NCBI RefSeq assembly: GCF_007197995.1
Contig: NZ_VKKH01000004.1
Location: 62,001-126,000, forward strand
From: Aliiglaciecola sp. M165
GTDB lineage: Bacteria; Pseudomonadota; Gammaproteobacteria; Enterobacterales; Alteromonadaceae
Length of the DNA: 64,000 bases
Direction of reading: 5' to 3'
The notes under the pieces are model-generated. The model worked only from the letters and a program-made list of their open reading frames with translations. It did no database searches and was not told where the DNA came from. Both the position numbers and the translations under genes were made by a program. Below, piece after piece: positions 1 through 64,000 of the stretch. Each line of letters begins with the position of its first letter. Within the stretch, counting starts at the first letter, position 1.

Positions 1-2577
1 CTTCCCAATGGCGTGAATCCATCAGACGGATTCCATACCTATGCGATTGAATGGCAAGAAGGCGAAATTCGTTGGTATATGGATGGTTACCTTTATGCCA
101 CACAAATGGCCTCTGAGGTGCGTTTCAATAGCAAAGATGAAGCAGTTGGCTTGATCCATAGAGGTTGGTTTGCAGAATATTTCGACATCGCTACAGGCGA
201 GCAACAAGTATTTTGGGATAGCTCACCCTTTGATCAGGATTTTCATTTAATCCTAAACTTTGCTGTTGGCGGGAGCTGGCCGGAAAACGTCAACAATTTG
301 GGTATTGATGAGTCAGCCTTCGCTGGCGGACAAGCATTCCAAATTGACTACGTTCGTGTTTACGAATGTTCTATCGATCCTGACACAGGAGCGGGTTGTG
401 AAACCGTTCGTGGTGGCTACAAAGACGAAAACACTTTGGTTGAAGGTAAAGCACCTACGCCAACGCCTCCAACGCCTGACGTAGCAGTGCCTATTACTAT
501 ATTTGACGATGCTGAAAATCCTTTGTGGAAGCTTTGGGATTGCTGTGGTGGTACAACACCTGCTGTTGTAACTGATGATGCCGAACATGGCGCAGTCGCT
601 GAGTTCCAGATACTGGATAACGCCGGCACAGTGTTAGGTTTCAATAGCCGCCCTGATGTTTCAGAAGGTGGCACACCGTTTAACGCTTCGGCGATGTTAA
701 CGACGGGTAATTTATCCTTTGAAATGAAGGTTGTGAATGCGCCGACTTCTGATACGACCTGGCTGTTAAAGGTCGAAGGGGACAACAACACCTCATTTGC
801 CGAAGTTGCCTTGAACACAAGTGTCGAAGGCGCAGATCCGGTTACTGGTCAGTGGCAAACCTATACCTTCCCTTTACAAGCGTTGAGCGATGCAGGTTTA
901 GATATCAGCGCAATTGATGTCATTATGATATTCCCAGCGTGGCAAACCGGTGAAGGCGCAATCTATCGCGTTGATAACGTAGAAATTGCCGAGCCAGGTG
1001 GCCAGGTGTTCCCTGAGTTAGTGCTGTTTGAAGACCAAGCCAATCCAGACTGGCCATTGTGGGATTGCTGTGGTGGTACAACGCCTACTGAAGAAATGGA
1101 TGATGCCGATCATGGCGTGGTTGCTGAATTTTCAATCCTAAACAATGACGGCACTGTACTTGGGTTCAAACCAGCGGATGGTTCTGGCATTAACTTTGAC
1201 GCGTCAGCACTACTTACTGATGGTGTCGTGCAGTTTGAAATGAAAGTTGTCAATGCACCAACTTCACCTGATGCAGTATGGAAGTTCAAAATTGAAGGTG
1301 ACGGTGCCACATCGGCAGTAGAAGTCGACTTGTCAACCGGTAATGGTGGTGCAGATCCTGTGACCGGAGAGTGGGCAACTTACACCTTTGCGATTTCAGA
1401 CCTTGCTGATGCGGGCTTAGATATCAGTGTGATTGATGTCTTAATGATTTTCCCTGCATGGCAAACCGGTGAAGGGGCTATCTACCGCGTGGACAACGCC
1501 AAAATCTTCAACCCGAATGCTACGAGTGGACCAACAGGTCCTCGTGAAGTGGTCTTTGCCGATGCAGAGAGCGGAAACTGGCCACTATGGGATTGTTGCG
1601 GCGGAACCACGCCAACAGTTGAAACCGATGATGCTGATCATGGTGCAGTTGCTGAGTTCCAGATCCTCAATAATGATGGGACTGTACTTGGATTTAATAG
1701 CAGACTTCCCGATGATGGCGCGCCATTTGACGCCTCAGCGTTGTTAACCACAGGAACCCTTAGCTTTGAAATGAAAGTCGTAAGTCCGCCGACTGCAGAT
1801 ACGACCTGGTTATTGAAAGTTGAAGCTGACAATAATACATCCTTCGCTGAAGTAGCACTAAATACCAGCACTGAAGGGGCTAACCCAGTGACGGGTGAGT
1901 GGCAAACTTATACCTTCCCTCTCTCAGCCTTGTCCGATGCAGGGCTAGATATCAGTGCTATTGACGTCATCATGATATTCCCTGCATGGCAGACCGGAGA
2001 AGGCGCAGTTTACCGCGTAGATAATCTGGTGATTGGAAATCCTGGTGATACGGGTCAAGCGCAAGATGGCAACTCACTTGTCACATTTTTCAAAGATGAC
2101 GCCAATGCAGAGTGGCCGCTTTGGGATTGTTGCGGCGGTACTACGCCAACAGTGGCTGCTGACGATGCAGATCACGGCGCAACAGCAGAATTCCAAATCC
2201 TTGATAACGCAGGAACAGTGCTTGGCTTCTACAGCCGGGATGCGGGTTCACCTGTAGATGCTAGTGCATACCTAACGACTGGTACCCTGACTTTCGAAAT
2301 GAAAATCGTGACGCCTCCTTCAGGAGGCGATACAAACTGGCTGCTTAAAGTTGAAGCAGACAATAACACGTCTTTTGCGGAAGTTAATTTGAACACCAGT
2401 AATGAAGGACAAGACCCCGTAGTAGGACAATGGCAAACCTATACATTCGATCTACTCGCTTTGTCTGATGCAGGCCTGGACCTTAGTGCAATTGATGTAG
2501 TGATGGTTTTCCCAGCATGGCAGACGGGCGGTGGAGCGATTTATCGTATCGACAACGCCATGATCACAACCAATTAA
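1..2577 (+). CDS. GH16-family beta-glucanase, 3' part, with four tandem C-terminal CBM-like modules
   Basis: The reading frame is open from base 1, so the gene starts outside the window; the first ATG at 13 is internal. The first ~125 residues look like the end of a GH16 jelly-roll (DGFHTYAIEW, then IRWYMDG, LILNFAVGGSWP and IDYVRVYE). The GH16 catalytic ExDxxE motif would lie upstream and cannot be checked. A Thr/Pro linker (about 450-480) leads into four homologous modules of 175-178 residues, each with a WDCCGGTTP motif (gat codons at 538, 1063, 1591, 2125) and ending in AIYRVDN-like text. They resemble galactose-binding-like, ExoP C-terminal-type domains. GH16 enzymes in this setting cut beta-1,3 or mixed-linked glucans. 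Neighbouring GH81 and GH3 genes support laminarin. Substrate is inferred. Confidence 0.82.
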   Translation, partial: LPNGVNPSDGFHTYAIEWQEGEIRWYMDGYLYATQMASEVRFNSKDEAVGLIHRGWFAEYFDIATGEQQVFWDSSPFDQDFHLILNFAVGGSWPENVNNLGIDESAFAGGQAFQIDYVRVYECSIDPDTGAGCETVRGGYKDENTLVEGKAPTPTPPTPDVAVPITIFDDAENPLWKLWDCCGGTTPAVVTDDAEHGAVAEFQILDNAGTVLGFNSRPDVSEGGTPFNASAMLTTGNLSFEMKVVNAPTSDTTWLLKVEGDNNTSFAEVALNTSVEGADPVTGQWQTYTFPLQALSDAGLDISAIDVIMIFPAWQTGEGAIYRVDNVEIAEPGGQVFPELVLFEDQANPDWPLWDCCGGTTPTEEMDDADHGVVAEFSILNNDGTVLGFKPADGSGINFDASALLTDGVVQFEMKVVNAPTSPDAVWKFKIEGDGATSAVEVDLSTGNGGADPVTGEWATYTFAISDLADAGLDISVIDVLMIFPAWQTGEGAIYRVDNAKIFNPNATSGPTGPREVVFADAESGNWPLWDCCGGTTPTVETDDADHGAVAEFQILNNDGTVLGFNSRLPDDGAPFDASALLTTGTLSFEMKVVSPPTADTTWLLKVEADNNTSFAEVALNTSTEGANPVTGEWQTYTFPLSALSDAGLDISAIDVIMIFPAWQTGEGAVYRVDNLVIGNPGDTGQAQDGNSLVTFFKDDANAEWPLWDCCGGTTPTVAADDADHGATAEFQILDNAGTVLGFYSRDAGSPVDASAYLTTGTLTFEMKIVTPPSGGDTNWLLKVEADNNTSFAEVNLNTSNEGQDPVVGQWQTYTFDLLALSDAGLDLSAIDVVMVFPAWQTGGGAIYRIDNAMITTN
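481..2574 (+). repeat. Four tandem 525-534 bp repeats encoding CBM-like modules
   Basis: Four in-frame copies start near 481, 1006, 1540 and 2071. Anchor codons for the DCCGG motif are 525, 528 and 534 bases apart. Each copy carries LTTG.L.FEMK, W.LKVE.DN.TSF.EV, QTYTF.L..LSDAGLD.SAIDV and FPAWQTG. Copy 2 is the most divergent (ATSAVEVDLSTG in place of NTSFAEVALNTS). The wobble positions differ throughout, so the copies are old duplications or are kept from homogenising. Confidence 0.85.
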
Positions 2578-2598
2578 TTGATACTGAACACACTAAGG

Positions 2599-2643
2599 GT
2601 TTTATCCCGCGGAACTTTACACAATGCGCCAGCGGGATAAAAC
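2599..2643. promoter_or_regulatory. Perfect 12-bp inverted repeat between GH16 and TonB receptor genes
   Basis: GTTTTATCCCGC (2599-2610) is repeated inverted as GCGGGATAAAAC (2632-2643) around a 21-base loop. It sits just before the TonB receptor start. No T-run follows the right arm, so it is not a typical intrinsic terminator. It could be a leader structure, an mRNA processing point or a protein site. Confidence 0.55.
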
Positions 2644-2676
2644 AGCCACATGAAGAAAATTATAAGTAGGGTAACT

Positions 2677-5649
2677 ATGAAAGACATGAACTTCAGTAAG
2701 AAATACCTTGCCGCATCCATCTCTGTGCTTTTGGGCACAGCAGTTGTACCTCAAATTTCAGCGCAAGAGGCAGATAATGCCGATGCCGCTGGAGGGGATG
2801 TAGAAGTCATTGCTGTACGAGGGATCCGCGGCAGTTTAATGCGCGCGCAAGATTTAAAACGCGACGGACAAGGCGTTGTTGACGCTATATCCGCTGAAGA
2901 AATGGGTAAATTCCCCGATACTAACCTTGCCGAATCACTGCAACGTATTACCGGTGTCACGGTAAGCAGAAGCAACGGTGAAGGTAGTGAAATTACCGTG
3001 CGGGGATTTGGTCCAGATTTTAACTTGATTACCTTAAATGGTCGTCAAATGCCAGGAACAGGTAATACTCGTTCTTTCAAATTGGAAAACTTGTCATCGT
3101 CAGGTGTTAGCGCCTTGGAGTTATATAAAACTGGCCGTGCAGATATTCCATCCGGTGGACTAGGTGCAACGGTAAATATTGTCACAGCAAGACCTTTGGC
3201 ATCTCCTGGTTTGAAATATTCATTGTCCGCCAAAGGAATTTATGATGAGTCAAACGTTGAAGGGGATGATGTCACTCCAGAATTGTCTGCTTTGTATAGC
3301 GATACCTACGCAGACAATACTATTGGTTTGGCCATATCTTTGTCGATGCAAGATCGTGACTTCCAACAACAAAGTGCAAATATTCCAGGTTGGCAAGCCG
3401 ACCAAGGGCCATTTGGCAACGCGACTTCGGCAATAGATTTGCGTCCAGACGCAGCCAATGAAGAAGAAGACATAATGGGTGGCACGACCACTGCCGATGG
3501 TAAGGCCGGTCATACCTATTTCCCCCGCCAGATTTCATATAACATTAACAATGTTCAACGCTCTCGTTTCAACGGGCAAGCAACCTTGCAATATGCGCCT
3601 CGAGACGATATGACCTTTACTCTGGACTATGTTTATTCTGAAGCGGAAACAGCGACGTCGGGTTTAGGCTATGGCATCTGGTTTAACTTTGGCGGAAATG
3701 TGACAAGTTATGAATTGGATGAGCGCGGAACGGCCATTCGCTTTACCGAAACCGCCAATGATTTTGCGCACTCCGCCAATAGAGAAACTTTATTGGTAGA
3801 AAGTGATTCCATCGGATTTAATTTCGAATGGCAAATCACTGACGACATTCATTTTGAATTGGATTATCACGATTCAAAAACCGAGACCGACAATGGTGCT
3901 GATGATGGTACTGGACACTCTGGTAACATCATTCTCGGACCGAACAACATCGTGACTAAAACCTATGATTTTTCTGAAGGTGGCATTCCGCAATTTGTCA
4001 TGACCTGGCCAGATAACGCCGCCGAGGCAAGTCCAGCCGATTTTGATCCGTTGTTTGCTCAATTTAGCCGTGGTGTGGGCGAGTCTACCGTCGAACAACT
4101 GCAATTAGATGCCGAATGGGTTAACCCTGATGATAGCTTCCTAATGAGCGTTCGTGCTGGTATTGCCATTACCGACCAAACCTTTGGTGGAAGAAACGCC
4201 TTTAGTGGCAACCAAGGTCCCGGCGGTTACAATGGCAACCAAGCTATCTTCCCAGATAGCATGTTTGTAAGACGAGATTCAGGTGACTTCCTTGACGAAT
4301 TTTCTAATGGCGGTGCAAACCTCACTACCGATTACTACTACGCGTTTGATTATGCTGAGGCAGTTGGTAGATTGCAGTCTTTCTTTGGCTTTAATCCAGA
4401 TCCGTTTGAATCTTTTGTTACGGAAGGCCTAGCAGACTTGACCGAAGAAACACAAAGTGCCTATGTCGCAGCAGACATGTACTTCGAAATCGGAGATATG
4501 CCGGTAGATGTCAATGTGGGAGTGCGCTATGAACAGACAGACGTAATCAGTATTGTCGATCAGGATGTTGAAGACTTTGTTGTTTGGACTAACCCAACGG
4601 AGTGGCAGTTGCGCTTTAGACCAAGCGAGACCGGCAGCGTTCAGTTTACCGGCGAGCATGATTTGTACCTACCAAACTTGGATATTAAGGTAGAGGTGAC
4701 CGACGATATTATTGCCAGACTCTCTACAAGTAAAACGATTACCCGAGCACCGCTAGGAAATCTAGTTGGTGCACGTTCACTATCGCCAGCCCCTAAACCA
4801 GGTAGCAGAAATGGTGCGGCGGGGAACACCAACTTGCAACCCTTTGAATCGACTAACCTGGATTTGATCGTTGAGTACTATTACGAAGAAGCGAGTTATA
4901 TTGCACTGGGGTATTTCAGAAAAGACGTGAAAAACTTTATAAGCAACAATCAGACGCTGCTGACTTTCGAAGGTTTACGTGACCCGCTAAATGGTCCACG
5001 TGCCGCGCAAGCGACAGCTGAGCTCGTTGCTGCCGGAATCCCTGTTACTGACGGTGCAATTTGGCAGCAGTTGATTGACAGTGGCCAAGGAATCGATGAC
5101 GCCTGTTGTCAAACCCAGATCATCCGTCAGAACCCTGATGACCCACTTATTGAATGGTTGGTGAGTCGTCCTGAAAATGGTGATGACAAGACTGTAGATG
5201 GATTTGAATTCGCGATCCAGCATATGTTTGGTGAAACCGGCTTTGGTGCTGGCTTTAACTTTACAATAGTTGATGGTGACGTAGAATTTGACGTAGACAG
5301 CTTTGAAAGACAAGCACCTTTAAACGGCCTGAGTGACTCAGCCAATATTCAATTGTTCTACGAAAAAGATGGCCTTTCAGCAAAAATTACTTACGCATGG
5401 CGTGATGATTATTTGATTGGTGTTGGTCAACAGCAAGGCTCTGCTGAATCTCCGCCTCAATTCGGTAAAGAATACGCACAAACTGATATCAGTATTAACT
5501 ACGATATTACTGAAAATCTAACGGTGTTTTTTGAAGGTTTAAATATAACCAATGAAACCGAGGAAGGTTACGGACGCTACGAAGAGCAATTCTTGTTTGC
5601 TCGTCAATATGGTTCCCGTTACAACCTAGGTGCACGTTACACCTTCTAA
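2677..5649 (+). CDS. TonB-dependent receptor (oligosaccharide type)
   Basis: Outer-membrane active transporter of about 990 residues. A signal peptide (FSKKYLAASISVLLGTAVVPQISAQ) is followed by a plug with VIAVRGIRGS, VVDAISAEEMGKFPDTNLAESLQRITGV and VRGFGPDFNLITLNGR, then a long beta-barrel ending ..YNLGARYTF with a terminal Phe. This matches the TIGR01782-like receptors common in glycan loci of marine gammaproteobacteria. The ATG at 2677 is chosen over 2650 because AGGG lies at a fitting distance before it and none before 2650. It is a clear paralogue of the receptor at 40325. The context of GH16, GH81 and GH3 suggests beta-1,3-gluco-oligosaccharide import, which is inferred. Confidence 0.93.
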   Translation: MKDMNFSKKYLAASISVLLGTAVVPQISAQEADNADAAGGDVEVIAVRGIRGSLMRAQDLKRDGQGVVDAISAEEMGKFPDTNLAESLQRITGVTVSRSNGEGSEITVRGFGPDFNLITLNGRQMPGTGNTRSFKLENLSSSGVSALELYKTGRADIPSGGLGATVNIVTARPLASPGLKYSLSAKGIYDESNVEGDDVTPELSALYSDTYADNTIGLAISLSMQDRDFQQQSANIPGWQADQGPFGNATSAIDLRPDAANEEEDIMGGTTTADGKAGHTYFPRQISYNINNVQRSRFNGQATLQYAPRDDMTFTLDYVYSEAETATSGLGYGIWFNFGGNVTSYELDERGTAIRFTETANDFAHSANRETLLVESDSIGFNFEWQITDDIHFELDYHDSKTETDNGADDGTGHSGNIILGPNNIVTKTYDFSEGGIPQFVMTWPDNAAEASPADFDPLFAQFSRGVGESTVEQLQLDAEWVNPDDSFLMSVRAGIAITDQTFGGRNAFSGNQGPGGYNGNQAIFPDSMFVRRDSGDFLDEFSNGGANLTTDYYYAFDYAEAVGRLQSFFGFNPDPFESFVTEGLADLTEETQSAYVAADMYFEIGDMPVDVNVGVRYEQTDVISIVDQDVEDFVVWTNPTEWQLRFRPSETGSVQFTGEHDLYLPNLDIKVEVTDDIIARLSTSKTITRAPLGNLVGARSLSPAPKPGSRNGAAGNTNLQPFESTNLDLIVEYYYEEASYIALGYFRKDVKNFISNNQTLLTFEGLRDPLNGPRAAQATAELVAAGIPVTDGAIWQQLIDSGQGIDDACCQTQIIRQNPDDPLIEWLVSRPENGDDKTVDGFEFAIQHMFGETGFGAGFNFTIVDGDVEFDVDSFERQAPLNGLSDSANIQLFYEKDGLSAKITYAWRDDYLIGVGQQQGSAESPPQFGKEYAQTDISINYDITENLTVFFEGLNITNETEEGYGRYEEQFLFARQYGSRYNLGARYTF

Positions 5650-5664
5650 GCGAAGGTTGTTATG

Positions 5665-5692
5665 AAAAAAGCCGCTTTTTAAGCGGCTTTTT
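5665..5692 (+). terminator. Intrinsic terminator after the TonB receptor
   Basis: GCCGCTT (5671-5677) pairs with AAGCGGC (5681-5687) across a short loop, flanked by A5-6 and T5 runs, 15 bases after the stop codon. The A/T flanks extend the stem. Confidence 0.85.
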
Positions 5693-5729
5693 GATATGCT
5701 TTTTTTAATCTGTTCACTTGGAGTAAGAA

Positions 5730-7289
5730 GTGGTCGATCATCAAATTAGAAAAATTGTTATCGTCGGTGGTGGCACCGCTGGATGGCTGACAGCGGGTGT
5801 GATTGCTGCAGAACATTTAGCCAACTCTGAGCAAGGAATATCAGTAACCTTGATAGAATCGCCGGACGTGAGCCCCATAGGTGTTGGCGAAGGTACCTGG
5901 CCAACTATGCGTGGAACCTTGCGCAAAATGGGAATTAGCGAAACGGATTTTATCCGCGAATGTGACGCCTCGTTCAAACAAGGGGCAAAGTTCGCCAAAT
6001 GGGTTACAGGTGCTGAAGATGATGCCTACTATCATCCACTTGTTCTTCCTCAAGGATACGAGCAAATTAACTTAGCGCCGTTTTGGCAAGAACAAGCCGA
6101 CAAGGTTTCGTTTGCCGATGCCGTCTCATTTCAAGGGCACCTATGTGATCAGCACTTGGCCCCAAAACAAAATACCACGCCAGAATATGCCCATGTTGCA
6201 AACTATGCGTATCATCTTGACGCCGGTAAATTTTCCACATTTTTGACTAAACATTGCACCGAGAAACTTGGCGTAACTCATATCCTTGACCATGTTACCG
6301 ACATTAACAGTCACGATAACGGCGATATCCGTTCTATCAATACGAAAATGTCAGGGGAATTGGAAGCGGATCTATTCGTTGATTGCACAGGTTTCAATGC
6401 ACTATTAATCGGTAAGCATTACCAAATTCCATTTATTAACAAACGCCATATTCTCTTCAATGACACTGCACTTGCAGTGCACGTGCCCTATGAAACTGAA
6501 CAAAGCCCTATTGCGTCTCATACTATATCAACGGGGCAAAGTGCAGGCTGGATCTGGGACATTGGACTGCCCTCTCGACGCGGTGTAGGCCATGTTTTTT
6601 CTTCTGACCACACCACGGTTGAGCATGCAGAAACGGAATTGAGAGACTACATAAAGCAAAGCATTGGTGATAAAGCGGATGAATTAAAGGTTCGAAAAAT
6701 CCCCATCGTGCCTGGCCACAGGCAGGTATTTTGGCATAAAAACTGTGTTGCTGTAGGGCTATCAGCAGGGTTCCTCGAGCCGCTGGAAGCGTCAGCGTTA
6801 GTGCTTGTTGAGCTGTCGGCTGCAATGATCAGCGAGCAAATGCCCGCAACGCGCAGTGTAATGGATATTGTCGCAAAACGCTTTAACGATAAGTTCCTGT
6901 ATCGCTGGGATCGAATCATTGATTTTCTTAAACTTCACTACATTTTAACCAAGCGCACCGATACCGATTATTGGGTGGATAATTGCGATAAGAAAACGAT
7001 CCCGGAAGACCTTAGACAGCTAATGGAGCTATGGCGATATCATAGCCCTTGGCATAGCGATTTCACGCAAATTGATGAAGTATTCCCTTCTGCCAGCTAT
7101 CAATATGTGTTGTATGGAATGGGATTTAAAACCGAATCTGCTGGCACCCAAAGACGCTCATTAGATAAACAACTTGCGATGGAGAATTTTCGCAAAAACC
7201 AACAACTGACCCAAAAGCTTATAAAAGGACTGCCAACAAATCGGGCACTCATCAATAAAATACGTCAGTTTGGATTGCAGCGCATTTAA
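5730..7289 (+). CDS. Flavin-dependent tryptophan halogenase homologue (EAS/WDIG subtype)
   Basis: A 519-residue PF04820-type flavoprotein. The FAD-binding GGGTAGW motif is at residues 13-19 and the halogenase lysine appears at K83 in ASFKQG, so the chlorinating or brominating chemistry is possible. The usual WxWxIP signature reads WIWDIG, and the usual EPLEST reads EPLEAS, so the residue equivalent to the Ser next to the catalytic Glu is Ala. The start is GTG at 5730 with GGAG eight bases upstream. No flavin reductase gene is near. It is followed by SapC and Cupin_8 genes, a recurrent set near TonB receptors in these bacteria. The real substrate is unknown; free tryptophan is not implied by the name. 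Confidence 0.85.
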   Translation: MVDHQIRKIVIVGGGTAGWLTAGVIAAEHLANSEQGISVTLIESPDVSPIGVGEGTWPTMRGTLRKMGISETDFIRECDASFKQGAKFAKWVTGAEDDAYYHPLVLPQGYEQINLAPFWQEQADKVSFADAVSFQGHLCDQHLAPKQNTTPEYAHVANYAYHLDAGKFSTFLTKHCTEKLGVTHILDHVTDINSHDNGDIRSINTKMSGELEADLFVDCTGFNALLIGKHYQIPFINKRHILFNDTALAVHVPYETEQSPIASHTISTGQSAGWIWDIGLPSRRGVGHVFSSDHTTVEHAETELRDYIKQSIGDKADELKVRKIPIVPGHRQVFWHKNCVAVGLSAGFLEPLEASALVLVELSAAMISEQMPATRSVMDIVAKRFNDKFLYRWDRIIDFLKLHYILTKRTDTDYWVDNCDKKTIPEDLRQLMELWRYHSPWHSDFTQIDEVFPSASYQYVLYGMGFKTESAGTQRRSLDKQLAMENFRKNQQLTQKLIKGLPTNRALINKIRQFGLQRI

Positions 7290-7365
7290 CTCGGAAAACG
7301 AGACAATCAAACCAACAACTAGTCTAGGTGCTAGTAAGAAATACAATAACTAATCAGGACACTCT

Positions 7366-8088
7366 ATGCCAAACCATCAAGTACTCGACAATGTGACGCA
7401 CAAAGATTTAAAAATCATAACCGACATGCTTCCCAGACTCGGTGACGATGTCAGCTATGCGAATATTTTTGTATCTGAGTTCAGACAAGTACAAGGTGTT
7501 TATCCGATCTTTTTTAGAAAGAATTCAGAGTCAGGAAAATTTGAAGCCATCGCCATGTTCGGCTTTGCTGAAATGGAGAATTTGTATTTAACCGAAAAAG
7601 GCTGGCAAGGCGACTATGTGCCATTGAGTATTCAACGTCGCCCTTTCTTGATTGGTTTTCAAAATACTCAAGTTGATGGTGTACTAACTCAGGAACCTGT
7701 GGTCTTTGTTGATATGGATAGTCCACGAGTTTCTGAAGAAATTGGTGAGCCTGTATTTTTGGAACAAGGGGGGCAAAGCGATTATTTACAGCACATGACA
7801 TCGGTACTTAAGGCTGTTAACGAAGGGCACCAACTCACAGATGAATTTGTTGCAGAACTGCTTTCACAGGATTTGATTGAATCGGTTAGCATAAAAGTCA
7901 CTGTCAAAGATGGAAGTAACAACGAACTCACAGGCATTTACACAATCAACGAAGAAAAAGTGGCAGCGCTGAGCGGCGAGGATTTGCAAAATTTACATAG
8001 CAAAGGCTACTTGCAAATGATCCATATGATCGAGGCATCAATGGCCAATCTTTCTCCGTTGATAGAAAAGAAAAACGCGACCCTATAG
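7366..8088 (+). CDS. SapC family protein
   Basis: A 240-residue protein of the PF07277 (SapC) type, recognised from the pattern FVSEFRQVQGVYPIFFRK, followed by GKFEAIAMFGFAEMENLYLTEKGW and YVPLSIQRRPFLIGF. No signal peptide or membrane segment is visible. AGGA precedes the ATG by seven bases. It lies 76 bases after the halogenase homologue and 9 bases before the Cupin_8 gene, so one transcript is likely. The name comes from a Campylobacter S-layer-linked gene, but the biochemical role of the family is not known to me. Confidence 0.85.
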   Translation: MPNHQVLDNVTHKDLKIITDMLPRLGDDVSYANIFVSEFRQVQGVYPIFFRKNSESGKFEAIAMFGFAEMENLYLTEKGWQGDYVPLSIQRRPFLIGFQNTQVDGVLTQEPVVFVDMDSPRVSEEIGEPVFLEQGGQSDYLQHMTSVLKAVNEGHQLTDEFVAELLSQDLIESVSIKVTVKDGSNNELTGIYTINEEKVAALSGEDLQNLHSKGYLQMIHMIEASMANLSPLIEKKNATL

Positions 8089-8097
8089 AGATGCAAA

Positions 8098-9111
8098 GTG
8101 CTGTCATTTAGCTCGAAAAATACGATTAAAGAGATACATTCTGCCAGCGAATCAGATTTGACCTCTGAGTTATTATGTTGCAATGAACCCGCTGTTCTTA
8201 GAGGGCTTATTAAATCCTGGCCATTAGTACAAGCGGCTGAGAAAAGCGCACAGCATGCTGCAGACTATTTAACCAGTAGTGCGAATGACCGTCCCGTGCA
8301 AGCCTTCGTGGCTGGTGCTGCCGAACAAGGCCGCTTTTTTTACAACGAAACAATGGATGGCTTTAATTTCTCGCCAAAAACAACAAACTTCAAAAACGTA
8401 ATCGACGATATTTTTGCTCATGCAAATAATCCAGCTTTAGATTCAACTTATTTGGGTTCGACATCAATCAATCACATATTGCCCGAGTTTCGTTTGCACA
8501 ACGAAGTTGATCTGCTCAAAGATTCGCCCTTAGTGAGCATATGGGTAGGTACGCCTTCGCGGATCGCCGCTCACTATGACATCCCAGATAACTTGGCCTG
8601 TGTGGCTACTGGAAAAAGGCGATTTACTTTGTTTCCACCAGATCAAATAGATAATTTATATGTAGGCCCGTTAGATTTCACTCCCGCTGGACAGTCTGCC
8701 AGCATGGTCGACTTTCATAATGTTGACTACCGTCAGTTTCCGAAATTTAAAGAGGCCATTGAGCAAAGCATTATTATAGAACTAGCGCCCGGCGACGCGC
8801 TATTTATTCCTAGTATGTGGTGGCATCATGTCGAGGGCTTGGAGGACTTTAATGTTTTAGTCAACTACTGGTGGCGGCAAGTCCCCAATTTTATGGGTAC
8901 GCCACTCGATGCGTTAAATCATGGGATCTTAAGTATTCGAGATTTGCCCAAAGCACAAAGAGATATATGGCGAAACATGTTTGAGCATTACGTATTTTCG
9001 GCTCGGGAGCCAACCCATATTCCTCCTGAGCGACGGGGAAGCTTGAATCCACTGGATGAAACCCTTGCACGGCAAATCCGTGCAGCATTAATCAACAAAC
9101 TCAATCGTTAG
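8098..9111 (+). CDS. Cupin_8 / JmjC-like Fe(II)-2-oxoglutarate dioxygenase-type protein
   Basis: A 337-residue soluble protein with the cupin-like JmjC fold signature: the HxD metal pair in AAHYDIPDN, a GKRRFTLFPPDQ strand, and a distal His in GDALFIPSMWWHHVEGL. PF13621 members include protein hydroxylases such as FIH relatives, so a post-translational hydroxylase is possible; the target is unknown. The start is GTG at 8098. An ATG at 8091 is out of frame and stops after six codons. The gene closes the receptor-halogenase-SapC-cupin row and ends 39 bases before the convergent GH81 gene. Confidence 0.83.
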   Translation: MLSFSSKNTIKEIHSASESDLTSELLCCNEPAVLRGLIKSWPLVQAAEKSAQHAADYLTSSANDRPVQAFVAGAAEQGRFFYNETMDGFNFSPKTTNFKNVIDDIFAHANNPALDSTYLGSTSINHILPEFRLHNEVDLLKDSPLVSIWVGTPSRIAAHYDIPDNLACVATGKRRFTLFPPDQIDNLYVGPLDFTPAGQSASMVDFHNVDYRQFPKFKEAIEQSIIIELAPGDALFIPSMWWHHVEGLEDFNVLVNYWWRQVPNFMGTPLDALNHGILSIRDLPKAQRDIWRNMFEHYVFSAREPTHIPPERRGSLNPLDETLARQIRAALINKLNR

Positions 9112-9150
9112 CAACAGGCTACTTATACCCATTTGGTCTATCAAAAGTGG

Positions 9151-12100
9151 TTATTCAATTCGAATACTCTCTACAACAATATGCAGATCTTGACCACCGT
9201 CATTTCCTTCCAGCACAAATGGATTTATTACCGAGGTTAAATCCACCTGATTTCCCGGTGATAGCGAATTACTCGCAGCACTAATATCTGAAACAGGGAT
9301 ACTGTATGACTGAAAATCCCCTCCTTCAACGGGCAGTCCACCATAATCGGACAAATTCACGTCACTTAGATTTGGCCAACCTGAATCTATTTTAACGAAC
9401 ACATCCGTATGGCTTCCTAGGCTCGCTAGCCTTAAATCAAAACGCAGAAATCCCTGTTCGTAAGCACTTAGATCAAGGACTACTGGAGCAATGAGATAAA
9501 CATTGCCTGTCATACTAAAATCAGCCTCTAACGTGCCACTATTGAGTGTAATACTGTCATTGTCTGCTTCGTTATTTCCCGGAAAGTTTCCGATGCTGTA
9601 GCCATCTTGAAGTTGATCATCTAGCAATACCAGTGGCGCTATCAACGACGCTGTTTGAAACTCTGTTGTTATAGCAATAGATTCTTGCGAACTGTCATCT
9701 AAGGCACTGATACTAATCGTGTAAGTCGTTTGTTCGGACAAGCCACTGAGGGTGGTTTCTAGACGGTTTACCGATGTCACCACTTCAAAGTTATCCGGTC
9801 CAGACAGCACGACATTGTAGCTATTTATACTGCCCTCATCCTCCGCTGCTTGCCAGCGCACTGTAGCCTGTGTTGCGGTGATATTCTCGACGGCCAAAAC
9901 ACCTTGCATTTGAGGAGGTAAATCGGCATTGAGATCGGCCGTTGTCACCTCAGCTTCAATTGAATTTGAACGGTTTCCTGCCACATCCAAGGCCGTGACA
10001 ATCACGCTATAAGCTGTGTTATCCGACAGACCTTGGACTTGGTTCGAAGTTGATGTACTCACAACAGTTTGAACCGTGACACCGTTTTGTTGAATTTGAA
10101 TTTCGTAGGATGCAACACGAACGTTGTCCGTTGCAGGGTCCCAGCCCAAATCAACGGATGTTCGCCTCACGTTAGACACCATGACGTCACCCGCAAATTC
10201 TGGCGGCAGTTGATCATCCAATTCAAGCTCTTGGGTAGTTACTCGTGTCATGACCCCTGGTTGAACAAGCAGCGATACGCCGTCTGAGAAATTGACGGTC
10301 TTTTCCTGTTCGGAAAAATTATACGACAGATAAGTGCGATTATCGTCTTTTTCAAACACCATTGAAGCCGGGTCATCTGCGGTAACATCGCCGTTTCCTG
10401 TAAGCATATTCCCCAGCTGAGTAAAGGTGTGTATCCAATGGTAGGTATGTGCTTTAGTTTCGCCGAACTCTGGCACATAATCTGCCATACTTTCATAGTC
10501 GTCTAATGCGGCTTGGGCATCATTGGTTGCCCACAAATTCCACCAAACGTCCCTCCACTGGTCTTCATCTAACCCAGAAGGTTTACCATTTTCTGATTCA
10601 GACATTCCCAACTCAATGTAGTCGCGCATATAATCTGGGTATTGACCAACGTGGAGAGTAAGGGGATTAATAGGCAGACCCTGAATTCCTAGAATATGGG
10701 CATAACGCGGACTAAACCAAGTGGAAAATACGGCACCATCGCCCCATATGATTGACGTTGTGATTTTATCGTAGGTTGAAGGAAAATTATTATACTCTTC
10801 GGGTTTACCCTGATAATGATCAATGTTGTTCCAGTACTGCCAATAAGTTGCGGCTGTAGAGGCATGCAAATAGGTGCCGCGATCTACCAAGTCTTGTTGC
10901 CCGGTTATCAATCCATAGAGCGTAATTGCTCCATAGGCGTTAGCTGCCTCAGAAGTCGATTCGTTATTGTTGCCTCTGGCAAAATTGACCATCCCCGATG
11001 CCCAAGAGAAGCCATTTGCTGGATCAAAATGGCGTAAATAAGGAAACATCTCGTCATCACGCCCACCCGCATAGTCTCTAATCAGTAATTCAATCATAGG
11101 GCCATATTGTGCTTCGGAGCACCACGCCAAATCGACTCGACATATTTCAGCGGCTGCGCGGACAAAGTATCCATAATGAAAATGGTGATCGTTAAGCATT
11201 TGATGGGATAAAAAGGACTCACTGACCCCTAATAACGTATCCCAATCTTCATCATAAACAAAGTACTTGTCTTCATCGAAAGTATCGCCAGTTGCAGCGG
11301 TAAACCAATCTGCAAGCTCGAGTTTAAGCCAATTAATGAATACGTCGGCTTGTTGATCAAGCCCAGCAGATCGCGCAATTGCCGCTAGCTCGGCAACTTT
11401 TGAATAAGCTTTACCCGACCAATAGGTGTCTGTAAAGGTATTCCAATTGTCTTGACCTTGTGCGATAAAGTCATTGACAAGTTGCGTCAACACTGCCCTA
11501 TCTATGCTACCGTCGATGGTTGGCAAAAATGGGAGTACTCCCACGGAAGGTATTTGATAGGAAAAGTCTTGACCTGGTAAAAATTTAACGGTTCCTCTGG
11601 CACTGCGCACACTTTGTGTTGAAATAATGTCACCTGCATTTTTCCAATGCAGAGGATGCAGTCCCATCATTGTGTCTAAAGGCTCACCAGACTGATCGAG
11701 ATAATGATGAGTAATGTTAACGGCTTGCGACTCGCTCTCGATTTGGTAGGTAATGTCGACCTTACTGACCACATTTCTGGCGTAAAGTTTGAATTCATCT
11801 ACCGTACCTTGAGTTGGCGTGTCTAAGTTCGACGGTGGCAACAATGCTAGGGTGAATTCGTTAGTCTGCGAATTGATAGTGATGCTGTTGGATGTCGCAC
11901 CGCTAAAAGTTGTTCCTTCATCACCAATTAATAAATAAGTGTTTTTATTCCCAGCGACCCTTGTCCACAGCCCTAAACTATTATCGCCTGTTGAAAACGT
12001 TCCTTTCTCGCCACCATCTTCTCTTAATGTTTTGATTACAAAGTCACCCTCATAGGTTTTAAAAAACACATAGGGCGAACCATGCAAAAATGTGGCTTCC

Positions 12101-12828
12101 ATTACAGGGTTACCTGAGGCCTGCCATTCAATGGTCATTGAACCATCGCTACTTTCTTTCAAATAACCTTCTAAATTGAAATGCATTGAATTTGCAACAG
12201 CAATTCCATCAAACACTTCTGCAAAAGGGTCCGGGATCGGATATTGGAAATTTATCTCATCCATTGATTGCAAACCGCTAGGAATACCCATAACGCGAAC
12301 ACCTGATTGGCTGATTCTGGCGATAATAGGGTCAGGCGTAATGTATGCAGCGCTGTCAGGGTCCTGGAGTGTCATCTCTCCCAAAAACGATACTGAACCC
12401 CACCAACGATGAGACGCAAAGGGTTTTTCAGCGGCTGGCCCAGTGACTTGTGGGAAACGTTTGGTGATAGTGCCTACAGGTTTGTTATCCGTTGTGCATC
12501 CACTGACGCCTGGTTGAACTACGCCTGCGTTATAAACCCAGAAACCATAGTCCTCGGTACACCGATAACCTTCTTCATTGAACTTATCTACCACATTGCC
12601 CGCACCAAAGTTTGTCACCTTAGCAGATTCGCCCACAGGTGGAGGTGGCGGCGGCGGTGGCGGTGGCGGCGGTGGCGGCGGTGGCGGTGGCGGCGGTGGT
12701 GGTGGTGGCGGCTCGGGTACGGCAGGGGGTGCAACCGATGGACCTTCTTGAGTAGAATTTGAGCCTGAACCACAGGCAGTCAGAAATGCCAGACAAACAC
12801 TAGATGCAATGATTGATCTCGTTTTCAT
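9151..12828 (-). CDS. GH81 endo-beta-1,3-glucanase, lipoprotein with polyproline linker, two FN3 and a C-terminal CBM-like domain
   Basis: A 1,225-residue surface-type lipoprotein: signal peptide and lipobox LTAC, then an unusually long run of about 27 prolines, then the GH81 catalytic part. GH81 hallmarks are FPQVTGPA..FASHRWWGS, LNDHHFHYGYF (Asp 547), FSWASGMVNFARGNNNES and the Glu pair E623/E627 in NNESTSEAANAY. GH81 enzymes cleave laminarin internally with inversion. Two fibronectin-III domains follow (about 873-1062), then a domain of about 160 residues resembling the repeated modules of the GH16 protein at 1-2577. It is transcribed away from the GH3 pair, with which it shares a 500-base divergent region. 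Confidence 0.93.
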   Translation of the reverse strand: MKTRSIIASSVCLAFLTACGSGSNSTQEGPSVAPPAVPEPPPPPPPPPPPPPPPPPPPPPPPPPVGESAKVTNFGAGNVVDKFNEEGYRCTEDYGFWVYNAGVVQPGVSGCTTDNKPVGTITKRFPQVTGPAAEKPFASHRWWGSVSFLGEMTLQDPDSAAYITPDPIIARISQSGVRVMGIPSGLQSMDEINFQYPIPDPFAEVFDGIAVANSMHFNLEGYLKESSDGSMTIEWQASGNPVMEATFLHGSPYVFFKTYEGDFVIKTLREDGGEKGTFSTGDNSLGLWTRVAGNKNTYLLIGDEGTTFSGATSNSITINSQTNEFTLALLPPSNLDTPTQGTVDEFKLYARNVVSKVDITYQIESESQAVNITHHYLDQSGEPLDTMMGLHPLHWKNAGDIISTQSVRSARGTVKFLPGQDFSYQIPSVGVLPFLPTIDGSIDRAVLTQLVNDFIAQGQDNWNTFTDTYWSGKAYSKVAELAAIARSAGLDQQADVFINWLKLELADWFTAATGDTFDEDKYFVYDEDWDTLLGVSESFLSHQMLNDHHFHYGYFVRAAAEICRVDLAWCSEAQYGPMIELLIRDYAGGRDDEMFPYLRHFDPANGFSWASGMVNFARGNNNESTSEAANAYGAITLYGLITGQQDLVDRGTYLHASTAATYWQYWNNIDHYQGKPEEYNNFPSTYDKITTSIIWGDGAVFSTWFSPRYAHILGIQGLPINPLTLHVGQYPDYMRDYIELGMSESENGKPSGLDEDQWRDVWWNLWATNDAQAALDDYESMADYVPEFGETKAHTYHWIHTFTQLGNMLTGNGDVTADDPASMVFEKDDNRTYLSYNFSEQEKTVNFSDGVSLLVQPGVMTRVTTQELELDDQLPPEFAGDVMVSNVRRTSVDLGWDPATDNVRVASYEIQIQQNGVTVQTVVSTSTSNQVQGLSDNTAYSVIVTALDVAGNRSNSIEAEVTTADLNADLPPQMQGVLAVENITATQATVRWQAAEDEGSINSYNVVLSGPDNFEVVTSVNRLETTLSGLSEQTTYTISISALDDSSQESIAITTEFQTASLIAPLVLLDDQLQDGYSIGNFPGNNEADNDSITLNSGTLEADFSMTGNVYLIAPVVLDLSAYEQGFLRFDLRLASLGSHTDVFVKIDSGWPNLSDVNLSDYGGLPVEGGDFQSYSIPVSDISAASNSLSPGNQVDLTSVINPFVLEGNDGGQDLHIVVESIRIE
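12638..12712 (-). repeat. In-frame GGN trinucleotide tract encoding the polyproline linker
   Basis: About 25 successive ggc/ggt/gga triplets on the + strand read as CCN proline codons of the GH81 gene. The tract mixes ggc and ggt irregularly, but short identical sub-units (ggcggcggt) recur. Changes in copy number would alter linker length without a frameshift. Confidence 0.85.
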
Positions 12829-13343
12829 TTTTTATCCAAAACAGAAGTGAATATACATCAATGGAAACGAGACGAATTCACCGATTAACCAAAGTTAACC
12901 ATTTAAATAGAAGCGGCCTTGTAGAAACCGCAGAGAGCTTGTTCGCCAACGCTAGCAACCCTTGCATGACTTACAAATTTTGAAAATAAGATCTTTTACA
13001 ACAACTACAAAAAGATCATATTCTTTCCATCGTCTGCACCAGTTGTAAATATGCATCATGCCTTCGATACGTTGGTACAAATGTTAACAAATACGTTACA
13101 CCGTATTAGCATTTGAACAATGCAAATACGGTGAGACGTGGCATCTTTAGAGATAAGGCGGCATCGGTACCTTAGACCTTAGTCTAAGTTAAGAACGCGC
13201 AGGTCCATTTCAACTGTCGATAAGTCCTTCGTGTCTTATTTCAATTGATATGGGAGAAAGGTGAATTAAGGTTATCAAAGGTAAGTTCGCTGAGAACAAA
13301 TTTACACTCCAACAATAAAACTATAAGAGCGTTGGGATACCCT
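12829..13343. promoter_or_regulatory. Divergent promoter region between GH81 and GH3 genes
   Basis: No supported gene lies in these 515 bases. They must hold promoters for both directions. Two inverted repeats stand out: GATCTTTT/AAAAGATC (12990-12997 and 13010-13017) and the stronger one at 13099-13133, listed separately. A longer GH3 frame can be opened from a TTG at 13245, but it adds residues without family resemblance. Confidence 0.6.
13099..13133. promoter_or_regulatory. 14-bp inverted repeat, candidate operator in the GH81/GH3 divergent region
   Basis: CACCGTATTAGCAT (13099-13112) faces ATGCAAATACGGTG (13120-13133) across TTGAACA; 13 of 14 positions pair. It lies about 210 bases before the GH3 ATG and 270 before the GH81 start. 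It fits a dimeric regulator site or a cruciform or hairpin; no T-run follows. The regulator is unknown. Confidence 0.55.
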
Positions 13344-15566
13344 ATGCAAAATCAAGTCGTGGCGTTGAGTGAATACTCAGCTAAGCTCACATATTCTGAA
13401 AAATCGTTGTCATTGTTAGCACAAATGACAATGGAAGAAAAAATTGGTCAAATGTGCCAGGTTTCCGGCGAATACGGGCAGATCAGTCATGATCTAGCTG
13501 AAAATATTCGGGCTGGCAAAGTAGGTTCTGTGATCAACGAAGTTGAACCTAATACTCTTAAAGAACTTCAACATATAGCCGTTCACCAAACACGCCTGGG
13601 TATACCGTTATTGTTTGGTAGAGATGTGATCCATGGTTTTAAAACGATTTTCCCTATTCCCATAGGTCAAGCTGCCAGTTGGTCACCAGAATTGGTAAAA
13701 GAAGCTGCATCAATCGCTGCATTTGAAGCATCTAATGTGGGCATCAATTGGACATTTGCTCCAATGATCGATATCAGCCGAGATCCACGTTGGGGTCGCA
13801 TTGCTGAAAGCATGGGTGAAGACCCAATGCTTTGTTCTGTGATGGGTGCCGCAATGGTCAAGGGGTTTCAAGGTGAAAACCTTTGCGAACCGACTAGCAT
13901 TGCTGCATGTGCTAAACACTTCGTTGGATATGGTGCATCAGAAAGTGGTCGCGACTACTGCACAACAAATATTCCAGAAAACGAGCTCCGAAATATCTAT
14001 TTGCCGCCCTTCCATGCTGCCGCCAAAGCGGGAGTATGCACTTTTATGTCATCGTTTAGTGACTTGGACGGCATTCCAGCAAGTGGCAATAAGTGGCTAC
14101 TAAAGGATATTTTACGAGATGAATGGCGATTCAACGGATTTGTGGTCAGCGATTGGGAGTCCGTTTCACAATTACAAGTTCACGGAGTGACTGAGAATGA
14201 CAAAGGATCGGCTGAACTAGCCTTTGACGCTGGTGTGGACATGGAGATGGTTTCAAAATCCTACTCTGAACATCTCCAGTCTCTAATCGATGAAAACAAG
14301 ATAAGCGAAGCGCAAATAGATACCTGTGTCCTGCGTATTTTGGAAACTAAATTCAGTTTGGGATTGTTCGAAGAGCAATCTAACCGCTTCAATCCCGTTG
14401 ATTTTTACTTACCTGAGCATTTGGCTACAGCCAAAGAACTGGCCATAAAGAGCTGCGTACTTTTACAAAATAAAGCGCAATGTTTGCCACTTTGTAAAGA
14501 GTCAATCAAACGCTTAGCTGTAATTGGACCTTTGGCAGATGATGGGTACGAACAACTAGGCACATGGGTTTTTGATGGTGAAGCGCATCACAGTGTAACC
14601 CTATTAGACAGCTTGAAATCCTATTTGCCAGAAGATGTCGAAATCCTCGCCAGTCAGGGACTAAAAAATAGTCGTTCGACTGATACTAATTTGTTTGACC
14701 ATGCACTCCAAGCGGCACATCAAAGTGACGCCATTATTTTATGTCTTGGTGAGGAATCGATTTTATCTGGTGAAGCACACTGCCGCTCGGACATTTCGTT
14801 GCCTGGTGCACAACATGAGCTGATAGATCGTTTATCTTCAGTCGGCAAACCTATCGTGCTGGTTATCATGGCCGGAAGACCACTGACGATTGAACCTATA
14901 TTAGAGAAAGTTGATAGTATTTTATTTGCATGGCATCCAGGCACGATGGCTGGCCCAGCATTGACAGATATCATATTTGGTGAGGTATCGCCCTCGGGAA
15001 AATTGCCAGTAACCTTTCCTCGAGTCGTTGGTCAAATCCCTATTTATTATAATCAAAAGCATGGTGGGAAACCCGCTACCAATGACAACTTCGTACACAT
15101 GAACAATATTCCCCAGCGAGCTGAACAGACATCGTTGGGGATGGCTGCCACCCACTTAGACACGCATTTCACCCCACTTTTTGAATTTGGTTATGGACTT
15201 TCTTATACACAATTTGAATACAGCGGATTACAATTAAATTCACATAAGCTTAACCAAAGCGGAACCTTAACGATAACCGCCACACTAAGCAATGTAGGTG
15301 AATGTGCTGCCGAAGAAGTAGTGCAACTGTATGTGAGGGACTTGGTGGGCAGCGTTACACGACCAGTTAAAGAATTGAAACAGTTTCAACGCTTAAGGGT
15401 TGAACCTAAAACGAGTACACAAGTGGAATTTGAGCTAAATGCCGACGAACTTGCATTTTATGCGCGAGATAACCGTCGAAAAACAGAATTAGGCCGATTT
15501 CACCTTTGGGTTGGAGGAAGTTCTGCAGCGAATTTGCGCACAGAGTTTGAGTTAATTAGTGATTAA
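13344..15566 (+). CDS. GH3 beta-glucosidase
   Basis: A 740-residue GH3 enzyme removing glucose from beta-gluco-oligosaccharides. Seen in order: the N-terminal barrel (MEEKIGQMCQVSG, LLFGRDVIHGFKTIFPIPIGQAASW), the KHFVGYGASESGRDY loop, the nucleophile D270 in VVSDWESV, the second domain (CVLLQNKAQCLPL.., ILCLGEESILSGEAHCRSDISLPG), and a C-terminal FN3-like domain (LSNVGECAAEEVVQLYVRD..RPVKELKQF). The ATG at 13344 is preferred; a TTG at 13245 would add 33 atypical residues. There is no signal peptide, so it is probably cytoplasmic. Its stop overlaps the next GH3 gene. Confidence 0.92.
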   Translation: MQNQVVALSEYSAKLTYSEKSLSLLAQMTMEEKIGQMCQVSGEYGQISHDLAENIRAGKVGSVINEVEPNTLKELQHIAVHQTRLGIPLLFGRDVIHGFKTIFPIPIGQAASWSPELVKEAASIAAFEASNVGINWTFAPMIDISRDPRWGRIAESMGEDPMLCSVMGAAMVKGFQGENLCEPTSIAACAKHFVGYGASESGRDYCTTNIPENELRNIYLPPFHAAAKAGVCTFMSSFSDLDGIPASGNKWLLKDILRDEWRFNGFVVSDWESVSQLQVHGVTENDKGSAELAFDAGVDMEMVSKSYSEHLQSLIDENKISEAQIDTCVLRILETKFSLGLFEEQSNRFNPVDFYLPEHLATAKELAIKSCVLLQNKAQCLPLCKESIKRLAVIGPLADDGYEQLGTWVFDGEAHHSVTLLDSLKSYLPEDVEILASQGLKNSRSTDTNLFDHALQAAHQSDAIILCLGEESILSGEAHCRSDISLPGAQHELIDRLSSVGKPIVLVIMAGRPLTIEPILEKVDSILFAWHPGTMAGPALTDIIFGEVSPSGKLPVTFPRVVGQIPIYYNQKHGGKPATNDNFVHMNNIPQRAEQTSLGMAATHLDTHFTPLFEFGYGLSYTQFEYSGLQLNSHKLNQSGTLTITATLSNVGECAAEEVVQLYVRDLVGSVTRPVKELKQFQRLRVEPKTSTQVEFELNADELAFYARDNRRKTELGRFHLWVGGSSAANLRTEFELISD

Positions 15567-17421
15567 AAAGCGCTCTACGTATGAAAACGTTGACAAACAA
15601 CGAGTTGAAGAAATCCTCAACTCGATGAATCTAGCACAGAAAATTGGCCAGATGACTCAGGCTGAGCGAACGACTTGCTCGCCAGATGATGTTTACCGTT
15701 TTCATTTGGGTTCGGTGCTTAGCGCGGCTGGCTCCCGTCCTGGCGACAATACGCCGCAAGACTGGGTCACTATGAACGATCAATATTGGTTGGCGTCAAT
15801 GGCGGATGATGATCACCACATTCCCATTCCCATTTTGTATGGTGTCGATGCAGTACATGGAAATAGCAATTTAAAAAGCGCTGTGATTTTCCCTCACAAT
15901 ATTGGCTTGGGTGCTATGTATGATTTAGCTTTGGTTGAAAAAGTTGCTCGGGTTACCGCTTCAGAGGTGCTTACCACTGGCGTTGATTGGGTATTTTCTC
16001 CTAATCTTGCAGTAGCTAGGGATTACCATTGGGGACGAACCTATGAAAGTTATTCTGAGAGTCCGGAACTAGTCGGTGGTTTTGCTACAGCCATGGTCAA
16101 AGGTTTGCAAGACAACTCTTCAAACCAAGGAGTCATCGCTTGTGCAAAACATTGGATTGGAGATGGTGGAACGATCAATGGCATTGATCAGGGTGACACC
16201 ATACTGAATTGGCATGATTTAAAAAGAATTCATATTGCCCCCTATGTACAAGCCATCGAAGCTGGCGTGCACTCAATTATGGTGTCTTTCAGCTCGTGGA
16301 ATGGCGACAAATGTCATGCACATCACCATCTCATCAAAGAGGTACTCAAGCAAGACATGGGATTTGAAGGCATAGTCATTTCAGATATGCAAGGCATCGA
16401 CTACCTTGCAGATGATTTTTATTTGGCCGTAGCGCAGGGCGTAAATGCAGGTATTGATATGTTCATGGTACCTGACAACTGGCGAGAGTTTATAGAAAAC
16501 CTGACAAGCCATATTGAACTGGGTACCGTTTCGCTGGAAAGAATCGATGATGCGGTCAGACGAATAATCACTGTTAAATTAGCATCGGGCCTCTTTGATA
16601 AACCTCGTCCCTCGCAACGGCCAACCAGTTTGTCGGCAGATTTTGGCCAGCAACCTCATCGCCATATCGCCCGAGAAGCCGTGCAAAAATCGCTGGTACT
16701 GCTGAAAAATGATAGGAATAGGTTGCCTTTACGGCATAACCAGAAAGTGCTTGTTTGCGGCAAAAATGCGCATAATATTGGTCATCAATGTGGTGGATTC
16801 ACCGTAAACTGGCAAGGTTTTGATGGCAACGATGAGATCATTGGCGGTTCATCTATCTGGGAGGGAATTCAACAGAAGGCGTCCGAATCGAAATTGGTGG
16901 CACCAGAGGACATTCAACACGTAGAAAAAGATCAATTCGACATTGCTGTGGTGGTGATTGGTGAAACACCCTATGCAGAAGGTCACGGTGACATTCGTGG
17001 CGATGACCATTTTATTATGCAATCTGGAAAAAGTATTAATGGCCAAATTAAGTTACAAGAGGCCTCAGGGCACACACTTGAGCTATGTGCATTGCATCCC
17101 CAAGATCTCGAGATCATTGAGCATCTCAACCAAAAGTCAATTCCCGTGGTTACCATCATGATTTCTGGCCGTCCGCTAATTATCAATAATGTATTGAATG
17201 CTTGTGATGCTTTTGTTGCGGCTTGGCTACCCGGTTCTGAAGGTTTAGGAGTGGCTGATGTACTATTTGGTGATGTCGATTTTTCCGGCAAACTCGCCTT
17301 TAGCTGGCCAGAAACATCATTCCCGACTGTGAATATCGGCGATGAACCTTACGAACCTAAATTCGCCATCGGTTATGGGATGTCATATCAACACAATTCG
17401 TTATCTGCCAAAGCGGGATAG
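15559..17421 (+). CDS. GH3 exo-beta-glucanase/glucosidase
   Basis: A 620-residue GH3 enzyme of the two-domain type (compare barley ExoI and bacterial ExoP catalytic cores), without the FN3-like tail of its neighbour. Motifs are SMNLAQKIGQMTQAER, PILYGVDAVHGNSN, CAKHWIGDGGT, nucleophile D276 in VISDMQGIDYL and VGETPYAEGHGD. The GTG start overlaps the upstream stop by 8 bases, implying translational coupling. No signal peptide is visible. It has no ExoP-type C-terminal module, although such modules occur in the GH16 and GH81 proteins nearby. Role: probably exo-attack on imported beta-1,3-gluco-oligosaccharides, inferred from context. Confidence 0.9.
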   Translation: MIKKRSTYENVDKQRVEEILNSMNLAQKIGQMTQAERTTCSPDDVYRFHLGSVLSAAGSRPGDNTPQDWVTMNDQYWLASMADDDHHIPIPILYGVDAVHGNSNLKSAVIFPHNIGLGAMYDLALVEKVARVTASEVLTTGVDWVFSPNLAVARDYHWGRTYESYSESPELVGGFATAMVKGLQDNSSNQGVIACAKHWIGDGGTINGIDQGDTILNWHDLKRIHIAPYVQAIEAGVHSIMVSFSSWNGDKCHAHHHLIKEVLKQDMGFEGIVISDMQGIDYLADDFYLAVAQGVNAGIDMFMVPDNWREFIENLTSHIELGTVSLERIDDAVRRIITVKLASGLFDKPRPSQRPTSLSADFGQQPHRHIAREAVQKSLVLLKNDRNRLPLRHNQKVLVCGKNAHNIGHQCGGFTVNWQGFDGNDEIIGGSSIWEGIQQKASESKLVAPEDIQHVEKDQFDIAVVVIGETPYAEGHGDIRGDDHFIMQSGKSINGQIKLQEASGHTLELCALHPQDLEIIEHLNQKSIPVVTIMISGRPLIINNVLNACDAFVAAWLPGSEGLGVADVLFGDVDFSGKLAFSWPETSFPTVNIGDEPYEPKFAIGYGMSYQHNSLSAKAG

Positions 17422-17642
17422 GGATTTAATTCGCTAATTCCGATACCAAGTGCATTAACACCGATTAAATCAATGCTTCCAAAGGTCTGTTTACGTCCAA
17501 TAGGAGAATATTTTCCTTTGCAGTGGAACGTTGATGCATCTTCAGATGAAAGCTCTAGCTGCACAGCAAATCTTTTTGGGCTCTTTGGCAATGCGTTTGC
17601 TGCTGTTACCTCTAGCATTAATCTCTTTGAAATAGAAAACAA
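17388..17642 (-). CDS. Small hypothetical protein (unrecognised)
   Basis: An 84-residue frame whose 3' end overlaps the convergent GH3 gene by 34 bases. It contains LPKSPKRFAVQLELSSED and FGSIDLIGVNALGIGISEL. The second part faintly recalls the end of a PilZ strand (IDxxxxGxGI), but the conserved RxxxR is absent, so I do not assign it. The rest of the interval 17422-17800 shows no further supported gene; its end should hold the promoter of the sensor kinase gene. Confidence 0.3.
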   Translation of the reverse strand: MFSISKRLMLEVTAANALPKSPKRFAVQLELSSEDASTFHCKGKYSPIGRKQTFGSIDLIGVNALGIGISELNPYPALADNELC

Positions 17643-17800
17643 TATAGGCGTTCATGGCAATAGCCATCTGGCTTAATCGGATCTGGTTAGTCGGCTTGCA
17701 TAAAGCGTTTCAGCCAATAAAAAGAGCACAAATATTGTTGGTCCTTTACTGTGAAATCAGCGTAGTTACTCTACTATCGTCACTGAGTTAAATTAAGTAA

Positions 17801-19360
17801 ATGTACAAACGGAAACTGTTCTATTTTGGCCTGACCTCCGCCTTCATTTTGTTAGTCGCGCTGATCTGCACAGCAATCTCAGCGCAACTCACTCGAGAAA
17901 ATCTGAAACAAAGCACTGTTGCCCAAACACTGTTGGTGGAGCATCAGCAGTTATCCAGTATTTCTTATCGACTATTCAAGCAACTCACCGACGAAGTTAT
18001 CTTCGGCCAAAATGCGAATCAATCTGAAGTGCGTAAAAAGCAGACCATGATAACTCAGTCTATAGCCAATATCCGCCAACTTGAGCTGCAGCAAAGAGAA
18101 GCATTGGGCGCAGCCGTTACCCAAGGTAGCGTCGAAGATACCAGTGAGCTTGAATCCTTGATTAACCAAATTATTGCAGAATTCCAAGGTGTCGTGGGTA
18201 GTAACGATGCAACACCATTGAATCAGCAAGAAAGATTACGTAGATTGCTTGAAGACACCATCGACAATGAATTTAGAGAAGCCATCAACGCAGCAGTTTC
18301 CAGACAGAGTCGTGTTGTAGCAGCAATCAACGCAAGAATAGATACACTCAATACAGCCATGGTTTGGTTTACGATTGGATTGGGGGCGTTATCAGTTCCA
18401 CTCATCATCTACGGGTGTTACTGGCTTTTCAACCAGCTCTATCAACCTTTAATCTTAATCAAAGGCGCAACGAACGCCATTGCAGCCGGGCATTATGACC
18501 GTCCGATTTCTGAAAAACTCGATGATGAATTTGAAGCATTAGCTGCGGCGATTAACCAGCTTGCAAAGCAGTTGCAGGAACACCAAGCCTATGAAATCAA
18601 ATCAAGAAAACAGCTTGAATTTGAAGTTGAACAGCGCACACATGAACTCACTAATGCAAACTTACAGTTAACAAAAATTGACTCACGGCGCAGGCAGTTT
18701 ATTGCAGATGTTTCTCACGAGTTACGCACTCCGCTAACTATCATTCGAGGTGAAGCACAAGTGACTTTGAGGATGCACTCCGCCTCTGAAGAGGATTACA
18801 AAGCAACACTGGCAGCGATTTTGGAACAATCCGTAGGTTTAAGTCGACTAGTAGATGATTTGTTGTTGCTTACTCGTGCGGAAATGAATCAACTTCACTT
18901 AGAAATTAGTGCTATTGATATTCTACCTCTAGTGAGCGCAGAAATAGCCAAATGGCAACGTTTACATGAATCTCGCCAAATTACATTGCAAACTGACACT
19001 CAACTGCACACCATGAATGTGCTTGCGGACACGCCTCGAATTCAGCAAGTCCTATCAATTTTACTGGACAATGCAACCAAGTATTCTGCCGTTGACCAAC
19101 CAATTGAAGTGTACGTTGCTGCTAAAGGATCATTTGCTTGCGTGACTATTAAGGATTCAGGCGCTGGTATTTCCGCAGCAGAAATTGAAAACATATTTGA
19201 GCGATTTGTGCGCTTTAGCAAACATAATGAAGGGTTGGGCCTAGGCTTGCCCATTGCCAGAGCGATAATTGAAGCCCATAAAGGTACAATTACTGTTGAA
19301 TCAAACCAAGGAGAAGGCTCCGCATTCTCAATTACAATTCCCGCAGAGACGCGCTCATGA
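17801..19360 (+). CDS. Sensor histidine kinase, membrane-bound
   Basis: 519 residues. It has two transmembrane segments (about 5-28 and 186-210) around a helical periplasmic sensor domain, then HAMP (PLILIKGATNAIAAGHYDRPI), a coiled-coil, HisKA with phospho-acceptor H306 in FIADVSHELRTPLT, and HATPase_c (DNATKYSAVDQPI, IKDSGAGI, GLGLGLPIARAI). Its TGA overlaps the regulator ATG at 19357 (ATGA), so the two form a two-component system. The signal is unknown; the periplasmic domain shows no family I recognise. It lies after the GH3 genes but is separated by a 380-base gap, so a link to laminarin is not established. Confidence 0.93.
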   Translation: MYKRKLFYFGLTSAFILLVALICTAISAQLTRENLKQSTVAQTLLVEHQQLSSISYRLFKQLTDEVIFGQNANQSEVRKKQTMITQSIANIRQLELQQREALGAAVTQGSVEDTSELESLINQIIAEFQGVVGSNDATPLNQQERLRRLLEDTIDNEFREAINAAVSRQSRVVAAINARIDTLNTAMVWFTIGLGALSVPLIIYGCYWLFNQLYQPLILIKGATNAIAAGHYDRPISEKLDDEFEALAAAINQLAKQLQEHQAYEIKSRKQLEFEVEQRTHELTNANLQLTKIDSRRRQFIADVSHELRTPLTIIRGEAQVTLRMHSASEEDYKATLAAILEQSVGLSRLVDDLLLLTRAEMNQLHLEISAIDILPLVSAEIAKWQRLHESRQITLQTDTQLHTMNVLADTPRIQQVLSILLDNATKYSAVDQPIEVYVAAKGSFACVTIKDSGAGISAAEIENIFERFVRFSKHNEGLGLGLPIARAIIEAHKGTITVESNQGEGSAFSITIPAETRS

Positions 19361-20040
19361 AAATATTATTAGCTGATGATGAAAAACCGCTATTGAGCTT
19401 TTTGGAGCGTGGTCTGCGTGCCGAAGGATACGAATGTCATACGATTAGCACGCTGCATGAAGTGCTACCTTTTGTCAGAAAAAATAAGCCTCCTCTGATG
19501 GTGTTAGATAGGTTGTTTGGCAGTGAAGACAGCATCAGCATCATCGAAGCAATTAAAGGATTACCGTCTCCTCCTATGATTTTGATGCTCACCGCTTTGG
19601 ACGAAGTCAGCGAAAGGGTCAAAGGACTGCAACACGGTGCTGACGATTATTTGTGTAAACCCTTCGATTTTGATGAGTTGCTAGCACGCATTACTGCCTT
19701 GCGAAGAAGGGTTGATAAAGCCATTCAACCTAATCAAAACACTATCGAGGTTGGCGAACTAAAAATTGCACTTGATGAACGTGTAGCATTGTTAAAGGGC
19801 GAGGAAATATCGCTAACCAAGATTGAATTCGAATTGTTGCTGTATCTGGCGGAAAATCAAAAGAAAGTATTGTCTAGAGAGCGTATTTTAAGTCGCGTCT
19901 GGCAAACGTATCACGATCCGCAAACCAATATTGTGGATGTCTATATAAGTAAACTGAGAAGAAAGCTAGATGGTGACCCTAAGATCACCATCCAAACGCT
20001 TAGGGGAAATGGTTATCGCCTGAGCTCAAACGAGGGCTAG
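19357..20040 (+). CDS. OmpR/PhoB-family response regulator
   Basis: 227 residues with a receiver domain (acidic ADDE at 6-9, phospho-acceptor D51 in MVLDRLFG, the T in MLTALDE, K in CKPFDFDEL) and a C-terminal winged helix (EISLTKIEFELLLYLAENQKKVLSRERIL..VWQTYHDPQTNIVDVYISKLRRKL..RGNGYRL). It is the cognate partner of the kinase that overlaps it. Its stop overlaps the end of the convergent carbonic-anhydrase-like gene by 4 bases, leaving no room for a separate terminator. Confidence 0.94.
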   Translation: MKILLADDEKPLLSFLERGLRAEGYECHTISTLHEVLPFVRKNKPPLMVLDRLFGSEDSISIIEAIKGLPSPPMILMLTALDEVSERVKGLQHGADDYLCKPFDFDELLARITALRRRVDKAIQPNQNTIEVGELKIALDERVALLKGEEISLTKIEFELLLYLAENQKKVLSRERILSRVWQTYHDPQTNIVDVYISKLRRKLDGDPKITIQTLRGNGYRLSSNEG

Positions 20041-20897
20041 TTGATAGCAGACAATAGTTTTGGGTTAGTTACTAAATTGCGCACACCGTGTGCATGATCT
20101 TCGTTAAATACGTTGTCTTTACACCAATCACCAACTGAATTGATGTCCAGCGTCGCAACCTGTGGTCTAACACTCCAGCTAACTTGAAGCGGCGAGCCCT
20201 GCTCGTTGTATGAGGGACCAGTGGTTGAGCCAAGATACTCAACGGGAGAGCCTGTATTACTTGGGATGTTCGGCGCCTGAGCATAACCATTGACATTGTT
20301 AATGGCAGCAAGTTCGTTAAAATCTAGCGCGTTTTCATCGTTAGCCAATACAAAAACCTGCCCTTCAACGCGAAGGCCCGGATTCATGGTTGAGTCAGCC
20401 AAACATGCACCTAAAGTTGGACCGGGCTGCACTTGTGCCGCAGAGAAAACCCAATGCACTTCTATGGTATCGCCTGCCTGTAGAGGATCACCTTTAGCTG
20501 CACAGACACCACCTCTAACTTGTTTAAGTTGTGCTTGAGACAGTTGGCCGTTGTAGACGTAACCAGTGTTTTTACCTTTACCGTCGCCATTGCCTGCATA
20601 GGTGGTAAATTCACCACCCTTGTGCTCAGCATTTTTGTGGAAATGAATATTACATAAATTCATTTGACTGCGATTTGGCGCATAACCAAATACACGCTGG
20701 TTGGTGCCATAATCTTGATCGATATCACGAGGGGATTGAGGGCCAAAGCCCTTTCCGTCTGTATTCTTCTCAAGCGAGGCGCGCTGTTTTTCTACGACAC
20801 TGTCAGCTACATCTTTCGCTGAAGCTGAGAATACACAAACGCTGGTTAACGCTAGAGCTATGACGCTTTTTTTACCAATTACACTGATTTTACTCAT
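20037..20897 (-). CDS. Probable delta-class carbonic anhydrase, exported
   Basis: 286 residues with a signal peptide (KKSVIALALTSVCVFSASA). The Cys/His cluster in NLCNIHFHKNAEHKGGEF and a later CKDNVFNEDHAHGVRNLV match, from memory, bacterial proteins annotated as delta-class (cadmium-type, PF18484-like) carbonic anhydrases. Those would hydrate CO2 in the periplasm using a metal held by Cys/His. The middle part, VRGGVCAAKGDPLQAGDTIEVHWVFS, also fits. It is a single gene; the AT-rich 150 bases upstream hold a CTCATCTGATGAG palindrome (20994-21006). Assignment is by recall of the family pattern only. Confidence 0.65.
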   Translation of the reverse strand: MSKISVIGKKSVIALALTSVCVFSASAKDVADSVVEKQRASLEKNTDGKGFGPQSPRDIDQDYGTNQRVFGYAPNRSQMNLCNIHFHKNAEHKGGEFTTYAGNGDGKGKNTGYVYNGQLSQAQLKQVRGGVCAAKGDPLQAGDTIEVHWVFSAAQVQPGPTLGACLADSTMNPGLRVEGQVFVLANDENALDFNELAAINNVNGYAQAPNIPSNTGSPVEYLGSTTGPSYNEQGSPLQVSWSVRPQVATLDINSVGDWCKDNVFNEDHAHGVRNLVTNPKLLSAIN

Positions 20898-21048
20898 GTT
20901 TATTCCTCTATAAATATATACGATAAAATTATTGCTAATCGTAAATACTTTACTTTATCGTTTTTGGCTCACTTAATAACGGAGTTTTTTCACTCATCTG
21001 ATGAGTTTCACATTACACCTATCTACTGTTGTAAATATCGCTTTACTT

Positions 21049-21723
21049 TTAGAAACGGTACCCCACTGAAACCGTGTAAACCCAAGGATCAATTTCGATA
21101 CTGTCGACTGATCCTGCGGTGCCATTCAAGTTGAAGGAAGCTTCGGTATCAATGTCAATCCAACGAACTGAGCCATTAATAAACCATTTATCGTTTAACA
21201 TGTAATCTACACCCAATTGGGCGGCTAGACCAAATGAATTATCCAAAGACAAATCAGCTAAGCCTGCCCCTCCATTAGCAGACGTGAATTCTTCATCGAA
21301 GAAAATAGTGTAGTTGAGTCCAAGACCAGCGTAAGGACGGAATTGGCTGGAGCTATCAGTGAAATAGTAATTTATCGACACTGTGGGCGGAAGGTGAGTT
21401 ACTTCACCTAACTGATCGCCGGTACCTAACGGGTCGTTAACACCAAAATTCACGTCATGCTTAAATGGCGTTGCTGCCAAAACCTCAACATTCATGTTGT
21501 CCGCGAAAAAGTACGCAAAATTAAGTCCTAGTTGGGTGTTATTGTCAACGGTCAAATTAACCCCCAGATCATTCCCACCTACAACAATATTTGACGATGA
21601 CTCATCAGGAGCAACCGTGGCAAGTCCTGCGCGAATGATAAAATCGCCTTTTTCAAACGCCAGCACATGTTGTGATGCAAAGATTGTAGATAGGGCCAGT
21701 AGAGTGACGCTGCTTTTTTTCAT
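21049..21723 (-). CDS. ompW: OmpW-family outer-membrane protein
   Basis: 224 residues: signal peptide (KKSSVTLLALSTIFASQHVLA), then an eight-stranded-barrel sequence typical of OmpW: FEKGDFIIRAGLATVAPDESSS, TQLGLNFAYFFADNMNVEVLAATPFKHDV, THLPPTVSINYYF, FRPYAGLGLNYTIFF and terminal VSVGYRF. The ATG at 21723 is chosen because AAGG precedes it and the signal peptide starts there; a frame extension to 21795 has no signal-like start. OmpW channels are linked to small hydrophobic solutes and stress responses. It appears monocistronic. Confidence 0.93.
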   Translation of the reverse strand: MKKSSVTLLALSTIFASQHVLAFEKGDFIIRAGLATVAPDESSSNIVVGGNDLGVNLTVDNNTQLGLNFAYFFADNMNVEVLAATPFKHDVNFGVNDPLGTGDQLGEVTHLPPTVSINYYFTDSSSQFRPYAGLGLNYTIFFDEEFTSANGGAGLADLSLDNSFGLAAQLGVDYMLNDKWFINGSVRWIDIDTEASFNLNGTAGSVDSIEIDPWVYTVSVGYRF

Positions 21724-21953
21724 AACGTACCTTAATATTGGTTGTTTTTGACAGCCGCAATGGTAGTGAAAGAACCTGAAAAAGACTTTACACAAACATT
21801 AAAATTAGATTAAAAATTGGGTGTTTTAGGCAAGTGTAAAAACGTTACCCCTATGATTTTTATACACATTATTGATATACATGCATTGCTATAGCCGTCA
21901 GAATTGCAGGCAGAATGCAGGCTCTTTACAGATTCTCGTGATTTTATTGAGCA

Positions 21954-22320
21954 CTAAGATTGGCGGTTTGGATGGGTAATGCTCAATAGCCTTGGAAGAC
22001 TTTGCGAGTTGGAAAGAACTCCTAACCTGTCGACCAGCAAGATATAACGAGGATCGCTTCGCAATCCATCTAACATTCGATTAACGTAATGAAGATGATG
22101 TCTGTATAGCGATCTTTTAAAGCCTGCTGAAGATATTCGAAGCCGTCATCCGCGTTTCCCTGTGTGAAGGCAACATTGGCTAATAGTGTTGGTGGAACAT
22201 AGGATGTATCAGCAAGAAATTTAAGCGCACAAAAAGGCTCTCTGCTTCTTGCTGCTGCCCCCGTTAAAATAAGCCGCCGCAAGGTTCGATAAGGCATTCG
22301 TTACAAATTCTAATCTTCAT
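21954..22320 (-). pseudogene. Decayed C-terminal part of a TPR-containing protein (regulator/cyclase type)
   Basis: Three reading frames of the minus strand carry successive pieces of one protein. One frame (about 22300 to 22220) reads NLAAAYFNGG..KKQRAF. A second (22297-22070) reads SYVPPTLLANVAF, FEYLQQALKDRYTDIIF. The third (about 22075 to 21954) reads MLDGLRSDPRYILLVDRLGV. The last two match the usual end of TPR proteins (YVPP..A..Y...G....AFE.LE.A...RD....FL..DP..D.LRSDPR...L..R.G). At least two frameshifts and no N-terminal domain are present, so it is a remnant. It lies between ompW and the TetR gene. Confidence 0.72.
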
Positions 22321-22349
22321 TTTGGTTAAGTAGCGTAAATAGTTTGCTG

Positions 22350-23021
22350 CTAAGTAAAGCCCGCCCCGTCGCTTGGTTGTGACGGCGTTTTGTTTTCACG
22401 GAACGGGTGCTGCCGGCTTTCGACCAACCCCAAGCCCAACAACATGGTGTTGACGACGGATTCCAACTCCTTTTCATTGCGACCTGCTTTTGCCATGGTA
22501 GCCGTGCCGCATAATAACGAATTTAGACTCAGGGCAATTTCATTGGCACGCTTGTCGTAACCTTGTGATTTAGATTCTTCATCTTCACGCAACAACCTCT
22601 CAAGCTCAGTCTGCATATGCTGATTAAGATCAACGATCAGTTGGCGAGACTCCCTCGGTATAGTGTCATTGCTTGATTCATTAATGCACGCACTGATATA
22701 ACAACCTTTAGGCGAAGTATTCTCGCATTGACCAACAACAGTCGACATTAAAAATTCCTTGATTCTCTTTTCAATCGTCATATTGACTTTGTATAACCAT
22801 TGCAGATGAGGAGCCGCTTGCTGTTCCACATATAAGTTTGTTGCTTGGGTGAACAAGGCCTCTTTGTTGCCAAAAGTACTGTACATACTCGGCTTATTGA
22901 TCCCCATCGCCTGAGTAAGATCAGACAATGACGCTCCGACATACCCTTTTTGCCAAAATACTTGCATGGCCGCTTCGAGCGCTAACTCTTTGTTAAATGA
23001 TAACTTTCTCCCACCTGCCAT
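22350..23021 (-). CDS. TetR/AcrR-family repressor
   Basis: 223 residues. The N-terminal helix-turn-helix is clear: RKLSFNKELALEAAMQVFWQKGYVGASLSDLTQAMGINKPSMYSTFGNKEALF. The C-terminal ligand domain includes CENTSPKGCYISACINESSN. It is divergent from the SDR gene at 23143, with two copies of a 12-bp palindrome between them, which strongly suggests it represses the SDR gene and itself. The inducer is unknown. Confidence 0.92.
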   Translation of the reverse strand: MAGGRKLSFNKELALEAAMQVFWQKGYVGASLSDLTQAMGINKPSMYSTFGNKEALFTQATNLYVEQQAAPHLQWLYKVNMTIEKRIKEFLMSTVVGQCENTSPKGCYISACINESSNDTIPRESRQLIVDLNQHMQTELERLLREDEESKSQGYDKRANEIALSLNSLLCGTATMAKAGRNEKELESVVNTMLLGLGLVESRQHPFRENKTPSQPSDGAGFT

Positions 23022-23072
23022 AAGATATCTCCGTTAGATATATTTAAATTTTGATTTTTATTTGCGTTATTG

Positions 23073-23111
23073 TACCGAACGGTATAAATTTATCAACCAT
23101 ACCGAACGGTA
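23073..23111. promoter_or_regulatory. Two TetR-type operators in the divergent TetR/SDR promoter
   Basis: TACCGAACGGTA occurs twice, at 23073-23084 and 23100-23111, each a perfect palindrome with centres 27 bp apart. The ACCG...CGGT form is typical of TetR-family sites. The downstream copy lies 31 bases before the SDR ATG. Confidence 0.85.
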
Positions 23112-23142
23112 CAATATTTTTTAAATTTAAGAGGATATAAAA

Positions 23143-23880
23143 ATGAGCTACACAATTGGAAACAAAATCGCATTGGTTACTGGCGCAAATCGCGGAATTG
23201 GCAAAAGCATCGTTGAACACCTATTAGCAAATGGCGCTAAGAAAGTTTATTTAGCCGTTCGTAATACCGCTTCAACCGGTGAACTTGAAAAATCTTACGG
23301 TGATAGAGTAAAAACCCTGAGAGCTGACGTCGCGGACAAGCGCTCTATACAAGCGTTAGCAGAACAAGCAACCGATGTGGATGTCGTCATTAATAATGCG
23401 GGTATCTTGGCAAGCGCTCCAGCTATTGGAGCCGACACAGAAGCCGCCCTAAAGAACGAACTTGATATAAACTTATTTGGACTGCTTAATGTAGCCAACG
23501 CATTTGCCCCAGCGTTAGAGCAAAATAAGGGTGCTTTAGTCCAACTTAACTCAGTCGTATCGATTCGCAATTTTTCAGCGTTTGCGACCTATTCGGTATC
23601 AAAGGCTGCTTCATATTCTTTGACTCAAGCTTTAAGAGAAACCTTAGCGCCCAAAGGAGTCAAGGTTGTTAGTGTTCACCCCGGCCCGATTGATACGGAT
23701 ATGGGTGCGCAAGCAGGATTTGATCAAGTTGCGCCAGCAAGTGTGGTCGCGCAAAGTATTTTAGAGGCATTGGAAAAAGACGAATTCCACGCCTTCCCTG
23801 ACGAGATGGCTAAAATGTTTGGCGAAGGCTACAAATCTTATGCCGATAATTTCGTGACTGCTGATTTAGGAGGGGAATAA
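23143..23880 (+). CDS. Short-chain dehydrogenase/reductase (SDR)
   Basis: 245 residues of the classical SDR family: cofactor motif TGANRGIG, DVVINNAGI, catalytic Ser in QLNSVVS, and YSVSK carrying the Tyr/Lys pair, followed by HPGPIDTDMG. It would be a soluble NAD(P)-dependent oxidoreductase with an unknown carbonyl or alcohol substrate. Control by the divergent TetR regulator through two operators suggests induction by a small reactive or toxic compound, which is inferred. An imperfect stem (ACCGCATTAAA/TTTAGTGCGGT, 23961-23986) 80 bases downstream may end transcription. Confidence 0.92.
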   Translation: MSYTIGNKIALVTGANRGIGKSIVEHLLANGAKKVYLAVRNTASTGELEKSYGDRVKTLRADVADKRSIQALAEQATDVDVVINNAGILASAPAIGADTEAALKNELDINLFGLLNVANAFAPALEQNKGALVQLNSVVSIRNFSAFATYSVSKAASYSLTQALRETLAPKGVKVVSVHPGPIDTDMGAQAGFDQVAPASVVAQSILEALEKDEFHAFPDEMAKMFGEGYKSYADNFVTADLGGE

Positions 23881-23960
23881 GGTTTTAACAATTCTGTCCC
23901 ATATCTAAAAATTAGCCGATACAAATAACTTTTTATCTATTCGCTAATTCGTTTAGACAA

Positions 23961-23986
23961 ACCGCATTAAACTCTTTTAGTGCGGT
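23961..23986 (+). terminator. Possible weak terminator after the SDR gene
   Basis: ACCGCATTAAA pairs with TTTAGTGCGGT (10 of 11) around a 4-base loop; it is followed by TACTTTA, not a clean T-run. The rest of 23881-24111 shows nothing else. Confidence 0.4.
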
Positions 23987-24111
23987 TACTTTAGCTCATT
24001 ATGAAGTAAATAAGCATTGAAGCAAAAATGAACTTAACCCATTGAGTTGGCGTACTCAGTGTGATTAGAATGTTTTGTATGTCTTAAGACCAATCAATAA
24101 GGCCTAATCTT

Positions 24112-25023
24112 TTGCGAAAAACGTTGTTTATTGTCAAACAAGTAGCTTTATTCTGCGTGGCTGTCGCCTGTGTTTTTATCTCAGCTCGAGCGTTTACTCA
24201 AGAAAACAAAAGCGCTTACGCCACCGCGGTTAATATTGCAGGTAAGCAGCTCATGTTGATACAAAAGATCAGCAAAGAAGTACTTTTTTCCAAGTTGCAA
24301 ACATCGAAGGTCCACCAGCTAACCAGCCTTGCCGACACAGCGACGCAATTCCACCAAGCACAGTTAGGATTAATGCACGGTAGCGAGGTGCTGGGACTTC
24401 CAAAAACTACCGATCAAGCGCAACTAAAGAAAATGCAAAACATATTGACGCTTTGGGAAGCCTACTTTTCGGCACTGGAAGATTCGGTACTTTCCCGCAG
24501 CATTGATGACAAATTAGTCGAGTTGGTCACTGAGACCAATGAAAAGTTGTTAATCGAATTAGATGAAATGGTTGTGGTTTTTCAAAACGTTGCTGATGAG
24601 CAGTTATCTAATTTGCCCGAAACTCTACCTACTACCATTAACCTTGCCGGCAGACAGCGAATGTTGTCGCAAAAAATGGCTAAAGAGTGCTTACTTGTCG
24701 AAGCGGGTATGGAACGACAAACGAACCTGCAAAAGCTTAGCAATAGTCAAAAGGAGTTTGAGAAAGTTCACCATGGGTTAGTGCGAGGAAATGAAAGTCT
24801 AAATTTGCAAGTCCAGCCTACATTTGAAATCAAACAACAATTGTCAAAAGTGTCCGAAGACTGGCTCTCATTTAAAACATTACTTAAGTCATGCGGAACT
24901 AACAAAAATCCAAAAGATCAAGAAGTCTTTTTTGACTCACTGTCACATCTGAATCTAGTACTATTGCGCAATATGAATCACGCAGTCGAAATGTATGAGT
25001 CGTTAGCTTACGAAACACAATGA
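24112..25023 (+). CDS. Exported protein with two PilJ N-terminal-type (NIT/P-box-like) sensor domains
   Basis: 303 residues with a signal peptide or N-terminal anchor (FIVKQVALFCVAVACVFISARA) and two homologous four-helix halves, each opening with the same motif: NIAGKQLMLIQKISKEVL and NLAGRQRMLSQKMAKECLL. This is the PilJ-N (PF13675) pattern, related to the nitrate-binding P-box region of NarX-type sensors. Unlike chemoreceptors it has no HAMP or signalling domain, so it is a stand-alone periplasmic or anchored protein. The start is TTG at 24112 with AAGG nine bases before; no in-frame ATG is better placed. No partner is evident. Confidence 0.75.
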   Translation: MRKTLFIVKQVALFCVAVACVFISARAFTQENKSAYATAVNIAGKQLMLIQKISKEVLFSKLQTSKVHQLTSLADTATQFHQAQLGLMHGSEVLGLPKTTDQAQLKKMQNILTLWEAYFSALEDSVLSRSIDDKLVELVTETNEKLLIELDEMVVVFQNVADEQLSNLPETLPTTINLAGRQRMLSQKMAKECLLVEAGMERQTNLQKLSNSQKEFEKVHHGLVRGNESLNLQVQPTFEIKQQLSKVSEDWLSFKTLLKSCGTNKNPKDQEVFFDSLSHLNLVLLRNMNHAVEMYESLAYETQ

Positions 25024-25105
25024 TATAGAAGTATCACTAGCTGTAATTTTTGCTTTGAATTTCGATATCAGGATTGCGTTCAGTCTTACTTATCCCGAAT
25101 AGGGG

Positions 25106-27304
25106 TTAGTTAGCGACCGACAACTCAATCACTTCTTTTTTCTCTGACGCGACCAGTGTCACCAACAACTCGCCGTCACGGATATCGGTGATGTAATCAA
25201 TGTCGGGCGAAACAAAACCGAGTACAGTCAGCGAGTCAGTTTTGAGATCAAAAGACCAGAGCTGGTTGTCACGATTGATGCCGTAAATCACATCATTTTC
25301 AATCACAAATCGTTTTGATGAACCTTGTTCTAACAGCGGCTCAATCAATGTATCCTCAATACCTCCTCGCTGCCAGAATCGATGCATTTGGTCGACAAAT
25401 ATCAAGGCCCCGCTTTGACTTTGTGCTGCCCATTGCACGCCCTTATCATTAATACGCTGATAATCGCGGGTGTTTAAATCGATGTTAACCAGTTTTCGAA
25501 GACCATTGACCCGAATATTTGCCGTAACACTTTGACTCTCGGCATCCCAATGAAATACATCAGTAACCATGTGAGAGAAATCGATTCTGGTTTTATCCCC
25601 GTTAGGATGCAACAGATGTAAACCCATATCAGCTAATACCAATAGCTCTGTACCTTGAGGATCCCAAAGCATATTCCTAATGTAAAAGCCTCTAGGGAAA
25701 TTGCTCATTATTTTGGCTGGGTGGTCTCCAAACATCCAAATCTGTTCACTTCCTGTGCGCCCAGAGGCCATGGCAATTGAATTTTCATTAGGCTGAAATT
25801 TGGCGATATATTCACTGTCTATCGACCGTTCGAAAACAGAAACTTCCAAGGTTTTTCCAGTCAAGGATTCAAGATGATTTGCTTCATTTTCTAAAAGCTT
25901 GGGTAGCACTAGGCGAGCAACATCATTGTCGTAACGCCCCTTGATGAGTAACACTCGACTGCCATCGGGGTGAAAGCTTGCGCCGCCAATATTTGTATCA
26001 AACGGAAAATCCACCGAACCAACTTCGCCGTTTTCAGACAAGCTAAATAGCTGCCCAGCATAGTTCAATACAAGGTGTTCAGTGTTGGGAACAAACTGAA
26101 AGTGCAACTTCAATAGGCGCGGCGAATTATCTGGAAATTTGATCGGATGGCTTGATTTTACACTGCCATCTGCATACAGAATGTCGATGTGATGCTCGCC
26201 GTCATTTTTAACCGTGTTAACTGCGAACAATTGCCGCTGCGCCGACCATGCATAGTTGAATACATGCCCTCCTTCAATTTGATAGAGGTTTGAGCTGCTT
26301 TTATTCTCAGTTGAGTAACGGATAAGGCGCCAGTATTGGTCTTCCCTTTGCATCATTGCAATATGCTGATTATCCAGCCAAATGGGTTTTCTTATCGCTG
26401 AATTTTGGCAGTGCAAAAGCACTTCTGCCGTTTGAGGTTCAAGTAATGCTTGTTCGAAATCCAAGCTCATTAGCTTGTAGCAGGTATTTTGAGTGATTGG
26501 TTTGGTGCAGTCCTCTTCTTTAATATAGGTCAGCCTTTTGCCATCTGGCGATAGGTTCTGGTCAGCGTAAGTTCCGCGTTCATTGGTTAGCTGGTACTCC
26601 TCCAATGTGCTGGCATTTTTCGCCCAGATATTATTCATACATACTTTGTCAAAGTAGCGATGGAAAAGCACGTATTCGCCGTTGGGTGAATACGCTGCAC
26701 CGTATTCTTTGTTGTCAGTGGCTGTTAGATAGTTAAGCTCCCTAAGCTTCAAGTCTGACGCCGTATTCTGGGACCTAAATAGTGCAAACGATGCTATCAA
26801 CAACGCTACAATAATCATTGGCCAAACGTAGGCGCTATGTGTCTTTTTGTTATCTAACGTTGTTTTTACAGTCTGTTGGCTAACAGAATAGCTTACATCC
26901 TGTTGAGGTGGGATATCGCCAATGTCAGCAGACATTTCTTCAGTTTGCGCAACGTTATCATTTTCAGCTGCAACTGCGCGCGCACTGTCAGACCAGTTAA
27001 CGTCGCATTCGATACTATAGCCTTGTTTCGCGTGGGTCTTGATGATGCCTTGTGTTTTACTGTTTTCTCCGAGCGCCTTACGCAATTGTGCAATGCTGCG
27101 TTGCAGCGTATTAGGCGTGACAACAGTATTAGGCCACACTTTGTCGAGCAACTCGTCATAACTGACGACCCTTCCACGATTCTCAGCAAGATGAGTGAGC
27201 ACTGACAACGCTTTGGGAGGTAGTGTCTGTGACTGAGTATGTTGGCTGATCTGGTTTCTGGATAAGTCGACAAAGAATTCACCCAACCAGTATTGTTTTG
27301 CCAT
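25106..27304 (-). CDS. CadC/ToxR-like membrane-bound winged-helix regulator with TolB-like propeller
   Basis: 732 residues. A cytoplasmic OmpR-type winged helix occupies 1-100 (LPPKALSVLTHLAENRGRVVSYDELLDKVWPNTVVTPNTLQRSIAQLRKAL..KQGYSI), then a disordered linker, one transmembrane helix (about 159-177) and a long periplasmic part with TolB/WD-like beta-propeller strands (YSPNGEYVLF, LSPDGKRLTYI, FHPDGSRVLLIKG, WDPQGTELLVLAD). Such one-component regulators sense periplasmic signals. It is divergent from the esterase gene at 27489, its most likely target. The ligand is unknown. Confidence 0.88.
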   Translation of the reverse strand: MAKQYWLGEFFVDLSRNQISQHTQSQTLPPKALSVLTHLAENRGRVVSYDELLDKVWPNTVVTPNTLQRSIAQLRKALGENSKTQGIIKTHAKQGYSIECDVNWSDSARAVAAENDNVAQTEEMSADIGDIPPQQDVSYSVSQQTVKTTLDNKKTHSAYVWPMIIVALLIASFALFRSQNTASDLKLRELNYLTATDNKEYGAAYSPNGEYVLFHRYFDKVCMNNIWAKNASTLEEYQLTNERGTYADQNLSPDGKRLTYIKEEDCTKPITQNTCYKLMSLDFEQALLEPQTAEVLLHCQNSAIRKPIWLDNQHIAMMQREDQYWRLIRYSTENKSSSNLYQIEGGHVFNYAWSAQRQLFAVNTVKNDGEHHIDILYADGSVKSSHPIKFPDNSPRLLKLHFQFVPNTEHLVLNYAGQLFSLSENGEVGSVDFPFDTNIGGASFHPDGSRVLLIKGRYDNDVARLVLPKLLENEANHLESLTGKTLEVSVFERSIDSEYIAKFQPNENSIAMASGRTGSEQIWMFGDHPAKIMSNFPRGFYIRNMLWDPQGTELLVLADMGLHLLHPNGDKTRIDFSHMVTDVFHWDAESQSVTANIRVNGLRKLVNIDLNTRDYQRINDKGVQWAAQSQSGALIFVDQMHRFWQRGGIEDTLIEPLLEQGSSKRFVIENDVIYGINRDNQLWSFDLKTDSLTVLGFVSPDIDYITDIRDGELLVTLVASEKKEVIELSVAN

Positions 27305-27488
27305 AAAAGCGGATACCTGAAAAACAAGAAACTAAACAGGTCAGAATCCTAACACAAGCTCAGCTCATGACTACCCAGTAAAACAAAACGTCAGCAAAAA
27401 ATCAGCGAAATTTCACAATCCCTTCATGTGTTTGAGTTTCATTTGCTTCAATCTGGCTCACCAAGCACTTTGACGGACGGCAAACAAC

Positions 27489-28337
27489 ATGAGCAAATAT
27501 GTACTTTTTATCTTGATAACTCTGCTACATTTCACTCAGGTTCAGGCAAGCGAATATAAGCCATTCGAAATTCCCAGAACTCAAGTCATTCCGATTCAAG
27601 ATTCTCAGTCAAACAAACAGTATGAACTCTATGTTAAATTGCCAGAAGGGTACGCTGACAATAAAGACAAAAAATACCCAGTGGTGTATTTCACCGATGC
27701 TGTATGGCATATTGAATTACTGTCCGCAGCAACGGCGTTTATACTCGAAGACGTTATTTTGGTTGGCGTTTCCTGGCAAACAGATATTAGTAGTGCGCTG
27801 CAACAAAAATATGGTGATCATGCTAGTCGTTTTACTGACTATTCTTTTTGGACCAAAACCAACCCTAACCACCCTTTGCTGAAATTTGGCCAGGCTGATA
27901 GTCATTTGGCTTTCATTCGCAATGATGTGTTTAAAACTATCGAAAGCAACTATCAAACTAGTCCCGATAATCGATCTTATTTTGGCTATTCCTTAGGTGG
28001 ATTATTTGGCGCTTACACCTTACTCACTCAACCCGAAACCTTCAAACACTACATTCTCGGCAGCCCTTCGGTTCAATTGCTAACTAAGGAGGATTCTGCC
28101 ATTGAGTTCACCAGCAAAAACATCGATGCCAATGTTTATATTTCACACGGTGATTTAGAGACCACTAGCAGCGAACCTATCGCAACCTTTGTAGCACTGT
28201 TGAATAAAAGAAACGACAAAAAACTGGCCATTACTCACAAGGTAATAAAAGGCGATCATCAAAGCGCATTTCCCGCCACAGGTATCAGCGGCGTTACGTG
28301 GTTAGCTGAGTTGCTAAACGAAAAGGATGTAAAATAA
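27489..28337 (+). CDS. Exported alpha/beta-hydrolase, esterase D / PF00756 type
   Basis: 282 residues with a signal peptide (YVLFILITLLHFTQVQA). The fold is recognised from YELYVKLPEGYADNKDKKYPVVYFTDA, the nucleophile elbow GYSLGG (Ser in GxSxG) and a late His in KVIKGDHQSAFP. PF00756 members include feruloyl and S-formylglutathione esterases and trilactone siderophore hydrolases of the IroE type; the closest cannot be decided here. It is divergent from the CadC-like regulator gene with a 184-base gap. Confidence 0.85.
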   Translation: MSKYVLFILITLLHFTQVQASEYKPFEIPRTQVIPIQDSQSNKQYELYVKLPEGYADNKDKKYPVVYFTDAVWHIELLSAATAFILEDVILVGVSWQTDISSALQQKYGDHASRFTDYSFWTKTNPNHPLLKFGQADSHLAFIRNDVFKTIESNYQTSPDNRSYFGYSLGGLFGAYTLLTQPETFKHYILGSPSVQLLTKEDSAIEFTSKNIDANVYISHGDLETTSSEPIATFVALLNKRNDKKLAITHKVIKGDHQSAFPATGISGVTWLAELLNEKDVK

Positions 28338-28408
28338 ATCATCGTTGTATTTATCATCTTATAGATAAGCGAATTGATCATGATAGGCTAAAGACTTCGC
28401 TAACCAGA

Positions 28409-28519
28409 ATGACTGAGCTTGATGGCGTTGGATTAGCAGAGGAAATTTCAACAAGCCACTATGATTATCAACAAGCGCATAGGCGTTTTCCTTTACATCG
28501 ACAGTTGCAACCAGACTAA
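28409..28519 (+). CDS. Short unlisted reading frame, possibly a truncated small protein
   Basis: A frame free of stops runs from inside the hydrolase gene to TAA at 28517-28519. Its text looks coding: CIYHLIDKRIDHDRLKT, SLTRMTELDGVGLAEEI, STSHYDYQQAHRRFPLHR. The only in-frame ATG is at 28409, which would cut off the first, equally protein-like 20-25 residues. So either a rare start (for example ATT) is used or the 5' end has been lost. Its end overlaps the convergent EEP gene by 27 bases. I do not recognise the family. Confidence 0.35.
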   Translation: MTELDGVGLAEEISTSHYDYQQAHRRFPLHRQLQPD

Positions 28520-29683
28520 ACGATGATCTGATGAACTAGCGCGATCGGCGACTAGTCGATGTAGGGCGTCATCATGACTCGGCCAGAATACGCCTCCGTC
28601 GAGCACCTCAAAGTGCTTTGATGGGATCACATAATCCGCACGGGCTCCCCAACTGGCAGTATGATACTTAGCATAAGGATTTTCAGGTCGGTTTAGTCTA
28701 CCGGCTTCGCTTTGCGGTGTGAAAACATCATTTACTTGATTAGATGCTAACAACTGTGCAATCACTGATTTGGTGTCATTGACTCTGTCGGCCGAGGCAT
28801 TTTGATCACCCAAAATAACGAACTTTGCCCCGTTAGTTAAGCCACCATAGTTCCCCCGATCATCGTAAATGTAATCATCCTGCCCCGGTGTAATATAATC
28901 AAGCCAAAAGCGAATTTCGTCATGATTACGTTTGCCGTTTCGATCTTCAGGCCCATCAAAAACAGGTGGTGTTGGGTGACTGGCTAATACTCGAATGACT
29001 TCATCGTTAATTCGCACAGGAATGTCCCAGTGAGACTTCGAGGATAACCTTAAATTTCCCCATTCCCACTCATTATAGAAAGGCTTGCCGCTCACCGGAT
29101 CTATAGGAACAAGTGCATTGGGCATATCCGCCCAAAGGAAGCGCTGAAAGGTTCGAATGTCTTCGTTAACGATTGGATATTTGGATAACAACACCATTCC
29201 ATAGTGACCAGAATACATGCCAAAGCCTTGAGCGTCGGCGCCGAATTTTTCATATTCACCATTGTTGTCCAAATCAAAAGGTGTCGGTAACCCGGTATTT
29301 GACTGCGCGTAAAAAACATGGGGGTAATGGATCGGTACACTGCCATTATGAGAATGAGCCAAGTAATTTTTAACAAACGCTTGCACGCCGTGTTTTGGAT
29401 TGTCGATAAAATCGAATTCGTTCAATAACACGATGTCTGGCTTCGTACGTTGAATAATTTCCGCAATATTTTTAATTTGAGGATGCTGTCCGGTCGCTAG
29501 ATGCTCCATCAATACCTGCGGACCCGGAGCAAGTTCAGATTGATTATCAGGATCGGTATAATTGCGCGCTTCCATGCTGACATTAAAACTCGCAATGGTA
29601 ATCGACTTGGACTCGTTAGGTTCGGGGGTTACTGCACTACATGCGGTCAATAAAAATATCCAGAGCAGATGTAACTTATTCAC
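28493..29683 (-). CDS. Endonuclease/exonuclease/phosphatase-family lipoprotein
   Basis: About 396 residues with a lipoprotein signal (LHLLWIFLLTACS, lipobox LTAC). EEP-fold motifs are ITIASFNVSM, DIVLLNEFD, RVLASHPTPP, FVILGDQNAS and a terminal SSDHRLVWLQL. The large EEP superfamily includes nucleases and phospho- and phosphodiesterases; an exported lipoprotein could process extracellular DNA or phosphoesters. Two starts compete: ATG at 29689 has GGGAG only one base away, whereas GTG at 29683 is seven bases from it, so GTG is preferred. It lies alone between convergent and divergent neighbours. Confidence 0.85.
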   Translation of the reverse strand: MNKLHLLWIFLLTACSAVTPEPNESKSITIASFNVSMEARNYTDPDNQSELAPGPQVLMEHLATGQHPQIKNIAEIIQRTKPDIVLLNEFDFIDNPKHGVQAFVKNYLAHSHNGSVPIHYPHVFYAQSNTGLPTPFDLDNNGEYEKFGADAQGFGMYSGHYGMVLLSKYPIVNEDIRTFQRFLWADMPNALVPIDPVSGKPFYNEWEWGNLRLSSKSHWDIPVRINDEVIRVLASHPTPPVFDGPEDRNGKRNHDEIRFWLDYITPGQDDYIYDDRGNYGGLTNGAKFVILGDQNASADRVNDTKSVIAQLLASNQVNDVFTPQSEAGRLNRPENPYAKYHTASWGARADYVIPSKHFEVLDGGVFWPSHDDALHRLVADRASSSDHRLVWLQLSM

Positions 29684-29955
29684 GGTCATTCTCCCATTAA
29701 ACGTTTTCCGCGCCACAAATGCCTCACTCGAGTGTATTGAAGATACTAATTCAAAAATTGTAAACCCAGATTAAGTTGCATGTATAGAAAGTTTGGAAAT
29801 TAATATTTAGTACATAAACCCATACAAAAATCGTTGTGGATCGACAATTACTTTTATTTTTCAAATAGCGAATATGCTTGATTGTGTTATGTTTGTGTAA
29901 ATAAAAAACAAAATAAAACGTCAGAAAAGGGACTTTCCCCTCAGGAAACAAAATC

Positions 29956-32900
29956 ATGTCAATATCTAAATATCTAGTATTAGGTAGTCTTGCTGTCGCG
30001 TTTTTTGTCACATCAACGCACATCGTCGCTAAAGATGCACCTGAAAATCCACTCGCTAATATTCCTTTGCGCAACATAGGACCAGCAATGATTTCAGGGC
30101 GAATCTCTGATTTCGCAGTCAACCCTAATCACTCAAACGAATTCTATGTTGCCACTGCTTCTGGGAATCTCTGGAAGACCACAAACAACATGACAACCTG
30201 GACTCCCCTTTTTGAAAAAGAAGGAGCCTATGCGATTGGGGTCATTGAAATGGCACCTTCAAACTCCAATGTACTATGGCTCGGCTCAGGCGAAAATAAT
30301 TCGCAGCGTTCTGTGGCATATGGTGATGGCGTTTACAAGTCTGCGGATGGCGGAAAGTCGTGGGAGCATATGGGCTTAAAAAACTCAGGCCACATTTCAC
30401 AAATCTGGATTGATCCCAACGACATCAACCATGTCCTAGTTGCTTCTCAAGGCCCTCTTTGGAGTAATGGTGGTGACAGAGGCTTATATAAAACCACAGA
30501 TAGTGGAAAGTCTTGGGAACGTATTTTAGATATTGATATTTACACTGGGGTGAATGAATTTGTTGTCGACCCGGCCGATCCCAACAACATTGTTGCCACT
30601 AGTTACCAACGTCGTCGGCATGTCTGGACGCTGATTAATGGTGGGCCAGGCAGCGGTATACACAAAACTACCGATGGCGGAAAAACCTGGTCGCGTATTT
30701 CGTCAGGCCTGCCTGCAGAAAACATGGGCCGCATTGGCATTGCAATGGCGCCTTCATCTCCCAACATGTTGTATGCCATTGTTGAATCCAACGACAAAGA
30801 TAAGGGTGTCTACCGTTCTGAAGATTTTGGTCAAACGTGGAATAAACGCTCGGGGCACATGACCAGCAGTCCACAGTACTACAACGAATTAGTGGTAGAC
30901 CCGCTAAATCCAGAGCGTGTTTATTCCCTTGATACCTTTACCACAGTGTCTGAAGATGGCGGAAAATCCTTCAACGCTCTTTCCAATGAATTTCGTCACG
31001 TCGATGATCATGCTCTTTGGATAGATCCAAAAAATACCAATCACCTCATCATGGGTGGTGATGGCGGCGTTTACGAAAGTTGGGATAGAGGCCAAAAATG
31101 GCGATGGGCGCAAAATCTGCCACTTGGGCAGTTTTACCGCGCACAACCCGATAACGCAGAACCCTTTTATAACGTATGCGGTGGCACTCAAGACAACAAT
31201 TCCTTGTGCGCCCCCTCTCGCACCGAGGTTATTCATGGCATCACCAATGCAGACTGGAATATCGTCATTGGTGGAGACGGGTATAAACCGCAAATTGACC
31301 CAAATGACCCAAACATCATATACGCCCAATACCAATACGGTGGCTTAGCTCGATATGACAGGCGTACCCGAGAACGTGTGTCAATTACACCTCACCCTAA
31401 AATGGGAGAAAATGCCTACAAATGGAATTGGAATTCGCCGTTATTATTGAGTCCACACAGTCCAACTCGACTTTTTTACGCCGCAGAGAAATTGTTCCAA
31501 ACTGATGATCGCGGTGAAACGTGGCGAGTTATCAGCCCTGATTTAACTCGCCAAATCGACCGCAACAAGTTAAAAGTGATGGATAGAGTTTGGAGTGTGG
31601 ACACTATCGCTAAGAATGCGTCGACATCCATGTACGGCTCGATCATTGCACTCAACGAAAGTCCTTTAAAAGAAGGTTTGATTTACGTCGGTTCAGATGA
31701 CGGACTGATCAGTGTTACAGAGGATGGCGGACAGAATTGGCGTACCGAGGACAGTTTCCGCGGTGTGCCCGACATGTCTTTAGTGGAAGATATTATCGCT
31801 TCTCTGCACAACGAAAATGTAGCCTATGCGGTATTCGACAATCACAAACGTGGTGATTATAAACCTTATGTATTCAAAACGACCAACAAAGGTAAAAGCT
31901 GGAAACTCATCAGCAACGACCTTCCAGATTGGGGCTCGGCGCATACCATAGCTGAAGATCATGTTGATCCAAACCTGTTGTTTGTCGGCACTGAGTTTGG
32001 CCTGTTTGTTAGTCAAAATGGCGGTAAAAATTGGTCTCCCATGAAAGGAAAATTCCCCACAATCGCCGTGCGTGATTTGGAAATCCAACGTCGTGAAAGT
32101 GATTTAGTTGTTGGTACCTTTGGCCGCGGGATTTACATTTTGGACGATTACTCGCCACTGCGGACAAAAGCTGATGACTTGAAAAAGCAGACCGCGACAC
32201 TGTTTGGGGTTAAAGATAGCTGGCTGTATCTGCAAGGCTATCAATACGGCGGCGAACGCAATGGATCTAATGGTGATGCCTTTTTCACTGCCGACAACCC
32301 TGCTTATGGAGCGGTATTCTCATACTATTTGAGAGATGGTTTTGAGACGTTACAAAAACAACGACGGGAAAAAGAAAAAGTCATTGAAAAAGAAGGTGGT
32401 GACACCCCCTACCCTAGCTGGGATACCTTGCGAAAAGAAGATCAAGAAGAAGCGCCGAGTGTATTTCTAGAAGTTAAAGATGCGCAAGGTCAAGTCATTC
32501 GCCGTGTTGATGCTACTGCTAGCAAGGGTTTTCATCGTGTCGCATGGGACATGCACTATCCGTCTTCTGCGCCAGTCAACCTATCTAAACCTTCAGGCTA
32601 TGTGCCACCTTGGGCAATCCCGCCTAAAGGCCCTATCGCATTACCCGGACAATACACCGTCACCCTTAAAAAGCGACAATTCGGTAAAGTATCAGCGCTG
32701 TCTGAACCACAAACATTCAACTTAAAACTGTTGAATAACAGCCCTGAAATCACCAATGACCGCGAAGGATTGCTGGCGGTTCAGCAGCGGGCTGCTAATT
32801 TATTCCGCTCAGTGCGTGGAGCGTCTAAAGCACAAGGTGAATTGCGCGACCGTATCAAGCATTTAACTGCAGCAGTAGACTTAACACCGTCTTCGACTGA

Positions 32901-33225
32901 GCAACATGCCCAGGCAGTTCGAGCACTAACAGCTAGACTGGCACAATTAAGCGTGCTGTTGGATGGAGATGCTACAGTAAGAGCTCGCCAAGAACCGGTT
33001 CCCTGGTCTGTATCAGGCCGTACTTTCAGCTTGTACTACGCAATTAGTGGTAGTCAGAACAAAGTATCGGGTAACCATTTGGCGTCATTGGATATCGCAG
33101 AAGCTGAATATACTCGCGTAGCAGACCAACTCAAAGTGTTACAGTCTGAGTTAACGGCGCTCGAAAACCAGCTTGAATCTGTTGGTGCGCCCTGGACACC
33201 GGGCCGGATTCCCACGATAGAGTAA
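29956..33225 (+). CDS. BNR/sortilin-like (VPS10-type) beta-propeller protein, exported, copy 1
   Basis: 1,089 residues with a signal peptide (KYLVLGSLAVAFFVTSTHIVA). Asp-box repeats recur: SADGGKSW, TTDSGKSW, TTDGGKTW, SEDFGQTW, TEDGGQNW, TTNKGKSW, SQNGGKNW. This suggests a large ten-bladed-type propeller as in sortilin/VPS10 and xyloglucanase-like folds. A C-terminal part has a bacterial Ig-like strand set (VFLEVKDAQGQVIRRVDA) and a helical region ending GAPWTPGRIPTIE. Automatic names such as glycosyl hydrolase exist for this family, but I see no proof of catalysis. It is followed by a terminator and a close paralogue. Confidence 0.85.
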   Translation: MSISKYLVLGSLAVAFFVTSTHIVAKDAPENPLANIPLRNIGPAMISGRISDFAVNPNHSNEFYVATASGNLWKTTNNMTTWTPLFEKEGAYAIGVIEMAPSNSNVLWLGSGENNSQRSVAYGDGVYKSADGGKSWEHMGLKNSGHISQIWIDPNDINHVLVASQGPLWSNGGDRGLYKTTDSGKSWERILDIDIYTGVNEFVVDPADPNNIVATSYQRRRHVWTLINGGPGSGIHKTTDGGKTWSRISSGLPAENMGRIGIAMAPSSPNMLYAIVESNDKDKGVYRSEDFGQTWNKRSGHMTSSPQYYNELVVDPLNPERVYSLDTFTTVSEDGGKSFNALSNEFRHVDDHALWIDPKNTNHLIMGGDGGVYESWDRGQKWRWAQNLPLGQFYRAQPDNAEPFYNVCGGTQDNNSLCAPSRTEVIHGITNADWNIVIGGDGYKPQIDPNDPNIIYAQYQYGGLARYDRRTRERVSITPHPKMGENAYKWNWNSPLLLSPHSPTRLFYAAEKLFQTDDRGETWRVISPDLTRQIDRNKLKVMDRVWSVDTIAKNASTSMYGSIIALNESPLKEGLIYVGSDDGLISVTEDGGQNWRTEDSFRGVPDMSLVEDIIASLHNENVAYAVFDNHKRGDYKPYVFKTTNKGKSWKLISNDLPDWGSAHTIAEDHVDPNLLFVGTEFGLFVSQNGGKNWSPMKGKFPTIAVRDLEIQRRESDLVVGTFGRGIYILDDYSPLRTKADDLKKQTATLFGVKDSWLYLQGYQYGGERNGSNGDAFFTADNPAYGAVFSYYLRDGFETLQKQRREKEKVIEKEGGDTPYPSWDTLRKEDQEEAPSVFLEVKDAQGQVIRRVDATASKGFHRVAWDMHYPSSAPVNLSKPSGYVPPWAIPPKGPIALPGQYTVTLKKRQFGKVSALSEPQTFNLKLLNNSPEITNDREGLLAVQQRAANLFRSVRGASKAQGELRDRIKHLTAAVDLTPSSTEQHAQAVRALTARLAQLSVLLDGDATVRARQEPVPWSVSGRTFSLYYAISGSQNKVSGNHLASLDIAEAEYTRVADQLKVLQSELTALENQLESVGAPWTPGRIPTIE

Positions 33226-33231
33226 GTAGAA

Positions 33232-33260
33232 AAAAGCCGCCTTTCATTAGGCGGCTTTGA
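33232..33260 (+). terminator. Intrinsic terminator after propeller copy 1
   Basis: AAAGCCGCCT (33233-33242) pairs with AGGCGGCTTT (33249-33258) around TTCATT, seven bases after the stop. The T-rich right arm completes it. Propeller copy 2 therefore probably has its own promoter. Confidence 0.8.
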
Positions 33261-33369
33261 TTAAAACACTTAACCGAGCGTGTTTGAGTCTCAACGCAAT
33301 TTTCTATATACAAATCTTGGACTGAACGATTTTTTACCCCAAAAAACAATAAAGAGTTAGGGAAATACT

Positions 33370-36300
33370 ATGTTTAAACGCATAAACGGCCTAATTGTGG
33401 CCGCCGCGTTGACTATCAGTTGTTCTATGTCAACCGCGATAGCAAAAGACGATAAAGATGATTCAGCTTTATCCAGTGAAACGTTTAAAGAACTGAAGTT
33501 TCGTAATATCGGGCCAGCGTTTATGTCTGGCCGAATTGCCGATATCGCCATCGACCCCAACGATGAAAGTACCTGGTATGTTGGCGTTGGATCAGGTGGA
33601 GTCTGGAAAACCGTCAATTCTGGCGTAACCTGGAAGCCCGTTTTTGATAAACAACCGGTATATTCTATTGGTGCAGTAGTGCTGGATCCGCAGAATTCGA
33701 ATACCATTTGGGTAGGCTCCGGGGAAAATGTTGGTGGCCGACACGTTAGTTTTGGAGACGGTATCTATCGCAGTCAAGATGGCGGTAACAAATGGAAAAA
33801 TATGGGGCTCAAAGACAGTCGACATATTTCTGAAATCATCGTTCATCCTAAAGATTCGAATACGATTTGGGTCGCTGCACAAGGCAACCTGTGGGCCAAA
33901 GGTGGGGAGCGTGGCTTCTACAAATCTACCGACGGTGGCGATACCTGGACCCGTACACTTGGCGACGATGAGTGGACCGGCGTTACTGATATTGTCATGG
34001 ATCCACGAGACCCGAATGTGATCTATGCGGCTACTTGGCAACGGCATAGAACAGTTGCGGCTTATTATGGTGGTGGCCCAGGATCTGGCATCCATAAATC
34101 GGTCGACGGAGGGGACACCTGGACTGAGCTTGAGAATGGCTTGCCTGAAGGTGAAATGGGTAAAATTGGTTTAGCCATTTCACCTATGCAGCCTGATGTA
34201 GTGTATGCCGCGATAGAACTTGATCGCCGCAAAGGGGCAGTGTATCGCTCATCAGATCGAGGCGCGTCTTGGGAGAAAGGCGCTGACGCGGTAGCCGGTG
34301 GAACCGGCCCACATTATTATCAGGAACTCTATGTCAGCCCCCACTATTTCGATCATATTTATCTTGCTGGCGTGCGTATGCAAGAATCTAAAGACGGCGG
34401 TAAGACCTTCGTCACTATGAAAGAAGAGGATAAACACTCTGACAATCATGCGATGGAATTTGTTGCCTCTGACAAAAACTACATGATGGTAGGATCTGAC
34501 GGCGGGATCTATGAGAGCTTTGACAATGGAGAAAACTGGCGTTACGTCAGCAACCTGCCAATAACTCAGTATTACAAAGTCGCCGTTGATGATGAAGCAC
34601 CCTTTTACAATATCTATGGTGGTACACAAGATAACAACACTCAAGGTGGTCCCTCTCGTACTGACACCTTGCATGGGATTTTAAATGCGGATTGGGAAGT
34701 TATTCTTTTTGGTGATGGCCATCAGCCAGCTACTGAACCAGGTAATCCAGACATCGTTTATGCCCAGTGGCAACAGGGAAACTTAACACGTTTTGATCGC
34801 ACCAATGGTGAGATGGTTTATGTACAACCTCAACCTGCCAAAGGCGAAGGTCCGGAGCGATTCAATTGGGATGCACCAATCTTGGTGAGTCCTCACAAGC
34901 CAACCCGTTTATATTTTGCTTCTCATAGGGTGTGGCGCTCAGAAGATCGTGGCGATACCTGGCAGGCCATTTCGGGCGATCTGACTGGAAATCGCGAACG
35001 AATTCGACAGCCTATTATGGGGGGCCAACAAAGCTGGGACGGTGCATGGGATATCTATGCAATGTCACAATACTCAACCATTACATCTCTGGCTGAATCA
35101 CCTTTGCAAGAAGGCTTGATTTACGCTGGTACTGATGATGGTTTCATTCAAGTCTCTGAGAATGGCGGACAAAAGTGGCGTAAGATAGAAGTTGGTGATT
35201 TACCCAAGGTACCTGACACCGCTTTTGTGAATGATATCAAAGCTGACTTATTTGATGCAGACACCGTGTATGTCACCCTGGACAACCACAAATATGGCGA
35301 TTTCAAACCCTATATTTTAAAAAGCACTAACCGAGGAAAATCGTGGAAATCTATTGCAGGTAACATACCTGACAAACATTTGGTTTGGCGCGTGGTGCAA
35401 GATCATGTCGATAGAAACTTGTTGTTCGCTGGTACTGAATTTGGTTTATTTTTCACGCCCAACGGTGGCAAAAAATGGGTTGAGCTGGACGGTGGTTTAC
35501 CCACAATTTCGTTCCGTGACTTAGCCATTCAACGCCGTGAAAATGATTTAGTCGGTGCAAGTTTCGGTAGAGGATTCTATGTCCTTGATGACTACTCAGC
35601 TTTGCGTAACCTATCAGAAAAAGCCCTGCAACAGGAGGCGATCTTATTCCCTACTCGCAAAGCGTGGTGGTATATCGAAAGAGGCACCCTAGGCTTAAGA
35701 GATAAAGGTTCGCAAGGCGCAAGTTTATACGCCGCCCCTAATCCAGAGTATGGTGCCACTTTTACTTATTACTTAAAAGACGAATTAAAAACGCAAAAAG
35801 CCCTTCGCAAAAAGCGAGAAAAAGAACTGAAAGAAGACAAAAAGAAGATTTCTTTCCCAAGCTGGGAAGCGTTAGAAGCAGAGGAACGTGAACAACCAAC
35901 TGCCATCTGGTTTACCGTTAAAGATGCTCAAGGCAATGTTGTGCGTCGTATATCAGGGCCAACCAAAAAAGGGATCCAGCGGGTAACTTGGGACCTGCGT
36001 TGGCCACCTCATGAAGCGGTGAGTATTACCGAAGGCTCTTGGTTGGGAGATCCTCAAGGCATGATGGTTGCTCCCGGTACCTATTCTTTGTCCATGAGCA
36101 AAGAGGTCAATGGCGTGGTTACAGATTTATCCGGTGAGCAAACGTTTGAGGTTGAACCACTGCGTAAAGGCGGCGCCTTGGACGGTGCAACACCACAAGA
36201 AGTCGCTGCATTTTGGAAGCAATTAGCCAATGTGCAAGGCGTCGCTAGTGCAGTCAGTGAAGCACTTGAAGGCGCGAATAAGCATTTGGCCTCTTTAGAA

Positions 36301-36660
36301 ATCGCAATGGACAGAGCATTGTCGGCACCGGGAACCTTGGATGCACAATATACCCAACTTAGAAATAGCTTGAACGCTCTAGACAGCCAACTTAATGGTA
36401 ACAAAGCGAAAAATCAGGTGGGTGCATGGAATCATCCGGGTATTTACGATCGGCTCAGCCATGCGAGTATTGGTACATTTAGATCGACCTATGGCCCAAC
36501 GCCCGCGATACGCGAAAGTCTGAACATCGCGACTGAGGAATTGCGAGAGCTTAGCAAGGCACTGAATATCATCCTTGAGCAACGTATCCCTGCGTTTGAA
36601 CAAAAGCTTAAAGATGCTGGCGCACCTTGGGCGCCGGGACAACCTTTGCCAACACTATAA
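33370..36660 (+). CDS. BNR/sortilin-like (VPS10-type) beta-propeller protein, exported, copy 2
   Basis: 1,096 residues, paralogous to copy 1 along its whole length (shared FRNIGPA.MSGRI, VWVGSGEN....VS.GDG.Y.S.DGG, YGGTQDNN, GLIY.GSDDG / AGTDDG and final GAPW.PG). The signal peptide is GLIVAAALTISCSMSTAIA. Asp-boxes include SQDGGNKW, STDGGDTW, SVDGGDTW, SSDRGASW, SEDRGDTW, SENGGQKW and STNRGKSW. A charged helical insert (KKREKELKEDKKK) lies near residue 815. The TonB receptor start follows by 8 bases, so transport and this protein may be linked. The substrate is unknown. Confidence 0.86.
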   Translation: MFKRINGLIVAAALTISCSMSTAIAKDDKDDSALSSETFKELKFRNIGPAFMSGRIADIAIDPNDESTWYVGVGSGGVWKTVNSGVTWKPVFDKQPVYSIGAVVLDPQNSNTIWVGSGENVGGRHVSFGDGIYRSQDGGNKWKNMGLKDSRHISEIIVHPKDSNTIWVAAQGNLWAKGGERGFYKSTDGGDTWTRTLGDDEWTGVTDIVMDPRDPNVIYAATWQRHRTVAAYYGGGPGSGIHKSVDGGDTWTELENGLPEGEMGKIGLAISPMQPDVVYAAIELDRRKGAVYRSSDRGASWEKGADAVAGGTGPHYYQELYVSPHYFDHIYLAGVRMQESKDGGKTFVTMKEEDKHSDNHAMEFVASDKNYMMVGSDGGIYESFDNGENWRYVSNLPITQYYKVAVDDEAPFYNIYGGTQDNNTQGGPSRTDTLHGILNADWEVILFGDGHQPATEPGNPDIVYAQWQQGNLTRFDRTNGEMVYVQPQPAKGEGPERFNWDAPILVSPHKPTRLYFASHRVWRSEDRGDTWQAISGDLTGNRERIRQPIMGGQQSWDGAWDIYAMSQYSTITSLAESPLQEGLIYAGTDDGFIQVSENGGQKWRKIEVGDLPKVPDTAFVNDIKADLFDADTVYVTLDNHKYGDFKPYILKSTNRGKSWKSIAGNIPDKHLVWRVVQDHVDRNLLFAGTEFGLFFTPNGGKKWVELDGGLPTISFRDLAIQRRENDLVGASFGRGFYVLDDYSALRNLSEKALQQEAILFPTRKAWWYIERGTLGLRDKGSQGASLYAAPNPEYGATFTYYLKDELKTQKALRKKREKELKEDKKKISFPSWEALEAEEREQPTAIWFTVKDAQGNVVRRISGPTKKGIQRVTWDLRWPPHEAVSITEGSWLGDPQGMMVAPGTYSLSMSKEVNGVVTDLSGEQTFEVEPLRKGGALDGATPQEVAAFWKQLANVQGVASAVSEALEGANKHLASLEIAMDRALSAPGTLDAQYTQLRNSLNALDSQLNGNKAKNQVGAWNHPGIYDRLSHASIGTFRSTYGPTPAIRESLNIATEELRELSKALNIILEQRIPAFEQKLKDAGAPWAPGQPLPTL

Positions 36661-36668
36661 GGCTAACT

Positions 36669-38594
36669 ATGAGTCGTCGCACTGTTGGCGGCGACTCGAT
36701 TTCGCTTTCATCTATGATCCTTTTTCCAAGAATTTTTGCTCTATTATCCTGCACAATTGGATTGCTTACACACGCATCTGAACAAGTGAACGACCATGTG
36801 CTGGTTGTCGGCAAAAAGCCGAGTTACCTGAACGACCTCAATGGGTTACTGCCTATAGACGTTGTCGATACTTCAGCCATTGAGCAAACAGGCTCTATTG
36901 CGGAATTGTTTACTGCCTCACCAAGCGTAAATTTTAATGGTCAAGGGGGACTACTGCAAACTCTCAGCATTCGCGGCCTATCTCGATGGCGCATTCAAAC
37001 AATGATCGAAGGTGTGCCTATCCATAGTGAAAGGCGATCGGGTAACGCCGCAGAATTTATCGCCCCAGGTATGGTTGGCAGTGCCTATGTGTTGTCAGGC
37101 GCAGCGTCAACACAGTTAGGATCAGGCGCATTAGGTGGTGGTATCGATTTACAACTTGCCGCCACCACCACTCCAACGCTGAGCACGACGTTGGATCTGC
37201 AACAAGATTATCGAAGCATTCAGACATTAGGTGGACGAGTTTTAGAAAACAGCCGCCTTTATTGGGGGGGAAGCCTTCGTCACGCTAACAATGGTAAAGA
37301 CAGCGCAAACCAGCCTCTATTCAATGGCTTTGAACAGTCAGTCATTTGGATCAGACAAACATCGGAAGAATATTCAATAAGCGATGCACTCTTTGTTATT
37401 TCGAGCGCGAATAACATAGGTAAAGCCAATTCTGATCCCATCAACAGTCGCCTAACGCGATACCCCAATAACGATCATTGGCTTGCTAAGCTGGATTTTG
37501 ATTGGCTCAATGCCGGGGTTTATGCGCACAAAGCTCGCCTTGATACATCGATCGTGCGTCCAGAGCAACGAACCAATTCCCTACAAAACGCGGCCCTTGG
37601 TTGGGGAGCCAGAGTTGGCGACACGTCATTTATTGGAAATTGGCAATTAGATTGGCAACTGGCGTTTGACGCCCGTCGTGGCGTAAAGGCTTCCGAACAA
37701 GAGGCAACAGCTGAAGGAGAATTGGTATTTGATAGAACCAACCTTGATGCTCATCAGCAAGCGTGGTCATTATCGACGGATATTGTTCGGCAATTGAAAG
37801 ATTGGCGCATAGCGACTGGAGTGAGACTCGAGCACATAGCCCAGCACTCTGATGTGGGAACGTCAATAAGTGTCAGTGATTCCAATCTTAGTGCTTTTTT
37901 GGTTGCTAAAAAACAGTGGTCCCAGAGCTGGTCAACTCGCTTCTATTTGAGTAGCGCATTTCGCACCCCCACACTCACCGAACGTTTCTTTTTTGGCAAT
38001 ACGCCACGAGGGATATCCCAAGGTGACCCTAACCTTGAGACTGAAAACGCTAAAAATATACAGCTAGATATTGATTATCAAGGGCAACATGTTTCATTGG
38101 GTGTCAGCGTATTCCATCAACAAATCGACAATTACATTGAACGTATTGATTTGAGCTCTTTGCTTCAACAATACGTTAACCTGGGCGATGCTGAAATTGA
38201 TGGTGTCAGTTATCACTCTCATTGGATCTTGTCGCCGAATCTGTACCTCAAACTACATGGGCAGTGGTTGTGGGGTGAAGATAATAATGACATGCCCATC
38301 AATGATGTGAGCCCACATCAACACAATATGAAACTGGGCTGGCATCAGGACTCACATGAACTGTGGATCAACATGGCTTATCGACACGCACATCGACGAG
38401 TAGGCAGTAGTGAGTTACCCACAAAGAAAGTTGTACATTTTCGTGCCGGTTACCAGCACATGATATCGCCGTCTTTGTCCATGCGAGTGTTGGCATCAAA
38501 TATCACTGATAAGGTCTATGCGCTAAGCACTGATGACTTAGCGCCCAATGCGCTGGGCCCAAATATTGAATTCAATTTAACCTATGTATTTTAG
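36669..38594 (+). CDS. TonB-dependent receptor, small type
   Basis: About 641 residues, far shorter than the two glycan-type receptors here. Plug motifs are VVGKKPSYLNDL, VVDTSAIEQTGSIAELFTASPSVNFNGQGGLLQTLSIRGLSRWRIQTMIEGVPI and GSAYVLSGAASTQLGSGALGGGIDL. The barrel includes the receptor signature FRTPTLTERFFFG and ends NIEFNLTYVF. The start at 36669 has AAGG (36659-36662) six bases upstream, formed partly by the preceding stop; the longer frame from 36627 overlaps the propeller gene. Its size suits siderophore, haem or cobalamin-like ligands; the ligand is not determined. Confidence 0.88.
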   Translation: MSRRTVGGDSISLSSMILFPRIFALLSCTIGLLTHASEQVNDHVLVVGKKPSYLNDLNGLLPIDVVDTSAIEQTGSIAELFTASPSVNFNGQGGLLQTLSIRGLSRWRIQTMIEGVPIHSERRSGNAAEFIAPGMVGSAYVLSGAASTQLGSGALGGGIDLQLAATTTPTLSTTLDLQQDYRSIQTLGGRVLENSRLYWGGSLRHANNGKDSANQPLFNGFEQSVIWIRQTSEEYSISDALFVISSANNIGKANSDPINSRLTRYPNNDHWLAKLDFDWLNAGVYAHKARLDTSIVRPEQRTNSLQNAALGWGARVGDTSFIGNWQLDWQLAFDARRGVKASEQEATAEGELVFDRTNLDAHQQAWSLSTDIVRQLKDWRIATGVRLEHIAQHSDVGTSISVSDSNLSAFLVAKKQWSQSWSTRFYLSSAFRTPTLTERFFFGNTPRGISQGDPNLETENAKNIQLDIDYQGQHVSLGVSVFHQQIDNYIERIDLSSLLQQYVNLGDAEIDGVSYHSHWILSPNLYLKLHGQWLWGEDNNDMPINDVSPHQHNMKLGWHQDSHELWINMAYRHAHRRVGSSELPTKKVVHFRAGYQHMISPSLSMRVLASNITDKVYALSTDDLAPNALGPNIEFNLTYVF

Positions 38595-38814
38595 TCGGAA
38601 GTAATTTGTTGAATTCTCGCTTTTTTACTTGAAGTAGCAAACCGCTTCCAGTCACTATCACAACAGGAATAAAAATAACGAGTGCGCGCCATAAGTGTTT
38701 CGCCAGGTAGACAAAGTTTTTTAAGCACAAATCATCAACAATATAACACTTGTTACCAGACGTTTTTATAGAATCAGCACTCTTAACGTGTTCAATATTT
38801 GTTAACTTAAACAT
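38572..38814 (-). CDS. Small PepSY-TM-like membrane fragment
   Basis: An 80-residue frame with one hydrophobic helix: HLWRALVIFIPVVIVTGSG followed by LLLQVKKREFNKLLP. This matches the first transmembrane helix and exit of PepSY-associated membrane proteins (..R.LHxWxxLxxxxPxxxxxxTGLLLQxKK). Those proteins are longer (often near 200 residues) and often sit next to TonB receptor genes. Here the frame stops directly after that helix and overlaps the receptor's 3' end by 23 bases, so it is either truncated or a small protein. The remainder to 38929 shows nothing supported. Confidence 0.4.
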   Translation of the reverse strand: MFKLTNIEHVKSADSIKTSGNKCYIVDDLCLKNFVYLAKHLWRALVIFIPVVIVTGSGLLLQVKKREFNKLLPTKIHRLN

Positions 38815-38929
38815 TGCTGTTTAGGTTATATGCCCAGAGCCTTAAGTTAGGTACTTGCATGGCGCTTTCTTCAAAAGAAAGCTTAAATGCTGACAGGTTC
38901 AATAATGGGTAATAGGCCTCTATGTTAAT

Positions 38930-39937
38930 TTAGTCCTTCGTTATGCGAGACACAGATTCTCTAATTACAAGTGACGGTTCGAATGATTTGTTAATCGAGC
39001 CCATCGATTTCTTATATACATCTTCCATTATGATGCGTGCAGCCATCTTGCCCATGTCAGTAATTGGGTTGTCTACCGTGGAAAGACGGGGAAAGGTATA
39101 ACGAGAAAATACGACATTATCAAATCCCATGACAGATAAATCCTCAGGCAAAGACAAACCACATTCTCGAGCAGTAGCCATTACACCTGTTGCCATCTCG
39201 TCATTTCCGCACACCACTGCACTGAATTGTATGCCGCTGTCATGGAAGTGTTTAAACCCCTCCTGGCCGCCAGTTTGCAAGTAGTCACCAGTAAAAATTC
39301 GTGTCTGATCAATACCTATCCCTGCTTCCATTAGGGCCCTTCTGTGGCCTGCTAAACGCTGTATAGCATCCTTTTTATGTTCGGGGCCAGATATATATAC
39401 GATGTTCCTATGCCCATGCTCGATAACCGCTTTTGTTGCCAAGTACCCACCCAATTCATTGTTCAGACTAATACAATGATCACTAATTTGTGGAATTTGA
39501 CGATTCAATATCACGATAGGTACCTTGCCCTGACTCAACTCTATCAAGTATTCGTCGGACAAACTCTCAACGTGCAGGATTAAGGCATCACAGTTACGGC
39601 CGATGAGAAATTCAATGCCTTCTTTTTCATGCAAAGGGTCATTCTCACTGGCTGTGACAACGATATGTTTTTCGAATTGTCGACACTCCGCGTCGATAGC
39701 TCCCATCATTCGAGTAAAGAAAGGACTTTTTAACTCGCTTACCAATACACCTATACAATCAGATCGGTTAGAAGCCAATGACTTAGCAACCGAATTAGGC
39801 TTGTAATTGAGCTGCTTCATCGCCCGCTCAACTTTATCTTTGGTGGTTTTTCTGACGGCGCTGCTGTCGTTAATAACGCGAGACACAGTAGCCAGCGATA
39901 CCCCAGCTAATTTAGATACTTCATATATAGTTGCCAT
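38930..39937 (-). CDS. LacI/GalR-family transcriptional regulator
   Basis: 335 residues. The N-terminal LacI helix-turn-helix is complete (TIYEVSKLAGVSLATVSRVINDSSAVRKTTKDKVERAMKQLNYKPNSVAKSLASNRSDCIGVLV), followed by a periplasmic-binding-protein-like sugar domain (CGNDEMATGVMATARECGLSLPEDLSVMGFDNVVFSRYTFPRLSTV). It is divergent from the TonB receptor at 40325. A perfect 14-bp palindrome lies between them. It probably represses the receptor-halogenase-symporter-GH94 run until a sugar derived from the substrate binds. Confidence 0.94.
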   Translation of the reverse strand: MATIYEVSKLAGVSLATVSRVINDSSAVRKTTKDKVERAMKQLNYKPNSVAKSLASNRSDCIGVLVSELKSPFFTRMMGAIDAECRQFEKHIVVTASENDPLHEKEGIEFLIGRNCDALILHVESLSDEYLIELSQGKVPIVILNRQIPQISDHCISLNNELGGYLATKAVIEHGHRNIVYISGPEHKKDAIQRLAGHRRALMEAGIGIDQTRIFTGDYLQTGGQEGFKHFHDSGIQFSAVVCGNDEMATGVMATARECGLSLPEDLSVMGFDNVVFSRYTFPRLSTVDNPITDMGKMAARIIMEDVYKKSMGSINKSFEPSLVIRESVSRITKD

Positions 39938-40324
39938 AAATCACTTCACTTACATCGACGCTTACTTATAACACACCGATAAAATTTAACACCACTTTTT
40001 TGTGTATATTCGCACAAAGAAAACACCAAAAATGTAAGCGTAATTCATTTTTTATTACTTTTTACACCAACAATCACAGTACATTTAATAGCCAAACTTA
40101 GATTCCAGACGAGTTTTATTATCCTTTAATATCAACAATATAATAATTATGTTCGTGATATTTTAATTTAATGTTAAAAATAAGTTGATCAAATACAAGT
40201 CATGAATTAGGCTTAAATGTAAGCGCTTACACCAAAATATTACAAAGCGTGACTCATTGCCGTAACAACAGCAATGAGCAATTGCACACTAAGGGCTCTG
40301 TTTAGGGGCTCCAATTAACATACT
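39938..40324. promoter_or_regulatory. Divergent LacI/TonB-receptor control region
   Basis: No gene is seen. The stretch is AT-rich and holds a TGTAAGCG half-site at 40033-40040, a CGCTTAC half-site near 39959, the full palindrome at 40218, and a leader hairpin (CTCATTGC/GCAATGAG, 40253-40260 and 40271-40278) about 50 bases before the receptor start. Confidence 0.65.
40218..40231. promoter_or_regulatory. LacI-type operator
   Basis: TGTAAGCGCTTACA is a perfect palindrome with the central CG of LacI-family sites. It lies about 100 bases upstream of the TonB receptor start and 280 from the LacI gene start, a fitting place for control of both. Confidence 0.85.
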
Positions 40325-43300
40325 ATGGGCTTATACATGAAAGCTAAACAGACTAATTTTAAACACACCTTAATCGCGAGAAGCGTGTCGGTTATTCTTG
40401 GTGTGGGTACTGCATTTCCGCTTCTTGCACAAGATGCAGATGATGTTGAAGTAATCCAGGTCACTGGTATCCGTGGAAGTGTTCAAGAATCCATGAACAT
40501 AAAACGAGAATCATCGGGCGTCGTTGATGCCATTTCTGCAGAGGATATTGGTAAATTCCCAGACACTAATCTGGCTGAATCTTTACAACGTATTACCGGT
40601 ATTTCAATCTCAAGAAATAATGGTGAAGGTAATCAGGTTACCGCGCGTGGGTTTGGTCCTGACTTCAATATGGTGACGTTGAATGGTCGGACAATGCCGG
40701 GGTCTGCGCTACCTGCCGGTGGCGGGGCGGCTAATTCCCGAGCATTCGACTTCTCCGATCTCGCATCAGAGGGTGTGCGTGCGGTAGAAGTGTATAAAAC
40801 CGGCAGAGCAAGTATTGCCACGGGTGGTATTGGTGCTTCAATCAACATTCGTACTGCGCGTCCTTTTGACGCTGTTGAATCGGGTTTTTCAGCTACCGTT
40901 GGTATCAAGGCACTTCACGATACAACCAACCGTGTAGGTGATGATGTCACCCCTGAAGTTTCGACGTTTGTTAATTGGACTGATGAAGACGAACGTTTTG
41001 GTGTTTCACTTTCTGCAAGTTTCCAAGACCGTGACAGTGCTGCCGTGGGCGCATTCGTTAACCAGTGGCGGGTCAATCCTTTTGACGGCACTGTGCCGCA
41101 ATCACCCGATCCAAACAACCCTGCCAGTGGTGCCCCCGTTGTGTTAAATAATGCTCCGGCTATGGGGCAGCTTTTCGCAATACCGTCTGATTTACGCTAC
41201 TTTATCGCTGACCGAGAGCGTGAAAGAACAAACGCACAGTTGACAGTGCAATTTGCACCGAGTGACGACATTGTTGCAACTTTAGATTACACCTATTCTA
41301 AACAAGACTTATTTGAAGCCAGAGCGGAACAGTCGATTTGGATGGATGATCGCTATTTTGCTGAACTGACGTTTGATAATGAAACGGTCAAAACCCCTAT
41401 TGGCATTCGCCAAGAACGTCGCGACTTATTACCGCGAGACTTAGGGTTAGCCGTTCAAGAGTTGAACCAGGTTAATGAAAACAAATCTATTGGTCTAAAT
41501 GTTGAGTACAATGTCACCGATGATCTGTTCTTGGCATTTGATTTCCACCGTTCTTCAGCTGATGGTCTTCCCGATGCGCCCTATGGTACTTGGACCAACC
41601 TTGGTTTAGGGGCAAATGTTGTGCGAGGTCAAGGTGTTGACTTTAGCGGCGAATTCCCAATCATGTTAGTTGATTTTGATGACGAAGCTCGTGGGAACTT
41701 GAATCCAAATGGAGTTCTGGATCAGGACGATGTCGGCACATCGATTTTGGACATGCAGTTTAGTTCCCAAGAAACCGACGTAACTCAAGCCCGCATTGAT
41801 GGTCAGTACATGTTTGATGACGGAAGTATTAATTTTGGTATTGAGTCACGTGCAATGGAAAGCACATCCATGCAGTCGCTTACTCGGCATACAATGGGTA
41901 ACTGGGGTATCGAGAACCCTGGTGAATTGCCTGCTGGTATCCTCTCTCCCATCAGCCTCGCTGAAGAATTTAATGACTACAATACCAGTGGTATCTTTAG
42001 TCAAGGTTTCACTGGCAATGTCGCCGAACTGGGTGCATTTGCTTCGCAAGCATATGGTTTTGATTTTGTAGCAAACAATCCATTTGCAACTAATCGAACA
42101 ATAGAAGAAGACATCACTGCACTTTATTTTGAATTTGATATTAGTGGCGAGCTTAACGGCATGCCTTACGACGTTCTTGCTGGTGTCAGATACGAAGATA
42201 CTGAAACAACGTCTATTGCCAACATTAGCTTACCAAGTGGTGTTGCATGGGAAGGCAACAACGATTTTAACGTGCGTTTCGGAAGTGCCATGGAAGATGT
42301 GAGCGTGACGTCCTCTTACGACCATGTTCTGCCTGCTTTAGATTTTAACCTTGAAGTTGCTGAAGGCATGATGGCGAGGTTCTCATACAGTAAAACGATA
42401 GCCAGACCCACCTATAACAACCTCAGTGCAGCAGCAACAGTGAGTCCTCCAAGCGGCCCTACGTTGATCACCGGAGAGGCAACCGCAACAGCTAGTTCGG
42501 GTAACCCATCGCTTGTGCCACTAGAGTCTGACAACTTGGATTTGTCCTTTGAATACTATTTCGATGAAACAAGCTACGTGTCTGTCGGCTTCTATGACAA
42601 ACGTGTGCGCAACTTCATTGGTAACGAACAGGTTGAAGAAAGCGTATTCGGATTACGTGATGCCACCGCTGGTCCTCGTGCTCAAGCAGCGCAAGCCGAA
42701 TTGGAGCGCTTGGGCATTCCACTAAGTGATACCACGCTATTCAATATGGTTGCGGCTATGGAAAATGGTATTGATTACTTCTCTCTTAGTGATGAGCAGT
42801 TTGAAGCACAATTCGATGTATTGCCTAACGATAGCGACCCTTTGCTAACATTTATTAACGCTAAACCCGTTAATAACAAAAGTGCCAATATCTATGGGTT
42901 CGAATTAGCTGCGCAACATTTCTTCGGAGACAGTGGTTTCGGCGTCCATGCTAACTACACAACCGTAAACGGCGATGTAGGCTTTGATAATAACGCCGAC
43001 CCGTCTGTTACACAGTTTGCACTAGTTGGTTTGAGTGATACGGCAAACTTGATTTTGATGTACGAAAAAGATGCCATTCAAGCGCGGATTGCCTATAACT
43101 GGCGCGACAACTTCCTCGACAACGCAACACAATATGTCAACGAACCGGGTTATACGGAGTCCTTGTCGCAAATAGATTTCAACATTTCTTACGAAATCAA
43201 CGACACAATGACGGTGTTCCTTGAAGGGATCAATATCACTGAAGAGAACAGTCGTCGACATGGTCGAACGTCTGCTCAACTATGGCGCTTGGAACAATTA

Positions 43301-43339
43301 GGTGCCCGCTACGCTCTGGGTATTAGGGCCTCGTTTTAA
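40325..43339 (+). CDS. TonB-dependent receptor (oligosaccharide type), LacI-controlled
   Basis: About 1,004 residues (or 1,000 if the ATG at 40337 is used, which begins directly with the basic signal-peptide end). The signal peptide ends ..GVGTAFPLLAQ. Plug motifs are nearly those of the receptor at 2677: VIQVTGIRGSVQES, VVDAISAEDIGKFPDTNLAESLQRITGISISRNNGEGNQVTARGFGPDFNMVTLNGR. The barrel ends LGIRASF. The two receptors are paralogues serving separate loci. Context (GH94, gluconokinase, GH1) suggests a short beta-glucoside or its oxidised form as ligand; this is inferred. Confidence 0.93.
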   Translation: MGLYMKAKQTNFKHTLIARSVSVILGVGTAFPLLAQDADDVEVIQVTGIRGSVQESMNIKRESSGVVDAISAEDIGKFPDTNLAESLQRITGISISRNNGEGNQVTARGFGPDFNMVTLNGRTMPGSALPAGGGAANSRAFDFSDLASEGVRAVEVYKTGRASIATGGIGASINIRTARPFDAVESGFSATVGIKALHDTTNRVGDDVTPEVSTFVNWTDEDERFGVSLSASFQDRDSAAVGAFVNQWRVNPFDGTVPQSPDPNNPASGAPVVLNNAPAMGQLFAIPSDLRYFIADRERERTNAQLTVQFAPSDDIVATLDYTYSKQDLFEARAEQSIWMDDRYFAELTFDNETVKTPIGIRQERRDLLPRDLGLAVQELNQVNENKSIGLNVEYNVTDDLFLAFDFHRSSADGLPDAPYGTWTNLGLGANVVRGQGVDFSGEFPIMLVDFDDEARGNLNPNGVLDQDDVGTSILDMQFSSQETDVTQARIDGQYMFDDGSINFGIESRAMESTSMQSLTRHTMGNWGIENPGELPAGILSPISLAEEFNDYNTSGIFSQGFTGNVAELGAFASQAYGFDFVANNPFATNRTIEEDITALYFEFDISGELNGMPYDVLAGVRYEDTETTSIANISLPSGVAWEGNNDFNVRFGSAMEDVSVTSSYDHVLPALDFNLEVAEGMMARFSYSKTIARPTYNNLSAAATVSPPSGPTLITGEATATASSGNPSLVPLESDNLDLSFEYYFDETSYVSVGFYDKRVRNFIGNEQVEESVFGLRDATAGPRAQAAQAELERLGIPLSDTTLFNMVAAMENGIDYFSLSDEQFEAQFDVLPNDSDPLLTFINAKPVNNKSANIYGFELAAQHFFGDSGFGVHANYTTVNGDVGFDNNADPSVTQFALVGLSDTANLILMYEKDAIQARIAYNWRDNFLDNATQYVNEPGYTESLSQIDFNISYEINDTMTVFLEGINITEENSRRHGRTSAQLWRLEQLGARYALGIRASF

Positions 43340-43372
43340 GCCACTGTTTCTGTGAAAGTCGTGTGTGTGAGT

Positions 43373-43388
43373 CTGCCAAGGATGGCAG
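43373..43388 (+). promoter_or_regulatory. CsrA-site-like hairpin in the leader of the second halogenase homologue
   Basis: CTGCCA pairs with TGGCAG and exposes AGGA in the loop, giving CCAAGGATGG, 60 bases before the ATG at 43449. An ARGGAUG in a hairpin loop is the known CsrA/RsmA binding form. The site could equally be a short processing hairpin. Confidence 0.4.
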
Positions 43389-43448
43389 CTTCCCTTAGGG
43401 ATCGACACAGGCTATTCTGAAGTTAATAATCACAACCAGTAACTGTAA

Positions 43449-44999
43449 ATGCATAATCATCATATTGTCATTGTTGGCGGCGGAAGTGCCGGTTGGCTTA
43501 CTGCTGGACTGCTAGCAGCACGAATCACTGCTCAGCGTTCACAAGGTATCAAAATCACGGTGATAGAATCCCCAGATGTCGCGACAATTGGTGTCGGTGA
43601 AGGCACATGGCCATCTATGCGGCACACACTGCAACAGATTGGCATACCAGAAACCCAATTTATGCTGCATTGCAACGCGTCGTTCAAACAAGGTTCAAGT
43701 TTTTACGGATGGCGTTCGGGTGAAAAAAATGACTACTACGTACATCCGTTTACGACTCCACCGGGTTATGCAGAGCTAGATATCGCATCGGGTTGGCGAG
43801 CATTGCACCCAGACCGAGCCTACTCAGATACCGTAAGCGCACAATCACAAGTCTGTGCATATGGTAAAGCACCCAAACAACTTCAAACACCAGATTATGC
43901 TGGCGTGACCAATTATGGATACCATTTCAACGCGGACAAATTTGTCGAATTGGTCAAAAACCATTGTATTGATCAGTTAGGCGTGAATTGCTTAGTTGAT
44001 CATGTTGAATCCGTTACGGCACATCCAAACAATGATATCGATGCCGTCACCTGTAAAACACATGGCATGGTGCAGGGGGATCTTTTTGTAGATTGCACTG
44101 GCATGCGTTCCCTGCTAATTGGCCAGCATTTTAACGTCCCTTGGATATCACAACGCCATGTACTATTTAACGACTCTGCTGTAGCGGTTCAGGCCCCCTA
44201 TGACTCTGCACAAACTGATATTGTTTCAACAACCCTAGCCACAGCGCAGTCCGAAGGCTGGATTTGGGATATTGGTCTAAGCAACCGACGGGGTGTAGGT
44301 TATGTTTTTGCCAGCCAATATACCGATGCTGCGACTGCTGAGCAGTCGCTGACAGAATATCTAGCACGCTCAATGAGTAAAGATGCTATGAGCGCATTAA
44401 CGCCGCGGGTCTTGCATTTTAAACCCGGCTACAGACAAGAATTCTGGAAAGGCAACTGCGTAGCAATTGGCATGTCTTCGGGTTTCATCGAACCTCTAGA
44501 GGCTTCCGCTCTTGCTATGGTCGAGTTATCAGCGACGATGCTCTGTGACCACTTACCTAGTCTAATGACGCAAATGCCCACCGTGCGCAAGCGATTCAAC
44601 CAACGCTTTCGTTATCGTTGGCAAAGAGTAATTGATTTTATCAAGCTTCATTATGCTATCAGTGAGCGCACAGACAGCGAATATTGGCGAGACAACCGCA
44701 GCCAAAATAGTATTCCAGACTCTTTGCACGAATTATTAGAGCTTTGGCGCCACCAATCACCCTCTAGGTATGACTTCATCGAAAACGAAGAAGTCTTCCC
44801 ATCAGCCAGCTATCAATATGTATTGTACGGAATGGACTATCACACTCAATCCACTTCGTTGTCCACTGCTGAACTTGAACACTGTCAGCAATTATTCGCA
44901 AAAAATACAGAGTATGTTTCTCGCCTGTTACAGGGATTACCTTCTAATCGTGATTGGCTGACAGCAAAATCCCAAAGTGGATTGGCACAAACAGGTTAA
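43449..44999 (+). CDS. Flavin-dependent tryptophan halogenase homologue (EAS/WDIG subtype), second copy
   Basis: 516 residues, clearly paralogous to the protein at 5730: VIVGGGSAGWLTAGLLAA, VIESPDVATIGVGEGTWPSMR, lysine K80 in ASFKQG, WIWDIGLSNRRGVGYVF, SSGFIEPLEASALAMVELS and EEVFPSASYQYVLYGM. It shares with that copy the changed WIWDIG and EPLEAS motifs. It lies 110 bases after the receptor gene and ends two bases before the next halogenase gene. The halide and acceptor are unknown; a free flavin reductase from elsewhere would be needed. Confidence 0.86.
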   Translation: MHNHHIVIVGGGSAGWLTAGLLAARITAQRSQGIKITVIESPDVATIGVGEGTWPSMRHTLQQIGIPETQFMLHCNASFKQGSSFYGWRSGEKNDYYVHPFTTPPGYAELDIASGWRALHPDRAYSDTVSAQSQVCAYGKAPKQLQTPDYAGVTNYGYHFNADKFVELVKNHCIDQLGVNCLVDHVESVTAHPNNDIDAVTCKTHGMVQGDLFVDCTGMRSLLIGQHFNVPWISQRHVLFNDSAVAVQAPYDSAQTDIVSTTLATAQSEGWIWDIGLSNRRGVGYVFASQYTDAATAEQSLTEYLARSMSKDAMSALTPRVLHFKPGYRQEFWKGNCVAIGMSSGFIEPLEASALAMVELSATMLCDHLPSLMTQMPTVRKRFNQRFRYRWQRVIDFIKLHYAISERTDSEYWRDNRSQNSIPDSLHELLELWRHQSPSRYDFIENEEVFPSASYQYVLYGMDYHTQSTSLSTAELEHCQQLFAKNTEYVSRLLQGLPSNRDWLTAKSQSGLAQTG

Positions 45000-45001
45000 A
45001 A

Positions 45002-46495
45002 ATGAATACGACTTATCAAAATTCTGTCAAACGGGTGATTATCGCAGGGGGCGGCACTGCAGGTTGGATGACCGCAGCCGCCCTATCAAAGTTAATTGGC
45101 AAATCACTTGATATTACCTTGGTGGAATCAGACCAAATTGCCACCATAGGTGTGGGTGAAGCGACCATCCCACCTATCCGCACCTTTCATCGATTGTTAG
45201 GCATCGACGAACGAGACTTTATGCGCGCCACACAAGCGACCTTCAAATTAGGCATTCAATTTGAAAATTGGCGCACCGCAAATGACGTATACATTCACTC
45301 ATTTGGTGTAACGGGCAGAGAGTGTTGGGCCGGTGAATTCCATCATTTTTGGCTAAAAGCGCAACAGCTTGGTATTGCCGAAGCGTTTGGCGATTATTGC
45401 TTTGAGCTTAAAGCGGCACAGCAACAGAAATTTGGCTTCAACGAGCAGAACCCTATCAACTTTGCCTATCATTTAGATGCTATTGGCTATGCAAAATTCT
45501 TACGTGTGTTCGCTGAAAAGCATGGCGTAAAACGGGTTGAAGGTAAAATCGACAAGGTGAGCGTAGATCAGGCAACTGGATTTATCTCTAGTTTGAGTTT
45601 AGACAAAGGTAAAACGCTCACCGCTGACTTGTTTATCGATTGCACCGGATTTAGAGGCTTGTTAATTGAGCAAGCACTGCATTCTGGGTACGAAGATTGG
45701 TCGCACTATATGTTGTGCGACAGTGCCGTGGCAATGCAAACTTCACCCACAGAGGCGCCATTGCCGTACACGCGCTCAATCGCTCATGATTCGGGCTGGC
45801 GGTGGCAAATTCCACTGCAAAACCGGGTCGGAAATGGCATGGTGTATTCCAGTTCTCACCTGTCAAAAGAACAAGCGGAACAACGTCTACGTGAAAATGT
45901 CACCGGAGAGCCGCTCAATCAGCCCAATCATATTCGTTTTCGTCCTGGAAAACGTAAGCAACCTTGGAAGAAAAACTGTATTGCAATTGGTTTATCTTCG
46001 GGATTCATTGAACCCCTTGAATCAACCAGTATTCACCTTATCATGACATCTATTGTCAGGCTCATGCGGCTATTTCCATTTGACGGTGTAACTCAGAGTG
46101 CAACCGACGAATACAATCGCAAACTTGGCTGCGAAATGGACTGTATTCTCGACTTCATCACAATGCACTACAAAGTGACTCAGCGAGATGACAGCGAATT
46201 CTGGCGCTACTGTAAGCAGATGGATGTACCTGATTCTTTGGCGCACAAACTCCAGTTGTTTGAAGACACTGGACGCGTGTTTCTGGATGAATTTGACATA
46301 TTTAGAGTCGACTCCTGGACCCAAGTGATGTTAGGCCAGGGCCTAGTGCCTAAACAGTTTCATCGTATCGTAGATGAAATGGACCAAGCTGAATTGTCGC
46401 GTTTCATGGCAACCATCAAAAACGATGTGGACAAACGCTTAACTTCACTACCCAGTCACACCGAATTCTTATCTCATTACTTAAAACAACAATAA
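45002..46495 (+). CDS. Flavin-dependent tryptophan halogenase homologue (canonical WxWxIP type)
   Basis: 497 residues. AGGGGGCGGTACTGC-type coding for GGGTAGW is followed by the lysine K82 in ATFKLG, WRWQIPL (the intact WxWxIP signature) and SSGFIEPLESTSIHLI with the intact Glu-Ser. The C-terminus, SWTQVMLGQGL..LPSHTEFLSHY, is typical. The ATG at 45002 directly follows the stop of the preceding gene; a longer frame from 44954 overlaps it and adds nothing recognisable. It differs in subtype from its neighbour, so the pair is not a simple tandem duplication. Confidence 0.88.
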   Translation: MNTTYQNSVKRVIIAGGGTAGWMTAAALSKLIGKSLDITLVESDQIATIGVGEATIPPIRTFHRLLGIDERDFMRATQATFKLGIQFENWRTANDVYIHSFGVTGRECWAGEFHHFWLKAQQLGIAEAFGDYCFELKAAQQQKFGFNEQNPINFAYHLDAIGYAKFLRVFAEKHGVKRVEGKIDKVSVDQATGFISSLSLDKGKTLTADLFIDCTGFRGLLIEQALHSGYEDWSHYMLCDSAVAMQTSPTEAPLPYTRSIAHDSGWRWQIPLQNRVGNGMVYSSSHLSKEQAEQRLRENVTGEPLNQPNHIRFRPGKRKQPWKKNCIAIGLSSGFIEPLESTSIHLIMTSIVRLMRLFPFDGVTQSATDEYNRKLGCEMDCILDFITMHYKVTQRDDSEFWRYCKQMDVPDSLAHKLQLFEDTGRVFLDEFDIFRVDSWTQVMLGQGLVPKQFHRIVDEMDQAELSRFMATIKNDVDKRLTSLPSHTEFLSHYLKQQ

Positions 46496-46511
46496 ACAAA
46501 AGGAAAGTAAC

Positions 46512-47855
46512 ATGCACGTGCCGTTAAAAGAGAAGCTCGGTTATGCGATGGGCGACGTAGCCTCCAACTTCTACTGGCGCGTGTTTGATGTGTTTCTATT
46601 TATCTTCTACACCGACATCGTCGGCCTATCTCCTGCCGCTGTTGGCACTATGATGTTGGTAACTCGCCTCATCGATGCGTTCACTGATCCAATGATGGGT
46701 GCACTGGCTGACCGCACTAAAACCCGATTTGGCAAGTTTCGCCCCTACCTATTGTGGGGCATCATTCCCCTTGCCGCGGCCGGCGTATTAACTTTTACCG
46801 TACCGGATTTGGACCAAGATGGCCGCCTGATTTGGGCCTACGCAACTTACGTTTTTATGATGCTAGCCTACACCTTTATTAATGTTCCTTATGGTGCACT
46901 GTTGGGCGTAATCAGTCAGGACAGTCAACAACGAACAGCGCTAAGTAGCTTTCGATTCATTGGCGCCTTTTCAGGCGGCACAATTGTCGCTTATATTACG
47001 CCGGAACTGGTAAGTTGGTATGGAAATGGAGATGATGCAGTAGGCTGGCAACTTACCATGGTTACCTATGGTGTTATCGCCGCCGTTTTATTCAGCATCA
47101 CTTTCTTATCTTGCAAAGAGCGTGTGCAACCCATAGCGAAAGAAACCCATTCGGTTGTGCAAGACATCAAAGACTTATTGCACAATAAACCCTGGATCGT
47201 GCTGTTTTCTCTGGCACTGATCATCATGCTCACCATTACCATCAGAGCCAGTGTCGGCACCTTTTATTTTAAGTACTTTGTCGAGCGAGAAGATCTGATT
47301 GGTCTATTTACCGGGTTATATATGATTTCGCTCGCCATTGGTGCTGCCAGTACCCCGTTACTGACAAAGCTTTTGGGTAAAAGGCAACTGTTAATCCTGC
47401 TTATGTCACTTGTCACCGTGTTTTCAGTCATGTTCTATTTTGTTGAAAAAGACCAGATTGAACTTATATTTGCGTTACAAATCGCCATTGGTTTGTGTTT
47501 GGGACCAAAGTCTCCCTTAGTTTTTTCCATGTATGCAGATACTGCAGACTACTCCGAGTTAAAAACAGGGCGACGCTCAACGGCTATGGTTTTTGCCGCC
47601 GCGGCATTCTCACAAAAACTCGGTGGCGCTTTGGCTGGCGCTTCCATTGGCTGGGTATTGGCGGCCGTTGGATACCAAGCAAATGTTGTGCAAACCCACG
47701 AATCCAATCATGGTATCGTTTTGCTCATATCCATCATTCCTGGCGTATTTGCACTGCTATCTGTGTTTTGTATAACCCTTTACAAATTGAGTGAACAGCA
47801 GATGGTTGACATTCATCAACAGTTAGCGCAACAACGCTCCACTCAAGGAGCCTAA
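46512..47855 (+). CDS. GPH-family (MelB-like) sugar:cation symporter
   Basis: 447 residues with about 12 transmembrane helices. Signature segments are LKEKLGYAMGDVASNFYWRVFDVFLFIFYTD, VTRLIDAFTDPMMGALADRTKTRFGKFRPYLLWG and FSMYADTADYSELKTGRRSTAMVFAAAAFSQKLGGALAG. These proteins bring glycosides across the inner membrane with Na+ or H+. AAGGA lies before the ATG. Two bases separate it from the GH94 gene, so the imported sugar is most likely the phosphorylase substrate. Confidence 0.93.
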   Translation: MHVPLKEKLGYAMGDVASNFYWRVFDVFLFIFYTDIVGLSPAAVGTMMLVTRLIDAFTDPMMGALADRTKTRFGKFRPYLLWGIIPLAAAGVLTFTVPDLDQDGRLIWAYATYVFMMLAYTFINVPYGALLGVISQDSQQRTALSSFRFIGAFSGGTIVAYITPELVSWYGNGDDAVGWQLTMVTYGVIAAVLFSITFLSCKERVQPIAKETHSVVQDIKDLLHNKPWIVLFSLALIIMLTITIRASVGTFYFKYFVEREDLIGLFTGLYMISLAIGAASTPLLTKLLGKRQLLILLMSLVTVFSVMFYFVEKDQIELIFALQIAIGLCLGPKSPLVFSMYADTADYSELKTGRRSTAMVFAAAAFSQKLGGALAGASIGWVLAAVGYQANVVQTHESNHGIVLLISIIPGVFALLSVFCITLYKLSEQQMVDIHQQLAQQRSTQGA

Positions 47856-47857
47856 TT

Positions 47858-50200
47858 ATGCCGTCTGGGATTTATTCGATTAATTCAGACACTGCGTCAG
47901 TCAATTTACATAGTCCAACCGCAATACCCAATGCATGTGGCTTCTTGTGGAATCCCAAAATGATGATTCAGATGAATTGTCGAGGTTATGCGGTTGCCCA
48001 ATTCATGCAGCCTGAACCGGCAAAATATGCGCGACCGCCGAACATTGAAGCGCAAACCTTCATGCAACCAGAACATCACTACTTTGCTCATCACCCTGGG
48101 CGTTTTGTTTACGTTAAAGAAGCAGGGAAATCGCTGTTTTCTATGCCCTTTGAACCAGTAAGGCACGCTCCGGAGATATACTTGTTTGAACACTTTCAGA
48201 ATAAACTGCGCTGGGTGATCGAAGAGCAATCTATCCGTTATACTTTAACGCTAACGCTAGCAGAAGATGAAGCTGTTGAACATTGGACATTGAAGATTGA
48301 AAACCTCAGCAAGGTTGCCCGGAGTTTGTCAATCTATCCGTATTTTCCTTTCGGTTACATGTCGTGGATGAACCAAAGCGCAGTGTTTTCGCCAGAGCTT
48401 AACACGATAATTGCCAGCAGCATTACGCCTTACCAAAAAGTCTCTGACCAAGCGAAAATCAGTGCATTAAAGGACAAATCGTTTTTCGCTTCAGATCGGA
48501 CGCCAGATAGCTGGACAGCGATGCAACAAAGCTTTGAAGGAATGGGCGGATTGCAGCAGCCTGATGGCGTGATGCAACCAAAGTTGCCACAACAAAACGC
48601 GTGTTACGAAGTACCTACTGCGGCAATGCAATTCGACTTAACCATTGAACCAGGTGACTGTGAATCCTTTCAGTGGTTGTTTGGTCCCGCTCATAACGAA
48701 GATGAAATCCGCGGCTTACTCTCTATATTCAAGGGCCCAAACAACCAGCCCGACAGTGCAACCAATGCACCGATTGAGATTGACTGCCCCGATACAGATT
48801 TTAGCACCTTTGTGAATACGTGGTTACCACGTCAGGTGAAGTATCACGGAGAATCTAACCGCTTAACAACCGATCCACAAACGCGCAATTATCTGCAAGA
48901 TCAAATGGGGATGCTTTATCTCAATCCTGAGAAAGCAAAAGACGCATTCCTATTTGCCCTGCGGCAACAGCATTCATCGGGCGAAATGCCAGATGGTATT
49001 TTGCTGCATCCCGACGCTGAACTGAAATATATCAATCAAGTTCCCCATTCAGACCACAATGTATGGCTAATCATTTTCCTTGATGCTTACATACGAGAGA
49101 CGGGCGACAGGCAAATATTAAATGAGTTTTGTCCCTACGCAGATGCCGGGGCAGAGACCGTATTCGACCATGTAGAAGCTGCGATGCAGCACCTATACAA
49201 GAACTTGGATGAACGAGGGTTATCGCTGATTCATCAGGGCGATTGGTGTGATCCAATGAACATGGTGGGTCACAAAGGAAAAGGTGTTTCGGCTTGGCTT
49301 AGCATGGCCACATCCTACAGTTTTAAGTTGTGGTCAGCCTTATGTGAGCAATCAAACCATTCAGCAACAGCAGAGTATTGGCGAGCGTGCCAAAACCAAC
49401 TGAATCAACAGATCCGAGAATTTTTTAAGCTTGGTAAATGGTTTGCTCGAGGTATAACTGACGACAATAACGTGTTTGGAATAGAAACGGATGTTGAGGG
49501 GAAGATATTTCTTAATCCTCAGAGCTGGGCAGTGTTATGTGGCGCCATAGAGAATGAAAATGAACTCAACACAATCATTGAGCAAGTCGAAAAGCATTTG
49601 TACACTCCCTATGGTCCCATGTTATTGGCACCCAGTTACACCAAGTTCCGCGCTGATATCGGCCGCGTAACCCAAAAATCTCCCGGCGTGGCTGAAAATG
49701 GAAGCGTTTACAATCATGCTGCTGTATTTTATGCGTGTGCACTGTTTGAAGCTGGGTTCGGAAACAAGGGTTATGCAGTGTTGAAAAACATGTTGCCATC
49801 TGAAGAAGATGTCTCGCAAAGAGGCCAACTTCCGGTCTACATTCCAAACTATTACCGGGGAGCCTATTTTCAGTTTCCACAACATGCAGGACGATCCAGT
49901 CATTTATTCAACACGGGCACGATGGCATGGTACTACCAAACCGTCATTGAAGGTTTGTTTGGATTAAAAGGTGGTGTGCAAGGCTTATGTGTTGCGCCCC
50001 AATTGCCATCGGATTGGCACAAGGCCTCGGCAGCGAGGTGGTTTAGAGGCGTTTACTACCAAGTTCAGTACGAACGCGATACTGAGGTCACAGACATTCA
50101 GGTTTCAGCCCAAGGTGCGAGCGTCATTCAACAACATTGGGTATGTGAACCCTACAACAAACATGTTTCGGTTGTCGTTAAGTTACCGGTGAGCCCATGA
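47858..50200 (+). CDS. GH94 phosphorylase, probable cellobionic (aldobionic) acid phosphorylase
   Basis: 780 residues of the GH94 family: an N-terminal beta-sandwich, then an (alpha/alpha)6 barrel with QDQMGMLYLNPEKAKDAFLFALRQQ, general-acid region GDWCDPMNMVGHKGKG (from 461), FLNPQSWAVLCGA, SPGVAENGSVYNHAAVFYA and AGRSSHLFNTGTMAWYY. R603 and K607 in IGRVTQK match, in spacing and nearly in number, the Arg609/Lys613 pair I recall as carboxylate-binding in the Saccharophagus cellobionic acid phosphorylase. The reaction would be aldobionate + phosphate to glucose 1-phosphate + gluconate. Its stop overlaps a gluconokinase gene (ATGA). Cellobiose or laminaribiose phosphorylase is the alternative. 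Confidence 0.85.
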   Translation: MPSGIYSINSDTASVNLHSPTAIPNACGFLWNPKMMIQMNCRGYAVAQFMQPEPAKYARPPNIEAQTFMQPEHHYFAHHPGRFVYVKEAGKSLFSMPFEPVRHAPEIYLFEHFQNKLRWVIEEQSIRYTLTLTLAEDEAVEHWTLKIENLSKVARSLSIYPYFPFGYMSWMNQSAVFSPELNTIIASSITPYQKVSDQAKISALKDKSFFASDRTPDSWTAMQQSFEGMGGLQQPDGVMQPKLPQQNACYEVPTAAMQFDLTIEPGDCESFQWLFGPAHNEDEIRGLLSIFKGPNNQPDSATNAPIEIDCPDTDFSTFVNTWLPRQVKYHGESNRLTTDPQTRNYLQDQMGMLYLNPEKAKDAFLFALRQQHSSGEMPDGILLHPDAELKYINQVPHSDHNVWLIIFLDAYIRETGDRQILNEFCPYADAGAETVFDHVEAAMQHLYKNLDERGLSLIHQGDWCDPMNMVGHKGKGVSAWLSMATSYSFKLWSALCEQSNHSATAEYWRACQNQLNQQIREFFKLGKWFARGITDDNNVFGIETDVEGKIFLNPQSWAVLCGAIENENELNTIIEQVEKHLYTPYGPMLLAPSYTKFRADIGRVTQKSPGVAENGSVYNHAAVFYACALFEAGFGNKGYAVLKNMLPSEEDVSQRGQLPVYIPNYYRGAYFQFPQHAGRSSHLFNTGTMAWYYQTVIEGLFGLKGGVQGLCVAPQLPSDWHKASAARWFRGVYYQVQYERDTEVTDIQVSAQGASVIQQHWVCEPYNKHVSVVVKLPVSP

Positions 50201-50706
50201 AACCTTTTCACCTCATCATAATCATGGGCGTGAGCGGAAGCGGCAAAACCACCGTTGCACAGCAGTTAGCCGATGAAATTGGTGCTTCATTTCTGGATGC
50301 GGATGACTTTCATTCAGAGTCTGCTCGACAGCAAATGGCGGCTGGAGTGCCGCTAACGGACGAGCAAAGGTTGCCGTGGATAGGCAGAATAATCGAATTT
50401 ATTGAGCAAAACCTGACAGAAGATAAGTGTTTTGTGCTGGCTTATTCAGGACTGAGGAAAGCGCATCGAAAGTTATTCTTAGCACTCCCTTATTCTGTTC
50501 AGTGCATTATGCTGCAGACGTCTAAACAGGTGATTGCAGCAAGGTTACAAAGGCGCTCAGAGCACTTCTTTGATGCCAATTTATTGCATTCGCAATTTGA
50601 AAGTCTGGAATTACCCAACGATGACGAACACATTATGTTAATGGACGCCAATCAGCCACTAGCAAGTTTGAAGGACTCACTAACAGCGCGTCTGGGCTTT
50701 AACTGA
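50197..50706 (+). CDS. gntK: Gluconokinase (GntK type)
   Basis: 169 residues. Walker A GVSGSGKTT at 11-19 is followed by FLDADDFHSESARQQMAAGVPLTDEQRLPWIGRI, the gluconate-kinase pattern, and a lid region LRKAHRK. It phosphorylates D-gluconate to 6-phosphogluconate for the Entner-Doudoroff or pentose-phosphate route. It overlaps the GH94 stop by four bases (ATGA), so the two products are made together, which fits a phosphorylase that releases gluconate. It faces the convergent symporter gene 37 bases on. Confidence 0.9.
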   Translation: MKPFHLIIIMGVSGSGKTTVAQQLADEIGASFLDADDFHSESARQQMAAGVPLTDEQRLPWIGRIIEFIEQNLTEDKCFVLAYSGLRKAHRKLFLALPYSVQCIMLQTSKQVIAARLQRRSEHFFDANLLHSQFESLELPNDDEHIMLMDANQPLASLKDSLTARLGFN

Positions 50707-50742
50707 ATTATCTTTGAAAGCCGTAACAAGCCGATACTAGCG

Positions 50743-52275
50743 TTATACGCTTGCCCGCCTGGCAATCAGTTCAGTTGTCATAGTCGCCTGCATCTGGTTA
50801 TTGATGGGATAAGCCATCATCACCGCTGCTCCGAGTAAGGCAAATACAGATGGGATGACGCTCATTAACAACAGCATGCCAGGTATAGACTGCACCGCGG
50901 TATTCACATCCATGCCGTTATAACCATAAGACGCGAGTACCACCAGCACCAGCGCACCAGCAAAGCCCCCTCCGGTTTTTTGCACGAAAGTGCCTGCGGA
51001 ATATACTAACCCAGTTGCACGGCGACCTGTTCGCCATTCGGAGTAATCAGCAGAATCCCCTAACATTGAAAAGAACAAAGTGGGCATCATGGCAGCAAAA
51101 AACTCAGCACTGCAACCGAGAATGAAGATCAAGGAGATTTGCTCGGCACCCACTAAATACATTGACGTTGTCAAAACAGCACTGGCAATCAATGCCATGA
51201 TAAAAACTTGTTTTCGCCCCCACCGTTTGACGAAAAATTCAGTACACAATGCACCGATGACAGACACGATCAGCAGCGCTGCAAAGTATTTACCTGCAAG
51301 TAGCTCATCACCGACATAATATTTAAAATAATAGGCAACAACACCATACTTGATGCCATTAAACATCATCGTTAAAAAACCCAGTGCCAGTAAGATAAGC
51401 CAGGGTTTGTTGGATAATAAATCCACCATATCCTGTTGCACGCGAGAACGTTCACTTTCTGGTTGATTCTTCAGCCTTTTGATAGCAAACGCTGTAAACG
51501 CTGCTATCAGCACTAAAAAAACAAAGGTAGGTAAACTGCGATAATAGAAAAACAAGGTAATCGCCAAAAGTGGCAGCAGAATAAATGGCAATTGTTTACT
51601 TAAATCAATGACTTCGCGGGACAAAGATGAGTCAGTGCTAGCCACAGGAACAACACGCTCTTTGGTGCCGGCAACAGTAATTAACATTAGAAACATGAGT
51701 AGCGCAGAAAACACATACATACTGTATTGATAGCCAATCGCATCATTGCCACTTCCAAAGTAAGCAACCATGTCGGGGAGGAAGCCCATCACAAACAGAC
51801 CACCTAAAAATGCACCCGCAAAGCGAAATCCAGACAACGACGTACGTTCTACGTCAGAGCTAGTCATCACGCCCATTAACGCCGAATACGGCACATTGTT
51901 AAATGTATACGCCAGTGTCAAGCCAATGTAAGTAGCGTAGGCATAAATGAGTTTGTTTTGTGCCGACCAATCAGGGGTGGTGAAGCACAACACCATAAAC
52001 AACCCTAGAAAAGGTGTTGATATGAAGATCCAGGGTCTAAACTTTCCCCAGCGCGTATTGGTGCGGTCGGCAACCATACCCATAATAATGTCCGTGATGC
52101 CGTCCGACAATCTAACAACCAGAAAAAGAAGTGCCGCTGCACTGGCTGAGATCCCAAATGTGTCAGTATAAAAGACGGCAAGATAAGCAAGTGCACCACG
52201 CCAAACCAAGTTTGCGGCTGCATCACCAAGTGCATAGGCGATTTTTTCTTGTAGTTTTAGTTGTTCAATCTGCAT
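50743..52275 (-). CDS. GPH-family sugar:cation symporter, second
   Basis: 510 residues with about 12 helices: KLQEKIAYALGDAAANLVWRGALAYLAVFYTDTFGI, VRLSDGITDIIMGMVADRTNTRWGKFRPWIFIS and FFSMLGDSADYSEWRTGRRATGLVYSAGTFVQKTGGGFAGA. It is longer than its relative at 46512 because of a central insert (about 205-285) that includes two extra hydrophobic stretches. It follows the GH1 gene by 17 bases on the same strand, so it probably imports the beta-glucoside that GH1 hydrolyses. Confidence 0.92.
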   Translation of the reverse strand: MQIEQLKLQEKIAYALGDAAANLVWRGALAYLAVFYTDTFGISASAAALLFLVVRLSDGITDIIMGMVADRTNTRWGKFRPWIFISTPFLGLFMVLCFTTPDWSAQNKLIYAYATYIGLTLAYTFNNVPYSALMGVMTSSDVERTSLSGFRFAGAFLGGLFVMGFLPDMVAYFGSGNDAIGYQYSMYVFSALLMFLMLITVAGTKERVVPVASTDSSLSREVIDLSKQLPFILLPLLAITLFFYYRSLPTFVFLVLIAAFTAFAIKRLKNQPESERSRVQQDMVDLLSNKPWLILLALGFLTMMFNGIKYGVVAYYFKYYVGDELLAGKYFAALLIVSVIGALCTEFFVKRWGRKQVFIMALIASAVLTTSMYLVGAEQISLIFILGCSAEFFAAMMPTLFFSMLGDSADYSEWRTGRRATGLVYSAGTFVQKTGGGFAGALVLVVLASYGYNGMDVNTAVQSIPGMLLLMSVIPSVFALLGAAVMMAYPINNQMQATMTTELIARRASV

Positions 52276-52292
52276 CTCGACAATCTCTACTT

Positions 52293-53657
52293 TTATACGG
52301 CTGTAGCGAAATTACGTTTTTCAATCAATCCACGATAGGCATGAGCACTGGCTTTAAACGTACGTTTTTGCGTAGCATAGTCAACATGAATTAATCCGAA
52401 ACGTTTTAAATAACCCTCTGCCCATTCAAAATTGTCCATCAGGCTCCAAGCAAAGTACCCGTTGATGACAACACCACTTTCCATTGCGTCGTGCACCGCC
52501 TTTAAGTGCATTTGGTAGTATTCGATTCGGTCAAGATCATAGACTTGACCATCTACCATTTTGTCATCCATTGCCGCCCCATTCTCTGTAATATAAATGG
52601 GCGGTAGTGAGTACATCTCGTGCAATCTGGTAAGCAAGTAAGTCAGTGCTGCCGGATAAATTTCCCATCCAATGTCTGTCTTGGGCGATAAATGAGGATG
52701 TTCAAAGTACAACTGGGCGGGATCATCCGAGGCCGAATACCTTAACCGGGTGTAGAAATTAATCCCTAAAAAATCCATCTTTTGCTGCATGATTGAAAAG
52801 TCGCCCTCTTGAATTGGCGGACGATGAGCCTCAGGCAGTTTGTCAATCACATCTGGATAGCAACCATCAAATAAAGGTTTTATGTACCATTGGTTAATGT
52901 ATTGATCAGCATCGTTGGTTGCTATGAGATCTGCTTCATCATTAGAATATGGGTAACAAGGAGTAAAATTCAGTACTATTCCTGCCAGCGCCTTTTCGGT
53001 GTTTCGACGAATAGCTTTCATCCCCAGGCCGTGGGCTAATAAAATGTGGTGTGCAGCAGTACGGCCTTGACTCACCCCTGTAAGCCCAGGTGCATGCACG
53101 CCTACTTCATAGCCTAAATAAGCCGAGCAAAAGGGTTCGTTGAATGTCGCATAGGACTCCACAGAGTCCCCTAACCGGCCAACCACTGCATCAACATACT
53201 TTTCGAATTCAAAGGCTGTGTCACGATTAAGCCAACCACCTGCGTCTTCCAAATATTGTGGCAAGTCCCAATGGTACAGGGTCACAAAAGGACGAATGCC
53301 CTCTGCCCGCAATGCTTCAATCAATTGTTCATAAAATTGAATACCGTTCTCGTTTAGCTCGCCTTGTTGAGTCATCACCCGTGGCCATGAAATCGAAAAT
53401 CGGTATGCATCCACTCCCAACTTAACTAAGATTTTCACATCGTCTCGAAAACGTTTTATGTGTTCGCAAGCAATCAAGCCATGGCTATTGTCTGCAATCT
53501 TGCCGGGCGTTGCGCAAAACGTATCCCAAATACTGGGTAGACGCTCATCAGCACTCCCTTCGATTTGAAATGAAGACGTTGCAACACCGAATATAAAAGA
53601 ACGGTCCATCATCGGAGACTGAGAAGGGAGTTGCAAAGCTTTATTCATGGTACTCAC
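52293..53657 (-). CDS. GH1 beta-glucosidase
   Basis: 454 residues, standard length for GH1. Motifs are FIFGVATSSFQIEGS, YHWDLPQYLEDAGGW, acid/base E174 in TFNEPF, nucleophile E358 in YITENGAAMDD, and YFAWSLMDNFEWAEGYLKRFGLIHVDY. No signal peptide, so cytoplasmic. It hydrolyses aryl- or oligo-beta-glucosides to glucose. It heads a two-gene unit with the symporter downstream. A LacI-type palindrome lies 84 bases before its start. Confidence 0.95.
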   Translation of the reverse strand: MSTMNKALQLPSQSPMMDRSFIFGVATSSFQIEGSADERLPSIWDTFCATPGKIADNSHGLIACEHIKRFRDDVKILVKLGVDAYRFSISWPRVMTQQGELNENGIQFYEQLIEALRAEGIRPFVTLYHWDLPQYLEDAGGWLNRDTAFEFEKYVDAVVGRLGDSVESYATFNEPFCSAYLGYEVGVHAPGLTGVSQGRTAAHHILLAHGLGMKAIRRNTEKALAGIVLNFTPCYPYSNDEADLIATNDADQYINQWYIKPLFDGCYPDVIDKLPEAHRPPIQEGDFSIMQQKMDFLGINFYTRLRYSASDDPAQLYFEHPHLSPKTDIGWEIYPAALTYLLTRLHEMYSLPPIYITENGAAMDDKMVDGQVYDLDRIEYYQMHLKAVHDAMESGVVINGYFAWSLMDNFEWAEGYLKRFGLIHVDYATQKRTFKASAHAYRGLIEKRNFATAV

Positions 53658-53740
53658 TCAAACTGGTAGGGCAAACATTTAAGTCGCCAAAGATTAAAAA
53701 AATGTTAATGAATACAGTTTATAGCTTAATTCAACCGCAA

Positions 53741-53756
53741 ATGAAAGCGCTTTCAT
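53741..53756. promoter_or_regulatory. LacI-type operator upstream of the GH1-symporter unit
   Basis: ATGAAAGCGCTTTCAT is a perfect 16-bp palindrome with the central CG of LacI-family sites, lying between the GH1 start (53657) and the end of the upstream gene. It differs from the site at 40218 by one base per half (GAAAGC against GTAAGC), so the same or a related regulator could bind. Confidence 0.8.
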
Positions 53757-53848
53757 TAAAGTGCGCATTTATTTTCCATTTTGTATTGGCATACGAGGCT
53801 TACCAACAGGCAGGTTAAGTGCTGAGACTTGTTGCGAAATGCTTGGTT

Positions 53849-54703
53849 TTAGTGATTGACGGTTTGACCATTTAGCTTCATCAAATAACGAATACTTTCG
53901 GGTACCTGCAACATCACTCTTGATGATTCATCTTCAATAAAAAAGTAACGTATGCCCTGTTGCTTTGCGACTTCAACGACTTTGTCGATTCCCACGTCAC
54001 CGGTGCCTAACACGACATTCACTTCAACATCAGCACGACCATCTGAACTATCAGGTGAGCCATGTTTACGATCCTTTAGATGCAATGAAGTAAATTTACC
54101 CGGGTATCGCGTAAGAAAATCCACAGGATCCTGACCACCTTGTTTAATCCAAAATACATCCATTTGGAAGGTCGCGTGTTCAACATTATTCAACATATAG
54201 TCGAGAATGGTGCCATCTTCGTATGGGAAGAATTCATAACCATGGGGATGGTATTGCAGCGTCACGCCGTTGGCAGCAAGTATCTTGCCTGCCTTGTTAA
54301 GTACATCAACAGCGGCCTTTGCGTCCTCAATGCTAAATACACCTTCATGGGGAATCCAATAAAAGGTTGCGAATCGAGCACCGTAGAATTTCGCTTTATA
54401 AGCTACAGCAATCGGATTGTCTCTGACTTCTTCATAACTCGTATCAGCACTGACAACTTGCACGTGGTGGCGGTCCAACAACGCTTTAAAATCACTCAAT
54501 GAATGACCATAGAGATTCCCACCGCCCTCGACTGAGTGTAATCCCCACTCTTCGACAGCCGCAATCGCTGCAGGCAGGTCTTTTTCCATCTGGTGTCGCA
54601 AGCTGTATAGTTGCAGGCCAATTTCATGGGCGAACAGCGTTGATGAGATCGAGGTAGTCAGTAATATCACACTGGCCTGAAGGGCTAATTTTAATTTTTT
54701 CAT
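53849..54703 (-). CDS. Exported xylose-isomerase-like TIM-barrel protein (sugar isomerase/epimerase family)
   Basis: 284 residues of the AP_endonuc_2/xylose-isomerase-like fold, with a signal peptide (LALQASVILLTTSISSTLFA) that places it in the periplasm. It shows EIGLQLYSLRHQMEKD, EEWGLHSVEGGG, LQYHPHGYEFFPY, FQMDVFWIKQGGQDPVDFLTRYPGKFTSLHLKDRK, VVLGTGDVGIDKVV and FFIEDES; acidic and His residues in these strands usually bind a divalent metal. In loci with GMC dehydrogenases such proteins are candidates for keto-sugar eliminases or hydratases. It is the last of six same-strand genes. Confidence 0.8.
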   Translation of the reverse strand: MKKLKLALQASVILLTTSISSTLFAHEIGLQLYSLRHQMEKDLPAAIAAVEEWGLHSVEGGGNLYGHSLSDFKALLDRHHVQVVSADTSYEEVRDNPIAVAYKAKFYGARFATFYWIPHEGVFSIEDAKAAVDVLNKAGKILAANGVTLQYHPHGYEFFPYEDGTILDYMLNNVEHATFQMDVFWIKQGGQDPVDFLTRYPGKFTSLHLKDRKHGSPDSSDGRADVEVNVVLGTGDVGIDKVVEVAKQQGIRYFFIEDESSRVMLQVPESIRYLMKLNGQTVNH

Positions 54704-54755
54704 CGTATTCTCACATAGTGCTGTCAGTCTGAACCTGCAACCTTGGCAGATACAC

Positions 54756-56492
54756 TTAAATTCGTCTTTGCTTCATTTCCTGAGCGCAAAAATCTACGGC
54801 GCGAACGGTTAACGCCATAAAGGTCAATGACGGATTAACCGTCGCCGATGAACAATAAGAAGCTCCGTCAGTCACAAATAGATTTGGAATATCATGGGCT
54901 TGGTTATAGCCATTGAGTATTGAGTCTTTCTTGTCACGGCCCATTCGCGCGGTGCCCAGCTCATGAATGGCTGACCCCGGAGGGTTTGAGTCGGTTGTCA
55001 CACGGCTAGACACATGCTTTACCCCCACCTTCTTGAGCATCTTTTCACATTCTTCTGCGCAATCTTCCATCATCAACTTTTCGTTTTCAGACCACTGCAC
55101 ATTGAAATGCAGTTGCGGCATTCCCCACTTGTCTTTGTTGGTAGGATGGAGGGTCACTTGATTGTCAAATCGGGGCAGCATCTCACCCTGCGCATAAAAC
55201 CCAAAATACCAATCACCTGGACGGGTTAGACTCGCTTTGTAATCAGCGCCGATGCCATCTTTTTGCTCAGCGCCCTTCCAATTACCTCGGCTTGCGCCGC
55301 CACCCAAAGCATAACCACGCACATAATGTTTTTTATAGCGGCTCGGTTCAAACTGGAAATTTGGTACATAAATACCCGTGGGTCGTCGGCCCGAGTAATA
55401 CTCGTTATCAAAGCCTTCAACTATGCCCCCGGCATTAGCATTATAATTGTGGTCCATTAGATAATGACCCAGCACACCTGACGTATTGGCAATCCCATTA
55501 GGGAATTTGCGCGAAGTCGAATTCAGCATAATTTGCGTCGACCCTAAGGTTGAAGCACATAGAAAAACCACTTTGGCAAAGTATTCACGAGTGGATAAAT
55601 CTTTGTCGTCTATGACTCTGACACCCTTGACGCGGTTAGTCTTTTCATCGTAAATCACACTGTGAACGATGCTGTCAACGGCGATGGTCAAATTGCCAGT
55701 GGCTGCGGCAAAGGGCAACGTCGAGCTCTGTGTCGAAAAGTAGGCTCCGAATGAACACCCTTTATGGCACTCATCACGCGCTTGACACATCACCCGACCA
55801 TGGCTCATATGATATTCCGTTGGCACCGATAAGTGTGCAGTTCGTCCCATGACCATTGGACGTTCTGGAAAGTATCGCGCCAATTGCTTTTGCAGATCCA
55901 ATTCCACTTTGTTCATTTCAAAGGGCGGTAACGTATCACCGTCAGGGAGTTGAGCCAGCCCATCTTTTGCACCAGAAATACCGGCATGTTTTTCTACATA
56001 TTGATACCAGGTCGCCAAGTCTTTGTAACGAATAGGCCAGTCATTGCCATGGCCATCCGCTTTATTGGCGTTAAAATCGTACTCGCTCATACGATAGGAT
56101 TGTCGGTGCCAAGTGAGGGATTTCCCTCCCAATTGATTGCCTCGAATCCAATTGAAATCGGTGTTTTTTTCCGTGGAATAAGGCAAATCCCTGTCATTGC
56201 CAAAAAAGTGTTTGGTCGCATCGTTAAACGCGTAGCATTTTGACTGAACTGGGTGTTGTTCCTGCGTTAAGATATTATTAACTTTAGTGCGCTCAGCAAA
56301 TGTCCAAGGGCCTTTGCCTTCGGTTATATAGTCTTTTCTGTGTTCGACTTTACGACCACGCTCTACCATTAGCACTTTGAAACCACGTTCGGTGAATTCT
56401 TTGGCTGCCCAGCCTCCAGTGACGCCGGATCCAATCACAAGAACATCAAATTCTTGTTGGGTGTCTTTTACAAAAATGTCGTTCACTTGCAT
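54756..56492 (-). CDS. GMC-type FAD oxidoreductase, catalytic subunit (glucoside 3-dehydrogenase-like)
   Basis: 578 residues. The FAD motif VIGSGVTGGWAAKEFTERG lies near residue 18, NQLGGKSLTWHRQSYRMSEYDF matches the GMC flavin-contact loop, and SAIHELGTARMGRD with PNLFVTDGASYCSSATVNPSLTFMALTVRA is the C-terminal GMC signature. A Cys-rich CQARDECHKGCSFGAYFST segment is present. The partner gene 9 bases upstream encodes a gluconate-2-dehydrogenase-subunit-3-like protein, the pairing seen in bacterial glucoside 3-dehydrogenases and gluconate, sorbitol and fructose dehydrogenases. It is probably periplasmic, exported with its Tat partner since it lacks its own signal. Confidence 0.9.
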   Translation of the reverse strand: MQVNDIFVKDTQQEFDVLVIGSGVTGGWAAKEFTERGFKVLMVERGRKVEHRKDYITEGKGPWTFAERTKVNNILTQEQHPVQSKCYAFNDATKHFFGNDRDLPYSTEKNTDFNWIRGNQLGGKSLTWHRQSYRMSEYDFNANKADGHGNDWPIRYKDLATWYQYVEKHAGISGAKDGLAQLPDGDTLPPFEMNKVELDLQKQLARYFPERPMVMGRTAHLSVPTEYHMSHGRVMCQARDECHKGCSFGAYFSTQSSTLPFAAATGNLTIAVDSIVHSVIYDEKTNRVKGVRVIDDKDLSTREYFAKVVFLCASTLGSTQIMLNSTSRKFPNGIANTSGVLGHYLMDHNYNANAGGIVEGFDNEYYSGRRPTGIYVPNFQFEPSRYKKHYVRGYALGGGASRGNWKGAEQKDGIGADYKASLTRPGDWYFGFYAQGEMLPRFDNQVTLHPTNKDKWGMPQLHFNVQWSENEKLMMEDCAEECEKMLKKVGVKHVSSRVTTDSNPPGSAIHELGTARMGRDKKDSILNGYNQAHDIPNLFVTDGASYCSSATVNPSLTFMALTVRAVDFCAQEMKQRRI

Positions 56493-56501
56493 TAATATTG
56501 C

Positions 56502-57122
56502 CTAATAATAATTCAATGAGCCATAGACTTTGGTTTCCGCTGTCACTGGAACTGAGCCCTTGTAGCCGCCAGGCACTGCTTGATAATTGAGTACCTGCGT
56601 GGCGCCAATCTCACTGGTGAAATAGCCAAAAAGAATGAGCCCCTTGAGAAACTTAAAATCTGCATGTAACGTCTCTGGAAACCCGTCTCTGCTTTCGATT
56701 TTAACCAGAAGATCAGTTTTCTGTTGCGGAGTCATCTTAGTGTAGGAACTTACCTTGAGGGTTTGCGCACGGCCTTCTACTGTATTGATAAGTTCTCTCA
56801 CCGATTGTTGTTGTTGTTTTGAATGACATTGGCTGAGTTGATGGTCGATAAATCCGTGACAATCTACGTCTGCTGCACCGGGTGTATCCGTGCGCGGCAA
56901 GACAGTTTCACACAGCTCGCGCAATACCTGCATTTGTTTTTTATTCAACACTTTACCATCACTTAAGTGGCTATCATTTTTAGGTGTATAAGCTAACGCA
57001 GATGTTACGCCTGTTGCAGTAACTAAGGTCGCAGCAACAGAAGTACCAAGGGTGGCGCCGAGTTTTTTTAAAAACCAGCGTCGGCTATCCTGCGAATTTG
57101 AGATGTTTTGTTTACTCATCAC
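56502..57122 (-). CDS. Gluconate 2-dehydrogenase subunit 3-like protein with Tat signal
   Basis: 206 residues of the PF13618 family. A twin-arginine signal (SRRWFLKKLGATLG followed by a hydrophobic stretch) lies at the N-terminus. The body has LNKKQMQVLRELCETVLPRTDTPGAADVDCHGFIDHQLSQC and ILFGYFTSEIGATQVLNYQAVPGGYKGSVPV. In the family this small subunit carries the flavoprotein through the Tat system by hitch-hiking and holds the complex together. It lies directly before the GMC gene. No dedicated cytochrome c subunit is seen in the window. Confidence 0.9.
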   Translation of the reverse strand: MMSKQNISNSQDSRRWFLKKLGATLGTSVAATLVTATGVTSALAYTPKNDSHLSDGKVLNKKQMQVLRELCETVLPRTDTPGAADVDCHGFIDHQLSQCHSKQQQQSVRELINTVEGRAQTLKVSSYTKMTPQQKTDLLVKIESRDGFPETLHADFKFLKGLILFGYFTSEIGATQVLNYQAVPGGYKGSVPVTAETKVYGSLNYY

Positions 57123-57127
57123 ACGTC

Positions 57128-58354
57128 CTAGTTTTGCGTTGCGGTAGCGATGCGCTGACCGGTTATTCGTTTGACAATAAAAAACAACACTGCAAAGGCA
57201 ACGATTAAAATCACAGGGAAGAGTAACAAGTTTTGCAACACCTCTTGACCTGCGAGTATTTGTACCTGAGTCGGGTCAAGATTTTGCGCCTCTGCACTGG
57301 CTGTCGCATCGTCAATCCAGGTGCCTATCACGGGGTTCCACATGCTAACTGCAAACATGCCGGCTCCGCCGATGATGGACAGTCCAAGTGCGCCTGTCTT
57401 GGGTAAATACTCTGAAACACAGCCAAGCATTGTAGGCCAAAAATAACATACACCCACTGCGAATATGATTGCCGCTAGATAAATCATTCCACCTGACACC
57501 ATGCTCATCATTAGCATACCAATACTTGCAAAAATAGCTGAGAACAATAGGACACCCGCTGGGTTCAAGCGATGCACGATCGGGCCTGCATAGTAGCGAC
57601 CCACCGCCATAATGCCCGTCATCAGAGCCAAAATAATCATTGGCGATGCACCTGATGCGCCTAAAATGCCCTGTATCCACTGTTGTGTGCCAAGCTCTGT
57701 TGTTGCCGTTAATGTCATGCAGGCGACGAGAAAGATATATAGCGGTGTAAAAAGGTGTTTAATGTTGTCAACGGTAGAATGTTGCGAGCGGTCAAACTCA
57801 GGAAATTCACTTGATAGCAGCATATACCCGTAAATGAGTGTGGGGACAATGATCGTAGCAACCTGTAACTGCCAACCCAGTCCTGCGCTTGTCATCACGT
57901 TTGAAATGAGTGCACCAATGACAATGCCCCCTGGGAACCAGACATGAAACTTGTTTAGCATAGTGGTTTTATTGTCTTCGTATATTTCAGCAATAAGTGG
58001 ATTACAACCTGCTTCAACTGAGCCGTTAGCAAAACCGATTAAAAATGTTGAAATCAATAGCCCCCAAAAACCGCCTGAGCTAATTGTCAGAATTAGACCA
58101 AGTAAGTGACAGACGAAGGCTAACGTAATGAGCTTCTTGGCGCCCATTGCGTTATACAAAATACCGCCGAACATAGTGGCTAACGGAAAGCCTAGAAACG
58201 CCATCGCGTTTACCCAGCCCAGCTGATTGGCAGACAAACCATACTGCGCACCAAGCTCACCTAAAATGCCTGCACGAATGGCAAACGTCATCGATGTTAC
58301 AGTGAGTGCTAGACAGCAAAGAATAAATACTTTATTCGCTCGCAGTTTATCCAT
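57128..58354 (-). CDS. MFS transporter, probable sugar/sugar-acid type
   Basis: 408 residues with about 12 hydrophobic helices. Segments are VFILCCLALTVTSMTFAIRAGILGELG, LGWVNAMAFLGFPLATMFGGILYNAMGAKKLITLAF, GFANGSVEAGCNPLIAEIYEDNKTTMLNKFHVWFPGGIVIG and FWPTMLGCVSEYLPKTGALGLSIIGGAGMF, the last resembling FucP-like sugar porters. Its start overlaps the upstream TIM-barrel gene by 8 bases, so it is translationally coupled to the keto-sugar genes. The cargo is inferred to be the oxidised sugar. Confidence 0.87.
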   Translation of the reverse strand: MDKLRANKVFILCCLALTVTSMTFAIRAGILGELGAQYGLSANQLGWVNAMAFLGFPLATMFGGILYNAMGAKKLITLAFVCHLLGLILTISSGGFWGLLISTFLIGFANGSVEAGCNPLIAEIYEDNKTTMLNKFHVWFPGGIVIGALISNVMTSAGLGWQLQVATIIVPTLIYGYMLLSSEFPEFDRSQHSTVDNIKHLFTPLYIFLVACMTLTATTELGTQQWIQGILGASGASPMIILALMTGIMAVGRYYAGPIVHRLNPAGVLLFSAIFASIGMLMMSMVSGGMIYLAAIIFAVGVCYFWPTMLGCVSEYLPKTGALGLSIIGGAGMFAVSMWNPVIGTWIDDATASAEAQNLDPTQVQILAGQEVLQNLLLFPVILIVAFAVLFFIVKRITGQRIATATQN

Positions 58355-59417
58355 TGTGATTCTCCTTCAATCCTAGTGTGCGTCGATTAGCTGCTTCATC
58401 AGTTTCGCCACCAGCAAAATCATCAAACGCTTTATCGGTAGGACGAATGATATGTTTGGCGATAAAAGGAGCTCCTTCAGTGGCGCCGTCCTCTGGATGT
58501 TTGATACAGCATTCCCATTCCAATACCGCCCATCCTTCATAACCGTATTGGGTCAACTTGCTAAATATTTGCGAAAAGTCGACTTGCCCGTCGCCCAGTG
58601 ATCGGAATCTTCCAGGGCGATTAATCCAATCTTCGTAGCCACCATAAACGCCCATTCTTCCTGATGGATGGAACTCAGCATCTTTGACGTGAAAGGCTTT
58701 GATCCGCTCATGATACAAATCGATAAACGCTAAGTAGTCTAATTGTTGCAACACAAAATGGCTTGGGTCATAAAGAATATTTGCACGGGGGTGATGATTT
58801 GTTGCCTCAAGAAAGCGTTCAAAGGTTGCACCGTCGTGCAAATCTTCACCTGGGTGCAGTTCATAGCAGACATCGACACCGCATTCGTCAAATTTGTTCA
58901 GTATCGGTACCCAACGGTCGGCTAATTCGGCAAATCCTGTTTCAACCAAGCCTTTCGGACGTTGTGGCCAAGGGTAAAATGTGTGCCAAAGCAGTGCACC
59001 AGAAAACGTCGCATGAGCATTTAATCCAAAATTTTGACTGGCTTTGGCTGCCCACATCATTTGTTGGTTCGCCCATTGCGTGCGCGCTTGCGGATTGCCT
59101 TTGACTTCATCCGGTGCGAATCCATCAAACATGCTGTCATAAGCAGGATGAACCGCGACTAACTGTCCTTGTAAATGGGTTGAAAGCTCTGTGATTTGAA
59201 GCCCATGAGATGCGGCAATCCCCATCAACTCAGAACAGTATGTTTGACTTGTAGCCGCGCGTTCCAGATCAAAGAGTCGCGCATCCCATGTTGGCACCTG
59301 GACACCTTTGAATCCTTTTGAAGCGGCCCATTCACAAATGCTGTCAAAACTATTGAATGGCGCGTCATCCGATGCAAACTGAGCGAGAAAAATTGCAGGG
59401 CCTTTAATTTGATTCAT
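58347..59417 (-). CDS. Xylose-isomerase-like TIM-barrel protein (sugar isomerase/epimerase family), cytoplasmic
   Basis: 356 residues without signal peptide. Strands and metal-ligand candidates are FKGVQVPTWD, ITELSTHLQGQLVAVHPAYD, VDVCYELHPGEDLHDG, NILYDPSHFVLQQLDYLAFIDLYHERIKAFHVKDAEF, RSLGDGQVDFSQIFSKL and WAVLEWE. This subfamily commonly sits next to Gfo/Idh/MocA genes. A role as epimerase, isomerase or lyase on a 3-keto-glycoside is the best inference. It overlaps the MFS gene and follows the Gfo/Idh/MocA gene by 9 bases. Confidence 0.86.
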   Translation of the reverse strand: MNQIKGPAIFLAQFASDDAPFNSFDSICEWAASKGFKGVQVPTWDARLFDLERAATSQTYCSELMGIAASHGLQITELSTHLQGQLVAVHPAYDSMFDGFAPDEVKGNPQARTQWANQQMMWAAKASQNFGLNAHATFSGALLWHTFYPWPQRPKGLVETGFAELADRWVPILNKFDECGVDVCYELHPGEDLHDGATFERFLEATNHHPRANILYDPSHFVLQQLDYLAFIDLYHERIKAFHVKDAEFHPSGRMGVYGGYEDWINRPGRFRSLGDGQVDFSQIFSKLTQYGYEGWAVLEWECCIKHPEDGATEGAPFIAKHIIRPTDKAFDDFAGGETDEAANRRTLGLKENHNG

Positions 59418-59426
59418 ACTATGCCT

Positions 59427-60593
59427 TTATGATTTCAAGGGTGTTTTGGTGGTTTCAAACGGATGCCATTTGGTCTCTGATTGGCTAGCAGCGACTGCGT
59501 TTTCAATAAACGCCATACCACGAATCGCATCTGTGACTCCGGGCACGGGGTTGGCGACCTCCTGCCCCCTTTCGTAAGCCAGAATTTGCTTAGCGAAATC
59601 CTGGTAAATATTGGCAAACGCCTCTAAATATCCTTCAGGGTGGCCAGCGGGTGTGCGGGTCGCTGCTTGCGCAGTGGTAGCCATGTCTCCTACACCTGTG
59701 CGATACAGGTGGCTTGGTGCATTATTCTGTTTCAACCAAAGACTGTTTGGCTCTTGTTGTTGCCACGACAAACTTGCAAGTTCCCCGTAGACACGCAAGG
59801 TGAGATTATTCTCCTCTCCGACAGCGATTTGACTCGACATCAAAGTTCCCCGTGCGCCATTGTCGAAACGCATGAGCACAGTGCCGTCATCATCTAGTTG
59901 CCGGCCGTTCACTACAGAGGCAAGATCGGAACACAGTTCGGTAATGTGTAAACCGGTGACAAATTCCACTAGATTGGCAGCGTGCACACCGATGTCTCCC
60001 ATACAGCAGCTCACACCTGCTCGATTGGGATCGATCCGCCAACTTGCTTGTTTGGAGCTTGCATCTTCCGAAGCGGCTAACCATCCCTGGTGATATTCGG
60101 CTATGATTTTTACTACCTTTCCAAGCCTGCCACTTGCCACGAGAGCTTGCGCCTGCTTAACCATGGGATAACCCGTATAAGTGTGGGTCAGACCAAACAA
60201 TTGATCCGTTTGCTTAACCACCTTTTCGAGCGCTAGCGCTTCTTCAAGAGAGTAGGTCGCGGGTTTATCGCTCAACACATGAAAACCCGCCTCTAAGGCG
60301 GCTTTGGCGACGGGAAAATGTAAATGATTAGGCGTTACTATTGCAACAAAGTCCATCCTTTCGCTACTTGGAAGCTTCGCCTCTGCCGTTAACATTTGAT
60401 TAAAATCTGAGTAGCAGCGTTTTTCATCAAGATACAGAGACCGGCCTGAATTAATCGACCGCTCTGGGTCTGAGCTAAAAGCCCCACACACTAAATCTAT
60501 CTGGCCATCAATACGGGATGCCATTCTGTGCACCTCACCGATGAAGGCACCTTCACCGCCGCCGACCATACCCATTTTTATTTTTCTTACCAT
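59427..60593 (-). CDS. Gfo/Idh/MocA-family sugar oxidoreductase
   Basis: 388 residues. An N-terminal Rossmann domain (KIKMGMVGGGEGAFIGEVHRMA; FVAIVTPNHLHFPVAKAALEAGFHVLSDKPATYSLEEA with the catalytic Lys of the DKP motif) is followed by the GFO C-terminal domain (CCMGDIGVHAANLVEFVTGLHI). It oxidises or reduces a sugar carbonyl with NAD(P), often at C3 of glucosides. It is the first gene of the six-gene minus-strand run, divergent from the PAS-AraC regulator. Confidence 0.92.
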   Translation of the reverse strand: MVRKIKMGMVGGGEGAFIGEVHRMASRIDGQIDLVCGAFSSDPERSINSGRSLYLDEKRCYSDFNQMLTAEAKLPSSERMDFVAIVTPNHLHFPVAKAALEAGFHVLSDKPATYSLEEALALEKVVKQTDQLFGLTHTYTGYPMVKQAQALVASGRLGKVVKIIAEYHQGWLAASEDASSKQASWRIDPNRAGVSCCMGDIGVHAANLVEFVTGLHITELCSDLASVVNGRQLDDDGTVLMRFDNGARGTLMSSQIAVGEENNLTLRVYGELASLSWQQQEPNSLWLKQNNAPSHLYRTGVGDMATTAQAATRTPAGHPEGYLEAFANIYQDFAKQILAYERGQEVANPVPGVTDAIRGMAFIENAVAASQSETKWHPFETTKTPLKS

Positions 60594-60671
60594 GATAATT
60601 TCGTTTTAACTTCGCTTTGTTGAGCGAGCTTGAAACTCAGTTCAAGTGCCACATCGAGATGTAAAATAATT

Positions 60672-60685
60672 GTAATAAGTATTAC
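60672..60685. promoter_or_regulatory. Candidate operator in the divergent Gfo/AraC promoter
   Basis: GTAATAAGTATTAC has matching 6-base arms around AG, lying 79 bases from the Gfo start and 90 from the AraC-type start. A flanking AATT on both sides extends the symmetry with a one-base shift. The regulator at 60775 is the obvious candidate, although AraC proteins often prefer direct repeats. Confidence 0.45.
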
Positions 60686-60774
60686 CAATTAATCCCGAAA
60701 AGTGTTATTAAAAAATCGGTGCTGTATGCAACAAATTCGGCGTCACTAAAATTTTTGAATGATATTTGGGGTAA

Positions 60775-61569
60775 ATGATGTCAATGAGAACTCGCGAAGA
60801 GGCAGTTGCGATGCTAGAAAAACTGGATATGACGCAATTAATCAGTATGTTTGATCTGCTACCCGGGACTTTGTTTTGGATAAAAGACCAAGATTGTCGC
60901 TTTATTCATGCCAACCAACTCTTTGTCGAACACAGTGGTTTACGGTGTATCAGTAACATTTTGGGGCAAACCGACTACGCGATCTCTCCCCCGCAATTGG
61001 CCCGCCAATATATGTCAGATGATCAGAAAGTGATGGCCGGAGAAATAGTGACAAATCGCGTCGAGCTCAACATGGAGCCGTCTGGCGAATTCAGTTGGTA
61101 CTCAACATCCAAACGCCCTTTGTTCGATAGTCACCACAACATTATTGGTTCTTACGGATTCACACATTCATTGGAGCAAAGCGCACAAACTCTCTCAAAC
61201 GTTGAAGCCATCAAAGCACCGGTTGAGTTTGTCAGAAAAAATTTCCACCAAGAAATCAGCGTCACCGAACTGGCAGAAATCTCGTTTTTGTCGGTTAGTG
61301 CACTGGAACGTCGATTTAAAAAATATTTGGGCAAAACGCCTAAGCAATTTATTAACGAAATTCGCTTGGAGAATGCCCGTCGAAAGCTCATTGAAACGCG
61401 ATTGCCAATCCTGGAGATCGCCAACCAATGCGGCTTTGCAGAACATAGCTATTTCAGTCGCCAGTTTAAATCAATGTTCGGCGTACTGCCTTCAGACTTA
61501 CGTGAAGAAGTCACGCGCAAGGTCAGCACTTCGGATCTGGATGCGATAGAGCAGGATCAACATCTTTGA
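60775..61569 (+). CDS. AraC-family regulator with N-terminal PAS domain
   Basis: 264 residues. The N-terminal PAS-like domain shows FDLLPGTLFWIKDQDCRFIHANQLFVEHSG and SWYSTSKRPLFDSHHNIIGSYGF. The C-terminal double helix-turn-helix is AraC type (VRKNFHQEISVTELAEISFLSVSALERRFKKYLGKTPKQFINEIRLENARRKL..ILEIANQCGFAEHSYFSRQFKSMFG). GGGG precedes the ATG by five bases. It is divergent from the six-gene keto-sugar run and probably activates it. The ligand of the PAS domain is unknown. Confidence 0.92.
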   Translation: MMSMRTREEAVAMLEKLDMTQLISMFDLLPGTLFWIKDQDCRFIHANQLFVEHSGLRCISNILGQTDYAISPPQLARQYMSDDQKVMAGEIVTNRVELNMEPSGEFSWYSTSKRPLFDSHHNIIGSYGFTHSLEQSAQTLSNVEAIKAPVEFVRKNFHQEISVTELAEISFLSVSALERRFKKYLGKTPKQFINEIRLENARRKLIETRLPILEIANQCGFAEHSYFSRQFKSMFGVLPSDLREEVTRKVSTSDLDAIEQDQHL

Positions 61570-61686
61570 TATTCAATATCGCCGATTTCGTGGCATAACA
61601 AGGAGAATTTGTCTTAGTTTGTCGAACACACTCTTCTATACACTGGAGTAATTATACTGCAGTAGCAATAATATGAGGCTGACAAG

Positions 61687-62808
61687 ATGAAATCAGTGTT
61701 AAGTAAAACGGTTTTGCAATCGATGGGTTTCGCCCTGATTCTAACTGGCTTAATGTCATGTGGTAGCAGTTCCAATTCACCAGCAGATCCCACTCCAATA
61801 CCACCGAGCAGCCCGCCTACGGTGGCACAAGAGTCACCTTTACCTTTGCCTGTTGTCAATCAAAATACGCTTGCTGACGCAGAGATGCCGGCAGACGTTA
61901 TTGCTAAGATGGGGATTGGCATTAACCTCGGTAATACCCTTGATGCGCCAAACGAAGGGGACTGGGCACTGGCAGCTGAAGAATATTACATTCAGGCGTT
62001 TCAAGATGCCGGGTTCAAGCATGTAAGAATACCTATCACCTGGGGAAACCGGATTCAGGAGCAAGCGCCGTACACGATCGATGCTGATTTTCTGGATAGG
62101 GTGGAACTGATTGTAGATTGGGTATTAGACAGAGACATGTACGCCATCATCAATGTTCACCACGACAGCTGGATAAAGGAAAACTATGACGACATCAGTC
62201 AACGCAATCGATTCGATACCATTTGGTTAACCCTATCCGAGCGGTTCAAAAACAAATCCGCCAAGTTACTTTTTGAGATAATAAACGAGCCTCGTGGATT
62301 GAGTATCAATCAAATCAACCAACTCAATTTGCGCACCATGGATATTATTCGTAACCAAACCCGTAACCGCATTATCATCTACGCTGGCAATGAGTGGTCT
62401 GCATTGGATGACTTATTTAATGTTGCTATCCCTTATCCGCAAGATGAGTACCTCATAGCGAATTTCCATAGCTACGATCCATGGAATTTCGCGGGAATTT
62501 GTGTGCAACCGTGGGGAAGCGAAGAAGACAAAACCAATATGGAGAACCACTACATGCACGCCAGGGATTGGTCAGATACTAACGGCATTCCGATCATGAT
62601 GAACGAGTTTGGCTCAGCGAAATTTGATTTTCAAAATCCACAAAACGTGTGTGCGTCGAGCGAACGCGCTGATTATTTGCGCACTTCGGTTGCCATGATC
62701 AAAAAATACGGTATTGCGGCCACCTTTTGGGATGATGGTGGGTCTTTTAGCACCTATGACCGCAGCACAAATACCTGGGGTTTTGAAATGGAGATTTTAA
62801 CCGAGTAG
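61687..62808 (+). CDS. GH5-family endoglucanase-like lipoprotein
   Basis: 373 residues. Lipoprotein signal with lipobox LMSCGSSS, a Pro/Ser linker, then a GH5 barrel: MGIGINLGNTLDAP, FKHVRIPITWGNRI, YAIINVHHDSWIKENY, acid/base E201 in FEIINEPRG, NFHSYDPWNFAG, nucleophile E307 in IMMNEFGSA and ATFWDDGG. The pattern is that of GH5 cellulases and related beta-1,4 or beta-1,3 glucanases; the exact specificity cannot be read. GAGG lies before the ATG. It is convergent with the CBM-like gene. Confidence 0.92.
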   Translation: MKSVLSKTVLQSMGFALILTGLMSCGSSSNSPADPTPIPPSSPPTVAQESPLPLPVVNQNTLADAEMPADVIAKMGIGINLGNTLDAPNEGDWALAAEEYYIQAFQDAGFKHVRIPITWGNRIQEQAPYTIDADFLDRVELIVDWVLDRDMYAIINVHHDSWIKENYDDISQRNRFDTIWLTLSERFKNKSAKLLFEIINEPRGLSINQINQLNLRTMDIIRNQTRNRIIIYAGNEWSALDDLFNVAIPYPQDEYLIANFHSYDPWNFAGICVQPWGSEEDKTNMENHYMHARDWSDTNGIPIMMNEFGSAKFDFQNPQNVCASSERADYLRTSVAMIKKYGIAATFWDDGGSFSTYDRSTNTWGFEMEILTE

Positions 62809-62842
62809 CACAGTCGGTTGAGCACCTCTAGAATAGGTGCTG

Positions 62843-63520
62843 CTAATCGAGAAAGGGTAGCTCTTTGATAGCAACCTCGTTGCCAAGATTCAACACATAC
62901 ACAGGACCCAGCGCAATGCGTTGTTTTTGTGCCGCCAGTTGAAAACTAATTTGTGATTCATTGTTAGCAAAGTCGGTATGGGCTTTTCCTGCAAAAGTAT
63001 AGGACGCCCATTGTGAGCTGATCGAAAATCGTTTGCTGAAACTGGCGGAGTAAGGTGACTGACTAAGCTGCAATGCGGCCTGGCGAATATCCCCTCCCTC
63101 ATCGCTTAACAAGCGAGCAAAGAATAAAACAAACACAACGTCACCTTTTTTGATTTCGCCACCAATCGTCATATAGGCCCCAGCATCGTATGGCTGACGG
63201 CCCGCTTGTTTGACGTCGATTTCATAAGATGCACCACCAACAGCATCACTATTTTGATTAAGTTTGCCGCTAGCAATGTCACCAAAATGATTAATTGAGT
63301 CTGCATAAGGTACAGCGATTAGACTGCTTTCAACGGGCATTTCACTGATAAGTTTGGCATAAATGATATCAATCTCTTTTGATTTATCCTGTGCCCAACT
63401 TGCAAAAGAACATATAGATAAAAACAGAGCTAGCACCAAAGCTATGGTTCCATGTGTTTTAGGACGTAGAGGTGTCATCAAGCTTGACTTAGATATTTTA
63501 CCTGAAGGTGTTTTGTTCAT
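62843..63520 (-). CDS. Exported CBM4/9-like jelly-roll protein
   Basis: 225 residues with a long basic N-terminus and signal peptide (TIALVLALFLSICSFASWA). The body resembles CBM_4_9 / galactose-binding-like modules: a ligand-contact strand (QPYDAGAYMTIGGEIKKGDVVFVLFFARLL), then FSISSQWASYTFAG..ESQISFQLAAQKQRIALGPVYVLNLG. No catalytic domain is attached, so it would be a free secreted carbohydrate-binding protein. AAGGAG precedes the ATG. It lies beside the GH5 lipoprotein, which may share its substrate. Family assignment is by pattern only. Confidence 0.6.
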   Translation of the reverse strand: MNKTPSGKISKSSLMTPLRPKTHGTIALVLALFLSICSFASWAQDKSKEIDIIYAKLISEMPVESSLIAVPYADSINHFGDIASGKLNQNSDAVGGASYEIDVKQAGRQPYDAGAYMTIGGEIKKGDVVFVLFFARLLSDEGGDIRQAALQLSQSPYSASFSKRFSISSQWASYTFAGKAHTDFANNESQISFQLAAQKQRIALGPVYVLNLGNEVAIKELPFLD

Positions 63521-63811
63521 ACTGTTCTCCTTACCAAATTTAATGACAATTTATTAGCCATTTTAAAATTTAATCGACTGACACTTTTTAGGAAAACGAT
63601 AGATAAACATTTGAATGTGTGGAAATCAGGGACGATTTCGCCAAGCGCCCAGGGATGGGTTCACAGCGCCATTCAAATGATTATCTATCGCTTTCCTATT
63701 TACCAAGCTTTCACTTACTACAAAATGCTCACGTAAAGTCTCTTTCGCTCTTCCACACAAAAAAAATGTCTGGTATGGCGCGACATCCAGGACTAAAGGC
63801 TGCTCAGGATA
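63521..63811. other. Intergenic region with a CCCAGGGATGGG hairpin
   Basis: No gene is supported; a 76-codon frame at 63619 has no family resemblance. CCCA/TGGG (63648-63659) forms a small hairpin with GGGA in the loop, like the one at 43373. The left end must carry the promoter of the CBM-like gene and the right end the trailer of the halogenase gene. Confidence 0.4.
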
Positions 63812-64000
63812 TCAATCTTGGTCAGTATGAGCGCAGTGTTGTGCGATAAATTCAGCGTGCGTTGGCAAACTCTCCGCACAATGTGCAATCACCTGTTTCA
63901 TCTTGGATAAATGCTCGTTGAGTCGGCTGGCCTCTCTGGCATCAGACAATGGATGATGGCCTTGAGCCCGGAAATTCTGCCCTTCCATCACTGCCAGCCA
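63812..64000 (-). CDS. Flavin-dependent tryptophan halogenase homologue, C-terminal end only
   Basis: The minus strand is open from the right edge to TGA at 63812-63814. Its 62 residues begin WLAVMEGQNFRAQGHHPLSD, then LNEHLSKMKQVIAHCAESLP and THAEFIAQHCAHTDQD. This is the usual end of PF04820 halogenases (WLxVMxGQ.. HPL.D ..L...L..... I...V..LP.H.EFI...C). The catalytic part lies outside the window. It is the fourth halogenase-type gene here and, by its ending, closer to the canonical protein at 45002 than to the other two. Confidence 0.8.
   Translation of the reverse strand, partial: WLAVMEGQNFRAQGHHPLSDAREASRLNEHLSKMKQVIAHCAESLPTHAEFIAQHCAHTDQD

Follow-up and report, generated by a model that had tools for sequence, protein, structure and literature searches.

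A gene module for a halogenase-like flavoprotein, SapC and a Cupin_8 protein recurs behind TIGR01782 outer-membrane receptors

Why should a halogenase-like flavoprotein, a SapC family protein and a putative Cupin_8 oxygenase be encoded directly behind a TonB-dependent receptor, amid glycosidase genes? This question is raised by a locus of Aliiglaciecola sp. M165, located in the 64,000-nucleotide stretch of contig NZ_VKKH01000004.1 that was analyzed here (the window). The original prediction described four genes in one direction, and all four proved to be real, on the same strand and with family matches (Table 1). Their start had been set at 2677, an ATG inside the receptor ORF, which truly opens at 2650. 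Judged by eye, a signal-like sequence is present at the N-terminus of the receptor and none in FDHA. The spacers between receptor and FDHA (80 bases), FDHA and SapC (76) and SapC and Cupin_8 (9) leave scant space for a RiPP precursor peptide or an assembly-line gene. This module is devoid of FDHB.

Table 1. Features of the module and of its surroundings in the window.
Feature	Position	Strand	Remarks
TonB-dependent receptor, TIGR01782 subfamily, 999 aa	2650..5649	+	597.5 bits (curated cut-off 310)
Terminator-like hairpin between receptor and module	5666..5692	+	12 pairs, 5 G-C, T tail
FDHA, PF04820 halogenase-like flavoprotein, 519 aa	5730..7289	+	387.7 bits
SapC family protein (PF07277), 240 aa	7366..8088	+	221.6 bits (gathering cut-off 28.9)
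FIH-like Cupin_8 (PF13621), JmjC-like 2-oxoglutarate oxygenase homologue, 337 aa	8098..9111	+	240.9 bits
GH16 protein, glycan context	13..2577	+	ORF runs to left edge of the window
GH81 family protein, glycan context	9151..12828	-	convergent with the module
Second receptor locus, same kind	40325..46495	+	TIGR01782 receptor, FDHA, FDHB, then MFS_2 and GH94
FDHA of second receptor locus	43449-44999	+	PF04820
FDHB of second receptor locus	44954-46495	+	PF04820

The arrangement is conserved and is not an accident of one genome, as a lack of co-occurrence elsewhere would have implied. Glaciecola sp. KUL10 (locus L018) carries GH16, receptor, FDH, SapC and Cupin_8 genes in the order of the window; as related arrangements also occur in many genomes, the gene order is not due to chance, and both the order and its recurrence are established. 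In seven genomes (the source genome and six picked among SapC-bearing genomes of the order), 48 of the 51 PF04820 genes belong to gene runs headed by a TIGR01782 receptor, where chance would give 0.47; for this count, each of three split receptor matches was rejoined, and a single receptor scoring under the cut-off was left out. Across a sample of the order, 38 of 62 SapC copies have receptor-module partners. The variants contain FDHA and SapC, to which one receptor clade adds Cupin_8 and FDHB, a second PF04820 protein that mostly retains the complete halogenase motif; DUF6445 sometimes accompanies these or substitutes for Cupin_8. At other loci, a Cupin_8 gene almost always has FDHB behind it, and the longest form reads receptor-FDHA-SapC-Cupin_8-FDHB-DUF6445. 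The module is also found on sphingomonad plasmids, including those of a Sphingomonas from cabbage, and all four families have matches in Caulobacter vibrioides, used as a control genome. For the phylum, 51 loci were chosen by hand from 50 of the 139 SapC-bearing genomes, mostly as best-scoring copies of different families, with some bearing long open frames. There, 41 of the 51 SapC lacked a same-strand module partner at a distance of up to 4 kb, and 8 rather than 10 loci with an FDH label are secure, since two (L174 and L176) are weak, with 254 bits and no WxWxI motif. Counts of FDHA, FDHB and SapC pairing are biased, because all mapped loci except those of the source genome were collected through SapC. 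The source genome has 13 PF04820 genes, chosen regardless of SapC: of the 4 that carry the FDHA motif, 3 have a SapC gene in their run, as against 0 of the remaining 9. The module had been proposed as an undescribed system, and no earlier account of it was found in the open literature searched, among the matches listed.

Carbohydrate utilisation (CUT) loci associate a TonB-dependent receptor with glycosidases and a sugar transporter. The window receptor, surrounded by GH16, GH81 and GH3 genes whose products fit one glycan, belongs to this type. The receptor, the glycosidases and the transporter are common features, and the module adds the FDH, SapC and oxygenase genes; the words 'halogenase', 'SapC' and 'cupin' are absent from the text of the paper on CUT loci (Blanvillain 2007, PMC1790865). 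Glycan genes are frequent around the module: a GH16, GH81, GH3, GH10 or sugar-type MFS_2 gene was present in 11 of the 17 cupin-type loci examined, and one sphingomonad module locus adjoins GH43 and GH115 genes. Such neighbors would suit a module whose substrates are aromatic decorations of the glycan (ferulate, phlorotannin or similar). However, we consider this very unlikely. In the source genome, the receptors that precede PF04820 genes are neighbors of GH16/81, GH94, GH31, GH20, GH13 and SSF/DAO genes, and aromatic groups are absent from chitin and starch. Also, T6SS and arsenate genes adjoin one cupin module, and an incomplete annotation table shows no glycosidase up to 9 kb from it. The shared element is therefore the receptor and not the glycan. 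Because PF04820 genes track the receptor class over several glycan contexts, and onto Sphingomonas plasmids, the aromatic groups of algal glycan are an unlikely substrate, and the phenolic target attached to algal glycan that had been put forward is not retained. The pattern suggests that the target of the enzymes is something tied to the receptor, not the sugar.

The PF04820 proteins were assigned to FDHA or FDHB by a coarse criterion, according to which of two proteins of the window was closer. Among 74 aligned FDH, the GxGxxG FAD site is present (Gly13 and Gly15 in 74, Gly18 in 73), and the conservation of catalytic-type residues is established, with Lys83 in all 74 and Glu353 in 73. The window FDHA, whose closest solved structure is 2pyx, reads WIWDIG where flavin-dependent halogenases have WxWxIP. 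None of the 43 FDHA possesses the final proline, all of them carrying G, A or S at this position, and the motif is intact in 27 of 31 FDHB. As FDHA is devoid of this proline, halogenation by it is putative, and to call the window gene a 'halogenase' goes too far; the predicted flavin-dependent halogenase homologue is thus confirmed as to family and catalytic lysine, and not as to motif. The substitution would be in line with ex-halogenases, that is, regulatory or chaperone flavoproteins that signal the FADH2/O2 state and thereby control how much receptor is made, and so would a weak similarity to other flavoprotein families. Nevertheless, the invariant lysine and nearly invariant glutamate point to chemistry, and most FDHB have kept their motif; we hold a regulatory or chaperone role to be quite improbable. 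QhpG and LodB, maturation flavoproteins of the same superfamily, offer a precedent for a protein as substrate, but the scores of the FDHs against them fall far short (39 bits against a cut-off of 240 and 24 bits against 400).

Divergence offers another view of the target. Receptor distances correlate with those of FDHA (0.69) and SapC (0.70), and this relation is established. It persists among paralogues of one genome: 0.67 for receptor and FDHA, a value reached in 8 of 1000 shuffles, and 0.65 for receptor and SapC, reached in 0 of 1000. There was no within-genome correlation between receptor and FDHB (matched by 504 of 1000 shuffles), and no clear overall correlation between receptor and Cupin_8 (66 of 1000). 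Correlated distances would also arise from an operon copied as a unit. Since the receptors each retain diverged copies of their own, a receptor-specific target would be expected, with aromatic side chains around the sugar site as one example.

Characterized members of the halogenase fold usually take free small substrates, which speaks for a small aromatic molecule common to the loci (an indole or phenol signal, an inducer or a toxic by-product) that the cell would make or take up while expressing the receptor. The FDHB of the window, located in the second locus, is nearest to Xcc4156 (6y1w), 9luq and BrvH (6frl), which favors the same explanation. BrvH brominates free indole in vitro (PMC5945002), and enzymes of the same group are reported to act on indole derivatives (PMC7336383). 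Yet a shared small substrate would not need FDH copies that diverge with each receptor, and no natural-product assembly gene was found among the Pfam-scanned neighbors, a minority of all neighbors. A free small molecule is thus possible as target, but somewhat unlikely in our opinion.

The Cupin_8 protein has FIH as its best PDB match (E 1.7e-21), JMJD5 and TYW5 being also among the matches. The sequence match to FIH and JMJD5 spans the Cupin_8 region and includes the HxD...H iron triad, found as His159, Asp161 and His243 in 22 of 22 sequences. All 22 carry Arg174 at the position where FIH has its 2-oxoglutarate Lys. FIH and JMJD5 hydroxylate proteins; TYW5 acts on tRNA, and its presence among the matches therefore counts against a protein target. 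DUF6445 looks like another 2-oxoglutarate oxygenase. As for SapC, His12 (111/114) and Glu38 (112/114) are conserved and Asn72, Pro86, Pro93 and Ser225 invariant (114/114). A profile of 42 SapC retrieved no credible PDB relative (best E 5.2), an AlphaFold model from three sequences was not usable (pLDDT 52.7), and a scan of viral contigs found no relatives of SapC or FDH. With no solved relative found, SapC gains a recurring gene context from the module. Some SapC copies outside modules adjoin genes for large proteins of exported type, namely giants accompanied by a ShlB/FhaC-like gene (four loci) and an RTX-repeat protein (a single locus). This link, drawn from a small part of the 64 standalone copies, is counted for an exported protein partner.

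We tentatively favor a receptor-accessory oxidative module, in which the enzymes would modify the cognate receptor or an exported partner before export; this may well prove wrong. Protein modification was one of the three targets first listed, and it is tentatively preferred here. For it we count the receptor-led runs of PF04820 genes, the correlated distances, the pairing of SapC with FDHA-motif genes in the source genome, the FIH and JMJD5 matches of Cupin_8 and the weak likeness of the FDHs to QhpG and LodB, as well as BrvH, a relative of FDHB, which turns indole over slowly, does not accept tryptophan and has no known natural substrate (PMC5945002, PMC7336383). Proteins that look cytoplasmic, FDHA and SapC, joined in one clade by Cupin_8 and FDHB, are encoded behind a TIGR01782 outer-membrane receptor. 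The flavoproteins would use FADH2, O2 and halide, and the oxygenases iron, 2-oxoglutarate and O2. Aromatic or other side chains of the receptor or partner might be altered in the cytoplasm ahead of Sec export, and SapC could bind or present the unfolded substrate. A bolder form of this proposal, which we consider doubtful, is that sugar receptors of the outer membrane are tuned prior to export through covalent halogenation or hydroxylation of side chains. FDHA, FDHB and the 2-oxoglutarate oxygenases, guided by SapC, would then act on the cognate receptor at sites that differ between receptors because they line the sugar site.

Several observations count against the receptor itself as substrate. 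When 51 receptors followed by FDH or SapC were compared column by column with 38 that are not, no residue proved to be conserved with the module and rare without it; the largest difference was Ser96 (0.88 against 0.39), and a fixed modification site was rejected. Aromatic enrichment was likewise rejected, as receptors with the module have equal Trp (1.38 against 1.39%) and less Tyr (p 0.016). They also have more Asn and less Lys (p about 0.0005 for both); all p-values are uncorrected and confounded by kinship. Also, 55 of 86 TIGR01782 receptors in the seven genomes have no FDH within 1.5 kb downstream. A comparison limited to cupin-module receptors gave many column differences and was set aside because these receptors form a clade, of 22 rows, which holds all 20 of the set and the window receptor (SH-aLRT 96).

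BrvH and Xcc4156 resemble the module FDHs in Pfam family, lysine and WxWxI core, and differ from the window FDHA in the features given above. K83 of BrvH is catalytic (K83A is inactive), and a second halogenase gene, 42.7% identical, is reported upstream of brvH, a pair resembling FDHA-FDHB (PMC5945002). The text of this paper does not contain the words 'TonB', 'SapC' or 'cupin', nor that on Xcc4156 the word 'TonB'. Such halogenases are described there as active in vitro, their natural substrate not being known (PMC5945002, PMC7336383), and the association of PF04820 genes with outer-membrane receptors in the seven genomes gives a pointer for this search. The question becomes a mass-spectrometry test on purifiable proteins. 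If covalent receptor tuning were true, BrvH and Xcc4156 would be protein halogenases assayed without their true substrate.

Finally, a terminator had been claimed at 5665-5692, and a terminator-like hairpin is indeed present there. It has the longest stem of its scan, which gave 13 sites in all against 11.2 in shuffles. Hairpins occur in 33 of 46 gaps between receptor and FDH or SapC (mean 3.1 in 60 shuffles) and in one of three named plasmid modules scanned. A conserved attenuator as hallmark of the module was rejected, and the terminator is not special to it, because 23 of 33 receptors without module have a hairpin or terminator within 160 bases, as do 14 of 17 with module.

The four genes predicted originally, a TIGR01782 receptor, a PF04820 halogenase-like flavoprotein (FDH), SapC (PF07277) and Cupin_8 (PF13621), were all found in their place and in a single direction, with family scores well above cut-off, and the proposed terminator after the receptor corresponds to a hairpin at 5666-5692. 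The (+) strand receptor was also confirmed, except for its start, as position 2677 is an internal ATG of an ORF that opens at 2650. The surroundings of the module (GH16, GH81, GH3) fit beta-1,3-glucan.

Features of the window around the module and the second receptor locus
Feature	Position	Remark
TIGR01782 receptor	2650-5649	(+)
PF04820 gene	5730-7289	(+)
SapC	7366-8088	(+)
Cupin_8	8098-9111	(+)
GH16		5' of the module
GH81		convergent with the module
GH3 protein	13245-15566	
GH3-like protein	15559-17421	judged by sequence reading, outside the Pfam scan
CA_like family protein (PF10563, delta carbonic anhydrase)	20037-20897	
Two tandem proteins with Sortilin/Vps10 and BNR repeats	29956-36660	each ~1090 aa
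LacI-type regulator at second receptor locus	38930	
Second receptor, two PF04820 genes, MFS_2 transporter and GH94 gene	40325-50200	

The Aliiglaciecola sp. M165 genome contains 13 PF04820 genes, 4 SapC genes, one DUF6445 gene, three proteins matching Cupin_8 (one weakly) and 12 TIGR01782 receptors above cut-off. A PF04820 gene lies ≤1.5 kb downstream of 8/12 receptors, and receptor-led runs contain 12 of the 13 PF04820 genes. By motif, these comprise 4 FDHA (WIWDIG, the class of the window module), 8 with WxWxIP, the halogenase motif, and one without a WxWxI motif; 3/4 FDHA share a run with SapC, against 0/9 of the other PF04820 genes. At L024:6816-11620 (G000:C24:125935-130511; from window position 63935), one TIGR01782 receptor precedes three tandem PF04820 genes, the middle one without a WxWxI motif.

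The module is real and widespread. The neighbourhood survey called for by the original prediction found it beyond this genome, across the order sample, at phylum loci and on sphingomonad plasmids. SapC was detected in 30 of 118 genomes sampled from the order (62 copies) and in 139/397 phylum genomes. A same-strand FDH lies ≤4 kb from 38 of the 62 order copies, the other 24 being without such a partner; 35 of these 38 also have a receptor, and 14 of those 35 also Cupin_8. At phylum level, 10/51 SapC loci have a partner, securely in 8, in a set that leans toward standalone SapC. Across seven genomes, 48/51 FDH lie up to 6.5 kb behind a same-strand TIGR01782 receptor (0.47 expected from an even spread), a figure that may not extend to the whole order since six of these genomes were picked as SapC-bearing; there, 31/86 TIGR01782 receptors are accompanied by an FDH no more than 1.5 kb away.

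The most frequent form was receptor-FDHA-SapC (13 loci), and the fullest receptor-FDHA-SapC-Cupin_8-FDHB-DUF6445 (4 loci), FDHB being the second FDH class. FDHB follows 17 of the 20 in-run Cupin_8 genes, with a further case at L146, where the FDH after Cupin_8 bears WQWRIP; in the window and in Glaciecola sp. KUL10, Cupin_8 is without FDHB after it. DUF6445 (PF20043), identified by Pfam in one locus and by similarity in the others, occurs at L064, L065, L066, L078, L026, L102, L104 and L158, and takes the place of Cupin_8 in M165 module L026. At L025:7105-13649, a receptor and FDHA precede two SapC genes, between which lie those of a DAO-type oxidoreductase and of an SSF symporter, an arrangement pointing to a substrate that may be other than a glycan.

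In M165, PF04820 loci contain GH16/81/3, GH94, GH31, GH20, GH13, GH97, or SSF with DAO; the GH97 locus has a lone FDH without receptor, and the one protein scanned at each of L024 and L026 gave no match. Among 17 cupin-type loci elsewhere (one or two proteins scanned each; L066 and L103 left out), GH16, GH81, GH3, GH10 or MFS_2 occurred in 11 and none of these in 6. At L087, receptor-FDHA-SapC lies inside a GH20 operon. A Sphingobium sp. RAC03 plasmid has the order receptor-SapC-Cupin_8-FDH-GH16-LacI-MFS-GH3. On Sphingomonas parapaucimobilis plasmids, one module adjoins T6SS and arsenate genes, another accompanies GH43 and GH115, with FDH and receptor oriented opposite to SapC and cupin, and a third, without cupin, accompanies GH95; on a Catenovulum adriaticum plasmid, receptor-FDH-SapC adjoins an agarase. 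The receptor is the constant partner across glycan settings. Of the targets first proposed, a phenolic attached to algal glycan was not supported, since PF04820 settings vary by GH type while the receptor stays constant, and an action on aromatic decorations of the glycan appears highly improbable.

All 20 cupin-module receptors fall inside one 22-row clade (SH-aLRT 96, quick tree), and their SapC lie within one of 22 rows that is less well supported (94/75) and is nested in a well-supported 30-row clade (99/97). Distance correlations with the receptor, for which whole-operon copying would give an identical signal, reached 0.69 for FDHA, 0.77 for FDHB and 0.70 for SapC; that of Cupin_8 was 0.24 (66/1000 shuffles as high). 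Within genomes, the correlation was 0.67 for FDHA (25 pairs; 8/1000 shuffles as high) and 0.65 for SapC (23 pairs; 0/1000), and was not upheld for FDHB (0.38, 12 pairs; 504/1000). Pooling both FDH classes gave 0.30 overall and 0.53 within genomes. The pairing of each receptor with its own FDH, which diverges along with it whatever the glycan, favours a receptor-specific target, and we tentatively propose that the module might modify its cognate receptor or a partner. A residue screen of receptors with versus without the module gave no separating residue; if the receptor is modified, the site is therefore not at one fixed alignment position. Action on a common small aromatic substrate, against which this tracking of the receptor counts, is an alternative of nearly equal likelihood.

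The Lys essential in the flavin-dependent halogenase BrvH (6frl), according to PMC5945002, is present in FDHA. At the position of P in WxWxIP, G, A or S occurs in 43/43 FDHA and P in 27/31 FDHB. A non-halogenating regulatory role of the module, which the FDHA substitution favours and the retained Lys and the FDHB motif oppose, seems unlikely. The PDB matches of the window FDHB, at the second receptor locus, were Xcc4156 (6y1w; 1e-176), 9luq and BrvH, those of FDHA 2pyx first, then 9ltb and 9lu2; 9LTB, 9LU2 and 9LUQ were not found named in the open literature searched, where 2PYX is named. Cupin_8 conserves HxD...H and resembles the protein hydroxylase FIH. Near-invariant His, Glu, Asn and Ser in SapC are compatible with an enzyme as with a binding protein. 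DUF6445, for which a PDB search returned no relative, conserves His132 and Asp134 in 10/10 rows and His224 and Arg242 in 9/10, three rows being a single M165 gene. This HxD...H...R, a pattern seen in 2-oxoglutarate oxygenases, suggests that DUF6445 is probably a 2-oxoglutarate/Fe oxygenase. As no signal sequence was evident by eye at their N-termini, the three downstream module proteins probably act in the cytoplasm.

No account of the module was found among the matches listed in the open literature searched, mostly without subscription papers, and an earlier mention is possible, for instance in a paper that reportedly describes Xanthomonas GlcNAc genes. Module terms were absent from the text of PMC2996990 and PMC1790865; we also drew on PMC5945002, PMC7336383, PMC8269204 and PMC11337851.

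SapC is without a module partner in 64/115 mapped copies. At L145, L153, L154 and L157, SapC shares its strand with a giant (2070-2107 aa, outside the Pfam scan) and with a ShlB/FhaC-like gene of two-partner secretion, an identity that Pfam confirmed for L154, the sole such gene scanned; at L168, SapC adjoins an RTX-repeat giant. Pfam scans of the giants or large neighbours at L161, L062 and L165 gave no match. An ORF of at least 1500 aa was found within 4 kb of 10/64 standalone SapC versus 3/51 module SapC, two of these three being the doubtful L174 and L176. Such neighbours, in small numbers, hint at a wider role of SapC in handling large exported proteins. Near SapC at L174:12324-15140 and L176:1865-4243 are long ORFs with remote PF04820 similarity (254 bits) and without a WxWxI motif, and SapC there adjoins a giant of ~2570-2590 aa.
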